From positions 1 to 46,975 of the forward strand of contig JAFTMR010000083.1 in NCBI GenBank assembly GCA_017452325.1: 46,975 nucleotides of DNA. Reading direction: 5' to 3'. Positions within the stretch are counted from its first letter, which is position 1, and every line of letters begins with the position of its first letter. The stretch comes from Phascolarctobacterium sp. (lineage in GTDB: Bacteria > Bacillota > Negativicutes > Acidaminococcales > Acidaminococcaceae). This document shows, one piece after another, positions 1 through 46,975 of this stretch. Made by a program: the position numbers and the translations under genes. Below the pieces are notes generated by a model. The model worked only from the letters and a program-made list of their open reading frames with translations. It did not search any database and was not told where the DNA came from.

Positions 1-110
1 CCTTTTTTGCCAAGATATTTGACACGCAGGTCTTTCAATGCGTCCAAAGAGCTTACTTCTGCCAATTCAGCCAAGGCTTGCTCTTTAATAGCCAGTAATT
101 GTTCTCTCAT
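1..110 (-). CDS. pheS: Phenylalanine--tRNA ligase alpha subunit, N-terminal fragment
   Basis: Only the first 36 or so codons lie in the window; the gene continues past the left edge. The translation begins MREQLLAIKEQALAEL and reaches LRVKYLGKKG, the coiled-coil N-terminal arm and the conserved 'KYLGKKG' of bacterial PheS. PheS with PheT charges tRNA-Phe in the cytoplasm. The ATG (complement of 108-110) is preceded by AGGAGG at a good distance. The T-box leader with a Phe (UUC) specifier directly upstream supports the assignment independently. Confidence 0.93.
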   Translation of the reverse strand, partial: MREQLLAIKEQALAELAEVSSLDALKDLRVKYLGKK

Positions 111-130
111 GGTCTTCCTCCTAAAAATAA

Positions 131-378
131 TAAAGCCCCTGTAATCTTAAAATTACAGGGGCGAATAAATCGCGGTACCACCCTTATTTGTACACTTCAT
201 TATGCCTTAACGCGGCTACACGCCTTGCCTACGCAGCTTGCGCCTTCAGCAGGGGCACTCCCAAGTGAACTTCAACCATAACTTTTGGGCAAGGCTTACA
301 GCCAGTGACCTTGCTCTCTTAACCGCCGTTTATCGTCTACTTTCTTGCTCATCGTGCTAACAGGGGCATTTTCAATTA
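131..378 (-). promoter_or_regulatory. T-box leader of pheS (Phe specifier UUC)
   Basis: The minus strand carries the T-box core AGGGTGGTACCGCG (complement of 171-184), followed by a terminator hairpin with GCCCCTGTAAT/ATTACAGGGGC arms (135-162) and a U-rich run, then the pheS ribosome site. An AGUA-type S-turn sequence lies near the 5' end of stem I. Across the loop a UUC triplet followed by A (complement of 267-269) sits where the specifier is expected. In this class, uncharged tRNA binds the specifier and the T-box and stabilises the antiterminator, so pheS is read when Phe-tRNA runs low. The specifier assignment is by eye and stem I was not folded. Confidence 0.9.
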
Positions 379-384
379 ACGATT

Positions 385-413
385 ATTATAGCACAAAAGC
401 AATTTGTAGTAAA
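385..413 (-). promoter_or_regulatory. Promoter of the pheS T-box transcript
   Basis: On the minus strand, TTTACT (complement of 408-413), a 17-bp spacer and a perfect TATAAT (complement of 385-390) place the transcript start just before the T-box stem I. This is a good match to a housekeeping sigma promoter. Confidence 0.7.
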
Positions 414-439
414 GGGACTACTCCAAGATAATACTACGC

Positions 440-1120
440 TCAAAGCTTAACAGGTACTTCCTTAGTAATCACTAAAGAGCTGGGCGTAACCTCACATTCA
501 TAGGCAAGCACCTGCACGCCTGACCTGCGAGCTTGGCGCAGTGCTTCACCAAACTGAGGATGGGTTTTATCGTTAGGCTCAAAATATTGCATGCCTTCCA
601 TCTGCACAACGAAGACTACTGCCGCCTTATAGCCTGCCTCCACACAAGCGCATAGCTCCTGCAAATGCTTAACTCCGCGTTCAGTGGGCGCATCCGGAAA
701 ACGGACAACTCCATCTTCCTCCAAGGTAACGCCTTTCACTTCGATAAACATCTTCTCCGCTTCCGTCTCCAAATAAAAATCAAAGCGGGACGCACCAAAG
801 GTACATTCCGGTTTCAAAAGCTTCACCTTGCCGAAAGGCTCCTTTTTCAAAAGCCACTCACCTACAACCTTGTTAGGCGCCTGGGAATCCATATTCACCA
901 GCATCTTTCCCTTTTCCACAGCAATAAGAGAATATTTAGTTTTACGTTTGGGGTCATCGTGATGCTCCACATAAATAGTCGCCCTATCGGTCAACAGCTC
1001 CCGACAACGCCCTGTATTCTTCACATGACAAACCTCTTCCCTGCCATCCACCTCAATATGTGCAATGAAGCGATTGGGACGGCGCAGGAAGGTTGCCTTC
1101 TGAATATTATTGTATTGCAT
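440..1120 (-). CDS. sfsA: SfsA family DNA/RNA-binding protein
   Basis: A 226-residue protein of normal SfsA length. Seen in the sequence: the N-terminal OB-like part with RFIAHIEVDG and CHVKNTGRCRELL, then a nuclease-like core with FDFYLE, FIEVKGVTLEEDG and FPDAPTERGVKHLQEL. The D...ExK spacing fits the PD-(D/E)XK-like fold of SfsA. The family was named for sugar fermentation stimulation in E. coli and binds nucleic acid; its role in this organism is not evident. The ATG follows GAGGTAACACGC. A terminator-like hairpin lies upstream, so the gene is probably not cotranscribed with the XRE gene before it. Confidence 0.93.
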   Translation of the reverse strand: MQYNNIQKATFLRRPNRFIAHIEVDGREEVCHVKNTGRCRELLTDRATIYVEHHDDPKRKTKYSLIAVEKGKMLVNMDSQAPNKVVGEWLLKKEPFGKVKLLKPECTFGASRFDFYLETEAEKMFIEVKGVTLEEDGVVRFPDAPTERGVKHLQELCACVEAGYKAAVVFVVQMEGMQYFEPNDKTHPQFGEALRQARRSGVQVLAYECEVTPSSLVITKEVPVKL

Positions 1121-1137
1121 TGCGTGTTACCTCAAAA

Positions 1138-1180
1138 ATAGGGAACTTTTCTGCATTTTAAACACAAGAAAGTTCCCTAT
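1138..1180 (-). terminator. Rho-independent terminator after the XRE gene
   Basis: Read on the minus strand, ATAGGGAACTTTC pairs with AAAAGTTCCCTAT across a 15-20 nt loop and is followed by a short U run. It lies between the XRE regulator at 1299-1559 and sfsA and would end the transcript of the surface cluster. Confidence 0.7.
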
Positions 1181-1298
1181 GAAATAATTTATTATTCGCC
1201 GAAAAAGCCCTTATCGCTTTTTTCAGTCCATTTCAAATACATTTCTCTATAATTCTACTTAAATGATAGCATTGCACAGTAACAAGAGCAAGAAAAAT

Positions 1299-1559
1299 CT
1301 ATTCTGCCTTCTTTACCCGTACCATCTTCACATCCACTGCTGTAGATTTTAGCAAATGGCAAAGTTCCACTTGCAATGCTTCTGCAATTTGCAAATAAAT
1401 TTTTAGTGGTATATCCTCAACAGAAAGGCCTCGCTCAATCCTTGATAACTTAGCAACACCAATATTGGCTCTTCTCGCACATTCCGCTTGATTTATCCCA
1501 CGTAGCTTACGATGAAATACAATATTTAATCCAATATCCTTAAAAACATTATCGTTCAT
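1299..1559 (-). CDS. XRE-family helix-turn-helix regulator
   Basis: An 86-residue single-domain DNA-binding protein. The Cro/C1-type HTH spans about residues 8-63: LNIVFHRKLRGINQAECARR (first helices) and ANIGVAKLSRIERG (recognition region), followed by the typical ...YLQIAEALQVELCHLL. There is no ligand or oligomerisation domain beyond a short basic tail. The start at 1559 (MNDNVFK) follows AAAGGATTTGCT; an ATG five codons earlier has no Shine-Dalgarno. It lies about 30 bases after the CAP-domain gene, so it probably ends that operon. A second XRE gene at 14015 sits at the other end of the same cluster. Target unknown. Confidence 0.82.
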   Translation of the reverse strand: MNDNVFKDIGLNIVFHRKLRGINQAECARRANIGVAKLSRIERGLSVEDIPLKIYLQIAEALQVELCHLLKSTAVDVKMVRVKKAE

Positions 1560-1586
1560 AGCAAATCCTTTCATAAGCAGTTTATT

Positions 1587-2357
1587 TTACCCTCTAAATA
1601 TCTGCACCCAGTAATGCCTGTATCCTTTGGCATCATCTTCCTTCAAAATATATCCTACCCCAAGTTCTTTAAACTGCGGGTCCAAAATATTTCTTCTATG
1701 ACCAGACGAATTCATCCATGACTGCATAACCTCTTCCGCACTACGCTGACCAGCCGCAATATTTTCTCCGATGCCGTAACCCTTTTTGTTGATTACGGTA
1801 TAACAAGGCTCTCCATTGGGACGAGTGTGGTCATATAAAATAGTAAGTTCCTTCGCCCTAATCGCTGCACCCTCTTGCAAATCACAAGCTAAGCGCAACG
1901 CTCGTAACCCTCTCTTAGTACGCTCTTCATTAACCAATTTTAAAATATTTTCTGCAAAATTCTTATCCACTTCCACATAGGTAGCGTTGGGATTTTGCTT
2001 TAGTCTTACAAAATTATCCTGTTGTGCCTCTTGGTACACATCTAAAGGAATTACATTAATTAAATATCTACGTTGGTAAGGTAATTTATAATCACCATTA
2101 ATATAGTAGCTCGCCTGCACAATCACCTTGCCAAGCTTGTACAAATACACCTCTTTACCACGTTCTGATAGAAGAATCTTTGCAGTACTATCAAGTACAG
2201 CATAATGCACATCACTTTGAGTATCCATTTTAAAGTAAGCACCTACTGGCATAAAAAGCTCTTCGTCGTAACTTGAAGAAGCATTGCACAGTTCAGTTGA
2301 TAAGCATAATACAATCAAGATTAATGTTACAATTATTCTATACAATATTTTTGACAT
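1587..2357 (-). CDS. Secreted CAP-domain (SCP-like) protein
   Basis: An N-terminal hydrophobic signal segment (KILYRIIVTLILIVLCLS...CNA) is followed by about 110 residues of unknown sequence, then a C-terminal CAP domain. Domain marks seen: LVNEERTKRGL, YDHTRPNGEPCYTV, GENIAAG, SGHRRNILDPQFKELGVGY and YWVQIFRG. These supply the His/Glu pairs of the CAP cavity. Bacterial CAP proteins are secreted or surface-exposed and mostly of unknown activity. The start at 2357 follows GAGGAA at 9 bases; in-frame starts at 2372 (ATG) and 2402 (GTG) are also possible. The gene follows the TPR-like gene by a short gap and is probably cotranscribed with it. Confidence 0.85.
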   Translation of the reverse strand: MSKILYRIIVTLILIVLCLSTELCNASSSYDEELFMPVGAYFKMDTQSDVHYAVLDSTAKILLSERGKEVYLYKLGKVIVQASYYINGDYKLPYQRRYLINVIPLDVYQEAQQDNFVRLKQNPNATYVEVDKNFAENILKLVNEERTKRGLRALRLACDLQEGAAIRAKELTILYDHTRPNGEPCYTVINKKGYGIGENIAAGQRSAEEVMQSWMNSSGHRRNILDPQFKELGVGYILKEDDAKGYRHYWVQIFRG

Positions 2358-2420
2358 TGTACAATTCCTCATCGTAAAAGCACCACCAACAATCTTAAAC
2401 ACTTACCCATCACATTCACC

Positions 2421-3260
2421 TCATAAATCATTATTTCTCGTCACATCTGTCATATAGTAAAGCAAAAATTCTTTGTCCACATTTTTAGCATCAGCAATCC
2501 ATAACCACTGCCTTTTGGCAACCGTATTCTCAAATAAATCATTGTAAAAAACATTTATGGTTTTGTGCTCTATCTTCTCATCCTCAAAGCCAAAGAATTT
2601 AAGTAAAAAAAAGCCTTTGGTTTCCTTATCCATCTTCTTTGCTTTCGCAAGCAATTCTTGGCACTTATCCCTATCATCTAGAACAAGATTAGCCAACGCC
2701 ATAACACGAACTAAATTGCTATTATCTTTCTTTTTCAGTTCAGCCTTGCATAAAGCAATGACTTTTTCCGCATGCTTTTCAGCTTGTTTTTGATATTTAG
2801 AATAGTTATTCCAAAACCTTACATCACCAGCATAGCAAGCAATGGCATAATCTAAGTTTGCCGTAATATCATCAGGATTTACTTCCAGCCTTTGCTTCAA
2901 AACAGCTTCCGCCTTTGCAAAGTAGCTTTTCGCATAAGATATACCACCTTTTGCACGCCAAACTTGTGACCCTAAAAGCAGGTAATCGCTATTAGAGGGT
3001 TCCAAAGCGCAAGCCTTGCTGATTTCAGATATTGCCTTAGCATACATCTTACTGCTTTCAATATTATCTCCAGTAATTTGCGCATTAAGATAAGCTTCAC
3101 AAGCACTGTTAAATAATTGCTGTCCAGCAACGCTATTAACACTTGCAGCTTGCTTAACGCTAGGTTGGATATTAGAAGCTACTACTTTAGCTTCGCCAGG
3201 CGAAACCTGCGTCAGTGTCGCCAATAACAATGCTGTTATACCTAATCCTAACCCTTTCAT
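2421..3260 (-). CDS. Secreted TPR-like protein of unknown function
   Basis: About 279 residues with a clear signal peptide (MKGLGLGITALLLATLTQVSPGEA). The mature part is helical, with TPR-like stretches: NSACEAYLNAQ, YAKAISEISKACALEPSNSDYLLLG and FAKAEAVLKQRLEVNPDDITANLDYAIACY. The recurring 'A..L.P.....L..G' pattern is typical of tetratricopeptide repeats. Such proteins act as periplasmic assembly scaffolds, which would fit the CsgG-rich neighbourhood, but the partner is unknown. The ATG at 3260 follows GGAGGTGCATGTT. A terminator separates it from the LPP20-like gene upstream, so it may start a separate transcript or depend on readthrough. Confidence 0.75.
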   Translation of the reverse strand: MKGLGLGITALLLATLTQVSPGEAKVVASNIQPSVKQAASVNSVAGQQLFNSACEAYLNAQITGDNIESSKMYAKAISEISKACALEPSNSDYLLLGSQVWRAKGGISYAKSYFAKAEAVLKQRLEVNPDDITANLDYAIACYAGDVRFWNNYSKYQKQAEKHAEKVIALCKAELKKKDNSNLVRVMALANLVLDDRDKCQELLAKAKKMDKETKGFFLLKFFGFEDEKIEHKTINVFYNDLFENTVAKRQWLWIADAKNVDKEFLLYYMTDVTRNNDL

Positions 3261-3277
3261 AACATGCACCTCCAACT

Positions 3278-3317
3278 AAAAAAGGGAATACCCTTTGAGA
3301 ACGCAAAGGATATTCCC
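3278..3317 (-). terminator. Rho-independent terminator after the LPP20-like gene
   Basis: On the minus strand GGGAATATCCTTTG pairs with CAAAGGGTATTCCC around a short loop and is followed by TTTTTT (complement of 3278-3283). The hairpin is strong. Confidence 0.85.
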
Positions 3318-3340
3318 TCAGAGTTACAGCACTCTTTAGA

Positions 3341-4447
3341 TTATTTTACAAAAACTACAGCAGCAGCGTTCAGCATTTGGGTATTTTCATTTGCCAACAA
3401 AATCTTATCTGCATCTTCAACAGAAACTACTACGTTTACAGGATTAACAGAGTTTTTGCCACCTTTTACCGCAACAGCTTTAACTACCAACGGATTATCA
3501 CCAGCGCGGTTGCCATTAGTTGCATCTTGAATAACATTTGCATAACCTACCATACCTTCGGAGATTGCTTTATCTTTATCCAAATTTGCCAAGCCATATA
3601 CTACACGACCATTGGTATCATAAATTACAGGTGCAAAGGTTGCTTCCAGACCCATATTATCAGCATCAACTACAACGCCGGTATATTTAACTTTTTTGAT
3701 TTCTTTAACTTCTGCTTTAGGCAAAACAGTTTCAGTAACTTTCGGCAACGGTTCAGGCACTACGTTTTTAGCAACCTCCGGCAATGCTACAGCGGCAACG
3801 CTCTTTTCTTTACCGAACATCGGGATGCTCATTCTTACATAGTAGCTACCATCTTCGTTAACACCTTCATCAACAACGTGTGCGCCTTTAACCAAAGCAT
3901 TAACCTTAGCTTTTACAGAATCATCAACTACAACCAAGTCTTGCAAAATGGTTTCAGAGTCAATTTGTACGCCTTGTACTGTTTCTGCCAAGATACGATA
4001 AGCATCTACGATTGCTGCTCTGCGTGCCAATGCAGTACCACGTTGACCAGCATTTTCAGGAGGAAGACCTACACCAATAGCTTCAACGTCAGCCTTTTCA
4101 CCCTTTTCCCAGTTAACAATACCTTTTGCATTAACTTCTTTTTGTTCTTGCACAACAGGTTGTTTAACTTCAACTTGTACTGCAACAGTAGTCGCCGCAA
4201 CAGGAGCTGCTACCTCTTTAGCAACGGGTTTCGGTGCCGCTTCACTAACAGGAGCTTCCGGAGTAGTTACTTCCGGAGCAATAGCTACAGGAGCAGTTTC
4301 GGGAACAGCTACTTCAGCAGCAACTGCGGGTGCGTTTTCAGGAACAACAGGAGCAGCTTCCGGAGCGTTTGCCGCACAAGTGAAGGAGAATGCCATGCTC
4401 ATCATAATAGCTGCCGCCAAGTTTTTACCGTTAATCTTTTTCATCAT
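3341..4447 (-). CDS. LPP20/FlgP-like secreted protein with Ala/Pro/Val linker
   Basis: About 368 residues. Order: signal peptide (KKINGKNLAAAIMMSMAFSF...), an Ala/Pro/Val/Glu-rich linker of roughly 80 residues, then an LPP20-like domain: VEAIGVGLPP, RRAAIVDAYRILAETVQGVQ, VKGAHVVDEGVNEDGSYYVRM. The final ~130 residues (TGVVVDADNMGLEATFAPVIYDTNGRVVYG-like) form a second domain also seen near LPP20 domains. LPP20/FlgP proteins are outer-membrane-associated, and FlgP builds a ring around the Vibrio flagellar motor; here no Cys lipobox is visible. The start at 4447 follows AAGGAATGAATTTT. The gene is probably transcribed from its own promoter near 4612 and ends at a strong terminator. Function is inferred only from fold family. 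Confidence 0.75.
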   Translation of the reverse strand: MMKKINGKNLAAAIMMSMAFSFTCAANAPEAAPVVPENAPAVAAEVAVPETAPVAIAPEVTTPEAPVSEAAPKPVAKEVAAPVAATTVAVQVEVKQPVVQEQKEVNAKGIVNWEKGEKADVEAIGVGLPPENAGQRGTALARRAAIVDAYRILAETVQGVQIDSETILQDLVVVDDSVKAKVNALVKGAHVVDEGVNEDGSYYVRMSIPMFGKEKSVAAVALPEVAKNVVPEPLPKVTETVLPKAEVKEIKKVKYTGVVVDADNMGLEATFAPVIYDTNGRVVYGLANLDKDKAISEGMVGYANVIQDATNGNRAGDNPLVVKAVAVKGGKNSVNPVNVVVSVEDADKILLANENTQMLNAAAVVFVK

Positions 4448-4609
4448 AAAATTCATTCCTTTCGGTAACGCCTTGATAGGCTGTTTAATTTTCTAAGGAG
4501 TAACTCTTGCGTTATCCCCTTCGTTGGTTAAAGTATAGAACCCAAAAATGTTTTAATTTTGTTGATTCTATGTCTTTTCTATGACATTTTAAAAGTTTTA
4601 TCTTTATCA

Positions 4610-4618
4610 ATTATACAA
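4610..4618 (-). promoter_or_regulatory. Possible promoter -10 upstream of the LPP20-like gene
   Basis: Minus strand TTGTATAAT (complement of 4610-4618), preceded by TTTTAAAATG. The same AAAA-GTTGTATAAT block occurs upstream of the large operon at 13912, suggesting a shared promoter or regulator motif. No convincing -35 was found here. Confidence 0.35.
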
Positions 4619-4634
4619 CATTTTAAAATTTAAA

Positions 4635-6785
4635 TCACCAAGTAAATCTATAACCTAAGCTTACTCCGTAAGGCTTTTCTACCTTGTTGCCAAAGTCTCT
4701 TTCAACTTCAAGGTAGAAGCTATTGTTCTCGTCAATCTTACGGCTTGCACCAATAGCGCATTTCACCCAAGTACCTCCCATGTCATCTTCAACGGAACGC
4801 CCTGGCGCACTTACGTGAATCTTACCATCGAAGTCGTGCATAACTTCTGCCTTACCGTAATATTCAATGCCTTTAATATTCTTACCAACTTGAATACCTA
4901 AAGAAGCAATATTACTATAGCTGTTATCTGCGTGAATGCGAGTACCATGGTTATCAGTAAAATCTGCACTACCAACTCTACCCCAAGTTAAACCAACGGA
5001 AGGTTCATAGTACCAATCGTCTTTAAAAATTCTACGTCCGTACTTAGCAGCAATGGTAAACAAATCCTTATCGTACTCACCTGCAACAAAAATATCATTT
5101 TCATCATAGCCTGCGTAGGATTTATCAAGCTTACCGTACTTAACTACTAAATCGACGTAGTCATTGTTCTTTTTGCCAAGCCAGCTACCATAAGCATTAA
5201 AACCATAACCCTTGGTATCGCCAATAGCTTTATCGTCACATTCGTTTGTAGAATAAGTAAAACCTACACCTGCGAACAAAACGCCTGCATCATTTTTATA
5301 ATCCTAGTCGTAACCACCACTCATAATGTTGTGGTCGTAACTAAGGTTTCTAATTTTGGTTTCACCAGTTTCACCACGAACCCATACACCAATTTCGCTA
5401 GGGTCAGTACGCAAATCATTGAAGCGTTTGAAGATAGGTTCTACGTCTTCGACGAGGATATTGTGATCTATTTCTTGACCATCTTCCTCATCAGCTAAAT
5501 TATTCCCAGCATCTCTTGTCGTCCAACCAACAAAATCATAGTTGTTTGTAACATTATCTATCGATTGTTGTACTATTGGTGTGGCAACTTTTGTACTATT
5601 TCCAAAATAAACGTCATTTGCCTTAATAACCATATCTGATCCTACAGGTGTTTTGACAATTGTAATTTTATGATTATCTTCAGGTCTAATATCAACGCCA
5701 TTATTGTCATCTTTATTTCTAAGTTGAATATTTAAACAAGCAGCAGGAGTATCACCTAAAAATTCAAGACTATCACCAATATTGTTTAATAAATCTGTTT
5801 TAAGCTCTATTTTACCAGTTCCATCAGTACTAAAATTTTTAAGTTTTAAATTTGCATAATCATCAATACTCCACATACTTGCTGTATTTAATGCTTGAAT
5901 AACAATCAAACCACCATTCAATACTACCCCTTCAACACTCTCTTCTTGACCTATGGCATCCCAATATGCCCCATCATTTAAACCTAAATAAAATTTTTCA
6001 TTACTACCTTCTATGTTTCCCCCAAAAACATCATTACTATCTAAGCTAATAGTTGTTTGAGCATTAGCTCCATGTCTAACGGTACCCGAAATAAATTTAG
6101 TGTCATTTATTGATGCAGAGTCAGACTCGATTAATAAAGTCCCTTCATTATTTATAATTAGTTCACTACCGTCACCGATATTACCTATAGAACTGTTAGA
6201 AACAAAAGCCTCTGCTATAAGGGACACATCTCCACCTTTAATGGTTAAAAAGCCTAAATTATTTATATTTCCATAACTCAAAAGATTAATATTTTGTTCA
6301 TCACCAAATCTTCGTCCTTCTAACCCTCCACTAAATTCTATTATTCCATTGTTAGAATTATATATTTCCCCCACAAACACAACTTTATCTGTAAAAACAA
6401 GTGCTTTATCATTATTTTCAATAGATCTATAACTACCATTACTAATATCATTAAAAATACATAAATCGCCGGTAATTTTAGTCTTCGCACTGTTTTTTAA
6501 AGTTGCGAATGAATAAACATAATCCCTGTCACTACGTTTTTGTAAATTAATAGTAATCTGCCCATCATCCACATTTGAAACTTCAAATTTTAGTATACCA
6601 CTGTCACCTGAAATACCGTTATCATCACTACTGGTAGACTTATCAACAATGTTGTTACTCGAAGTAGTATTTATGATAATTTCATTTCCTACTCCTTCTT
6701 TTATTTCAAACGTATTTGCATTACATACGTTAATTCCATTAAAAACAAGACTCATCAGCACAGCTTTCGCTAAACGCCTCTTCAT
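4635..6785 (-). pseudogene. Autotransporter interrupted by an in-frame TAG
   Basis: Read through one stop, this is a single 716-codon frame. Its order is signal peptide (MKRRLAKAVLMSLVFNGINVCNA), a passenger of ~430 residues with beta-helix-like repeats (SNNGIIEF, GNINNLGFLTIKGG, NNEGTLLIES), a linker (EPIFKRFNDLRTDPSEIGVW) and an autotransporter beta-domain of ~260 residues ending in YGVSLGYRFTW, a classic C-terminal aromatic beta-signal. The stop is TAG at the complement of 5304-5306 (codon 494). The paralogue just upstream has Trp in the same place: GYD-W-DY against GYD-stop-DY. One TGG-to-TAG change therefore splits the barrel; no frameshift is involved. As it stands, the 493-residue product keeps the passenger but has no complete pore, so secretion should fail. 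A sequencing error or strain variant is possible. Confidence 0.85.
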
Positions 6786-6843
6786 AAAATTCACCTTAAT
6801 TCTTGGAGCGGTCTTCGCCACCCTACATTTTTTGTATTAGAAA

Positions 6844-7821
6844 TTAGAAAGTGGTTCTATAACCCAAGCTAATTGCATAAGGTTTTTCAACCTTGTTGCC
6901 AAAATCTTTTTCTAAGTCAACATAGAAAGCACTATGCTCAGAAATTTTGCGGCTTGCGCCAATAGAACATTTTACCCAAGTACCACCCATATCATCTTCC
7001 GCAACTCGATAGCCATCAGTTACAACAATTTCACCATCAAAGTCATGCATCATTTCCACTTTGCCATAATACTCAATGCCTTTAATGTTCTTACCAACTT
7101 GTACACCTAAAGAACCAATCCAACTTTCAGTAGCTTTAGCATAGATAGTGTCATCATAATCACCTTTAAAGGTCGCACTACCTACTCTGCCATAAGTCAA
7201 ACCCACAGAAGGTTCCCAATACCAACCATCTTCCTTTTCAATTCTTCTGCCATATTTAGCTGCCATACTGAATAAATCTTTGTCATAGTCACGTGTTACA
7301 TAATCAACCCATGCTCCTGAAGCATCGAAAATATTGTCCCAAGCTTTAAACTCTTTATCCAACTTGCCATATTTAATTAAGAAATCGACATAGCTGTTAT
7401 CTTCTTTTCCCAAATAACTGCCATAGAATGTCACACCAACGCTGTCAGTATCACCTACTTCTTTATTATCGCAATCATTAGTAGCGTAGGTTACACTAAC
7501 ACCGGTAAACAGATATCTTGCATCATTTTCGTAATCCCAGTCATAGCCTGCACTCATTTGGTTGTAATCAAATTCTAAATCTCTAATTTTGGTTTCTGCT
7601 ACACCCCCACGAATCCATACACCAACTTCGCTAGGGTCAGTACGCAAGGCATTAAGACGTTTTTCTGTAGGTTCATTATCAATAACCATCAGTGCTGCAG
7701 GGTCATCTTGCACATATTCATATTCGCCATCATTCCCAACCATAGATGCCTCACCCACGCTCGGCAAAACACTTGCGCAAAGTAAACCCATCATAATTAC
7801 TTTCGCTAACTTTTTGTTCAT
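6844..7821 (-). CDS. Autotransporter beta-barrel with minimal passenger
   Basis: 325 residues: a signal peptide (MNKKLAKVIMMGLLCASVLPSVGEA), only ~30 residues of mature N-terminus, the RLNALRTDPSEVGVWIRG linker, and a complete autotransporter-type beta-domain ending YAISLGYRTTF (C-terminal Phe). It is closely related to the barrel of the interrupted neighbour: KYGKLDKE, YGRRI, WYWEPSVGLTYGRVGSA, GKNIKGIEYYGK and DDMGGTWVKC recur in both. With no passenger to export, it may be a structural porin-like barrel, or a helper for the adjacent protein. RBS AGAGGTG lies 7 bases before the ATG. It sits just upstream of the interrupted autotransporter, a local duplication. Confidence 0.85.
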   Translation of the reverse strand: MNKKLAKVIMMGLLCASVLPSVGEASMVGNDGEYEYVQDDPAALMVIDNEPTEKRLNALRTDPSEVGVWIRGGVAETKIRDLEFDYNQMSAGYDWDYENDARYLFTGVSVTYATNDCDNKEVGDTDSVGVTFYGSYLGKEDNSYVDFLIKYGKLDKEFKAWDNIFDASGAWVDYVTRDYDKDLFSMAAKYGRRIEKEDGWYWEPSVGLTYGRVGSATFKGDYDDTIYAKATESWIGSLGVQVGKNIKGIEYYGKVEMMHDFDGEIVVTDGYRVAEDDMGGTWVKCSIGASRKISEHSAFYVDLEKDFGNKVEKPYAISLGYRTTF

Positions 7822-7842
7822 ATAAGTACACCTCTTTAAAAT

Positions 7843-8490
7843 TTATTTTTTACGCTTGCCATATAATCTGTTTTCTAAAATTTCTACTGCATTATAAGCA
7901 GCCTTTTGGATTGCGTTATGCACGCTTTCCTGAGTAACCTTTACAGTACCAATAGTAATACCTGCATTAAGAGTATTGATATCAACTAAGCTACTTTTAG
8001 AAACACCCTCACCTTTCGCCGCCATCACAATGTTACCAGTAGTAACATCCATAATTCTGGCAATAATATGAGATTTAACAGTGCAAACATTAACACCACT
8101 AAGCAATGTATTTACACCTGTTTCACTAACGGTAACGTCATTTACATTTCCGTAAATCAGGTATTTGCACTTTAAGGTTTCACCAATTACCTTGGCGCTG
8201 TCAGGGTCAATCAGTCCTTCCGTTTTAACATGTGCCGCTTCTAGTTGGCTTTTAACCATATCCTTATCCATTACTTCAAGCTTGCCATCATTGATAAGCT
8301 TGGTAATAATGTATTCCGAAGACATCTTTTCAGCATTAGCAAGTGCTACGTCACTTGTCGCCGCACCGGGATGTGTTCCAAAATCCATTACTGCAACAAC
8401 GGCGTGGTCTTCAATTAACCCTGCCAAAGCAACACTATTTATGGAAAGTGCCATTAAAACTACCAATAAAATTCTTTTAAACAAATCCAC
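7843..8490 (-). CDS. CsgG-family secreted protein (short)
   Basis: About 215 residues with a GTG start giving a clean signal peptide (MDLFKRILLVVLMALSINSVALA) after AAGGGAAGCGTTTTT; upstream TTG starts give a worse N-terminus. The mature part is almost exactly one CsgG domain: HAVVAVMDFG, NDGKLEVMDKDMVKSQL, CKYLIYGNV, HIIARIMDVTTGNIVMAAKGEG and the C-terminal helix VHNAIQKAAYNAVEILEN. CsgG forms the curli export pore in the outer membrane of E. coli, where it is a lipoprotein; here there is no lipobox Cys. It is the last of three CsgG-type genes in the operon. Substrate unknown. Confidence 0.82.
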   Translation of the reverse strand: MDLFKRILLVVLMALSINSVALAGLIEDHAVVAVMDFGTHPGAATSDVALANAEKMSSEYIITKLINDGKLEVMDKDMVKSQLEAAHVKTEGLIDPDSAKVIGETLKCKYLIYGNVNDVTVSETGVNTLLSGVNVCTVKSHIIARIMDVTTGNIVMAAKGEGVSKSSLVDINTLNAGITIGTVKVTQESVHNAIQKAAYNAVEILENRLYGKRKK

Positions 8491-8503
8491 AAAAACGCTT
8501 CCC

Positions 8504-9322
8504 TTATTTAACAAATAATTTATTTAAGTCACTGTCAGCAACAAGGGCATCCACAATTTTTTGTGCTGCCTTATCCATTGCCTTAGTGTACAAATTGGTA
8601 TTCAATTTATCACTGCCAACAGTAATAAAACCAATGCCATATTGTTTTTGGTCACCAATACCGGTTACGCGCTTCGTCCATACTACCTCACCGGTGCTTG
8701 CCTTAATAATACGCAAGTCGCTTTGCACGCCAATACCAGTGCGTTTCATACTAAAGCTTCCCAACATTCCTAAAGGATTAGGCACGCCACCTGCTCCCAT
8801 AAGATTAGAAGCTGCTTGCAACGCTTGCGAAACTTTTACCGCATCTTCATCCCACCAATCACCAGTACCAAGATTAATGATGGTACCTTGGATAAGATAT
8901 TCCGCACCATGAGCTTGTCCAATGCGTGATGTAATTTGCGGGGTAATAAACTGTCCGATAGAAGCAGTAGCAATAGATTGTGCCTTACTTTCATTAAATC
9001 CAGGACCTTCAAACATAGCATTGTAGTCTCCATAGTAAATTGCAGACCTTACACCTTGTAGTTCCCTAAGCTTTTCATCGTATAACAAAGCTTCAATTTT
9101 ACCATCAATGGGCTTCGTTTCTTTAAGATTAAACTTACCTGATACCAAAAGCTTTTCCATAACTAAGTCAGAAAGCGAAGCTGCTGATTCAATCTTGTCA
9201 AAGCGAGTATCATCCGTAAATTTCATCAAAATACAAGTTGGGTTTTCTGCTGCGTGTACAGCACTTGCATATAAGGATGTGCAAAGTGCCAAAGCGGTTA
9301 AAGCAATACTAATCTTTTTCAT
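8504..9322 (-). CDS. CsgG-family secreted protein
   Basis: 272 residues, signal peptide MKKISIALTALALCTSLYASAVHA. CsgG-like marks: CILMKFTDD, VMEKLLVSGKFNLKE, HGAEYLIQGTIINL, GVQSDLRIIKASTGEVVWTKRVTG and a C-terminal amphipathic helix AMDKAAQKIVDALVAD. Between the core elements it has a glycine-rich, mildly hydrophobic segment (LMGAGGVPNPLGMLGSFSM), which in CsgG-type pores is where membrane-inserting hairpins occur; that reading is inference. RBS GAGGTG precedes the ATG. The next gene starts 13 bases after its stop, consistent with one operon. Confidence 0.78.
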   Translation of the reverse strand: MKKISIALTALALCTSLYASAVHAAENPTCILMKFTDDTRFDKIESAASLSDLVMEKLLVSGKFNLKETKPIDGKIEALLYDEKLRELQGVRSAIYYGDYNAMFEGPGFNESKAQSIATASIGQFITPQITSRIGQAHGAEYLIQGTIINLGTGDWWDEDAVKVSQALQAASNLMGAGGVPNPLGMLGSFSMKRTGIGVQSDLRIIKASTGEVVWTKRVTGIGDQKQYGIGFITVGSDKLNTNLYTKAMDKAAQKIVDALVADSDLNKLFVK

Positions 9323-9337
9323 TCCAGCACCTCGCCA

Positions 9338-10147
9338 CTATTTTTTAGATTTCTTCGGTTTTTTTGTTACGTCTTTCACGCCTGCCGGAAGATTTAAATA
9401 TGTAGCATCCGGCGTAGCAGAAAACTCCTTAATTTTCACAATAGCTTTATGTCCATCTAAAGTACCATCCGGCAACACATAGTAGGATGCGGCTGCAATC
9501 TTCACCATTTTATTACCATTGAAATAATATCTAATGGCTTCCATCGTGCCATCATTATTAGTACGATAGTCTTCATAACTTAACCCATTGTCAAGCCAAC
9601 CGGAATCTACATATTTATATACAGGCATATCTGCTGATTTATGACTTGGTGGTAAAATTGCTGTAAGTAAACGTGTCATAACTTGGTCTGCATAACTTTG
9701 ACCGCTAATTGAAATTGCTTGCATATTTTTGTCACGTGCACTTACTTTGTTCTTTTTGCCTTGATCGCCATAATAAACATTTTTCTTGCCGTTAAAGTGC
9801 TTAGTAAAGAAATAAGCCTTATCACCCTTGGTAAGATTACACATACGCATATGTTCATAACCAACTTCTTCGTATTTATCATCGCCATTAATAACAATAA
9901 TGCCATCAAATTGACGATTGGTTAAAAAATGCGCCTTATCTACTGCCATACCATCAAAGCCATAAAAATGCACCTTGTCTTTATTGGTGGCACGTGGTAA
10001 AGGAGTAATGTTTTCATATTTTAAAGTAAACTTATTGTTTACAAGCAGCTGACGATAAATATCTAAATGATAGGCTTCTGCATCACAGGCAAAACCTAAA
10101 GAAAGCAACATTGCTCCCATCAATAAAGTTTTGAACATCTTATTCAT
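9338..10147 (-). CDS. Secreted protein of unknown function, paralogue of the upstream gene
   Basis: 269 residues from the ATG at 10147 (RBS AAGGAGGGCTGT, lying over the stop of the preceding gene). Signal peptide MNKMFKTLLMGAMLLSLGFACDAEA. I do not recognise a named family. The C-terminal part resembles that of 10158-10955: a YYFNGNKMVKI strand, then IVKIKEFSATPDATYLNLPAG. The pattern 'strand, short turn, aliphatic-P-x-G' recalls LolA/DUF4412-like beta-rich periplasmic proteins, but this is a guess. The N-terminus YRQLLVNNKFTLKYEN matches YRAILQSGNFLVEYGD of the neighbour. The tail KKPKKSKK is strongly basic. Confidence 0.7.
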   Translation of the reverse strand: MNKMFKTLLMGAMLLSLGFACDAEAYHLDIYRQLLVNNKFTLKYENITPLPRATNKDKVHFYGFDGMAVDKAHFLTNRQFDGIIVINGDDKYEEVGYEHMRMCNLTKGDKAYFFTKHFNGKKNVYYGDQGKKNKVSARDKNMQAISISGQSYADQVMTRLLTAILPPSHKSADMPVYKYVDSGWLDNGLSYEDYRTNNDGTMEAIRYYFNGNKMVKIAAASYYVLPDGTLDGHKAIVKIKEFSATPDATYLNLPAGVKDVTKKPKKSKK

Positions 10148-10157
10148 ACAGCCCTCC

Positions 10158-10955
10158 TTAATATTCCTCAACCAGTACAGGCTGTTCAATCAAATCGTTC
10201 ATATCGCCAATACCAACTGCGTAAACCTTGCATCCTTTAGGAATAGCAAAGGTTTCAGGCGGAACTTCATTGGTAATCTTCTTTACTATAAATTCATTCA
10301 TGGGATATTCGGTTCCATTTTTCTTGAAAATCTTTTTAACGAATATCAATTCCCCATCGTCGTAATAATAAAGATAATTAGTTTCTGACATAACCGCACC
10401 TGTTTGACTACGCATAGCCATAACATACTTATCGCAATCATATTCCTTCTTATCAATTAATTCCTTACTACTACCAACGAATTTGGGTACAACCATTACA
10501 TCCGATTCAAATCTAAATGGATCGTAATTACACAATGCAAAAAACTCTTCTGGAACAGCCAAAGCGTACTGCGCATAGTTCCACCCACCCGCAGGATCAA
10601 GGCAGGGGTCCTTTAGTTGGTTCCAAGTTGCCATAGTAGCTTTCTTCTTAGATTCAAACTTGTAATATTTACCAGCTTTGTACAATGTATCGGGATAATC
10701 TTTTTTACCTTTACCACCAATACCTACCGCAAGACCTACTAGCCCTCCACCTTTGACCTTATAAGAGCTACGCTCCATACGCATATCATTTGCGGCAGCA
10801 ATTGTCTTGGTAAAATACGCATCACCATATTCAACCAAGAAATTACCCGACTGCAAAATAGCACGGTACTTATTTGCAGCCGGTTGTTCTGCAAAGGAAG
10901 TGACAGCCATCGTAGTCAATGCTAATGTCATTGCTAAAATTGATTTGTTCACCAT
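10158..10955 (-). CDS. Secreted protein of unknown function
   Basis: 265 residues, signal peptide MVNKSILAMTLALTTMAVTSFA. Like its neighbour it opens with YRAILQSGNFLVEYGD and ends with a beta-rich part: YLYYYDDGELIFVKKIF, then EFIVKKITNEVPPETFAIPKG. Both proteins thus share an N-terminal 'YR..L....F...Y' motif and a C-terminal 'P.G' motif while the middles differ. It contains GGGLVGLAVGIGGKGKK, a glycine-rich patch. GGAGG precedes the ATG by 4 bases and the following GTG by 7, so the start may be one codon later. It sits inside the CsgG operon and its role is presumably linked to that envelope complex. Confidence 0.7.
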   Translation of the reverse strand: MVNKSILAMTLALTTMAVTSFAEQPAANKYRAILQSGNFLVEYGDAYFTKTIAAANDMRMERSSYKVKGGGLVGLAVGIGGKGKKDYPDTLYKAGKYYKFESKKKATMATWNQLKDPCLDPAGGWNYAQYALAVPEEFFALCNYDPFRFESDVMVVPKFVGSSKELIDKKEYDCDKYVMAMRSQTGAVMSETNYLYYYDDGELIFVKKIFKKNGTEYPMNEFIVKKITNEVPPETFAIPKGCKVYAVGIGDMNDLIEQPVLVEEY

Positions 10956-10975
10956 TAAACCTCCATAATAAATTT

Positions 10976-12682
10976 CTAAAAACCGGTTTTAATCTTTAAT
11001 TGCTTGCCGTTATTTAAAGTAGTCATAAGACCAGTTTTACCGTAAATAGCATCTCGCACTGCCTTACTAATAGCGTTGCGAACTTGTACATCAGATACCA
11101 CAGCAGTACCAATTACGATGCTGTAATTTTCTGCAACTTCATCATAGGTTATAAACTTATCTTCAGTACTGGTACTAGTACTATTATTTGCTTTTGTTGC
11201 TACAGTGTCTTGGTAGTCGTTATCGTACTCATGTGCTCTTTCTCCATTATTAACATACTGGGAACTGCGGTCATCCTGAATATTACTATTGAAACTACCA
11301 TCTTGATTTCTTCTGCTTTCATCTTGGAATTGGTTATTCTCAAACTCATTAAAACTGCTTTGGCTACCAGCTTTACCCTTTAAACTTTGTTCATCTTTGT
11401 ACTGTGAATTATCGGTAATTGTACGATTATCCATCTGTTGATGTGTCGCATCCATATTATTGGTATACCTACGCTTATAATCTTCATCGTAGGTAGAACC
11501 ACCACTAACATTTCCTGTTTGGGTATTATCTTGAACGCCAACTCCTATTTTTGTTCTATCACTATGAGCTTCTCCACCAGAAGAATTTGTATAGTACTCT
11601 GCATCTTTGTTGTAAACAGTTACGTCCCAAGTTTGGTCTTGATTCTTACCCCAAACAGTACCCTCGGCAGGTCCGCCGCTCGTTTTAAGCCCAGAACTAC
11701 CTTCCTTCCAGTTACTATTATTAGTTTCGGTTTCAACACCTACTTGAACACCAGTCTGATTATATCGTTCTTGATGATGGTATCCCGTATCTTTATTATG
11801 AGAAATATCATCATTAATTCTTTGATTTACATCCAATGTTTCTTCTGAATAGCCGCGATTAGTATGCATAGAACTTGCGGAGCCAGATTGTCTACCCTGC
11901 ATATCAATTTGACTACTACTTTGCGAACTGCCGCCCCTATTAGAGCTACTACTGCCTTTATTTGTAGTAACATCAGAGAAATTCATATTATCATTTTGTA
12001 CATAACTATTATTTTGTTTATCAGTAATAGTTCTGTTGTCAGTATCCTTAGTCTTAGTATTTTGACGTGTAGCCTGTGTAATTACTTCATCTTTTATATC
12101 GTTCACAACTGTATTAGAAATGTTTTTGGCACGTAAATTTTCTTTTGTTCTATACTTAGTAAAACCAATCTCTGTCATCGTACTAGTGGAACTACCCTTA
12201 CCAATACCAGCAGCAACAATTCTACCAGTTTCAATATCTACAATACGTATTGCTACATTAGCATTTACTACATGTTGGGCATTACTTGCTTTGGCATTAT
12301 GCGCGCGTATACCCGCAATATTTTCTTTAGCAGTTAAACCAGTAACATTACCAATTACCATAAACTGCGCACCCAGAACTTTGCCCATTTGTACCGCTGT
12401 ACCCTGGTCTACCAAACCGGACATATTAATGGCATGCATTTTGGCAATGGTACTAAGCTGTTCGTAATCTATCAAATCAAACCAACCACAATTGGAAAGC
12501 TGATAAATTGCATATTCTGTAGCCATTGCCATATCATGACCACGCAATCCTCTACTGGTAATTGCCTTGTTACCAAATTCCATTACTGCAACAGTAGGAT
12601 AATCCTTTATATTAGCTGCACTTGCGAAATTAGCAGCCAAGCACAACATAGGTACTACAATCCATTTCGTAAACTTATTCAT
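10976..12682 (-). CDS. CsgG-family protein with large Asn/Ser/Asp/Gln-rich insert
   Basis: 568 residues from the ATG at 12682 (GAGGTGCAGTTT upstream). Signal peptide 1-22. Residues ~27-170 are a CsgG domain: YPTVAVMEFG, CGWFDLIDYEQLSTIAK, GAQFMVIGNVTGL, VNANVAIRIVDIETGRIVAAG. The domain's last helix reappears only at ~520-550: SIVIGTAVVSDVQVRNAISK. In between lie over 300 hydrophilic residues rich in Asn, Ser, Asp, Gln, Gly and Thr with regular Tyr and almost no large aliphatics; DNRTITD occurs twice. The shorter paralogue at 7843 joins the same two parts with only about ten residues. The insert looks disordered or amyloid/adhesin-like. No family for the insert was recognised. Confidence 0.8.
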   Translation of the reverse strand: MNKFTKWIVVPMLCLAANFASAANIKDYPTVAVMEFGNKAITSRGLRGHDMAMATEYAIYQLSNCGWFDLIDYEQLSTIAKMHAINMSGLVDQGTAVQMGKVLGAQFMVIGNVTGLTAKENIAGIRAHNAKASNAQHVVNANVAIRIVDIETGRIVAAGIGKGSSTSTMTEIGFTKYRTKENLRAKNISNTVVNDIKDEVITQATRQNTKTKDTDNRTITDKQNNSYVQNDNMNFSDVTTNKGSSSSNRGGSSQSSSQIDMQGRQSGSASSMHTNRGYSEETLDVNQRINDDISHNKDTGYHHQERYNQTGVQVGVETETNNSNWKEGSSGLKTSGGPAEGTVWGKNQDQTWDVTVYNKDAEYYTNSSGGEAHSDRTKIGVGVQDNTQTGNVSGGSTYDEDYKRRYTNNMDATHQQMDNRTITDNSQYKDEQSLKGKAGSQSSFNEFENNQFQDESRRNQDGSFNSNIQDDRSSQYVNNGERAHEYDNDYQDTVATKANNSTSTSTEDKFITYDEVAENYSIVIGTAVVSDVQVRNAISKAVRDAIYGKTGLMTTLNNGKQLKIKTGF

Positions 12683-12697
12683 AAACTGCACCTCTTC

Positions 12698-13786
12698 TTA
12701 CATACTTACTTCTAAAGTATTTTCCGTAGCTTTTTCCATAAATAAACTGTAGTTATCACGTAAGCCACGATAAATTTGAGTAGGTTTCAAATCGCTATCA
12801 ACTTCAATGATTCCTTTGCCGTTATCATATGAACGAATAAACGCTTCGTTTACTCCACCAATCTCTTTTAATGCTGCTTCCAATTTATAAATATTGTCCT
12901 GATTATCCGTCCTAACAATCACACGCATATACTTAGAAACATTGGCTGCCTTCATTGAAAATACTTTTCTGAGATTTTCAGCAGCGCTAATACCTAACTG
13001 TTTTACAGCTTGGTTTTCTGTATTGTTAGCATTACCCTGCATTCCATTAGCTTCCACTCTAAAGTTACCAATAATTTCTTGGGTATCTGTTTTCATAATC
13101 TTTACATCCAGCTCTGCTAGAGATTTAACCAAGCCCGTACTAACACTCGGATTATAGCTACTACCATTCGCTAAATCACGATAGCTAGGAATATTTACAC
13201 CTTCCGTATTTATATCAAGCCTTCCAAACGCAATGTAATCAGTTTCACCATTTCGTGTCATTACATTTTGGCGTTCATCTTTGATAACACCAGAATCTAC
13301 AACATGATTAAATCCAAGCTCAATAAGCTTGTTATTCATTGTTGCTTCACATATTGTGGGATACTTACTACGAACCCTTCCTTTACTATCATCATAGTAT
13401 TCAACAACTACCGCAATTCTTGGGTCATTGAGTAACATTATCATATTCAGCTTGTTCATCAATTGAGCATCCGGATTAGTATCAACGTCAATACGAGCCT
13501 TAACTCTGTATTCACCACTAAGTTCTGCTTCGTCCAAAATGTTAATATTCTTTACGAACCCTTGGGACTTGGCATAAATCTCATCCAATGCCACAACAGA
13601 TTTATCTACCAAAGTACGCGAATCTATATACGTGCCTATAACATTTTCTACCGCATTGCGCATCGCATCACGTACAGCGCTATCTTTATCAATCCCCACA
13701 CCATCAACGGTTACCTCCTGTGCTAGAGCAGCATTAGCAAATAACAAGCAGCCTGCCAATAAACTCAATACCTTTTTTACATACAT
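12698..13786 (-). CDS. FlgT/LPP20-like secreted protein, first gene of the surface operon
   Basis: About 362 residues. Signal peptide MYVKKVLSLLAGCLLFANAALA, then a FlgT-N/LPP20-like domain with the typical 'A...A...A' helix: VTVDGVGIDKDSAVRDAMRNAVENVIGTYI, followed by SQGFVKNINILDEAELSGEYRVKARIDVD. The C-terminal half has a second alpha/beta region (FGRLDINTEG, SLAELDVKIMKTDTQEIIGNF, ISAAENLRKVF). This arrangement resembles Vibrio FlgT, which supports the flagellar H/T ring together with FlgO and FlgP. No flagellar gene is present here, so a different envelope structure is likely. The ATG at 13786 was chosen; a GTG at 13798 sits inside the Shine-Dalgarno stretch. Family placement is tentative. 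Confidence 0.72.
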   Translation of the reverse strand: MYVKKVLSLLAGCLLFANAALAQEVTVDGVGIDKDSAVRDAMRNAVENVIGTYIDSRTLVDKSVVALDEIYAKSQGFVKNINILDEAELSGEYRVKARIDVDTNPDAQLMNKLNMIMLLNDPRIAVVVEYYDDSKGRVRSKYPTICEATMNNKLIELGFNHVVDSGVIKDERQNVMTRNGETDYIAFGRLDINTEGVNIPSYRDLANGSSYNPSVSTGLVKSLAELDVKIMKTDTQEIIGNFRVEANGMQGNANNTENQAVKQLGISAAENLRKVFSMKAANVSKYMRVIVRTDNQDNIYKLEAALKEIGGVNEAFIRSYDNGKGIIEVDSDLKPTQIYRGLRDNYSLFMEKATENTLEVSM

Positions 13787-13911
13787 ATTTCTCTTCACCT
13801 CGTCTTACAACTTTTCAGGTGGTGCAATATAAATTCACCCTATATTTATTTTTACAACTTTTTATGTTTTATCTGTGTCAAATTCGCAACTTCTATCACT
13901 GTTTATTCTAT

Positions 13912-13939
13912 ATTATACAACTTTTTATATTTTACGCAA
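13912..13939 (-). promoter_or_regulatory. Candidate promoter of the CsgG/FlgT-like operon
   Basis: Minus strand TTGCGT (complement of 13934-13939), 16 bp, TATAAT (complement of 13912-13917). The region 13850-13955 is very AT-rich and carries repeated ACAACTTTTTAT/ACAACATTTTAT blocks (near 13854, 13917 and 13938), which could be binding sites for the divergent XRE regulator. Confidence 0.5.
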
Positions 13940-14014
13940 CATTTTATACAACCTCTTGAAAGGCACTTTTCACCAGTGATGTACTATAATATTCTGTAAA
14001 CGGAGGTATTTACA

Positions 14015-14332
14015 ATGTATGAGGATTTTGTTTCCCAACGTATAAGACAGTTGCGTAAGCAAAAAAAGATTTCTGCGCGAGAGATGAGTTTGGCAATCGG
14101 ACAGAATGTTAACTATATAAATCGTATTGAACATAAATACAACTTGCCTTCTTTGCAAGGCTTGTTTTATATTTGCGAGTATTTTAATATTTCACCTAAG
14201 GAGTTTTTTGATGGTACTGGTAAAAATAACCCACTCAAGCTTCAAGAGGCAGTCCAAGTTTTAGCATCCCTAGAAGATGAGGAAATATCCTTAATTATTG
14301 AAGTCGCTAAAGCCATTCAAAACAAAAAATAA
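14015..14332 (+). CDS. XRE-family helix-turn-helix regulator, divergent from the surface operon
   Basis: 105 residues. HTH at about 5-60: RIRQLRKQKKISAREMSLAI, GQNVNYINRIEHKYNLPSL, FYICEYFNISPKEFFD. The C-terminal ~40 residues (LQEAVQVLASLEDEEISLII) are helical and acidic and may dimerise. RBS GGAGGT lies 8 bases before the ATG; a TATAAT at 13986-13991 is a likely -10. The position, divergent and ~230 bases from the first gene of the CsgG/FlgT-like operon, suggests a local regulator of it. This is inference; the AT-rich repeats between them are candidate operators. Confidence 0.85.
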   Translation: MYEDFVSQRIRQLRKQKKISAREMSLAIGQNVNYINRIEHKYNLPSLQGLFYICEYFNISPKEFFDGTGKNNPLKLQEAVQVLASLEDEEISLIIEVAKAIQNKK

Positions 14333-14334
14333 AA

Positions 14335-14374
14335 GGTGTATTCAAAACTACAATAGCTTTGAATACACCTTTTT
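14335..14374 (+). terminator. Rho-independent terminator of the XRE gene
   Basis: GGTGTATTCAAA and TTTGAATACACC form a perfect 12-bp stem around an 11-nt loop, followed by TTTTT. It starts three bases after the stop codon. Confidence 0.92.
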
Positions 14375-14424
14375 AATATTTTTAAAACACTATTCATAAA
14401 CGCACCTTGTTTTTTTAGAAAACT

Positions 14425-14459
14425 CCGAGTAAAATAAAGTTAGACTTTATTTTACTCGG
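14425..14459. repeat. Perfect palindrome, left flank of the DUF4143 gene
   Basis: Two perfect 16-bp arms (CCGAGTAAAATAAAGT and its complement) around a TAG loop, ending 16 bases before the ATPase start codon. A related copy lies at 15796-15840 in inverted orientation (loop CTA), so the pair brackets the gene like terminal inverted repeats. In the transcript the right arm CUCGG could also compete with the CCGAGG just upstream of the ATG, which contains the ribosome site. Confidence 0.8.
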
Positions 14460-14475
14460 AAACCGAGGTGAATTT

Positions 14476-15702
14476 ATGTATATTACTCGTCATTTAGAAA
14501 CACAAATTATAGAAGCTTCTAAATTTTATCCTGTAGTTATGGTTTGTGGACAACGGCAAGTTGGCAAATCTACCATGCTTAACCATATTAAAGAAGATAA
14601 CCGCAAATATGTAACTTTAGATGATAGAAATGCTCGTCGCCTTGCTTCTACCGATCCTGCATTATTTTTTGAAACATACGGCTACCCATTACTTATTGAT
14701 GAATTCCAACGAGTACCTTCCATCCTGCTTGAAATGAAAAAAATAGTTGACCAGAAGGCACTTGACGGTGAAGATAATAGTGGTATGTTTTGGCTGACTG
14801 GCTCGCAAAAATTCAAGATGATGAAAGATGTTTCTGATTCTTTGGCTGGACGAGTTGCTATTTTTGATATGGCAAGCCTTTCAACAGCAGAATTAGAACA
14901 ACGTCCAGCAATGTTGTTCCATCCTGCCTTACCATCCATACGCGAAAGATTAAAACATTCTTTCAATAAAAACATACAGCAAATCTATGAAGACATCTTC
15001 CGTGGTGGTATGCCCAAACTTCGTACAACCTCTCTTGACCGCGATCGCTTTTATATGGACTACATCAACACCTATATTGAACGCGATATAAAAGATTTAG
15101 CTCAGGTTGGAAAGCTAAATGAATTCTACGACTTCCTAGTTTTTATGGCAGCAAGAACTGGTCAAGAATTAAAATACGAAGACATATCTAATGCCATTGG
15201 TATTTCTTCCCCTACTGCTAAATCATGGATTTCTATTTTGGAACGTTCTGGTGTCATCTTTATCTTGCGTCCATATTTTTCTAACATTACTAAACGATTA
15301 GTAAAAACACCGAAGATTTATTTTATGGATACAGGTTTAGCCGCTTACCTTTGTCGTTGGCCTAATGCAGAAACATTAGCCAATGGAGCTATGGATGGTG
15401 CCTTTCTCGAAACATATGTAGTTAGTGAAATAGTAAAAAGTTATTATAATGCAGGCAAACCAGTTGATTTATATTATTATAGAGACATTGATAAAAAAGA
15501 AATTGATTTGCTCGTAGTAGAAGGCGATAAAATGTATCCTATTGAAATTAAAAAGAGCAAAGAACCCTCTAATCCAGACAAAAACTTCAATGTTCTACAA
15601 CAATTCAAATTAGACATTCAACCTGGCATCATCTTGTGTATGAGTTCAGAACTTATTCCTTACAATAGAACATCTTGGTATTGTCCCATCTCCGTCCTAT
15701 AA
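14476..15702 (+). CDS. AAA+ ATPase with DUF4143 C-terminal domain
   Basis: 408 residues. An N-terminal AAA_14 ATPase has Walker A GQRQVGKST (~25-33), Walker B LLIDEFQ (~72-78) and sensor-like WLTGSQKF. A DUF4143 region (~200-400) includes YIERDIKDLAQVG, a winged-helix-like stretch (ISNAIGISSPTAKSWISILE), FMDTGLAAYL and a nuclease-like end, EIDLLVVEG...YPIEIKKSK, with D and ExK in PD-(D/E)XK-like spacing. Family members are widespread, often multicopy and without settled function. RBS CGAGGTGAATTT. It is monocistronic, has its own terminator and is bracketed by related palindromes, as if moved as a unit. A different family member is at 38732. Confidence 0.92.
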   Translation: MYITRHLETQIIEASKFYPVVMVCGQRQVGKSTMLNHIKEDNRKYVTLDDRNARRLASTDPALFFETYGYPLLIDEFQRVPSILLEMKKIVDQKALDGEDNSGMFWLTGSQKFKMMKDVSDSLAGRVAIFDMASLSTAELEQRPAMLFHPALPSIRERLKHSFNKNIQQIYEDIFRGGMPKLRTTSLDRDRFYMDYINTYIERDIKDLAQVGKLNEFYDFLVFMAARTGQELKYEDISNAIGISSPTAKSWISILERSGVIFILRPYFSNITKRLVKTPKIYFMDTGLAAYLCRWPNAETLANGAMDGAFLETYVVSEIVKSYYNAGKPVDLYYYRDIDKKEIDLLVVEGDKMYPIEIKKSKEPSNPDKNFNVLQQFKLDIQPGIILCMSSELIPYNRTSWYCPISVL

Positions 15703-15711
15703 TACCCGTCA

Positions 15712-15750
15712 AAAAGTTTCCGACTTCAAAGTCGGAAACTTTTATTTTTT
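15712..15750 (+). terminator. Rho-independent terminator of the DUF4143 gene
   Basis: AAAAGTTTCCGACTT pairs with AAGTCGGAAACTTTT and is followed by ATTTTTT. A degenerate echo of the arm lies at about 15760-15780. Confidence 0.9.
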
Positions 15751-15795
15751 GCACACTTTACGACCTCAAAGTCCAAAACTTCTGCAAAACGCACA

Positions 15796-15840
15796 AAACT
15801 CCGAGCAAAATAAAGTCTAACTTTAGTTTACTCAGAGTTT
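15796..15840. repeat. Imperfect palindrome, right flank of the DUF4143 gene
   Basis: Arms of 21 bp (AAACTCCGAGCAAAATAAAGT against ACTTTAGTTTACTCAGAGTTT, three mismatches) around CTA. It shares its core with the left copy at 14425-14459 in reverse orientation. It also lies just after the stop of the minus-strand methyltransferase gene and may act as its terminator. Confidence 0.75.
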
Positions 15841-15846
15841 CGCTTT

Positions 15847-16632
15847 TTACTTAACCTTTCTTCTCAAGGCTTCAAACATTACAATTCCCGCAGCCATAGC
15901 TACGTTCAAGCTCTCCGCCCTGCCTGCCATGGGAATGTAAACTCGTTTGTCAGCTTGGTCAAGCAAGGTTTCACTTACGCCGCCAGCTTCATTGCCCATA
16001 ACAAAGGCAATACGCCCGCTCAAATCTGCCTTGTATAAATTATCTGCCCCGTCCAAGCAAGTTACCAATATATCGTAGCCTGCCTTCTTGCCTGCCGCAA
16101 TAAACTCCTGCTCGCTTACACCGCTAAGTACGGGAATATGGAACAAGCTGCCCATGGAAGAGCGTACTGTTTTCGGCGCATAGATATCTGCGCAACCTTT
16201 CAGCAAAACCAAACCACCAATGCCTGCAGCATCCGCAGTTCGCAGCATGGTACCAATGTTACCTGGGTCACCTACTCTGTCCAAAACCAAAAGCATCTTA
16301 CCGCTTGCCAGTAGGTTCTCCAATTTAGGCTGACGCATTTTGCAGACAGCAATAATCCCCTGGGGAGTTTCTGTATCTGCAATTTTTTTCATAACGTTTT
16401 CACTAACGCACACCAGCTTAATATTTTGGGCAGCAGCGTCTTCCAATAGATGCATAGTACGTTCATCATCAGTGGCAACGTAAAACAAGGTTTCTACTAC
16501 CTTGTACGCCACCGCTTCTTCCGCAGTACGCAAGCCTTCTGCCAAATACAAACCGTTTTGAGTACGATATTTTTTTTGCTTTAATTCTGCCGCCGCTTTC
16601 ACAACAGGGTTCTGCAAACCGGTAAGTTCCAT
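15847..16632 (-). CDS. SpoU/TrmH-family RNA 2'-O-methyltransferase
   Basis: 261 residues, normal for the RlmB/TsnR-like branch. An N-terminal substrate-binding part (LQNPVVKAAAELKQKKYRTQ, GLYLAEGLRTAEEA) is followed by the knotted SPOUT catalytic domain with its three motifs: LDRVGDPGNIGTMLRTADAA (motif 1), FVMGNEAGGVS (motif 2) and VYIPMAGRAESLNVAMAAGI (motif 3). It transfers methyl from SAM to a ribose 2'-OH, probably in 23S rRNA; the exact site cannot be told. The ATG overlaps the ktrA stop (TAATG), so it is translationally coupled to the potassium genes, a common Firmicute-type odd pairing. Confidence 0.92.
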   Translation of the reverse strand: MELTGLQNPVVKAAAELKQKKYRTQNGLYLAEGLRTAEEAVAYKVVETLFYVATDDERTMHLLEDAAAQNIKLVCVSENVMKKIADTETPQGIIAVCKMRQPKLENLLASGKMLLVLDRVGDPGNIGTMLRTADAAGIGGLVLLKGCADIYAPKTVRSSMGSLFHIPVLSGVSEQEFIAAGKKAGYDILVTCLDGADNLYKADLSGRIAFVMGNEAGGVSETLLDQADKRVYIPMAGRAESLNVAMAAGIVMFEALRRKVK

Positions 16633-17294
16633 TAAAATTCTACTCCCATCTTTTTCACACCGGCATGAGTGCCGATGATTATAATCTCATCATCATCCTG
16701 GAAAACCTCCTGCGCCTTAGGGTTCACTATTGTTTCCCCATTACGCTTAATGGCAACCACATTCACATCATACTGCCTACGCAAATCTGCATCAATTAAA
16801 TTTTTACCTACCAAACGCTTAGGTAATTGCAGATTCATCACGCTAATTTCCCGGGAAAGCTCAATATAATCCATGACGCTTGCGGAAACAAGATTATGTG
16901 CTACACGCTTACCCATATCCTTTTCAGGATAGATTACATCGTCAGCACCTAGCTTTTCCAACATTGCACCATGCAGTTCTGTCAAAGCCTTAGCTACTAC
17001 AACCGGAACATTCAGTTCCTTCAGCAGCATGGTACACATCATACTGCGCTCAACATTGCCTATGGCTACTATGGCCACGTCAATATCTCCCACGCTTAGA
17101 GAGCGCAGTACCCTTTCATCGGCAGCATCACCACATACAATATAGGTAAAATTGTTGCTATAATCCTGCACTACATTTTCATCAATATCTATACATAAAA
17201 CCTCATAGTCCATTTCTTTGAGGGTCAGGGCAACACTACTGCCAAACAGGCCTAGCCCTGCTATTAAAAATTGTTTGCGTTTATTCTCTTGCAT
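16632..17294 (-). CDS. ktrA: KtrA/TrkA-type potassium channel regulatory subunit
   Basis: 220 residues with an RCK_N Rossmann domain (FLIAGLGLFGSSVALTL, then the acidic VLCIDIDEN that binds the adenine nucleotide ribose; CGDAADERVL) and an RCK_C domain (~137-220, LPKRLVGKNLIDADLRRQYD, EVFQDDDEIIIIGT). It is the cytoplasmic ring that gates the membrane subunit encoded just upstream, 12 bases away. Length and single RCK set match KtrA rather than the doubled TrkA of enterobacteria. Confidence 0.93.
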   Translation of the reverse strand: MQENKRKQFLIAGLGLFGSSVALTLKEMDYEVLCIDIDENVVQDYSNNFTYIVCGDAADERVLRSLSVGDIDVAIVAIGNVERSMMCTMLLKELNVPVVVAKALTELHGAMLEKLGADDVIYPEKDMGKRVAHNLVSASVMDYIELSREISVMNLQLPKRLVGKNLIDADLRRQYDVNVVAIKRNGETIVNPKAQEVFQDDDEIIIIGTHAGVKKMGVEF

Positions 17295-17306
17295 AAGGCA
17301 ACCTCT

Positions 17307-18656
17307 TTATCCTATAAGAATATTCTCTGCAGGATGGCGGATTCTGTCAACCTTTTTGTTAAAGAAGGACATGCTAAAGGTTAAGATGCCTATCCTACCA
17401 ATATACATAGTGGCAATCAAAATAAGCTTGCACCAAGTATTCCACTCTAAAGTAATACCAACGCCTAAGCCAGTAGTACTAAAAGCAGATAGCAGTTCAA
17501 ACAATATCAGCTCATAGCTATGGTCATTAGTATCAAATGCCAATAGCAGGAAGAAAGCGAATACCAGCCATAACTGTGCTAAAACAAAGATACTATTACT
17601 CTTATTTACTGTTGCACTATCAATACGTCTATGAAAAATTACTACATCTTTTTTACCACGTAAAAGTGCCAAAGTTGACATTAATAGTACAGCAAAGGTG
17701 GTTGTTTTAATACCACCGCCTGTAGATGTAGAAGAAGCACCAATAAACATTAACGTCATTATCAACGTCAATGTTGCTCCTCCAAGTAGCGAAATATCTA
17801 TAGTATTAAAGCCTGCGGTTCGCGCCGCAACTGATTGGAAACAGGAAATCAACCACTGCTCTCCCAATGGCATAGCACCTAATGTGGCAGGGTTGTTAGT
17901 TTCTAAAAGCCAAAAGAGCAATGCACCACCCACAAGTAGAGCTGTGTTAACTGTTAGTACGATTTTAGTATGTAACGAAAGGTAGCGCCAATTACGTTTA
18001 TGATGTATATCCCCAATGACTGTGAACCCTAGACCACCCAGAATAATCAAAATCATAAAGATCAGATTGACAGCAAGATTATCTCTAAAGATTGTCAAGC
18101 TTTCATAATTACCTAGTAAATCAAAGCCTGCGTTGCTAAAGGCAGAGATAGCGTGCCAATAGCCCCAGTACAAGGCTTTACCTACTACTCCTAATACTTC
18201 GTAAAAATAAAAGGCTAGCACAGAACCAAAGATAAATTCAATAATGAAGGTGTATTTAAGTATATCCAGAGCCATACGAATAACTCCCTCAGGCGCTCCT
18301 TGATTTAAAGATTCCTGAATAAGCAAGCGTTGGCCAATGTTAATTCGTTTGCCCAACCCTATGCTAAAGAGCGTTGTGATAGTCATCAAGCCAACACCGC
18401 CAATCTGGATGAGGATAATTAACACTAATTGACCGAAGATACTTAAATCCCTACCCGTATCTATCACCGAAAGTCCAGTTACGCAAGCTGCCGAAGTTGC
18501 AGTAAAGAGAGCGTCTATAAAGGGCAGCCACTGTCCATTCACGTGAGCTACAGGTAACATCAGAAGCAATGTTCCTACTACGATAACTGCAGCGAAACTA
18601 AATAATATTACCGCGCTACGATTGAAACTAAAAAATAAATGTATAAGCCTTTGCAT
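17307..18656 (-). CDS. ktrB: KtrB/TrkH-type potassium uptake transmembrane subunit
   Basis: 449 residues, highly hydrophobic, with the four M1-P-M2 repeats of the Trk/Ktr/HKT family. Selectivity-filter regions are visible: LFTATSAACVTGL, AISAFSNAGFDLLGN, SVAARTAGFNT and LLSAFSTTGLGVG, each with the key Gly after the pore helix. Together with KtrA it forms a monovalent-cation-coupled K+ importer in the inner membrane. It is the first gene of ktrB-ktrA-methyltransferase and has a good promoter about 70 bases upstream. Confidence 0.94.
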   Translation of the reverse strand: MQRLIHLFFSFNRSAVILFSFAAVIVVGTLLLMLPVAHVNGQWLPFIDALFTATSAACVTGLSVIDTGRDLSIFGQLVLIILIQIGGVGLMTITTLFSIGLGKRINIGQRLLIQESLNQGAPEGVIRMALDILKYTFIIEFIFGSVLAFYFYEVLGVVGKALYWGYWHAISAFSNAGFDLLGNYESLTIFRDNLAVNLIFMILIILGGLGFTVIGDIHHKRNWRYLSLHTKIVLTVNTALLVGGALLFWLLETNNPATLGAMPLGEQWLISCFQSVAARTAGFNTIDISLLGGATLTLIMTLMFIGASSTSTGGGIKTTTFAVLLMSTLALLRGKKDVVIFHRRIDSATVNKSNSIFVLAQLWLVFAFFLLLAFDTNDHSYELILFELLSAFSTTGLGVGITLEWNTWCKLILIATMYIGRIGILTFSMSFFNKKVDRIRHPAENILIG

Positions 18657-18722
18657 AAAGCTTCACTCCCATTTATGAAGCATGTTCCCTAATCCCATCA
18701 AAGCTCCACCTTGTTCAGTAAA

Positions 18723-18752
18723 ATTATACTAAACCTTAACCGCAAGCGTCAA
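18723..18752 (-). promoter_or_regulatory. Promoter of the ktrB-ktrA operon
   Basis: Minus strand TTGACG (complement of 18747-18752), 18-bp spacer, TATAAT (complement of 18723-18728). Confidence 0.7.
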
Positions 18753-18791
18753 ACGCTGCCCTTCATTTATAACAAAGAGTTCAATATTTGC

Positions 18792-18820
18792 AAAAAGAAA
18801 GTGCAGACCAAAGCCTGCAC
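18792..18820 (-). terminator. Terminator at the end of the division cluster (after nrdR)
   Basis: On the minus strand GTGCAGGC...GTCTGCAC form a short stem followed by TTTCTTTTT. It lies just past the nrdR stop. Confidence 0.8.
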
Positions 18821-18824
18821 CTAA

Positions 18825-19307
18825 TTATTTGTTTTCAATTTGTTTATCCAAATTGTTTTTGTTCATAATTCTTTGCAATTCCTGCATAAAATTATCTACG
18901 TCAGCAAACTGTCTGTAAACAGATGCGAAACGTACATAGGCAATCTGGTCTGTTTGTTCCAAATACTTCATAACAATCTCGCCGATAACAGAACTTTCTA
19001 CCTCGGAATCGCCAAGCATTCGCAACTCACGTTCAATCTTTTCAGCAATCTCCTGTACCTTTTCATAAGCAATGGGGCGCTTCTCAAAAGCCTTCAACAA
19101 GCCGCTCAAAAGCTTTTTGTTATCGAAAAGCTCTCGTCTGCCATCCTTCTTGCTTACAACAAGAGGAGTTTCCTCGTACTTTTCGTAAGTAGTAAAGCGT
19201 CTGCCACACTCCGGGCATTCACGACGACGGCGAATGGAACTCCCATCTTCAACAGAACGGCTGTCCACTACACGACTGTCACGATAAGAACAAAAGGGAC
19301 ACTTCAT
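18825..19307 (-). CDS. nrdR: NrdR transcriptional repressor of ribonucleotide reductase
   Basis: 160 residues. An N-terminal zinc ribbon ([17 protein letters not shown]...[12 protein letters not shown], four Cys) and an ATP-cone ([21 protein letters not shown] ... [13 protein letters not shown]) are both complete. NrdR senses ATP/dATP and represses nrd genes by binding NrdR boxes. It follows ftsZ by 15 bases, a common Firmicute arrangement linking division and dNTP supply. No NrdR box was seen in this window. Confidence 0.97.
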
Positions 19308-19322
19308 AGTTCAAATCCTCCC

Positions 19323-20423
19323 TTATCCGCGCAGCCAGGGCGGAATTTCAGTGTTATCACGAGCAGGGAACGGTCTTACAGGAGAAGCTGGTCTGTCACT
19401 GTTTTCCGGATTTTGAATGGTTTGCGCACCATAGGAGGGACGATACCCAGCTTTACCAGTACCGGTCACAGCAGGGTTCTCTTCCTTGAAGCCAGTAGCA
19501 ATTACGGTTACACGAATTTCATCTTCTAAAGATTCATCAATAACCGCACCAAAGATAATATTCGCATTAGGATCAACTGCTTCGGTAATAATATTGGAAG
19601 CTTCGCTTACATCAAACAAGGACAAATCCTTGCCACCGGTAATATTGAACAGTACACCTTGAGCACCGTTAATGGAAGCTTCTAAAAGCGGACTCTTAAT
19701 TGCAGCTTCAGCAGCAGCCATGGCACCACCTTCGCCCTTGGCAGTACCAATACCCATTAAAGCACTGCCTGCATTAGACATAATAGTTCTAACGTCAGCA
19801 AAGTCTGCATTAATCAAACCGGGAACGCCAATCAAATCAGAAATACCTTGTACACCCTGACGGAGTACATCGTCAGCAATACGGAATGCATCCAGCATTG
19901 AGGTTCTTCTATCAATAACTTGCAATAATTTATCATTGGGAATAGTAATAAGGGTATCAACCTTAGCCTTCAAGCTTTCAATGCCGCTCAAAGCCTGGTT
20001 CATACGACGTTTGCCTTCAAACATAAAGGGCTTGGTAACAACGCCAACAGTCAACGCACCAACTTCTTTAGCACATTCAGCAACCACATGCGCAGCACCG
20101 GTACCAGTACCACCGCCCATACCGGCAGTAACGAATACCATATCTGCACCTTTCAATACTTCCAAAATCTGTTCACGAGATTCTTCAGCAGCCTTTTCAC
20201 CAATTTCAGGATTTGCGCCTGCGCCCAAACCTTTAGTAAGCTTTTCACCAATTTGAATACGGGTTTCTGCTTTGGACAGCATCAATGCTTGCGCATCACA
20301 GTTCACAGCGATAAACTCAACGCCTTTTACTCCGGCAGTAATCATACGGTTTACAGCATTATTGCCACCGCCACCAACACCAATGACCTTAATGTTAGCT
20401 AATGCTTCAAATTCTTCAAACAT
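19323..20423 (-). CDS. ftsZ: Cell division protein FtsZ
   Basis: 366 residues. GTPase features: [18 protein letters not shown], the tubulin signature GGGTGTGAA at about 107-115, [10 protein letters not shown] and [11 protein letters not shown] (T7 catalytic loop). After the globular core comes a short variable linker and the C-terminal peptide IPPWLRG, which binds membrane tethers. ftsA, usually just upstream, is absent here, so the tether for that peptide must be encoded elsewhere or be another protein (SepF is common in Firmicutes). It has a plausible own promoter at 20500. Confidence 0.98.
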
Positions 20424-20499
20424 ATTCCACGTTCCCCCTTATAACTCCTGGGATTCAATTTATATAAAAATAAAAAATTACTAAATTCATACATTCAAC

Positions 20500-20508
20500 A
20501 TTATAACA
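20500..20508 (-). promoter_or_regulatory. Extended -10 promoter element upstream of ftsZ
   Basis: Minus strand TTGTTATAATG carries TG-n-TATAAT (TATAAT is the complement of 20500-20505). It lies in an AT-rich 180-bp gap between ftsQ and ftsZ, about 80 bases before the ATG. No clear -35, as is usual for extended -10 promoters. Confidence 0.5.
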
Positions 20509-20606
20509 AAAATATCCTGCTAATATTTTACTTTTTTCCCAAGAAAAACTCAAGATTTAGAAACATTAACTGGTAAATTTTTCTTATTGCCACCACATCT
20601 AGAATA

Positions 20607-21395
20607 TTACTTTCTTTTACTATTGACGGTTTCTTTAAGCTTAATATAGGGTTTAGAGTAAGTTAAATCTATATACTCTGCAACAATCTTCTTACCCCTT
20701 ATTTCATTGAAAACAGTCATGAATAATTCTGTTTTATTCTGTAATTCCACAACAGAGCCAAGCAGAATAGGAAATCCTACCTTTAGTTGAATTTTGACAT
20801 TCTTTTCCTTATCAATAACAATCTCTACAAATTGATTTTGAGCCTCTAAATCAACAGCGTTAAGAAATTGTAATATACTTAAAACCTCTTTATTTTCTAC
20901 GACATCACCAATGTACAAGCTACCACAATTCTCACCGGTAAGCATTGGCGCATCATCATCAGGAATACCACTGGTAACATCCATAACAGTGCCACAGTAA
21001 CCAAGCTTGGCATAACCTTGGTAAGCATTTTCGACATATAAAGCAGGCTGACGTTCCTTAACATTTATGTGCAAAACGCCAGGCCATTTGTATTCTGCAT
21101 AAGCAGTTTTAAATCGTACATCATGGCGCAAGGCCTCCTGCACCTTATCTGCATCAACATTCCACATATTGAAAGGTTTTTGCGAGCCTGCCAATTGTAA
21201 AATTTCAGCTTCTGTTAATTGCTTAGTCCCATGAATTGCCACACTACCGCAAGCAAAATTAGGTCTGTGCAGATAATGATAGATACCTGCAAACACCGCA
21301 GCGATAACCGCAAATATAGATAGAAGGCGCAGCATACGCAAACGGCGTTGTTTACGACGTACTCGCAATTTTTCACGCATTGTCAGTTCTTGCAT
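20607..21395 (-). CDS. ftsQ: Cell division protein FtsQ/DivIB
   Basis: 262 residues from the ATG at 21395, which follows AAAGGAGGTAGCATA. The open frame extends upstream only because it reads through a repeat element. Order: a basic cytoplasmic head (KLRVRRKQRRLRMLRLL), one transmembrane segment (SIFAVIAAVFAGIYHYL), a POTRA domain (FACGSVAIHGTKQLTEAEIL ... WPGVLHINVKERQPALYVEN) and an FtsQ beta-domain (LQFLNAVDLEAQNQFVEIVI). It would link FtsL/FtsB with the septal synthase in the periplasm. It is second to last of the division genes, before ftsZ. Confidence 0.92.
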   Translation of the reverse strand: MQELTMREKLRVRRKQRRLRMLRLLSIFAVIAAVFAGIYHYLHRPNFACGSVAIHGTKQLTEAEILQLAGSQKPFNMWNVDADKVQEALRHDVRFKTAYAEYKWPGVLHINVKERQPALYVENAYQGYAKLGYCGTVMDVTSGIPDDDAPMLTGENCGSLYIGDVVENKEVLSILQFLNAVDLEAQNQFVEIVIDKEKNVKIQLKVGFPILLGSVVELQNKTELFMTVFNEIRGKKIVAEYIDLTYSKPYIKLKETVNSKRK

Positions 21396-21423
21396 TATGC
21401 TACCTCCTTTAATCCACAAGCAA

Positions 21424-21544
21424 GAAATAGTTAGAAGTGCCGGAAGGCGCGAAGCAACGAAATTCGTGAAGCGACGGCGTACTAAGCGTACGTCGAGCAA
21501 GCGAATGAGTTGCGACAAAGCATAACGGTGCTTATAACTATTTC
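21424..21544. repeat. 121-bp MITE-like element with terminal inverted repeats between ddl and ftsQ
   Basis: Ends are 18-bp inverted repeats, GAAATAGTTAGAAGTGCC and the complement of GGTGCTTATAACTATTTC (15 of 18 matching). The inside contains smaller palindromes (ACGAAATTCGT, GCGTACTAAGCGTACG). The right terminal repeat contains the last Lys codon and the TAG stop of ddl. GC content is higher than the flanks. No ORF of its own is convincing. The shape is that of a non-autonomous transposable element or a structured intergenic repeat. Confidence 0.75.
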
Positions 21545-22476
21545 GCTGTCAGCAAAATCATTTCGCATAAAGAAGCAAAGTCGATACCTACTGCCGCTGC
21601 TTCCTTAGGTACCAAACTAGTAGCGGTCATACCAGGAATGGTATTCGCTTCCAATACATAGCCAATGTTTTTCTCATCAAGCATTACGTCAATACGGGCA
21701 ACACCACTCAAGCCAAGCACCTTGTAAGTTTCCAAAGCTAATCCTTGTACATAGGCAGTAACCTCTTCGCTCAAAGGTGCAGGCACTAAATAATCAGTAG
21801 CGCCAGTAGTGTATTTGGAATGGTAGTCGTAAGACCCGGAGTGAGGTGCAATCATTACGATGGGCAATGCCTTGGGCTCGCCATCCGCTTCCATTACCCC
21901 ACAAGTCAATTCCTTGCCATCAATACATTCTTCAACTAAAACTAAATCACTGTATTTAAAAACATTTTCCAAAGCAGTATGCACATCAGCTTCAGCCTTA
22001 ACGATTTCCACACCGATACTGGAGCCTTGGTCGGCAGCCTTAATTACTACGGGCACACCGAAGGTTGCGATAATCTCTTGTTCAATCAACGCCATATCTT
22101 TATCGTAGCGTTTATTATACATCAGGCATTTAGGAGTGCTGATATTTGCAGAAAGCAGGAAGCGTTTAGTAGCAACCTTATCCATTGCAACTGCGCTAGC
22201 CAAAACACCACTACCGGTGTAGGACATCTTTACTGCTTCCAAAATACTTTGCAAGCGGCCATCTTCACCATACATCCCATGTACAGCGTTAAAAACAACC
22301 TTAGCGTCAAGGTCACGCAAATCTTCTACTAATTTCTCAGGAACAAGCTCTACTTCCACAGCGTTGTATCCCTTAGTACGCAAAGCTTCCGCAATAGCAG
22401 CACCAGTTCTACGGGAAACTTCTGCTTCGGAAGAAGGACCACCTAAAACAACAGCTACAACATCTTGTTTATTCAT
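21538..22476 (-). CDS. ddl: D-alanine--D-alanine ligase
   Basis: 312 residues, ATP-grasp. Seen: VVLGGPSSEAEVSRRTG, VFNAVHGMYGEDGRLQ, YTGSGVLASAVAMDKVATK, VVIKAADQGSSIGV, VEECIDGKELTCGV and YVLEANTIPGMTATSLVPKEA. These cover the substrate, Mg and ATP sites. It makes D-Ala-D-Ala for the MurF step. The ATG overlaps the murC stop (ATGA). murB, often located here, is missing. The stop codon lies in the terminal repeat of the element at 21424-21544. Confidence 0.96.
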   Translation of the reverse strand: MNKQDVVAVVLGGPSSEAEVSRRTGAAIAEALRTKGYNAVEVELVPEKLVEDLRDLDAKVVFNAVHGMYGEDGRLQSILEAVKMSYTGSGVLASAVAMDKVATKRFLLSANISTPKCLMYNKRYDKDMALIEQEIIATFGVPVVIKAADQGSSIGVEIVKAEADVHTALENVFKYSDLVLVEECIDGKELTCGVMEADGEPKALPIVMIAPHSGSYDYHSKYTTGATDYLVPAPLSEEVTAYVQGLALETYKVLGLSGVARIDVMLDEKNIGYVLEANTIPGMTATSLVPKEAAAVGIDFASLCEMILLTAK

Positions 22477-23855
22477 TTATTTTTACGCTCCAATTCTCTA
22501 ACCAGTTCTTCCCCAACCTTGAACACGTCACCCGCGCCTACAGTGAGAATTAAATCCCCAGCAGCAGCCTTTGCTTCCAAATATTCTTCTGCTTTGGCAA
22601 GCTTGGGAATATAGGTTACTTCTTTACCCAATGCTTTACGCACACCTTTTGCCAAAGCTTCGGAGGTAATGCCGGGAATGGGCTCTTCGCTGGCAGCATA
22701 GATATCTGTAAGAATTAACTCGTCACAATCCGCAAAGCAGTTACAAAATTCATTGAACAATAACTTAGTACGACTATAACGATGGGGTTGGAACAAGCAC
22801 AGCAAACGTTCCGGTTGGGTTTGACGTGCCGCTTTTAAAGTAACTTCAATTTCAGTGGGATGATGGGCATAATCATCAACTACCCACACGCCGCCAACCT
22901 TACCCTTAGTTTCAAAGCGTCGCTTCGCTCCGCCAAACCTTGCCAAGGATGCCAAAATACTTTCAGTTGTAATACCCATTTCTCTTGCCGCAATAAATGC
23001 ACCTACAGAATTAAGCACATTATGACGACCGGGAACGATAAGTCTAACATCAGTAATGAATTCATCTTTATAGTACAGCTTGTAGGTAGTGCCATCCACA
23101 CCATAGCAAATTTCCTTAGCCACGTAGTCAGCATCTTCCAAGCCGTAAGTAATAACTTCTTTAGCGGTTTCCTGTGCCAATGCTTTTACTTTAGCATTAT
23201 CAACACACAAAATTGCCTTGCCACTCTCGGTTAAATTACCTAAAAATTCCTTGAATGCAGCGTAAATTTTTTCTTCCGTACCGTAATAGTCAAGGTGGTC
23301 ATCTTCAATATTGGTTACGATAGCAAGGTACGGGTTCAGTTTTAAGAAAGAACCGTCACTTTCGTCAGCTTCTGCCACTACAAAGCGTCCTTGACCGTTC
23401 CAGGCATTACCACCCAAAGTACTTACTTCGCCACCGATAACAACGGTAGGGTCAATATTGCCTTCCACTGCGATACAGGAAATCATAGCACTGGTAGTAG
23501 TCTTGCCATGAGCACCTGCTACTGCCACACCATCACCTTGATTAAAGATGGCAGCAAGCAGATCGCTTCTGTGATAAACAGGAATGCCCTGCTCCTTGGC
23601 AGCAACAACTTCCGGGTTATGAGGGTTAATGGCAGTGGAAACAACTACTGCCTCTGCATCAGCATCACTAACTTGGCAGGCATCATGCCCCATGAATACC
23701 ATGGCACCTTCATTTGCCAAGCGTGCAGAAATGCGTCCTGCATTTAAGTCAGAACCACTAACATTATAACCACGCTTTATTAAAACATAGGCAATGGCGC
23801 TCATGCCTGCGCCGCCAATACCGATGAAGTGAAAATTTCGCAATTTATCTAACAC
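22473..23855 (-). CDS. murC: UDP-N-acetylmuramate--L-alanine ligase
   Basis: 460 residues, GTG start after GGAGGTTCTCCT. The N-terminal domain reads HFIGIGGAGMSAIAYVL; the central ATPase P-loop is VAGAHGKTTTSAMI; EADESDGSFL and IVTNIEDDHLDYYG follow, and the C-terminal domain has VDDYAHHPTEIEVTLKAA and FQPHRYSRT. It adds L-Ala to UDP-MurNAc. It forms a tight block with murG upstream and ddl downstream. Confidence 0.97.
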   Translation of the reverse strand: MLDKLRNFHFIGIGGAGMSAIAYVLIKRGYNVSGSDLNAGRISARLANEGAMVFMGHDACQVSDADAEAVVVSTAINPHNPEVVAAKEQGIPVYHRSDLLAAIFNQGDGVAVAGAHGKTTTSAMISCIAVEGNIDPTVVIGGEVSTLGGNAWNGQGRFVVAEADESDGSFLKLNPYLAIVTNIEDDHLDYYGTEEKIYAAFKEFLGNLTESGKAILCVDNAKVKALAQETAKEVITYGLEDADYVAKEICYGVDGTTYKLYYKDEFITDVRLIVPGRHNVLNSVGAFIAAREMGITTESILASLARFGGAKRRFETKGKVGGVWVVDDYAHHPTEIEVTLKAARQTQPERLLCLFQPHRYSRTKLLFNEFCNCFADCDELILTDIYAASEEPIPGITSEALAKGVRKALGKEVTYIPKLAKAEEYLEAKAAAGDLILTVGAGDVFKVGEELVRELERKNK

Positions 23856-23868
23856 AGGAGAACCTCCT

Positions 23869-24972
23869 CTATTTTTTTAGCAAGGCTAATGCTTGCTTAG
23901 CAATGTCTTCCGCAGCTTGGGGCTTGCCCAAAGTTTTTGCCGCTTTTGCCATTGCGGTTAAGTCTTCTTCATGCACCAATAAATGCTCTACTATTTCCAA
24001 AATCTTTTCGCCAGTCATTTCCTTATCAAGAATAACCTTTGCCGCACCGGCAGCTTCCACCGCACGAGCGTTAAACTCCTGATGATTTGCAGTTGCGAAA
24101 GGATAGGGAATTAAAACGGAAGGAATACCTTTGGCAGTAATCTCTGCTAAACCAATGGCACCAGCCCTGCACACAGCTAAATCTGCTGCCGCCAAAGCCA
24201 CAGGCATATTATGCAGATAGGGTTTGATAATAATATTATCCTTCACCCCACCACGCTTGGTAATTTCTTCCATATAATCTTCATAGTTAACGTCACCGGT
24301 CGCATGTAAAACTTGCACGTCGTGACGACCGGACAAAGCGATTTCCGCATCCAGCATAGCTTTGTTAATACTACGGGCACCGCGACTACCGCCAAAGACA
24401 AGGATGGTCTTCTTCTCCGGGTCTAGCCCCAGTTCTTCGTAAGCATCCTCACGTTTGTTGTTTAAAATTTCGGTGCGGATGGGATTGCCGGTATAAATAT
24501 ATTCGGCACTGCCACCAAAATATTTTTGCGCTTCCTTATAACCTAAGAAGACCTTTTTTACATAACGGGACAGAATTTTATTGGTAACACCGGGCATAGC
24601 ATTTTGCTCTTGAATGCAGGCAGGCACACTATGTAATGCTGCCATAAAAGTAATAGGCCCACATACAAAGCCACCGGTACCAATTACCAGATCAGGTTTT
24701 TCTGTCTTCAAAATATTGTAAGCGTCCCGCAAGCCTGTAAACAACTTACCAAAGCTACGCAAGGTATCCAGGCTCAAGCTACGTTTGAAGCCTGCCACTT
24801 CAATAAATTTCAAAGGATAACCATATCTGGGAATAATATCTTTTTCTAAACCTTGTTGAGTACCGACAAAAATAATCTCCGCTTCTGGATGCAGCTTCTT
24901 AATTTCGTCTGCAATGGTCAAAGCAGGATAAATATGACCGCCGGTACCACCGCCGGAAAGAATAATCTTCAA
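23869..24972 (-). CDS. murG: UDP-GlcNAc:lipid I N-acetylglucosaminyltransferase MurG
   Basis: 367 residues with a TTG start preceded by AGGAGGAATCCCC. GT-B glycosyltransferase marks: LSGGGTGGHIYPALTIADEI (lipid-facing G loop), IGTGGFVCGP, CIQEQNAMPGVTNK, VFGGSRGARSIN and CRAGAIGLAEITAKGIPSVLIPYPFATANHQEFNA region. It converts lipid I to lipid II on the inner face of the membrane. ftsW, usually found between murD and murG, is not here; the gap is only 17 bases. Confidence 0.97.
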   Translation of the reverse strand: MKIILSGGGTGGHIYPALTIADEIKKLHPEAEIIFVGTQQGLEKDIIPRYGYPLKFIEVAGFKRSLSLDTLRSFGKLFTGLRDAYNILKTEKPDLVIGTGGFVCGPITFMAALHSVPACIQEQNAMPGVTNKILSRYVKKVFLGYKEAQKYFGGSAEYIYTGNPIRTEILNNKREDAYEELGLDPEKKTILVFGGSRGARSINKAMLDAEIALSGRHDVQVLHATGDVNYEDYMEEITKRGGVKDNIIIKPYLHNMPVALAAADLAVCRAGAIGLAEITAKGIPSVLIPYPFATANHQEFNARAVEAAGAAKVILDKEMTGEKILEIVEHLLVHEEDLTAMAKAAKTLGKPQAAEDIAKQALALLKK

Positions 24973-24989
24973 GGGGATTCCTCCTCATT

Positions 24990-26348
24990 TTAGCGTTGAG
25001 CAAGCTCCATTACTAAATCTTTAAAGCGTTGCCCCCGCTCGGGGTAATTTTTGAACATGTCATAGGACGAGCACGCAGGAGAAAGCAGTACAACCTGTGG
25101 AGCAACTGCCACGTTATAAGCACGCTCCACCGCATCTTCAAAACTGCTGGCAATCTGGATATTCTCTACGCCACAAGCAAGAGCAGCTTCGTTGAAACGC
25201 TCCTTCGCGTTTCCCAAAAGTATCAGTAAATCCGTCTTTTCCTTAACGACTTCCATCATAGGCTCCAGCTCCGTCATCTTGTCGTAGCCACCAGCCAGTA
25301 AAATAACATGTCCATTTTTAAAAGCTTGTAATGCTTTAATTGCAGAATCTGTATTGGTAGCCTTGGAATCGTTGTAATACTTCACACCCTTAATGGTAGT
25401 AACGTATTCCAAGCGATGCTCCACCGCCCTAAAATTACGCAATACTTCTGCCATATCTGCAATGGATACGCCTGCAAAATAACCGCAGGCAATAGCAGCC
25501 AAAATATTTTCTTCATTATGACCGCCAAAAAGATGCACATCATCTACAGCGCAGACGATGCTTTCTACATCATTCCATTTTACCACAAAATTATTATCTT
25601 GTATAAAAACACCCTGTTCTAACGGGAAAATTCTGCTAAAGAAACAAATTTGCCCCTTGCTTTCCTTAGCCCAAGAGCGTACTTCTTCATCATCATAATT
25701 CAAAATCGTCACTTGCTCTGCAGTTTGTTGGGTAAAGATGCGCTTCTTCGCCGCCCCATAGGCTTCCATAGTATAGTGACGCTCTAAATGGTCAGGAGTT
25801 AAATTTAAAACAACAGCAATGTCAGGCGCAAAACTAACTACCTTTTCCAATTGGAAACTGGAAAGCTCTGCCGCCAGCCACGCTCCATCATTCAAAGGTT
25901 CTACTTCTTTGCTCAAGGCAAAGCCAATATTACCACCTACTGCGGAAGGCACAGGCAACTTCTTGAACATTTCTCCTACGATACTGGTGGTAGTAGTCTT
26001 ACCATTTGTTCCGGTAATAGCAGCAATGTGACCACCATAATTACGGTAGGCAAGCTCTACTTCGCTGATTACCTCCACCCCGTTCTGCTCTGCCAAGAGC
26101 ACATTTTCGTTATCGCATGGCACTCCCGGAGAAAGCACCAAAAGCTCGGCAGAGCCGAGCAGTTTAGCAAAGCCACCACAGACTAAAGCGCCACCATTGA
26201 CAGCCAAGGTCTGCTGCAGTTCATTTGGAATTGTACATTCACTATCATTATATAAGAACACCTGCCGTCCATGCTTGGCAAGCACTTCGGCAGCTCCACG
26301 CCCGCTTACGCCGGCACCGTACACAATAACAGACTTTCCAACAGTCAC
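24990..26348 (-). CDS. murD: UDP-N-acetylmuramoylalanine--D-glutamate ligase
   Basis: 452 residues, GTG start. Mur-ligase marks: VIVYGAGVSGRGAAEVL, AAITGTNGKTTTTSIVGEM (P-loop), AELSSFQLEKV, VVLNLTPDHLERHY, NDSKATNTDSAIKAL and ILLAGGYDK. It adds D-Glu to UDP-MurNAc-L-Ala. Spaced 19 bases from mraY. Confidence 0.97.
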   Translation of the reverse strand: MTVGKSVIVYGAGVSGRGAAEVLAKHGRQVFLYNDSECTIPNELQQTLAVNGGALVCGGFAKLLGSAELLVLSPGVPCDNENVLLAEQNGVEVISEVELAYRNYGGHIAAITGTNGKTTTTSIVGEMFKKLPVPSAVGGNIGFALSKEVEPLNDGAWLAAELSSFQLEKVVSFAPDIAVVLNLTPDHLERHYTMEAYGAAKKRIFTQQTAEQVTILNYDDEEVRSWAKESKGQICFFSRIFPLEQGVFIQDNNFVVKWNDVESIVCAVDDVHLFGGHNEENILAAIACGYFAGVSIADMAEVLRNFRAVEHRLEYVTTIKGVKYYNDSKATNTDSAIKALQAFKNGHVILLAGGYDKMTELEPMMEVVKEKTDLLILLGNAKERFNEAALACGVENIQIASSFEDAVERAYNVAVAPQVVLLSPACSSYDMFKNYPERGQRFKDLVMELAQR

Positions 26349-26367
26349 GCTAATGCGCCCCCTAAAT

Positions 26368-27342
26368 TTAGTTTAAACCCAAGCGATACAATCGCATCAA
26401 GAAAAGCCCAAAGGCAACCAAGGACAATGCCACGCTTGCACCGGTGAACACCGCTACAACCTTGGTTTCGCGCCAACCACCTAATTCAAAATGATGGTGC
26501 AAAGGACTCATACGGAAAATTCGCTTACCACCGCTAAGACGGAAGTAGGTTACTTGTATAATTACGGAAGCAGCTTCTGCTACATACACACCGCCTAAAA
26601 TTACTAACAGTAATTCAGTATTGGTCAAAAGTGCCAACGCAGCTACGCCACCACCCAAGGCAAGAGAACCGGTATCACCCATGAACACCTTTGCCGGATA
26701 GCGGTTAAAGAGCAAAAAGCCCAAGCAAGCACCAGTCATAGCATAGGCAAAGCCACCTAAGCCATTAGCACCTAAAGTTATAAAGCCATAAGTCAAAGTT
26801 ACAGGAATGGTTACGCTAGCAGCCAAACCATCCAAACCATCAGTCAAGTTTACCGCATTAGTAGTACCCACCAAAAGCAGGAACGCCAACACATAATAGC
26901 CCCAGCCTAAATCAACAATAATATCCACACCGGGAACCCAGACAGTAGTGCTACGGATGTAATGCTCTGCATAATAAACGTAAGCACCAGCCAAAGCAAA
27001 CTGCATCAAAAACTTTTGGATAGCAGTCAAACCAAGGTTACGTTTCATAACAACCTTGATGTAGTCATCAATGAAGCCAATCAAACCATGACCTAAAAGC
27101 AGAACCAAGGCAATGATTACCTGCGGAGTAATATCCCCCCAGATTACCAAGGACACCAGGATAGCAGTGATAATCATAATACCACCCATGGTAGGAGTGC
27201 CACTTTTCTTTTGGTGACTTTCAGGACCACAGCCACGAATACTTTGACCAAATTTAATTCTATGTAAGAAAGGAATCAAGAACGGTCCCATTACTGCGCA
27301 CACAGCAAAGGCCGTAACTAAAATCAGTAGTTCAGAACTCAT
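26368..27342 (-). CDS. mraY: Phospho-N-acetylmuramoyl-pentapeptide-transferase
   Basis: 324 residues from the ATG at 27342 (GGGGGAA upstream). Polytopic membrane enzyme with KKSGTPTMGGIMII, FIDDYIKVVMKRNLGLTA, the Asp-rich NLTDGLDGLA, GDTGSLALGGGVAALAL and the C-terminal HHHFELGGWRETKVV. It transfers phospho-MurNAc-pentapeptide to undecaprenyl phosphate, giving lipid I. Confidence 0.97.
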   Translation of the reverse strand: MSSELLILVTAFAVCAVMGPFLIPFLHRIKFGQSIRGCGPESHQKKSGTPTMGGIMIITAILVSLVIWGDITPQVIIALVLLLGHGLIGFIDDYIKVVMKRNLGLTAIQKFLMQFALAGAYVYYAEHYIRSTTVWVPGVDIIVDLGWGYYVLAFLLLVGTTNAVNLTDGLDGLAASVTIPVTLTYGFITLGANGLGGFAYAMTGACLGFLLFNRYPAKVFMGDTGSLALGGGVAALALLTNTELLLVILGGVYVAEAASVIIQVTYFRLSGGKRIFRMSPLHHHFELGGWRETKVVAVFTGASVALSLVAFGLFLMRLYRLGLN

Positions 27343-27362
27343 TACCAGTTCCCCCAATAAAT

Positions 27363-28730
27363 TTATTTAAACAGCTCCAGCATCTTATCTACTTGCATGG
27401 AGCGAGAGCCTTTCAGCAAAATAATGTCGCCTGCGTTAGCAATGGTACGCAGTACATTGGCAGCCTCATGTCTATCAGCGCAGTGCTGTGCATTACCGCC
27501 CAACTTCTTCGCTTCATCACTGATATACGCCGCCTCGTTACCATAGGTAAGAATAAAGTCAGTGCCATTTTCCACTACCCATCTGCCTACGCGACGGTGA
27601 CCATCTTCGGAGATTGCCCCCAACTCCAACATATCTGCCAACACAGCAATAGTGCGAGAGTTTTTCGCTGCTTTCTTAGCTTCTGCCAAAGTTTTCAGCG
27701 CGGCTTCCATAGAGGCAGGACTTGCATTGTACGCATCGTTAATAAAAGTGATATCGCCAATGTAAATAATCTCTTGACGGCTACCGGTCAAACGAGCAGT
27801 TGCCAAAGCCTTAGCGCTCTCTTCCATAGTAACGCCATAGCAAGCAGCACCGGCGATTGCACTCAATGCGTTGTAAACATTATGCTCGCCAATCAATTGC
27901 AGCTTAACCTGTACCTTATTGCCAGTAGCTTTCTCAGTACAGGTAAAGGTAGTACCTAAACCGGTAGTAACAATATCGCTACCACAATAGTCACAAGCTT
28001 CACTCAAACCGAAGAACACCACTTTCGCCTTGGTCTTGTCAGCCGCAGCAACAACGTATTCATTATCACCATTCAACACAGCAAAGCCATCGGCAGGTAA
28101 ATCTTCTACAATTTCGCCTTTAGCTTTGCCGATATTTTCCATACTGCCAAGCAGTTCCATATGGGTTTCGCCAACATTGGAAATCAGACCGCTGTCAGGC
28201 TCTGCAATTTGGCACAACTCTGCAATCTGTCCCAAACCACGCATACCCATTTCCACAACGGCAATGTCGGTTTCATCGGTAATATTCAATAAAGTTTTGG
28301 GCAAGCCAATTTCATTATTAAAGTTACCTTGAGTTTTTACTACATTATATTTAGCACCCAAGCAAGCAGCCAGCAAATCCTTGGTGGAAGTCTTACCATT
28401 GGAACCGGTAATAGCAAACACTTTCAAATTGGCAAAGCTTCTGCGGTAAGCACGAGCAATTTCCTGAAAAGCCTTCAAGGTATCAGCAACCTTGAACACC
28501 GCAACACCTTCCGGCAAGCCTGTAACATCTTTGGAAACAAGCACCCCGGTTGCGCCTAGCTCCACTGCCTTTACACAGTAGTTGTGTCCATCAAAATTTT
28601 CTCCGCTAAAAGCAACAAACAGTTCCCCCGCTTGTACGGTGCGGGAATCAGTAGTCAAACCGGTAAACTCAATATTTTCGCCTGTGTATTCTGCATTGGT
28701 TGCGCTAACAATCAATTTAGCATCAATCAT
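27363..28730 (-). CDS. murF: UDP-N-acetylmuramoyl-tripeptide--D-alanyl-D-alanine ligase
   Basis: 455 residues. GLTTDSRTVQAGELFVAFSG (uridine-nucleotide site), FAITGSNGKTSTKDLLAACL (P-loop), VVEMGMRGLGQI, ISNVGETHMELLGS and INDAYNASPASMEAAL, then ILLKGSRSMQVDKM. It adds D-Ala-D-Ala from Ddl. Start overlaps the murE stop (TAATG), indicating translational coupling. Confidence 0.97.
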   Translation of the reverse strand: MIDAKLIVSATNAEYTGENIEFTGLTTDSRTVQAGELFVAFSGENFDGHNYCVKAVELGATGVLVSKDVTGLPEGVAVFKVADTLKAFQEIARAYRRSFANLKVFAITGSNGKTSTKDLLAACLGAKYNVVKTQGNFNNEIGLPKTLLNITDETDIAVVEMGMRGLGQIAELCQIAEPDSGLISNVGETHMELLGSMENIGKAKGEIVEDLPADGFAVLNGDNEYVVAAADKTKAKVVFFGLSEACDYCGSDIVTTGLGTTFTCTEKATGNKVQVKLQLIGEHNVYNALSAIAGAACYGVTMEESAKALATARLTGSRQEIIYIGDITFINDAYNASPASMEAALKTLAEAKKAAKNSRTIAVLADMLELGAISEDGHRRVGRWVVENGTDFILTYGNEAAYISDEAKKLGGNAQHCADRHEAANVLRTIANAGDIILLKGSRSMQVDKMLELFK

Positions 28731-30223
28731 TATTTACCACTCCAATATTCCAAAACCACTTCTCTATCATCAAAATGAATGGTTCTGTCTTTTAAAATTT
28801 GGTAATTTTCGTGACCTTTACCTGCCAACATAATTACGTCATCAGGTTCTGCATTGGCTAAAGCGTATTCAATAGCTTCACGCCTATCGCTAATACGGTA
28901 TACCTCCTTACCTACTGGCACGTCTTGCAAAGCAGTAAAGATTTCATCAATAATTGCTTCCGGGTCTTCAGTACGCGGGTTGTCAGAAGTAACGACAACT
29001 TTATCTGCCAACTCCAAAGCAATACCACCCATAATGGGACGCTTTTTATTATCGCGGTCACCACCGCAACCAAAGATTGCCCACAATTTATCCTTAGTAA
29101 TACTGCGTGCAGTTTTCAGTACATTATCCAAACCATCGGGAGTATGTGCGTAGTCAACAATTACGGTATAGGGTTGACCTGCTTCTACTAATTGGAAGCG
29201 ACCGGGAACCCCATCAAAACCATTTAGTACGTCGCAGATGATTTCTTTATCCACCTTTTCAGCAAGCAGACAAGCAACTGCGCTCATTACATTGTAAACA
29301 TTAAACTCACCGGTAATTTTTAAATTCAAGTCCATCTCGCCAACGAGAGTATGTAAATTCAGTTGCATTTCCTTAGCCTGCACGTTGAAAGAGATAGGAT
29401 AAATATCGTTGTCACGACCTTTACCGTAGGTTAAGCAGTTGACCTTAGTGCGAGCCTTGATAATTTCACTGCTTGCATCATCCATATTGAACACCGCATT
29501 CTTGTTAGACTTCGCACCATTAGCCAAGCCTTCAAAAAGCAAGCTTTTAGCATCGCGGTAATTGTCCAATGTTTTGTGGAAATCCAAATGGTCTTGGGTA
29601 ATGTTAGTCAAAACTGCACAGTCGTATTCACATCCAGCTACGCGGTTCAGCACCAAGGCATGACTGGAAACCTCCATAACCACGTAATCACAGCCTGCAC
29701 ACTTCATTGCATACAAAGCCTTTTGCAAATCCACCACGTCAGGAGTGGTGTTGTGTGCTTCAGTAACTTCATCCTCAATCATAATATTGATAGTGCCAAT
29801 CAATCCCACCTTGTAACCTGCACGACGCAAAACAGTGCGGATAATGTTGGTGGTAGTGGTCTTACCGTTGGTTCCGGTAATGCCAAGCATACGCATACTC
29901 TTGCCAGGATAATCATAAAAATAAGGAACTATAGCTTCCATGGCCTTGCGAGTATCAGGAACAACAAGCAGAGTTACGCCAACAGGAATTTCTTCAGGAA
30001 CATCCTCCACCACTGCGGCAACAGCACCCTTTTCCACTGCCATTTGTAAAAACTTGTGACCATCAACGGTAGCGCCCTTCAAGCAAATGAATAAGCTGCC
30101 TTCCTTCACCACGCGGGAATCAGCAGTAATATCAGTAATAATTTTATCATCAGCGCCCAGAACTTTTACTTGGCGCACTTCTTCAATTAGTTTATCAATA
30201 ATCAAGGTTAATTGTTTTTGCAT
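28730..30223 (-). CDS. murE: UDP-MurNAc-tripeptide synthetase, probably meso-diaminopimelate-adding
   Basis: 497 residues from the ATG at 30223 (GGAGGTAATGTT upstream). ADSRVVKEGSLFICLKG, LGITGTNGKTTTTNIIRT (P-loop), NTTPDVVDLQKAL, VMEVSSHALVLNRV, LTNITQDHLDFHKT and VDYAHTPDGLDNVLK. DNPRTEDP near the C-terminus is the DNPR motif that marks DAP-adding MurE, so the stem peptide probably carries diaminopimelate. It has its own promoter and leader hairpin, separating it from ftsL; ftsI is missing in front of it. Confidence 0.96.
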   Translation of the reverse strand: MQKQLTLIIDKLIEEVRQVKVLGADDKIITDITADSRVVKEGSLFICLKGATVDGHKFLQMAVEKGAVAAVVEDVPEEIPVGVTLLVVPDTRKAMEAIVPYFYDYPGKSMRMLGITGTNGKTTTTNIIRTVLRRAGYKVGLIGTINIMIEDEVTEAHNTTPDVVDLQKALYAMKCAGCDYVVMEVSSHALVLNRVAGCEYDCAVLTNITQDHLDFHKTLDNYRDAKSLLFEGLANGAKSNKNAVFNMDDASSEIIKARTKVNCLTYGKGRDNDIYPISFNVQAKEMQLNLHTLVGEMDLNLKITGEFNVYNVMSAVACLLAEKVDKEIICDVLNGFDGVPGRFQLVEAGQPYTVIVDYAHTPDGLDNVLKTARSITKDKLWAIFGCGGDRDNKKRPIMGGIALELADKVVVTSDNPRTEDPEAIIDEIFTALQDVPVGKEVYRISDRREAIEYALANAEPDDVIMLAGKGHENYQILKDRTIHFDDREVVLEYWSGK

Positions 30224-30244
30224 AACATTACCTCCAAAAGTGAA

Positions 30245-30292
30245 AGAGCAGCCAAAAGGCTGCCTCTCTAAAATCTTATAAAAATTATACCA
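30245..30292 (-). promoter_or_regulatory. Internal promoter and leader hairpin before murE
   Basis: Minus strand TGGTATAAT (TATAAT is the complement of 30284-30289) is an extended -10 promoter. About 20 bases on, AGAGGCAGCC-TTTT-GGCTGCTCT forms a stable stem (30245-30268) followed by a weak U-rich stretch and the murE ribosome site. The hairpin could be a partial terminator or a 5' stabiliser. Confidence 0.6.
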
Positions 30293-30315
30293 CAAAGACC
30301 GCTAAAAGGCTACGC

Positions 30316-30720
30316 TTATTTACTTGCTAAGACAGCGGGACTATGAGAATTTTTCGCCACACCTGCTTTAACATAAATATTGCTACGCGCCACGCTCATT
30401 CCTAACTCTCTTTCTGCATAGCGGATGATTCGCCCGGGACCTTTAAGCTGCTCTACTTCAATTTTTAATTCGTTATTCTTGTTTATAAGTTGTGTTTCTT
30501 GACGCTGCAGAGCAATAATTTCATTACCATAATGTACCATATCAGCACTACGACATACGGAATACATATAAGTTGCCAAAACCATCGCAACCACAACCAT
30601 CATACGTCTACGCAAAAGCTTATGCTTGTCAGCCTTTTTCTGCTGCTGGCGTATAGTAACCTCTTCAATTGTGTACTGCTGCTCTTGCCAAGTAGCATTA
30701 TCTAAATTTCTTGCTAACAT
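30316..30720 (-). CDS. ftsL: FtsL-like cell division protein
   Basis: 134 residues, one membrane segment (MMVVVAMVLATYMYSVC) after a basic cytoplasmic head (KADKHKLLRRR), then a coiled coil (NEIIALQRQETQLINKNNELKIEVEQL) and the FtsL/DivIC-like ending PGRIIRYAERELGM. This architecture and the place after rsmH fit FtsL, the partner of DivIC/FtsB and FtsQ in activating septal synthesis. Sequence conservation in the family is low, so the call rests on shape and position. The expected next gene, ftsI, is absent. Confidence 0.88.
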   Translation of the reverse strand: MLARNLDNATWQEQQYTIEEVTIRQQQKKADKHKLLRRRMMVVVAMVLATYMYSVCRSADMVHYGNEIIALQRQETQLINKNNELKIEVEQLKGPGRIIRYAERELGMSVARSNIYVKAGVAKNSHSPAVLASK

Positions 30721-30744
30721 TTACTTTCACGTACCCTTAAACTT

Positions 30745-31677
30745 CTAAATCTTAATTGCATATCTTAATCTTGCACTTCTTGAACGAGGGTTTTCTTCAA
30801 CTTCCTCTTTACTAGGAGTAATGTTACCCACCTTTTTCAGAAGCGGCTTCTTACCGCACACGCACACAGGTAATTGGGGCGGGCAGGTGCAGCCTTTCGC
30901 CAATTTAGCAAAGGTCTGCTTAATAATTCTATCTTCCAAGGAATGGAAGGTAATTACACCAATACGACCACCGCTCTTTAACCTTTCCACCGCGGTAATC
31001 ATAGTCTTTTCTAAAATTCCCAACTCATTGTTTACTTCAATACGAATTGCCTGAAAAGTTCTCTTAGCAGGATGGGGTCCATCAATGCGTGCTCCCTTGG
31101 GAATCGCCTTCTTGATGATATCCACCAGCTGATAAGTTGTAGTTATAGGAGCAATTTTACGTTCATTAACAATGAACTGAGCAATACGTTTACTCCAACG
31201 TTCTTCGCCATATTTATAAATAAGCTCTGCTAGCTCATCTTCTTTGTAATTATTGACTATATATTCAGCATCTAAGGCAGCATCCTTGTTCATACGCATA
31301 TCCAAGGGTCCGTCGTGCATATAGGAAAAACCACGTTCCGGGGTATCCAACTGATAACTGGAAACACCTAAATCAAAAAAGATACCGTCAATTTCTTCAA
31401 TGCCCATGCTATCTAAAATATCTGCAAAATTTTCGAAATTACTTTTCGCAACGGCGGTCTTACAGGTGAACTTATCTAACAACCGTTCACTTGCAGCAGC
31501 GATAGCATCATCATCTTGGTCAATACCTAAGAGCAAGCCGTCCTCTTCCAATTGGGAAGCAAAGCCCCTACTGTGACCAGCACCACCCATGGTGCAATCC
31601 ACATAGATACCGTTTTTATCTGTAATCAGAAAGTCTACGCTTTCATTGAATAGAATACTTACATGTTTAAATTCCAT
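30745..31677 (-). CDS. rsmH: 16S rRNA (cytosine1402-N4)-methyltransferase RsmH
   Basis: 310 residues. [29 protein letters not shown] (SAM-binding), [55 protein letters not shown] and [16 protein letters not shown] are all MraW/RsmH motifs. It sits 15 bases after mraZ and 24 before ftsL, the standard order. Confidence 0.97.
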
Positions 31678-31692
31678 TTATGTAACCGCCTA

Positions 31693-32124
31693 TTAAACAC
31701 CTAAATCTGCCAGTTGTTCTGCCAAGTCGTTAACATCTTCAGCACTTTCTTCATTATAAGCTGCCCACTTAGCAGCATCCCAAATTTCTGCTCTGCTGCC
31801 TACACCAACAATAATGGCATTTTTGTCCAAGCCAGCGTGTGCACGTAGGTTTGCTGGTATAAGCACCCTACCTTGTTTGTCACACTCACCTTCGCATGCA
31901 CCACCAAAGAGGAAACGGGTAAAGTCGCGAGCAGTTTTACGGCTCATAGGCAAGGAAGCCAACTTAGCTTCCAAAGTATGCCATTGCTCCATATCGTAAA
32001 CAAACAAGCAACCATCAAGGCCTTTTGTAATAATAAACTTGTTACCTAAACTTTCGCGGAGTTTAGCAGGCATAGCAAGACGCCCTTTAATGTCTAAGGT
32101 ATGTTCATATTCACCTAATAACAT
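31693..32124 (-). CDS. mraZ: MraZ transcriptional regulator of the division cluster
   Basis: 143 residues with two SpoVT/AbrB-like halves: LGEYEHTLDIKGRLAMPAKL...ITKGLDGCLFVY and RFLFGGACEGECDKQGRVLIPANLRAHA. MraZ forms a ring and binds direct repeats in its own promoter. Three such repeats lie at 32133-32160, directly upstream of the ATG. It leads the mraZ-rsmH-ftsL transcript. Confidence 0.97.
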   Translation of the reverse strand: MLLGEYEHTLDIKGRLAMPAKLRESLGNKFIITKGLDGCLFVYDMEQWHTLEAKLASLPMSRKTARDFTRFLFGGACEGECDKQGRVLIPANLRAHAGLDKNAIIVGVGSRAEIWDAAKWAAYNEESAEDVNDLAEQLADLGV

Positions 32125-32132
32125 CTTAGCGC

Positions 32133-32160
32133 CCCCTTTTCACCACTTTACACCACTTTT
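32133..32160 (-). promoter_or_regulatory. Predicted MraZ operator: three 10-bp direct repeats
   Basis: On the minus strand AAAAGTGGTG, TAAAGTGGTG and AAAAGGGGG follow each other with 10-bp spacing, between the -10 box and the mraZ start. MraZ boxes in other bacteria are G-rich direct repeats of the same period (TGGG-type in E. coli, AAAGTG-type in mycoplasmas), so autorepression is likely. Confidence 0.75.
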
Positions 32161-32164
32161 CTCC

Positions 32165-32193
32165 ATTATACAGACTTTTTTTCAAAAAAACAA
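32165..32193 (-). promoter_or_regulatory. Promoter of mraZ-rsmH-ftsL
   Basis: Minus strand TTGTTT (complement of 32188-32193), 17 bp, TATAAT (complement of 32165-32170); the predicted MraZ repeats lie immediately downstream, over the transcription start. Confidence 0.7.
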
Positions 32194-32265
32194 TAGTCCA
32201 TTTTTAGATTATGGTAAAAAACCGTCCTGTGGTTTAAAAAAATTTGTGAATTTTTGTCAAGAAAA

Positions 32266-32294
32266 TTGGCAAGCCTGCCAGGAAATGCTATAAT
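32266..32294 (+). promoter_or_regulatory. Promoter of the DUF1858 gene
   Basis: TTGGCA, 17 bp, TATAAT with TGC in front (extended -10). A near-consensus, probably strong promoter, divergent from mraZ. Confidence 0.8.
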
Positions 32295-32339
32295 ACTACA
32301 AGGAAATAAAACCAATACATTACAAAGGAGTTTTGCATT

Positions 32340-32540
32340 ATGATTACTAAAGACACCGGCATCATTGAAGCCGTACAAAATCATCCTGAAATTTTGCAAG
32401 TTTTTGCTGAATATGGTCTGGGCTGTGTAGGCTGCATGGCTGCTCGCTTCGAAACCTTGGAACAAGGCGCTGCTGCTCATGGCATCGACATCGAAGCATT
32501 GGTTGCAGACTTGAACAAAGCAATCGCTGACAACAAATAA
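32340..32540 (+). CDS. DUF1858 small CxxC protein
   Basis: 66 residues: MITKDTGIIEAVQNHPEILQ, then FAEYGLGCVGCMAARFETLE with a CxxC pair, then a helix to the end. This is the DUF1858 fold (hybrid-cluster-associated, disulfide-containing helical domain) as a stand-alone protein. The CVGC pair may be redox-active or bind metal. Function not known. It has a strong promoter, an RBS (AAAGGAG) and its own terminator, suggesting high, independent expression. It is common in anaerobes (established for the family). Confidence 0.9.
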   Translation: MITKDTGIIEAVQNHPEILQVFAEYGLGCVGCMAARFETLEQGAAAHGIDIEALVADLNKAIADNK

Positions 32541-32567
32541 TTCTTGCAAAGACTATTTGAACAACAA

Positions 32568-32596
32568 AACGGACAGGCAATGCCTGTCCGTTTTTT
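32568..32596. terminator. Bidirectional terminator between DUF1858 and DUF2130 genes
   Basis: AACGGACAGGCA and TGCCTGTCCGTT form a perfect stem followed by TTTTTT on the plus strand; it also serves the convergent minus-strand gene less well. Confidence 0.9.
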
Positions 32597-32612
32597 ATTA
32601 TAAAGAAACACC

Positions 32613-33908
32613 TTACTCTTCAATTTTCTTCTGTGCTTCTAACTCCGCAAACTTCGCCTGCATAGTAGGATTGTTACGGGTGAGCCGTTTAATACTTAAA
32701 TCCTCTGCCTTGTTATTTGCCAAACGCAAATTATTTTCAGAAGAAAGTAAAGCCTCCTTGGTTTTTTGCAGATGATCAATGGTCTTGTCAATCTCCTCAA
32801 TTGCTTTTTTGAACTTCTCACTGGCCAAACGATAATTACGAGAAAACTTTTCCTTAAACTCATTCATATCTGCTTCAAAATGAGAGATATCAATATTTTG
32901 GTTCTTGATAGTTGCTAATTCCTTTTGGTATTGCAAAGAATTCAACGCCGCATTACGGAGCAAGGTAATCATGGGAATAAAGAATTGCGGACGAATAACG
33001 TACATTTTAGGATAACGATAGGACACATCCACAATACCATTATTATAAAGCTCATTATCTGCTTCCAATAAAGAAACCAACACTGCATATTCACAGTTTT
33101 TTTCTTTCCTATCTTTGTCTAATTCTTTTAGGAAGTCCTCATTTTTATGCTTAGTAGAAGTTTCGTCAGCCTCATTTTTCATTTCGAACATTATGGAAAT
33201 AAATTCTGTACCTTCATTGTCATACTCACGAAAGATAAAATCCCCCTTGCTACCACTTCTAGCATCATTATCTTTTTCGAAATACGCATTTTGAAAAGCT
33301 GTAGCACGCAACTTATTAAACTCTATTAAGCAATGCTGCTCCAAGCTTTCACCAATCATTTTAGTAGATTGTCGCGCCTTAAAATCCTTGTAGTAGGCAA
33401 TTTGCTCATCCTTAGAACGTAGCTTCTCTTCATAGCCATCCTTGATGGACTGCTCTCGAATCTTATTTTCTTTTTCGTTGGCTTCGATTTGGTTAGTTAA
33501 ACGCAAAAGTTCCTGATTCTTCGCCGCTAGTACCTTCTCATTTTTAAATACAACTTCACTTATCGCAAGCCTTTTCTCCATCTCATAAGCGGTAAGACGT
33601 GCTTGCAGAGCAGTAATCTCTTTTTCTTTAACAGCAACCGCTTCATTTATTGTCAATTTATTATTCTGAGCATTAGCATTAATTTGTGCCTTTAATTCTG
33701 CAATCTCTGCATCCTTGATGCTTATTGCATTCTTAATTGCCAATTGTCTATCTTTTTCTAAGGTTTGTAAATGGGCTTTGAATTGTGCTTCACGTTCGTA
33801 AACTTCCTTTTGAAATTCTCTATCACGAATTTGCTTCACAATAGCAGCATATCCAGATTCATCAACCTGGAACACCTCTCCACACTTAGGACACTTAATC
33901 TCCTGCAT
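32613..33908 (-). CDS. DUF2130 coiled-coil/nuclease-like protein
   Basis: 431 residues. It opens with a zinc-ribbon-like [15 protein letters not shown] (only one CxxC), followed by about 150 residues of charged coiled coil ([36 protein letters not shown]). The core domain has [38 protein letters not shown] and [13 protein letters not shown]: an E...D...ExK pattern like PD-(D/E)XK nucleases. A second coiled coil ends the protein. DUF2130 proteins are widespread in gut bacteria; activity unproven. It is monocistronic. Confidence 0.88.
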
Positions 33909-34206
33909 TATTTGTCTCCTTCCAAAATTAGTCTCTATAATCCAAACAAAAGATTTTAATGATTATATATTAACGTAAAGCTTAGGAATGCTCAACTAAA
34001 AATTTTAAAACCGAATGATGTCCCATTATCAAAATACTCTACTTATCTTTTCCCTTTTGCTTACAATTTATATTGTTTTCTCAGTAAAAACTCTGGACAT
34101 TTATTTTACATATTGTCTGAAGCTGTATTTATTCATGTTCATTTCTCTCTTCATATCAGCAACTATGAAAATAATATTCACCCTATAACTTTACATAGAC
34201 CTAACA

Positions 34207-34255
34207 AAAGCGGAAGTTTATTTTTTAATTTTTTTAGAAATTACTTCCGCTTTTT
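34207..34255. terminator. Terminator-like hairpin in the DUF2130-nifU gap
   Basis: AAAGCGGAAGT pairs with ACTTCCGCTTT over a 25-nt AT-rich loop and is followed by TTTCTTT on the plus strand. No gene in the window obviously uses it. Confidence 0.55.
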
Positions 34256-34313
34256 CTTTCCCACATAAAGTTATATCACGAGAGACAAATCAATCACGCG
34301 AAACAACATAAAA

Positions 34314-34342
34314 ATCCCCGCTAACTAATCGTCAACGGGGAT
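34314..34342 (-). terminator. Terminator after nifU
   Basis: Minus strand ATCCCCGTTG...TAGCGGGGAT followed by TTTT. Confidence 0.85.
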
Positions 34343-34358
34343 CTATCTGCCACAAGAG

Positions 34359-34805
34359 TTATTCTTCCTCGTGAGAGTGGCAATCGTGGTCACAGCAAGC
34401 GCAATTGGGGAATAAACTTGCGTCGTAGTCTATGCCATTTTTATCATAATAATCTTGTAACGCTACCTTAATGGCTTCTTCCGCCAAAACGGAGCAGTGA
34501 ATTTTATGTACCGGCAAACCGTCCAGTGCTTCCACCACAGCCTTATTGGTAACGCTCATAACTTCATTAAGTTTCTTTCCTTTAATAAGCTCAGTTGCCA
34601 TGGAGCTGGCAGCAATGGCACTGCCACAACCAAAGGTTTCAAACTTTACATCGGTTACTCTATCATCATCAATCTTCAAATATATTTTCATAATGTCACC
34701 GCATTTGGCATTGCCAACTTCGCCAACACCATCTGCATTTTCCATTGCACCTACATTACGAGGATTACGAAAATGATCCATTACTTTTTCACTATACAGA
34801 GCCAT
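34359..34805 (-). CDS. nifU: IscU/NifU-type iron-sulfur cluster scaffold
   Basis: 148 residues. The scaffold domain is complete with its three cluster Cys: NAKCGD (about 35), FGCGSAIAASS (about 60) and IHCSVLAEEAI (about 104), plus MDHFRNPRNVG at the start. It receives sulfur from the NifS-type desulfurase encoded 9 bases upstream and builds clusters on the scaffold. The C-terminal tail CACCDHDCHSHEEE is Cys/His-rich, beyond the usual fold end, and could bind metal. No NifU C-terminal (NFU) domain is present. Confidence 0.94.
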   Translation of the reverse strand: MALYSEKVMDHFRNPRNVGAMENADGVGEVGNAKCGDIMKIYLKIDDDRVTDVKFETFGCGSAIAASSMATELIKGKKLNEVMSVTNKAVVEALDGLPVHKIHCSVLAEEAIKVALQDYYDKNGIDYDASLFPNCACCDHDCHSHEEE

Positions 34806-34814
34806 ATTTACACC

Positions 34815-36005
34815 TCACTTTAAAATAAATTCTCGTTTGCCTTTCAGTAAATCGCCCCACAGCGGAGAGATACTTCTCAAATATTCTACAACTTCCGCTA
34901 CAGATTTGATAATATAATCAATTTCTTCTTCAGTATTTTCTTCGGACAAGGATAAGCGAAGTGAACCATGCGCCACATCGTGTACTCTGCCAATTGCTAA
35001 CAACACATGGCTAGGATCAAGAGAACCGGAGGTACAAGCAGAACCGGACGAAGCATATATACCCTTGTCATCCAGGAGCAGAAGCATTGCCTCACCTTCA
35101 ATTCCCTCAAAACAGAAACTTACATTGTTTGGCAAACGTTTCACCACATCACCGTTGAGCGCAGAATGAGGAATCTTTGCCAAACCAGCAATCAGTCTGT
35201 TGCGCAGGGCAGTTACCTTTGCTGCATTAACGCTCAAATTCGAAACCGCTTCTTCCAAAGCAGCAGCCATACCCATAATACCAGGAATATTTTCTGTACC
35301 GGCACGCTTACCTCTCTCTTGAGCACCACCTTCAATCAGGTTTACAAGAAAAATTCCCTTACGAGCGTAAAGCAAGCCAACACCTTTCGGCCCGTGAAAC
35401 TTATGGCCAGAAAGGGAAAGCATATCAATATTTTGCGCCTTCACATCAATGTGTAGATGTCCTGCCGCTTGCACTGCATCAGTGTGGAACAGTACTCCTT
35501 TTTCCCTGCACACAGCACCAATTTCCTCAATAGGCTGGATGGTACCTATTTCATTATTGGCAAACATAACCGTTACCAAGCATGTATCAGGGCGGATAGC
35601 TTCTCGTACCTGTTCCGCCGTTATCAAACCATTTTCATGTACATCAAGAAGAGTGATTTCGAAGCCTTCCTTTTCTAACTTTTGCAAAGTATGCAGTACT
35701 GCGTGATGTTCGAAGGCAGTAGAAACAATATGTTTCTTCCCTTTGCGTGCTCCTAGCCAGGCTGCAGACATAATCGCTTGGTTATCTGCCTCACTACCGC
35801 CAGAAGTAAAAGTAATTTCTCGCGGCTCGCAGTTCAAAACTTTGGCAATCCTTGCACGTGCATCCGACAACGCCTCGTTAGCACGTTGTCCAACAGAATG
35901 CAAACTTGAAGGATTACCATAATCTTCTGCCATATAAGGTAACATCGCCTCAATAGCAGTTTTGCTCATTTTAGTAGTTGCCGCATTATCAACATATATT
36001 TTCAT
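34815..36005 (-). CDS. nifS: Cysteine desulfurase (NifS/IscS-like)
   Basis: 396 residues from ATG at 36005 (GAGGTTATGACC upstream; the ATG two codons earlier overlaps the RBS). PLP fold-type I marks: [86 protein letters not shown] (PLP Lys), [15 protein letters not shown], and the catalytic-loop SSGSACTSG with active Cys. It removes sulfur from cysteine for the NifU scaffold. The pair nifS-nifU is transcribed from a near-consensus promoter. Confidence 0.96.
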
Positions 36006-36070
36006 GGTCATAACCTCACTAGAATTTTCTAAAAGACTTCTAGCTTTTTACAAGCTCTCGTCTTATTTAC

Positions 36071-36099
36071 ATTGTATTTTATATTTCCTACTTCGTCAA
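36071..36099 (-). promoter_or_regulatory. Promoter of nifS-nifU
   Basis: Minus strand TTGACG (complement of 36094-36099), 17 bp, TACAAT (complement of 36071-36076). No IscR-type operator was recognised. Confidence 0.7.
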
Positions 36100-36145
36100 T
36101 ATGATTTTGCTTTGTTTACGAAAAGTTCAAACTTACAAAATAAAA

Positions 36146-36175
36146 ACTCCCTGCTGAAATTCATCAGCAGGGAGT
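36146..36175 (-). terminator. Terminator after the flavo-diiron gene
   Basis: Minus strand ACTCCCTGCTGA pairs perfectly with TCAGCAGGGAGT and is followed by TTTTTA. Confidence 0.9.
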
Positions 36176-36200
36176 AAGACTCTTTAATACCCTTCTACCA

Positions 36201-37364
36201 TCATTTTGCGAGTGGAGTGGTTAACTCATCAACAAGAGCATCAATTTGCATTTTACTTTCGTCACTCAAAGCAGACATAATTTTGACAGAGTTCTCTGTA
36301 AAAGTAATGTTCTTGCTCTTTTCAAACATTCCCCTCATCAACTTGGCAGCCATAGGTGCCCAAGTACCATTTTCAATCAAGGCGATGGTTCTGTTTTGAT
36401 AACTACGCTCCGTCAAATGGTTAATAAAAGTATGCATGAAAGGGAAGATGCTACCACTATAAGTAGTAGTTGCCAGCACAAGCTTTCCACATCTAAAGGC
36501 ATCTGCCACCGCCGCAGACATATCGCATCTTGCAAGGTCGTACACATTAACAGTACAGCCTTTTGCTCGCAGTTTGTCTGCCAAAAGTTCTACTGCTTTT
36601 TTAGTATTGCCGTAAACGGAAGTGTAAGCAATGACAATTTCGTCAGCTTCCACCTTATAACCGGACCAAATATCGTAAAGATTTAGATAGTAACCAAGGT
36701 TTTCCGTCAGAACAGGACCATGTAAGGGACAAATGGTTTGAATATCTAAATTAGCCGTTTTTTTGAGAACTGCTTGCACAGGCATACCGTACTTGCCAAC
36801 GATACCAATGTAGTAACGTCTTGCTTCATCAATCCAATCTTCTTCAACGTCAAGAGCGCCAAATTTGCCAAAACCGTCTGCGGAAAACAGTACTTTCTCT
36901 TTAACATCGTAGGTCATGATTACTTCAGGCCAATGTACCATTTGCGCAGCAACAAACGCCAAAGTATGTTCACCAAGATTTAAAGTGCTACCTTCACCTA
37001 CGACAACACTTTTATCGGCAAAATCTGTACCAAAAAAGTTCTTCATCATTTGGAACGCCAAAGCAGAAGAGACAATCTTAGCTTCTGGGTATTTCTTAGT
37101 AAAATTAAGTATATTTGCAGAATGGTCAGGCTCCATATGTTGAACAATCAAATAATCAGGAGTTCTATCGCCAATAGCTTGCTCAATATTTTCCAGCCAT
37201 TCGTCCAAGAAGGCTGCGTCAACGGAATCCATAACCGCAATCTTGTCATCAATAATTGCATAAGAGTTATAAGAAATACCATTGGGAACAGGATACTGAC
37301 CTTCAAACAAATCAATCTTATGGTCATTCACACCAACGTATTTAATAGAGTCCGAAATGTGCAT
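36201..37364 (-). CDS. Flavo-diiron protein (anaerobic O2/NO reductase, FprA type)
   Basis: 387 residues. The N-terminal metallo-beta-lactamase-like diiron domain has YNSYAIIDDKIAVMDSVD, the H-x-E-x-D motif in QHMEPDHSANI, MVHWPEVIMTYD, FSADGFGKFG and CPLHGPVL. The C-terminal flavodoxin-like domain has IAYTSVYGNTKKAVELLADK, TTYSGSIFPFMHTFI and ALIENGTWAPMAAK. There is no extra rubredoxin or flavin-reductase domain, the classic FprA form. It reduces O2 (or NO) to protect anaerobes, taking electrons from rubredoxin in relatives. It is monocistronic with its own terminator. Confidence 0.95.
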   Translation of the reverse strand: MHISDSIKYVGVNDHKIDLFEGQYPVPNGISYNSYAIIDDKIAVMDSVDAAFLDEWLENIEQAIGDRTPDYLIVQHMEPDHSANILNFTKKYPEAKIVSSALAFQMMKNFFGTDFADKSVVVGEGSTLNLGEHTLAFVAAQMVHWPEVIMTYDVKEKVLFSADGFGKFGALDVEEDWIDEARRYYIGIVGKYGMPVQAVLKKTANLDIQTICPLHGPVLTENLGYYLNLYDIWSGYKVEADEIVIAYTSVYGNTKKAVELLADKLRAKGCTVNVYDLARCDMSAAVADAFRCGKLVLATTTYSGSIFPFMHTFINHLTERSYQNRTIALIENGTWAPMAAKLMRGMFEKSKNITFTENSVKIMSALSDESKMQIDALVDELTTPLAK

Positions 37365-37449
37365 GGGTTTTCCATCCTTTCTAAATCATAGTTACTTACT
37401 AAGTTTACCACATTACAATTATGTAAGTCTATACTCTCAAAATAAAAAA

Positions 37450-37472
37450 CTCCCTGCCAAAATGACAGGGAG
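37450..37472 (-). terminator. Terminator, probably the original guaA terminator cut off by the island
   Basis: Minus strand CTCCCTG...CAGGGAG followed by TTTTTTA. It lies 22 bases past a duplicate of the guaA end (CGAGTGGGAATAA at 37495-37507) with no gene of its own, so it most likely served guaA before insertion. Confidence 0.7.
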
Positions 37473-37494
37473 CATATTTTTAGATTATGAAATC

Positions 37495-37507
37495 TTATTC
37501 CCACTCG
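37495..37507. repeat. Attachment-site copy distal to guaA (island boundary)
   Basis: TTATTCCCACTCG, identical to the last 13 bases of guaA at 43431-43443 (complement: CGAGTGGGAATAA, the end of guaA with Glu-Trp-Glu-stop reading). The direct repeat marks the island's far end. Confidence 0.8.
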
Positions 37508-37892
37508 CTTACGAAATCTGTCTCTGGTATCCAGAAGTGCGAATTTCGGTCAGTTTTCTGTCCATTTAGGCCCGATTTTCTGCGTTTTTCTCCCTGTTCT
37601 CAGTTGTCTCAGGGCTATTGTCCTCATTTTGACCTCGCGGTTTGTCCTCACTTAGCCGGGGCATCCGGGTGTATGAGCGACTTGAAGTAATGAGGACTGT
37701 CTCTGAAATCTCTCAGATGGCTTGCGAGTGCGGATTTGTCTCACGAGCCGAAGCAAATTATTACAGACGATGGTTCCGAGTGGCTTGCAGATAGGAGTAA
37801 ATGAGATACCCACTTCAAGCACCTATCTTGTAGCACAAGCTACTTGGAAGTTCAAGTTTGTAGCGGAGAACCGGACATGCAAAAAGTAGCGT
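37508..37892. other. Left end of the island without an intact gene
   Basis: 385 bases between the attachment repeat and the first ORF. A plus-strand frame with no stop from about 37640 to 37794 reads ...SRGIRVYERLEVMRTVSEIS then QMACECGFVSRAEANYYRRW, ending at TAG (37792-37794); from ATG 37690 it is 34 codons. The composition looks protein-like but there is no RBS, so it may be the remnant of a larger island gene. Nothing else is recognised. Confidence 0.4.
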
Positions 37893-38543
37893 TTAGTTTT
37901 CTTGCAGCTTCTCATTTATTAGTTTTTCTTCGTATAAAGAAATAAATCCAATTGGCTCATTCCCTCCTGAAGGATTTGCAGTCAATTTTGGAGAGCTAAC
38001 AATATCCTCAAGTCTCTGTGAAGCTACTTTATCGCATTGTCTAATCATTTTATTACACCACTCGTCTGAAGTGTTTGCAGTCGCATACATGAAGGTATAG
38101 TTATTGGGGAAATACCACGTTCCAAAGACTGGAATTATGCGATCATTGTATCCTTCGAGGTTACCAAGTTCCAAATCAATTACTATACCTACTTTTTTTT
38201 CGCAAGGTATGATTTCTTGAAGTTTCCTAATCACTTCCATCCAAGTCACGGTTTCAGTCTTCATCGCCCACGGGTGATACCAATCAATTACCATGAATGG
38301 TCTACATGTCATATTTCTTGCGTAGTCATTGACTTGCTCTATGTCAGCATAATAAATTGCTGCGGCAGAACAGAAGAAATCTCCACACTTTTCAGTATGA
38401 GTCATTGCGAATATAAAGTCAAAGTTTTCAGGCCACGAGCCAATATGATCTGTGACAAAATCCAGATTTGTTTGCTTTTGCAACCACGCGTTCTTTCGCT
38501 TCACCTTGATAGGTACGTACCATAGAATGAGAACCGGTATCAT
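37893..38543 (-). CDS. Island protein of unknown function
   Basis: 216 residues, not recognised. No signal peptide. It is rich in Trp, Tyr, Asp and Cys: WPENFDFIFAMTHTEKCGDF, CRPFMVIDWYHPWAM, GIVIDLELGNLEGYNDRIIP, FGTWYFPNNYTFMYA. The alternation of hydrophobic strands with acidic turns suggests an alpha/beta fold. Its ATG overlaps the stop (ATGA) of a short frameshifted ORF upstream, so the true gene may begin earlier and be damaged. Function cannot be given. Confidence 0.55.
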   Translation of the reverse strand: MIPVLILWYVPIKVKRKNAWLQKQTNLDFVTDHIGSWPENFDFIFAMTHTEKCGDFFCSAAAIYYADIEQVNDYARNMTCRPFMVIDWYHPWAMKTETVTWMEVIRKLQEIIPCEKKVGIVIDLELGNLEGYNDRIIPVFGTWYFPNNYTFMYATANTSDEWCNKMIRQCDKVASQRLEDIVSSPKLTANPSGGNEPIGFISLYEEKLINEKLQEN

Positions 38544-38679
38544 ACTTTATCTGCAATTATTAATTGACCATTCTCATAAGAAATGCGCATCGTCCAATCC
38601 CGTGGTAGTGTTATTTTTTACTTGATTGTATGCCGTTCCTTCGCGGGTATTTTTGCTTCCCCCAACTCTTTTTTGACAT
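38540..38679 (-). pseudogene. Short frameshifted ORF upstream of the unknown island gene
   Basis: From the ATG at 38679 (RBS TGAGGATAAT) the frame reads MSKKSWGKQKYPRRNGIQSS and stops. If one A is added to the run of six A near 38614-38619, the reading continues as KKITLPRDWTMRISYENGQ and on to a TGA overlapping the next start, 46 residues in all. A single-base homopolymer deletion or sequencing error would explain it. Family unknown. Confidence 0.35.
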
Positions 38680-38731
38680 ATTATCCTCACCCGCTTTTTG
38701 TTTCAATGGTATATCGAACAGATAGAATCTA

Positions 38732-39943
38732 TCAGTATGCATCGCTCAACAGAAAATCTGCAACGTGCATGGTAATGATGCCCTCGTAATTACCACCAGC
38801 GAACTCGTCTGTGCGAAGAACATACTTGGGATAGTTATCACGGATCTCCAGCAAGCGCTCATATTCGCGCTTCTCGGTCTTTTCGGAGTTAATACGCTGT
38901 GTGACCTGAACATAAAGCTTCTCGTTCTGTCTGGTTGCAACGAAGTCCACCTCGCCATCTCCGGTCTTGCCGATATAGATCGTATATCCACGGCGGCACA
39001 GTTCAAGGTAGACGACATTTTCCAGGCTGCTTGCAACAGTATCATCATTATAGCCGAGAACACTGTAGCGAAGGGAGGTATCGGCCAGATAGAACTTCTC
39101 TTGCGTTTTCAGAATTTCTTTGCCATTAAGGTCATACCGGGAGCACCGATGCAGCAGATAAGCCTTCTCCAACTTTTCGAGGTAGCTGTATACTGTCTCG
39201 TTGTCCAGAGATCTGCGTTCTGCTTTTAGGTAGTCAGAAATCGACTTGGCAGAGAAAGTGTTGCCGACATTATTGAAGGTATAACGGACAACCCTCTCCA
39301 GCTGATCGATTTTTCTTACCTGATTGCGTTTTACAATGTCTGAGAAAATCGTAGAATTGTAAATATCCCGAACGATAGTATAAACCTCGTCCTGACCATA
39401 AGCATGCAAGTGTGTTGCAGGGAAACCGCCCAATCGAATGTAGTTGGCAAACTCTTTGTGAATGTCATCGACCTTCGCATACTGACTCTTGAAAGTCAGA
39501 TACTCCTGGAAGGACAAGGTGTATATCCGAAATGCAACATATCGTCCGGTCAGATAGGTCGAGATTTCAGAGGACATCATGCGAGAATTGGAACCTGTCA
39601 CATACAGGTCTACGTTGAAGTCCGAAGCCAAAGAATTGACGACCTTCTCCCACCCCTTGATTTCCTGCATCTCATCAAGTAAGAAGTAGGTCTTCCCATC
39701 GGGGCAAAGTCTGCTTTTCAACTCCTGATACATCTGCTTCGCAGTCATGTCCTCGTATTCCATGGAATCGAAGCGATAGCTGACAATCTGTTCCATTGGA
39801 ATACCGCGTTCCTTATGAAGCTTCTCTATGATCATTTTCAGAATCGTGGATTTGCCGCAGCGACGGATACCGGTAAGGATTTTTACAAACGGCGTATCAA
39901 CATATGCCATGATTTTGTCTACGTATAAAGGTCTGTAAATCAT
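38732..39943 (-). CDS. AAA+ ATPase with DUF4143 domain (island copy)
   Basis: 403 residues from ATG at 39943 (GGAGGTGGTCAAA). Walker A GIRRCGKST (~25-33), Walker B YFLLDEMQ (~86-93), sensor LYVTGSNSRM, then IRLGGFPA, a winged-helix-like SISDYLKAERRSLDNETVYS, FYLADTSLRYSVLG and an end with GDGEVDFVATRQNEKLYVQV. In place of the ExK seen in many relatives, the last motif reads YVQVTQ, so the nuclease-like site looks degenerate. It belongs to a different subgroup than the copy at 14476. Its upstream region has TTGCGGTA repeats. Confidence 0.92.
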   Translation of the reverse strand: MIYRPLYVDKIMAYVDTPFVKILTGIRRCGKSTILKMIIEKLHKERGIPMEQIVSYRFDSMEYEDMTAKQMYQELKSRLCPDGKTYFLLDEMQEIKGWEKVVNSLASDFNVDLYVTGSNSRMMSSEISTYLTGRYVAFRIYTLSFQEYLTFKSQYAKVDDIHKEFANYIRLGGFPATHLHAYGQDEVYTIVRDIYNSTIFSDIVKRNQVRKIDQLERVVRYTFNNVGNTFSAKSISDYLKAERRSLDNETVYSYLEKLEKAYLLHRCSRYDLNGKEILKTQEKFYLADTSLRYSVLGYNDDTVASSLENVVYLELCRRGYTIYIGKTGDGEVDFVATRQNEKLYVQVTQRINSEKTEKREYERLLEIRDNYPKYVLRTDEFAGGNYEGIITMHVADFLLSDAY

Positions 39944-39966
39944 TTTGACCACCTCCGTTTGCATAT

Positions 39967-39995
39967 AGCATACCGCAATGTACCGCAAAAATCAA
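39967..39995 (-). promoter_or_regulatory. Promoter of the island ATPase with internal TTGCGGTA repeats
   Basis: Minus strand TTGATT (complement of 39990-39995), 17 bp, TATGCT (complement of 39967-39972). The spacer contains two TTGCGGTA units exactly 10 bp apart (complements of 39971-39978 and 39981-39988). Further TTGCGGT and CGCAAAA half-sites occur to 40020. This looks like a regulator-binding array over a promoter. Confidence 0.55.
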
Positions 39996-40007
39996 TAAGT
40001 TTTGCGA

Positions 40008-40349
40008 TTACAAACCGCAAAACCTATTGATGTGAACACTGAAGTGCGGGAAGGCTCGCAGTGTTAACACTGCGAGCCTCGTGCTTAATTTGTTTATGCA
40101 TTTCGTTTCTTTCAAGGTGTAATCATAACCCGGTCTTCCGCAGCGATCACAAGAATCTTTAACTTTCTGAAAAGGGTCAAGTCTACTGATGGAATAATTT
40201 TGAGTGTCCATGTACTCCTTTAAGCAACGGCAAGGTTGAACGCAGTCACCGCAGAGCTCAGAAGCGTTTTTATGATACCCTCCGCTTCTGATCCAGCCTA
40301 TGCGTCCTCTCGCTTGGCTTTCTCCTAGAGAAAGGCACTCTTCTTTCAC
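40008..40349 (-). CDS. Doubtful Cys-rich island ORF
   Basis: 113 codons with a GTG start, no ATG and no good RBS. The middle is protein-like and Cys-rich (ELCGDCVQPCRCLKEYMD, DSCDRCGRPGYDY), resembling small zinc-binding proteins of Clostridial mobile elements. The last third reads through a 26-bp perfect palindrome and looks non-coding. It may be a decayed gene whose end has been lost or frameshifted. I do not assign a family. Confidence 0.35.
   Translation of the reverse strand: MKEECLSLGESQARGRIGWIRSGGYHKNASELCGDCVQPCRCLKEYMDTQNYSISRLDPFQKVKDSCDRCGRPGYDYTLKETKCINKLSTRLAVLTLRAFPHFSVHINRFCGL
40053..40078. repeat. 26-bp perfect palindrome
   Basis: GGCTCGCAGTGTT and its exact complement meet with no loop. 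A cruciform or hairpin; without a U-run it is not a typical terminator. It could be a terminator remnant of the Cys-rich ORF or a protein-binding site. Confidence 0.7.
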
Positions 40350-40390
40350 CGTCTAAGATCATTGACAAACCTACAACCTTATTGGTTTTT

Positions 40391-41986
40391 TTATATTACT
40401 GTTGATACTTCGGGGGTGTTCTGTAATTTCTCCCATCTATCCATAATCAAAAGCCTGCAATCATCCGACGATCGAAGTTGCTTTAAATCACACGCAGTAA
40501 TGCAAACAATACTAAGATTACTGGTTGTAAGTCGCAGTATTTCTTCTTGTGCATCCGCTGTAATTCCGTTTGATGCAAATAGAATTGCTGTTTTATTTCC
40601 TTTCATGGTAGAAATGTGGGCAATATTCCGAATTTGATGGATATCTACATGGGAGTTCCAATTTTTGCACTCCACCAAAACGTATGCTCCTAACTGCCAC
40701 AGCTTATTGTCCAAGGAAAAATTAGCAATGCTCAGATCTATTTCTTGCGCGCCAGTTCTAATTCGCCGCCCAGTAACCTTCCATCCCGCGACATTATTTA
40801 GCACATACGCAGCCACATCTTCCCAAAGAACCCCTTTACTATGGGTATCAGTTTCGCAGAGGGCCTGATCAATCATTTCTTGTAGATCATGAGAGGAAAA
40901 CGGGCTACGAGACGAAGCTGGCTTAACCAATGACCACAGATACGGCAAATAAACATAACGCGAGTTTAGTGTCTGAAGCACATCTTTTGAAATTACCGGC
41001 TCATCGTCGCCTCTAAGAAAATTTCGGAAATTAGCAATGTGTGTAAGCAAAACACGACAGTATTGTTCTTTAGAAATAACAGGAGTAGCTTCCGTTAGTA
41101 GACAAATATTTTCGTCCAAGAACTTCAAAAACTTTTCGTAAGTTTTGCGAATGCCATCTTGATTCCAATCAGTATCAGATACAGCACATAAGTACAGAAA
41201 CACTTTGTGCCATTCTTCACAAATATCATTGGGCTGAAACCATTTACCATACGCATAAATCGGATTCAATAATACCGATTGCAAAGTCGATGAGCAAAAC
41301 ATGCCCAAATCATTCGGATGAAGTGGTTCCTTAGTATAGGGAGCATCTTCACTCAGATACAACTGATGCCCACCCTCGAAAATCAAGCGCCACACGCCAG
41401 TCTCTGAATCTGGAAGCGACGCAATGACTTTTCGAGCTGCAAAATCTCGCATAAAAAATGACCGTGTTATCAATTGCTTTCCGCAAAGTTCAGGCTGTTC
41501 GCGTTCCAACCACAAAGAAACAACTCCATTAATAACCGAATCTCCTTCTTTATGGGACATATGATTGCAACAGACACCAGCAACCACAATATCATTATAG
41601 TTATGATAGACTCTTTTAGGAAAATGGTTAAGTTGATTGCAGAAAAACTCTTGAATGCAATGAAAGAATATATTTCCAACACTGTCCAGCTTTTGTGTGT
41701 TGGTTATAATTCGTTTGTTTGCAAGTATTCTTTCGAAATTAGCTTTCATTTCATTTTCAAAAACAGATAATACGACATCAGATTTAGCTTTTGGACCAAC
41801 GACAGCAAAGATATGAACCATATTTTCGTCTTCATCAGCAAGTTCTACCGATCCCATTATCTTGTAATAAAACTCATCTCCAATATAGCGGTATAAATCA
41901 ATTTGCTGTATAAACAGATTGCCTTCTTCTTCATACCCACTCAGATATACATACAAAAGACCTGATGACGAAAACCGTGCTGACAT
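40391..41986 (-). CDS. Large protein with C-terminal PD-(D/E)XK restriction-endonuclease domain
   Basis: 531 residues from the ATG at 41986 (AGGAGAGATGAAT; an ATG two codons earlier overlaps the RBS). Residues ~1-375 match nothing I recognise; they are globular with several Cys and aromatic patches (FFMRDFAARKVIASL, CEEWHKVFLYLCAVSD). Residues ~380-510 form a Mrr/REase-like domain: LWEDVAAYVLNNVAGW (helix with motif-I Glu), TGAQEIDLSIAN (catalytic Asp), YVLVECKNWN (ExK), then ILFASNGITADAQEE. A PD-(D/E)XK nuclease joined to a large novel module in an island is typical of defence genes. Substrate unknown. Confidence 0.82.
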   Translation of the reverse strand: MSARFSSSGLLYVYLSGYEEEGNLFIQQIDLYRYIGDEFYYKIMGSVELADEDENMVHIFAVVGPKAKSDVVLSVFENEMKANFERILANKRIITNTQKLDSVGNIFFHCIQEFFCNQLNHFPKRVYHNYNDIVVAGVCCNHMSHKEGDSVINGVVSLWLEREQPELCGKQLITRSFFMRDFAARKVIASLPDSETGVWRLIFEGGHQLYLSEDAPYTKEPLHPNDLGMFCSSTLQSVLLNPIYAYGKWFQPNDICEEWHKVFLYLCAVSDTDWNQDGIRKTYEKFLKFLDENICLLTEATPVISKEQYCRVLLTHIANFRNFLRGDDEPVISKDVLQTLNSRYVYLPYLWSLVKPASSRSPFSSHDLQEMIDQALCETDTHSKGVLWEDVAAYVLNNVAGWKVTGRRIRTGAQEIDLSIANFSLDNKLWQLGAYVLVECKNWNSHVDIHQIRNIAHISTMKGNKTAILFASNGITADAQEEILRLTTSNLSIVCITACDLKQLRSSDDCRLLIMDRWEKLQNTPEVSTVI

Positions 41987-42034
41987 ATTCATCTCTCCTA
42001 TTGTTTTGCTCTGATCTATTTACTTATTATACAC

Positions 42035-43134
42035 TTAAAGGCATTGTCTTCCAATGTGTTCATTGTTGTTGAGAAGCAGACAGTTAAGTTTATTGACTAC
42101 TTCCATCTGCGTTGATGGAAATACATGTGCATACCGATAGGTGATATCAATGCTCTCGTGTCCCACACGATCCGCAATGGTTACAGCGGAGAAGCCCATA
42201 TCAATCAGCAGATTGATATGGCTATGTCGGATTCCATGAATCCTTATTCGCTTTACCCCGTTAATAGCGCAGCCACAGCGCATTTCATGATGTAGATAGT
42301 ATTTTGTGAACTGGAATACCCGGTCGGTTTCCGTAATGTCTGTCAAGCTTGAGATATACTGACAGATTTCCTCCACGAAGAAGTCTGGCATCAGCACACA
42401 GCGGATGCTTTTATCTGTTTTGGGTAGGGTGATAATATCTTCTCCCTTAATACGTTGATATGACTTTGTAATATGAATGATCTTGTTTTCAAAATCGAAA
42501 TCCGCAGGTGTCAGTGGCAAAAGTTCTCTCAAACGAAGCCCACACCAATATAAATTTTCAAATACCATATACGATACCTGTCGGTCCTTCAAGGCTGAAA
42601 CAAACTATTGATATTCTTCTCTCGTCCAGATGAGTATCTCACCCGTCTTTTCTTTACCCATGTTTCCGGTTTGGCGGCAGGATTGTCATACAATCCATAA
42701 AACCGCATGGCATGGTTGAAAATAGCACTAAGCTGATTGTGGATCGTCTTGAGATATACGGGAGAATATGGCATATCATTCTCGCCACGAATCGCCAGCA
42801 TTTCGTTTTGCCAATGTAGCACATCGATGGATTTGATATCACACACCCGCTTGCTTCCGAAATAAGGCAGGATCTTTTTCTCAATAATGCTGCTCTTAGT
42901 CACCCAAGTGTTCTGCCTGATGCGATCCTGCAAATTGTTCTTGTAGACCTCATAGAATAATCCGAATGTCATATCAAGACTTCCGGTGTTTCTGGCAAGA
43001 AATTCTCGTTCCCATTCGAATGCGTCCCTTTTTGTTGTGAACCCTCGTTTTGTTTTTCGGCACCCTTCGCCCAGCCAGTTTTTGTAACGGACGGAGATAT
43101 ACCACTTTCCGTTTTTGTCTTTGTATACTCCCAT
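42035..43134 (-). pseudogene. Tyrosine-recombinase integrase, broken by frameshift and nonsense
   Basis: From the ATG at 43134 (GGAGGTCAAT): MGVYKDKNGKWYISVRYKNW (AP2-like arm-binding domain), then the SAM-like core-binding domain (TFGLFYEVYKNNLQ, NQLSAIFNHAMRFYG). Near 42655 the frame shifts: the run EKTGEILIWTREEYQ lies one frame over, and there it meets a TAG where relatives have Gln, before FVSALKDRQ. The catalytic domain then continues intact with R (YWCGLRLREL), HGIRHSH (H-x-x-R) and VGHESIDITYRYAH (Tyr). So two lesions separate the DNA-binding and catalytic halves, and the integrase should be inactive. It lies next to the guaA att site. Confidence 0.85.
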
Positions 43135-43229
43135 ATTGACCTCCAAAACATATATTTTGCCTGAACAGCAATGCTGTTTTGCACAAAGGCCAAATACGGG
43201 AAGCGAGGACAGAATCATCCTCAAAATTA

Positions 43230-43269
43230 AAATCCTCTCTACCTGAATTGCTTCAGATAGAGAGGATTT
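43230..43269. repeat. Long hairpin in front of the integrase remnant
   Basis: AAATCCTCTCTACCTGAA and TTCAGATAGAGAGGATTT pair with one mismatch around TTGC. It sits in the ~300-bp stretch between guaA and the integrase, perhaps a terminator at the island edge or a site used by the recombinase. Confidence 0.6.
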
Positions 43270-43430
43270 ACTACTACAAAGCCACTATAAATTATTCTTA
43301 TTTTGTCCTTAAATTGACATCGGGAGCAATCGGTTTCCTGAGATTACTTAGAAAAACGCATCAAAAACATACAGTTTTAAACGAAAACAAGAGGCTTTGA
43401 GACCTCGGAGAACTGAGAGAATTTTGACCT

Positions 43431-43443
43431 TTATTCCCACTCG
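43431..43443. repeat. Attachment-site copy at the guaA 3' end
   Basis: TTATTCCCACTCG, the last codons and stop of guaA; identical to 37495-37507. The guaA reading frame is kept through the stop. Confidence 0.8.
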
Positions 43444-44738
43444 ATAGTCGCAGACGGTTTCGGACTCATATCATAGCAAACACGGTTAACATTTTTAACT
43501 TCAGCCAAGATACGGTCGGTAATTTTCAGCAGGATGGGCCAATCGATTTGTTCGATAGTTGCAGTCATAGCGTCAACGGTGTTTACGGCGCGGATGATTA
43601 CAGGCCATTCGAAGGAGCGAGCGTTGTCGCGAACGCCTACAGATTTGAAATCAGGAACAACTGTGAAGTATTGCCATACAGTTTTGTCCAAACCAGCTTT
43701 TGCAAATTCTTCGCGCAGAATAGCATCAGCTTCGCGTACTGCTTCCAAACGGTCACGAGTAATTGCACCAAGACAACGAACACCAAGGCCAGGACCTGGG
43801 AACGGTTGACGATATACCATATGGTCAGGCAAGCCAAGTTCTACACCGCAAGCGCGAACTTCGTCTTTGAACAATTGACGCAGGGGTTCAACCAATTCAA
43901 ATTGCAGATCTTCAGGCAAACCACCAACATTGTGGTGAGATTTAACAACTTTAGCAGTTTTGGTACCGCTTTCTGCAATGTCAGGATAAATAGTGCCTTG
44001 GCCGAGGAAGTCAACGCCTTCAACCTTACGAGCTTCTTCTTCAAATACACGAATGAATTCTTCGCCGATGATTTTACGTTTTTGTTCGGGGTCAGCAACG
44101 TTTTCCAATTTAGTAAGGAAACGTTCAGTAGCATCAACATAAACCAGGTTTGCATTCAATTGGTTTTTGAATACTTCTACTACGCTTTCAGATTCACCCT
44201 TACGCATCAAGCCATGGTTTACGTGTACGCAAATCAGGTTATCGCCAATAGCTTTCAACAAGAGCGCAGCAACTACAGAGCTGTCAACGCCACCGGACAA
44301 TGCCAAAAGTACTTTTTTATCGCCAACTTGCTTTCTAACCAATTCGATTTGGTCATGAACAAAGTTAGTCATATTCCAGTTAGCTTCAGCTTTGCAGGTT
44401 TCAAAAACAAAATCTTTCAAAGCTTCCTTAATGCCATCTACATCGTTTGCAAATTGCGGCAGTTTAACTTCACACAGCGCTTTATCATGACCTGCAGCAA
44501 TCACAGGAATACCAGCTTCATAAATTTCAGGGAGCACGTCAATAGCAACGCCATCAACAACATTGTTCGGACCGCCATTGATTACGATACCTTTCACGTT
44601 GGGCAGTGCTTTAAGTTCATCTACAGTAATGTCGTGCGGATAAATTTCGCTATAAACGCCCAAAGCGCGGATAGCTCTTGCAACAACAGTATTTTCATGG
44701 CTACCAAGGTCTAAAATAACAATCATATCTTGTTTCAT
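43431..44738 (-). CDS. guaA: GMP synthase with degenerate glutaminase domain
   Basis: 435 residues from the ATG at 44738 (GAGGAGGATAATC). GuaA is usually about 510-525. The synthetase part is complete: P-loop LALSGGVDSSV (~146-156), FLGQGTIYPDIAESG, KSHHNVGGLPE, QPFPGPGLGVRCLG, and the C-terminal dimerisation end SATIEWE. The N-terminal class-I amidotransferase domain keeps only its first part (VKGIVINGGPNNV, EAGIPVIAAGHDKA) and then jumps to VDGIKEALKDFVFE. The nucleophile elbow G-x-C-Y-G, the HPE triad residues and about 78 residues in between are missing. It should aminate XMP only with free ammonia or a partner glutaminase. Confidence 0.93.
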   Translation of the reverse strand: MKQDMIVILDLGSHENTVVARAIRALGVYSEIYPHDITVDELKALPNVKGIVINGGPNNVVDGVAIDVLPEIYEAGIPVIAAGHDKALCEVKLPQFANDVDGIKEALKDFVFETCKAEANWNMTNFVHDQIELVRKQVGDKKVLLALSGGVDSSVVAALLLKAIGDNLICVHVNHGLMRKGESESVVEVFKNQLNANLVYVDATERFLTKLENVADPEQKRKIIGEEFIRVFEEEARKVEGVDFLGQGTIYPDIAESGTKTAKVVKSHHNVGGLPEDLQFELVEPLRQLFKDEVRACGVELGLPDHMVYRQPFPGPGLGVRCLGAITRDRLEAVREADAILREEFAKAGLDKTVWQYFTVVPDFKSVGVRDNARSFEWPVIIRAVNTVDAMTATIEQIDWPILLKITDRILAEVKNVNRVCYDMSPKPSATIEWE

Positions 44739-44773
44739 GATTATCCTCCTCATATAATGAATACCACTTTTTA

Positions 44774-44802
44774 AGTATATCACAAACATTTCCGCTTGTA
44801 TA
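44774..44802 (-). promoter_or_regulatory. Promoter of guaA
   Basis: Minus strand TATACA (complement of 44797-44802), 17 bp, TGA-TATACT (TATACT is the complement of 44774-44779; extended -10). Too short a leader for a purine riboswitch. Confidence 0.55.
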
Positions 44803-44902
44803 TTTTTTTAGAAAAAATCTCCGAATAATTTTGTGGCTTTACTGTAAATCGTTCAAGAAACTTCTGAAAATATTTACTCGCAAAAAATCTTTCAAGCTAA
44901 AG

Positions 44903-44931
44903 TGGCAAGGTAAAAATTTTTCCGATATAAT
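44903..44931 (+). promoter_or_regulatory. Promoter of the EamA transporter gene
   Basis: TATAAT at 44926-44931; TGGCAA 17 bp upstream (or GTGGCA at 18 bp) is a weak -35. Confidence 0.45.
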
Positions 44932-44964
44932 GGTAAATAATATTTGAGGAAGGAGGCGCCAAAC

Positions 44965-45840
44965 ATGCATTATAATTTTGGCATTTACATAGCACTGGCA
45001 GTAGCCGTACTGGCACTTTCCACATCTGCTATCTTCGTAAAGCTTGCGGCAGCTCCCTCCGCAATCACAGCATTTTACCGTTTGTTTATTTCTGCGGTAC
45101 TACTCTTGCCCATCGCTCTCATCAAGAAAAATATTAGGGATGAACTATTCAGCCTATCTTCCAAGAAATTTCGCCTTGGAATTTTAGCAGGATTACTGCT
45201 TGCCGTACACTACGTTATGTGGTTTGAATCCTTAAACTACACTTCCGTCGCAAGTTCCACAGTACTTGTATCCTTGCAACCCCTCTTTTCTATGGTGCTT
45301 GGTTACTGCTTCTTCCACGAAAAGTTACGCACCCGCGCCATCATTGGTTGCCTAATTGCTATTGTTGGCAGTACCATCATCGGTTGGGGAGATTTCCAAA
45401 TTGACGAGCGCGCCTTGTGGGGCGATTTGATTTCCTTCCTATCAGCAGGCGTTATCGCTGCTTACTTTTCTGTTGGACAAATCTTGCGCAAAGACACAGG
45501 CGTAGTAACCTACTCCATCCTCGGATATATCATAAGTTCTATTTTCTTAGGGACTTACGCTTTGCTGAAAGGCAATTCGTTTGTAGATTACCCACCGGAA
45601 GCTTGGTACTCCTTCTTTGGTTTAGCAATCATCTGCACCATTGGCGGGCAATTTGTTTTTAACTTGCTTTTAAAAAATGTTTCTGCCACCGCTGTTACCA
45701 TGAGTATCTTGGGCGAGCCCATAGGCACCTGCGTTTTGGCCTACTTTATTTTAAACGAAACTATTTCCCTGCAACAGTTCGTAGGCATCGCCGTAATCAT
45801 TGCGGGATTAGGAATCTTCTTCACCACAAACAAAAGTTAA
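44965..45840 (+). CDS. EamA-family (DMT) transporter
   Basis: 291 residues from ATG 44965 (AAGGAGGCGCCAAAC); an in-frame TTG at 44944 lies before the RBS. Ten predicted membrane helices in two EamA halves. The first half has TSAIFVKLAAAPSAITAFYR and NYTSVASSTVLVSLQPLFS; the second has SFLSAGVIAAYFSVGQILRK and NVSATAVTMSILGEPIGTCV. The motif 'LGEP..' near the end of the second half is characteristic. Such carriers export amino acids, purines or other metabolites; the substrate is not evident. It is monocistronic with a shared terminator. Confidence 0.92.
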   Translation: MHYNFGIYIALAVAVLALSTSAIFVKLAAAPSAITAFYRLFISAVLLLPIALIKKNIRDELFSLSSKKFRLGILAGLLLAVHYVMWFESLNYTSVASSTVLVSLQPLFSMVLGYCFFHEKLRTRAIIGCLIAIVGSTIIGWGDFQIDERALWGDLISFLSAGVIAAYFSVGQILRKDTGVVTYSILGYIISSIFLGTYALLKGNSFVDYPPEAWYSFFGLAIICTIGGQFVFNLLLKNVSATAVTMSILGEPIGTCVLAYFILNETISLQQFVGIAVIIAGLGIFFTTNKS

Positions 45841-45854
45841 TAATGAACACAAAA

Positions 45855-45881
45855 TCCCCCTGCTACAACGTAACAGGGGGA
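45855..45881. terminator. Bidirectional terminator between the transporter and hydrolase genes
   Basis: TCCCCCTG and CAGGGGGA pair around an 11-nt loop; U-rich on both sides. Confidence 0.88.
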
Positions 45882-45888
45882 TAAATTT

Positions 45889-46590
45889 TTATTCAGCCAA
45901 AATGCTGTCAACAAAATTGATTAAGCCATCAACAACTTCATCGCGAATATCCAATTCGTTATGAATTTCATGACGGTAGCCGGAATATGCTTTCACAGAA
46001 ACTTTGTTACCGGTATTTGCCAACAGATTAGCAACGTGATACAAGCCTTCACCGTAATTTCCGCAAGGATCTTGGTCACCTGCAATCAAATATACGGGAA
46101 TATCGGACGGAACCATGGGAGCCCATTCATCACTTTCAATGAAGTGGTACAGTTGAACAAAGTCCCAAGCCAATTCCAAAGTAGTGTTAAAGGTATTGAA
46201 CATATCATTAGCGTGATCAGTTACAATCCTCGGATCGTTAGCAATCCAGTCCGCAGGACCATTTGGGTTTTCGACACGCGCAGTCATATCAAGGAACACT
46301 TTATCAAACCAAGCACCAGCCGGTTGATAGGGGTCAGCTTCATAAGCAGCGTTGAACTCAGGGTCTGCGTATTCAATTTCGCAACCTTTCCATTGAGAGC
46401 ACAAACCGCACAACATCAAGCCTTTGATACCATCACCATAATGAGCAGCATAAGCACGAGCAAGCATACTGCCCCAACTGTGACCAAAAATAAAGTATGG
46501 CAGGTCAGGATAATCTGCCACAGCAATATCATGAAGTTGTTTTTCGTCTTTCAAATAGGTCATATAGCCGCCGGAATGAGGGTCACCCAA
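45889..46590 (-). pseudogene. 5'-truncated alpha/beta hydrolase (monoacylglycerol-lipase-like)
   Basis: The frame opens at KASSNFGGTLGDPHSGGYMT, only a few codons after the stop of the upstream gene. It lacks the first ~75-80 residues of this family, including the HG-oxyanion strand. The rest is intact: nucleophile elbow YFIFGHSWGSMLARAYA, Asp region LIAGDQDPCGNYGEG and His region YSGYRHEIHNELD, so all three triad residues remain. No RBS precedes the only possible starts (TTG at 46590, ATG at 46563). The gene probably lost its 5' end by a deletion that joined it to the metallopeptidase gene. Confidence 0.75.
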
Positions 46591-46621
46591 AGTGCCACCA
46601 AAATTTGATGATGCTTTTAAG

Positions 46622-46975
46622 TTAATTTTTCAGTAAAGCTTTACGTTCTTTCCAGTCAGGCATAAAACTTGCCACTAATTCATAAAACTTTTTAGAATGA
46701 TTAGGATGAATGAAATGACAATATTCGTGTAAAGCAACGTATTCAATACATTCCTTTGGATATGCCAACAATCTTTTATTTAAAGTTATGATTCCTTTAT
46801 TAACAAGGCAGGTTCCCCAACGAGTTTTCATTTCACGAACACGCAATATCGGCTTAGCAACTCCCATCGATTTAAACAACGGATATAATTGCTCTACAAC
46901 CTCAACCAAAACACTTTGGTTATTAATCGGCTTATACTCTTTTGTTTCGCGTTGTTGTACTCTTTCGATAGCATC
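46622..46975 (-). CDS. YgjP-like (DUF45/WLM) metallopeptidase, C-terminal part
   Basis: Open to the right edge of the window; 117 residues are visible. YLYPLFKSMGV-like helix, then MKTRWGTC, ITLNKRLLAYPKECIEYVALHEYCHFIHPNHSKKFYEL region with the HExxH zinc motif (HEYCH) and third ligand His further on (HPNHS), and the standard end MPDWKERKALLKN. Members are M48/WLM-type zinc proteins usually near restriction or housekeeping genes; substrate unclear. The 5' end is not in the window. Confidence 0.88.
   Translation of the reverse strand, partial: DAIERVQQRETKEYKPINNQSVLVEVVEQLYPLFKSMGVAKPILRVREMKTRWGTCLVNKGIITLNKRLLAYPKECIEYVALHEYCHFIHPNHSKKFYELVASFMPDWKERKALLKN

Follow-up and report, generated by a model that had tools for sequence, protein, structure and literature searches.

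A conserved CsgG-, FlgT- and FlgP-type operon of Negativicutes that may encode a non-flagellar, non-curli outer-membrane assembly

A single minus-strand operon of Phascolarctobacterium sp. encodes three CsgG-family proteins, an FlgT-like protein, an FlgP/LPP20-like protein and a pair of homologous secreted proteins, and its core gene order recurs in two families of Negativicutes. The parts are of known kinds; their combination is undescribed as far as the literature searched shows, no description of this locus having been found under CsgG together with Negativicutes, Selenomonas or dockerin. The reading that we favour, tentatively and without granting it an even chance, is that the operon specifies an outer-membrane ring or pore assembly of neither flagellar nor curli kind, with a periplasmic collar and LolA-type carriers, that serves surface proteins; its oligomerisation, topology, transport and clients are what we infer.

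The window (46,975 nucleotides, the whole stretch of DNA analysed) is an entire contig, C74, of a 1.8 Mb assembly in 119 contigs that is ~90% complete. The operon runs from 13786 to about 1587 (Table 1), and leftwards from 13786 the series is P0010, P0009, P0008, P0007, P0006, P0005, P0004, a split autotransporter, P0001, and the TPR and CAP genes. The first eight genes are tightly packed, neighbours being about 6-22 bases apart or slightly overlapping. An earlier note on this DNA had proposed a minus-strand operon, and this proved real, all of the genes lying on that strand at or adjoining the positions it gave. Its claim that every product has a signal peptide needs correcting for the ORF at 4635-5279, which is the downstream piece of an autotransporter gene split by an in-frame TAG; since this ORF and that at 5304-6821 make up one gene, the former lacks a separate signal peptide. 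The TAG (5304-5306) may reflect a genuine nonsense change, a switch or an error of assembly, and in a sister species (L023, 12832-14988) the same gene is uninterrupted. Elsewhere in the window, a T-box leader (Rfam) lies near the contig end (154-361, minus strand), a division and cell-wall cluster with FtsZ and several Mur ligases lies upstream of the operon at 19323-30295, with NrdR and TrkH/TrkA genes in between, and the GMP synthase-like ORF at 43431-44789 may be internally shortened, its amidotransferase domain match covering only positions 1-76 of 190.

Table 1. Features of the operon and its upstream flank, in window coordinates
Feature	Position	Strand	Description
P0010, FlgT-like	12698..13798	-	FlgT N and M domains; at the C-terminus, where FlgT_C would be expected, a predicted ferredoxin-like segment; likely ATG start 13786
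P0009 (CsgGa), CsgG family	10976..12691	-	Large insert at the second hairpin region
P0009 insert	11168..12157	-	~330 residues, codons 179-508, Asn/Ser/Thr/Asp/Gln-rich
P0008 (U1)	10158..10955	-	Secreted; predicted LolA/RseB-type fold; no Pfam family
P0007 (U2)	9338..10147	-	Secreted; U1 homologue; no Pfam family; longest ORF to 10189
P0006 (CsgGb)	8504..9322	-	Divergent CsgG-family member, strongly conserved
P0005 (CsgGc)	7843..8514	-	CsgG family
P0004	6844..7821	-	Autotransporter beta-barrel, short N-terminal region
Split autotransporter, passenger and barrel	4635..6821	-	In-frame TAG at 5304-5306
P0001	3341..4456	-	FlgP/LPP20-like SHS2 domain, then Tp0624-type domain
TPR protein	2421..3275	-	Conserved neighbour of the LPP20 gene
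CAP-domain secreted protein	1587..2402	-	18 bases from the TPR gene in the window
Cro/C1-type HTH gene	14015..14332	+	Divergent; conserved beside the operon
GTTGYR repeats, six, same strand	13806..13957	-	Candidate operator of the HTH protein

By profile search the P0008 family is present in 50 of 380 Negativicutes genomes, from the window's family and one other, Selenomonadaceae to judge by the named loci. When 84,980 species were scanned with two sequence patterns of the P0006 family, 45 named loci came back, all of them in Negativicutes, with Selenomonas ruminantium HD4, Schwartzia, Anaerovibrio slackiae and an oral Selenomonas among the carriers. The order recurring among these loci is FlgT–CsgGa–U1–U2–CsgGb–CsgGc, and adjacency was counted for U1-U2 in 35, U2-CsgGb in 34, CsgGb-CsgGc in 26, CsgGa-U1 in 24 and FlgT-CsgGa in 22; the genes hardest to separate are the trio U1–U2–CsgGb. 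Synteny across genera and two families rules out a chance gene order, and the conservation among relatives that the earlier note had left to be checked is thus found. The operon has a scattered distribution in the window's own family, where 10 of 59 genomes have P0010 relatives. Between the TPR and CAP genes of four relatives (L023, L025, L028 and L029) there are a CsgG-family gene and a second FlgT-like gene; the one such CsgG-family gene scanned is a CsgG–FlgT_C fusion (FlgT_C 5.8e-8), and the pair is absent from the window. The earlier note had mentioned neither this pair, seen in relatives only, nor the P0009 insert and the divergent HTH gene.

Assignment of three proteins to the CsgG family, as first proposed, is borne out by Pfam scores of 55.6 bits for P0009, 24.9 for P0005 and 22.2 for P0006, all above the cut-off of 20.8. 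The P0009 family profile matches solved CsgG at 7e-8, and P0009 matches E. coli CsgG at 95% by hhalign; P0006 gave no significant hhalign match to E. coli CsgG, and 21 of 23 P0006 homologues match the CsgG Pfam model. In alignment, the presumed hairpin segments of P0005 and P0009 are similar in length to those of CsgG. The likeness to the CsgG channel of the curli system (CsgEFG) lies in a secreted protein with a CsgG-family domain; the differences are that here there are three paralogues, a large insert at the second hairpin, no lipobox, no curlin, and partners of FlgT, FlgP and LolA type. CsgG and FlgP are lipoproteins, unlike the module proteins as judged by the lipobox pattern, which was found in 0 of 48 CsgGa sequences, not in P0001 and in 1 of 40 members of its family; in the other module families hits were scattered, inside signal peptides only, and none was convincing. 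This fits reports that Negativicutes lack LolA and LolB (PMC5007114) and the Lol system (PMC5491611).

The FlgT-like and LPP20-like assignments made earlier likewise stood. P0010 matches FlgT_N weakly (0.0042), and 13 of 22 P0010 homologues match it, the best at 8e-6. In the predicted structure of P0010 (pLDDT 77, pTM 0.49) the top PDB match is Vibrio FlgT (3w1e, 1.8e-9), aligned over model residues 27-285; for the middle domain there are matches to PelC (Z 12.0), TolB (Z 10.9) and CsgG, and the C-terminal segment is ferredoxin-like, with no FlgT_C match. With the PelC dodecamer, LpoB and the TolB N-domain the resemblance is in this middle domain, and the difference is that no Pel or Tol partners were identified in the operon. 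The P0001 family matches Campylobacter FlgP structures at 2.7e-19, and the C-terminal half of P0001 matches 5jir (3e-9), Treponema Tp0624. P0010 also gave a hit to the model of Leptospira LipL46 at 1.1e-6, well short of the cut-off set for that model; in LipL46 and Tp0624 themselves the domains are combined otherwise. The alignment of P0001 with C. jejuni FlgP is gap-free through the ring-forming hairpin region of the SHS2 domain, and a hairpin insert in FlgP-type domains correlates with ring formation (PMC12222027). Compared with the H/T rings and basal disk of Vibrio and Campylobacter (FlgT, FlgO, FlgP), the operon shares the FlgT N and M domains and an FlgP-type SHS2 domain with its hairpin region, but the window's family has no flagellum, the FlgT C-terminal domain seems to be replaced and there is no lipoprotein pattern. 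Taken together, family and structure comparisons place these proteins in the CsgG, FlgT and LPP20/FlgP folds and families; of the two outcomes that would have counted against the earlier note, a failed fold placement and a cluster conserved in no relative, neither was observed.

P0008 and P0007, called two related secreted unknowns in the earlier note, are indeed homologous (hhalign 94%, E 1e-7). No relevant Pfam match, LolA included, was found among the 24 and 21 members of their respective families, and neither profile matched the PDB sequences. The P0008 model (pLDDT 85) has structural matches to LolA, LolB, RseB, MucB and LprG, the highest being to Bacteroides LolA (VIA Z 9.8, 170 residues, rmsd 4.6). 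As modelled, P0008 has a LolA/RseB-type half-barrel fold, and since Z is at most 9.8 this is a statement about fold and not function; from its homology alone, P0007 probably shares that fold. What sets the pair apart from the LolA/LolB/RseB superfamily is its tandem encoding within a CsgG operon and its lack of Pfam membership.

P0009 has 571 residues in the window, against about 220-290 in most relatives, because of the ~330-residue insert, which is rich in N, S, T, D and Q and has 17% hydrophobic residues. The alignment places it between two strands that match the second membrane hairpin of CsgG, and at the same site the G057 orthologue carries a pair of type-I dockerin repeats (4e-16). Dockerin modules usually lie outside the cell, and on the analogy of CsgG the insert would point outwards. 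The insert DNA of the window and that of G023, a sister species that is the nearest relative examined (it matches L078, Phascolarctobacterium sp. from roe-deer caecum), share 98-100% identity (about 99%), as against mostly 75-87% (~80%) for the flanking operon DNA; 8 of the 330 insert codons differ, 2 of them nonsynonymously, as against 40 in the first 178. Because the near-identity extends to synonymous sites and the flanks do not share it, the comparison points to recent exchange of the insert segment; purifying selection is unlikely, as synonymous changes are scarce too. At that identity the cassette was found in G000 and G023 only. The autotransporter passenger behaves in the opposite way, at 53-66% identity. 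A second near-identical tract (14354-15567), in an AAA_14/DUF4143 gene beside the operon, is about 96% identical to G023 in DNA, with flanks of about 65-90%; another AAA_14/DUF4143 gene lies at 38732-39988.

The secreted neighbours that lie between and after the core genes vary by locus, and include autotransporters, ricin-lectin and dockerin proteins, SH3 proteins with CHAP or M23 peptidases, as well as C-type lectin/VWA and RTX-type proteins. Among 67 neighbour proteins scanned, ricin lectin was found 6 times, dockerin 6, M23 5, SH3 3 and CHAP 2. Dockerin ORFs in module-bearing genomes number about 14, and 8 of them are no more than 12 kb from the module; if the chance per ORF is put at 2%, the binomial probability is 7e-11, both that chance and the ORF count being estimates. 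Cohesins, which would be cellulosome-type partners in the same genome, were looked for in the module-bearing genomes tested, and 0 turned up. The P0009 insert, its cassette exchange and these dockerin, lectin, SH3, peptidase and autotransporter neighbours are three features that are new here. Several further observations concern such proteins outside the module. An Acidaminococcaceae contig (G022:C110, 5734-11826) holds a 2557-residue ORF with a cohesin and, likewise in a 2557-residue ORF, a dockerin, an arrangement that is scaffoldin-like and possibly a contaminant; two Selenomonadaceae contigs (G166:C220 and G218:C228), distinct from the known module contigs, hold ORFs of 680 to 928 residues with many dockerin repeats; and at three Selenomonadaceae loci (L074, L067 and L061) large RTX-like proteins with no obvious signal peptide adjoin the module.

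In the intergenic region upstream of P0010 there are six same-strand GTTGYR repeats, against 0.3 expected, and AAAGTTGTA occurs in three exact copies in the window, all among these repeats. Similar repeats are present in two relatives, and a Cro/C1-type HTH gene stands beside the operon in several. It is a reasonable guess that the repeats form an autoregulated operator of the HTH protein.

That a conserved gene set stands beside fast-changing surface proteins hints at machinery for building or supplying the cell surface. On the ring or pore reading this would be a dedicated outer-membrane assembly of Negativicutes, working like the curli exporter or the flagellar outer ring while being neither. 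P0009 and P0005, and possibly P0006, would assemble into oligomers within or beneath the outer membrane; P0010 and P0001 would form a periplasmic collar; and P0008 and P0007 would act as periplasmic carriers, bringing hydrophobic or unfolded clients to the assembly. The clients would be the adjoining fast-evolving surface proteins, autotransporters here and dockerin, lectin, SH3 or RTX proteins in relatives, and the insert of P0009 would be exposed on the outside of the cell. Of the ring or secretion device put forward in the earlier note, the families, the conserved cluster and the separateness from flagella and curli stand, and the device itself is what we infer from them. Several observations count against a ring or pore: the first arm of the presumed hairpins of P0005 (AAKGEGKSKSS) is polar and does not look like a clear membrane strand; P0009 and P0006 relatives have matches to LpoB as well, which belongs to the CsgG fold group and has a soluble domain; autotransporters normally need Bam/Tam only; and the client genes change from one locus to the next, so that no single client is established.

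A structural collar or a lipid or lipoprotein route fits much of the same evidence. As a collar, which we consider somewhat unlikely, the CsgG/LpoB-, FlgT- and FlgP-like proteins would be stacked between peptidoglycan and outer membrane and transport nothing, stiffening the envelope or holding adhesins, with P0008 and P0007 as RseB-like sensors or stabilisers. The LpoB matches agree with this, as do RseB and MucB among the P0008 fold matches and the SH3, CHAP, M23 and CAP cell-wall proteins that adjoin the module, and in flagella both FlgT and FlgP have a structural role, as ring proteins (PMC12222027); yet a collar leaves unexplained the recurrent U1-U2-CsgGb triplet standing alone beside large surface proteins.

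An elaboration that would make more of the insert, and that we hold to be unlikely, is an export and display machine: a CsgG-type ring with an exchangeable surface-loop cassette (Asn-rich spacer or dockerin), a LolA-type carrier pair and FlgT/FlgP-type collars, for sticking to fibre, cellulosomes or neighbours.

That LolA, LolB and LprG dominate the P0008 fold matches would suit a route in which the LolA-type pair delivers lipids or acylated proteins to a CsgG/FlgT-like outer-membrane receptor and so stands in locally for the Lol system that is missing, the more so as outer-membrane lipoproteins are predicted in Negativicutes (PMC5491611) despite the reported absence of LolA and LolB. Present in only 50 of the 380 genomes, however, the module is not a general route; its proteins have no convincing lipobox, and no LolCDE-like inner-membrane gene was identified in the conserved block, and we judge this route improbable.

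Separateness from curli and flagella, which the earlier note had asserted, is well founded. Curlin (PF07012) is absent from 26 of 26 carrier genomes (E. coli control positive), ruling out a curli system in these. Acidaminococcaceae are reported to have no flagella (PMC5491611), and an accessory ring of the H/T type, surviving as a relic in non-flagellated relatives, is very improbable even with FlgT and FlgP relatives in the operon and FliG in 17 of 18 Selenomonadaceae carriers, for all eight Acidaminococcaceae carriers tested (G000 and seven related genomes) lack FliG and keep the operon or parts of it, ruling out a flagellar relic in the window's family, and no flagellar family is among the listed domains of the 67 neighbour proteins.

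The ring or pore assembly that we favour would add to what surveys of diderm Firmicutes have left standing, namely no LolA/LolB and many outer-membrane proteins whose function is unknown; the locus itself is a concrete, conserved entry point to the outer-membrane biology of these bacteria, and cultured carriers (Selenomonas ruminantium HD4, Anaerovibrio slackiae) make it testable. It also hints at a joint use of flagellar and curli ring folds for something other than motility and curli, and rumen Negativicutes, though the carriers' own genomes gave no cohesin, may use dockerin-bearing surface loops.

Follow-up and report, generated by a model that had tools for sequence, protein, structure and literature searches.

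The closest described system is CsgG, the curli secretion channel of E. coli, a lipoprotein that assembles as a nine-fold ring and is known to form a pore that has hardly any loops on its extracellular side. Related ring formers include PelC, which is outer-membrane-associated, and the FlgT and LPP20 families, which build periplasmic or outer-membrane rings and not export pores. In the CsgG-CsgF structure, residues F206 and F208 contact, in the upper part of the lumen, the helix of CsgF, which then exits the pore extracellularly (PMC7304575). Among open-access papers, nothing past a passing mention was found on CsgG in Negativicutes.

Family assignment and fold of the split CsgG protein

The window, meaning the whole 46,975-nucleotide stretch of Phascolarctobacterium sp. 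DNA analysed here, is a contig of a draft genome that is 89.7% complete. A gene on its minus strand, with ATG at 12682 and stop codon at 10976-10978, encodes a 568-aa protein that is a CsgG-family member carrying a new kind of insert. The gene and its parts are as follows.

10976..12682, minus strand: CsgG-family gene with insert; the product has 568 aa and a type I-like signal peptide and lacks a lipobox
12614..12682, minus strand: predicted signal peptide, residues 1-23, cleaved between ANFASA and AN (site judged by eye), with a helix at 4-16 in the model
12236..12604, minus strand: N-terminal part of the CsgG fold, residues 27-149, closing with beta-hairpin 1 (107-127, 130-149), from Pfam, model and fold match
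12128..12220, minus strand: first strand of beta-hairpin 2 (TM3 equivalent), residues 155-185, from the model and alignment with E. coli CsgG
11159..12127, minus strand: insert, residues 186-508, low complexity, predicted disordered, ends partly kept between genera and middle not, from alignment, model and composition
11108..11158, minus strand: second strand of beta-hairpin 2 (TM4 equivalent), residues 509-525, from the model
10979..11107, minus strand: C-terminal helices of the CsgG fold, residues 526-568, from alignment of relatives and model

In Pfam the protein matches CsgG (PF03783; E=6.2e-15, 55.5 bits against a cut-off of 20.8) and, also over the cut-off, LpoB (PF13036; E=5.1e-7). A single-sequence PDB search gave no match and a profile was needed. 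With the family profile, only CsgG chains fell below E=0.001 (4uv2, 4uv3, 3x2r, 6si7 and 6lqh, E about 4e-4), and apart from E. coli CsgG there was no match below 0.1. The nearest relative of the window is a MAG of Phascolarctobacterium from the caecum of roe deer, with 99% identity in the 568-aa protein.

In an AlphaFold2 model built with 34 relatives the core is confident and residues 185-505 have pLDDT below 50. The model contains two long beta-hairpins, with strands 107-127/130-149 and 155-185/509-525, and the strands of the second are connected by the insert. The top match of the model is CsgG both in Foldseek (6l7c, E=2e-8) and in VIA-align (6lqh, Z 13.6 over 175 residues, rmsd 3.5), at only about 15% identity in the structural alignment. 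LpoB (Z 11.8), FlgT (3w1e, 8z5n; Z 11.9), PelC (5t0z, 9h80; Z 12.0) and TolB rank below CsgG, all at Z 11-12 because the basic fold is common to them. E. coli CsgG (4uv3, 6l7c, 6si7) shares the fold and both hairpins and gives the best profile and fold match, and differs in having a lipobox, whose Cys was not found on inspection of the 568-aa sequence by eye, and in having no counterpart of the roughly 320-aa insert that extends from the tip of hairpin 2. LpoB is compact, and in a three-way alignment it has neither of the hairpin segments present in E. coli CsgG and in the 568-aa protein. FlgT shows no comparable insert in the fold alignment, and PelC is without a long insert. The original prediction of one CsgG domain interrupted by a low-complexity segment is borne out by the Pfam match and by the flanks, which model as a CsgG fold. 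The alternation of hydrophobic and hydrophilic residues in the hairpin strands is not clean. Residue alternation was accordingly dropped as proof of a barrel, and insertion of the modelled hairpins into a membrane is not proven by it.

The insert itself was correctly described as present and of low complexity; its bounds, first placed at 172-510, move to about 186-508, since strand 155-185 precedes it. Over residues 186-505 or so (about 320 aa) its composition is 12.5% N, 12.5% S, 10.3% T, 9.4% D, 8.4% Q and 8.1% G. In a charge-hydropathy plot it falls among disordered sequences, as its low pLDDT also suggests, and the core among ordered ones. The motif DNRTITD occurs twice; an exact repeat of seven residues was reached by 4 of 5000 composition-preserving shuffles, and the repeat is probably real, if minor. 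The short paralogue at 7843-8514 joins the same two CsgG segments, as predicted, with about ten residues in the insert columns, within a joining hairpin of about 30 residues between anchor motifs.

A curlin-like amyloid filament segment joined to its own export pore had been suggested for the insert, and the frequency of N, Q, S and G would fit it. The suggestion of a curlin-like segment did not hold up and is now very improbable: curlin repeats are absent from the insert by pattern inspection and by Pfam. For an adhesive or filament-forming character as such, the results point neither way. Neither curlin subunits (PF07012) nor CsgF (PF10614) gave a match in five genomes, among them the present one at 89.7% completeness, with E. 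coli positive as control for both.

Position, variability and probable exchange of the insert

The insert begins right after the residues aligned to FRFIDYQ of E. coli CsgG (precursor F206-Q212). Provided that the protein is embedded in the membrane in the manner of CsgG, the insert would lie outside the cell, because its insertion point adjoins the equivalents of F206 and F208; by this analogy surface exposure may be inferred and surface display is likely. The same position, next to the equivalents of the CsgF-binding residues, and the five genomes without a CsgF match could also fit an insert that folds back into the barrel as a plug, a gate or a built-in CsgF replacement governing export. 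A gate would be odd, however, with a middle unconserved between genera and a length of about 8 to 367 residues, even though the ends are partly conserved, and this alternative appears decidedly improbable.

Searches covered 100 relatives, the family and 380 Negativicutes genomes, with matches in 138 genomes of the class. Among 34 aligned relatives in Negativicutes the insertion site holds from 8 to 367 residues. The 568-aa protein and that of a rabbit-gut Phascolarctobacterium MAG (L033) are 85% identical in the core and 22% in the insert; for L074 and L075 the figures are 89% and 31%. The insert ends are partly alike across genera, with ..VVNDIKDE.. and ..NNxxSxxxxxNKxIxYE.. as examples. In one subgroup (match regions of L070-L084) the loop at the insertion site is short and conserved (NWIIPRQTNIIIGDGNTVNN), unlike the long variable ones.

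The insert of the rabbit-gut relative contains two type-I dockerin domains (Dockerin_1, E=4.1e-16). The claim rests on Pfam, because AlphaFold models the dockerin helices at low confidence and only the core of that protein well. The outcome that would have counted against the original prediction, an insert that proves to be a separate known domain, did not occur for the 568-aa protein but did for this relative.

One tract of the gene is shared with the sister species G001 (L032).

11170..12238, minus strand: tract shared with the sister species, probable recombination tract; its 1069 bp differ at 7 positions, the other 638 bp of the gene at 57

The two genes differ at 64 positions, 7 within gene positions 445-1513, approximately the insert and its first strand, and 57 elsewhere. 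Insert DNA is about 99% identical between the two species. Synonymous divergence (dS) is 0.39 in the N-terminal core, 0.048 in the insert and 0.52 in the C-terminal core (Fisher p=6.6e-15), and on this ground the insert has probably been exchanged between the two sister species by recombination. Elsewhere in the 380 Negativicutes genomes, insert DNA was found in the sister species only; two more matches, of 25 and 50 bases, are chance-like. Recombination of the insert accounts for the pattern most simply: for an assembly chimera two false joins would be needed, and the scattered differences inside the tract would stay unexplained, and strong constraint on synonymous sites in the insert is less likely. 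Neighbouring genes have 78-86% DNA identity to those of the sister species, except one ATPase gene further upstream at 96%. This ATPase gene (14476-15702, DUF4143-like by eye), with nearby genes at 80-87%, could represent another exchange.

Composition-like similarity and large length differences among relatives would fit a neutral expansion without function, in which a tolerant loop gains low-complexity sequence. Dockerin domains in the rabbit-gut relative and insert ends partly conserved in several genera speak against it, as do the few amino-acid changes since the exchange (2 nonsynonymous against 9 synonymous, a small number), and neutral expansion is considered unlikely.

Gene neighbourhood and neighbour-encoded dockerins

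The gene lies among conserved neighbours.

12698..13798, minus strand: upstream neighbour, FlgT-like (Pfam FlgT_N, sub-threshold, E=0.0042)
10158..10955, minus strand: conserved neighbour u1, without family, from Pfam and cluster comparison
9338..10150, minus strand: conserved neighbour u2, without family, from Pfam and cluster comparison
8504..9322, minus strand: CsgG-like neighbour (C), from Pfam and cluster comparison
7843..8514, minus strand: short CsgG paralogue (B), without insert, from Pfam, alignment and cluster comparison
3341..4456, minus strand: LPP20-like neighbour (Pfam LPP20, sub-threshold, E=0.003)

The order FlgT-like, CsgG with insert, u1, u2, CsgG-C, CsgG-B, variable gene slot, LPP20-like recurs across genera. 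The variable slot is occupied by autotransporters in Phascolarctobacterium and elsewhere by lectin, SH3 and peptidoglycan-hydrolase proteins, several of them with dockerins. In the rabbit-gut relative, a single case, nothing occupies the slot, and it is the CsgG insert that carries the dockerins. The CsgG-like/FlgT-like/LPP20-like cluster at 1587-13798 resembles a non-flagellar ring system. Its autotransporter gene (4635-6821) is read as two ORFs where L032 has a single 718-aa ORF, owing to a frameshift or an assembly error. The CsgG-FlgT_C and second FlgT-like genes that the sister species carries between its TPR and CAP genes are missing from the window (1587-3275).

The FlgT-like and LPP20-like neighbours suggest a wider ring assembly. 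Such an assembly could be a ring in the periplasm, comparable to the flagellar H-ring (FlgO/FlgP/FlgT), and the insert would then cross the peptidoglycan and not leave the cell. Matches of conserved neighbours to FlgT-like, FlgT_C and LPP20-like families (FlgT_N and LPP20 weakly), the similarity of the fold to FlgT, LpoB and TolB as well, and the peptidoglycan-hydrolase domains in some cargo proteins of the clusters are consistent with this. On the other side, the protein has both CsgG-type hairpins, which LpoB lacks, the fold comparison favours CsgG over FlgT (Z 13.6 against 11.9), and dockerins are known extracellular modules. Flg_bb_rod gave no match in the genome itself (89.7% complete), and membership in a flagellum was not found. 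A periplasmic location is on balance improbable, though it carries the most weight among the alternatives to a display outside the cell.

Dockerins were found in two of eight genomes tested, at the CsgG locus only. Dockerin-bearing proteins adjoin the CsgG gene in L034 (15187-20815), L036 (4405-6198), L095 (6292-7881) and L097 (9500-11275), and three of these four loci also encode lectin and/or peptidoglycan-hydrolase domains. The cargo protein of L095 had no Pfam match as a whole sequence; an 82-residue stretch of it matches Dockerin_1 (6.8e-11). For docking of the cellulosome type in the rabbit-gut relative, dockerins are at hand; Pfam cohesin gave no match in G000, G013, G019, G021 or the genome of L034, where a divergent cohesin could escape, and no cohesin partner for the neighbour-encoded dockerins was detectable in the genomes of L034 and L036.

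A proposed variable slot at the pore mouth

The split-CsgG architecture and the exchange of the insert are well supported. Building on them, the explanation somewhat favoured is a CsgG-family ring that presents an exchangeable polypeptide of variable make-up on the outside of the cell, where it would serve contact, docking or shielding. Against it speak the missing lipobox, the unclean alternation in the hairpin strands, the weak resemblance of two neighbours to FlgT and LPP20, and the identity of only about 15% to CsgG. The gene product would be a subunit of an outer-membrane ring, with two beta-hairpins per subunit building the barrel as in CsgG; this assembly, the barrel and the outward orientation are inferred from the likeness to CsgG. 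From the tip of its second hairpin, where the pore opens outwards, each subunit would extend a long hydrophilic polypeptide, and the assembled ring could thus place a crown of hydrophilic chains on the cell surface. The hairpin 2 tip would act as a variable slot whose segments differ by species, one of them with two dockerin domains of the calcium-binding type, and whose DNA may be replaced via recombination between species. The role of the insert at the surface is a guess, the most likely being contact with or shielding against things outside, i.e. adhesion, docking of secreted proteins, or evasion of immune or phage recognition.

A bolder and more doubtful extension is that CsgG rings of Negativicutes serve as a surface-display platform with a cassette slot at the pore mouth that is exchanged between species, and that in some species dockerins encoded in the slot or by neighbours could tether secreted lectins and peptidoglycan hydrolases at the pore via an unrecognised partner.

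New here are the variability of the site in Negativicutes, the dockerins in the insert of a rabbit-gut relative, and an insert that is near-identical between sister species with a divergent core. If CsgG-like rings do display at their pore mouth a large segment that changes rapidly and is exchanged horizontally, the export fold of CsgG would double as a surface scaffold in gut diderm Firmicutes, and there would be a natural precedent for domain addition at the hairpin 2 tip of a widely used nanopore.
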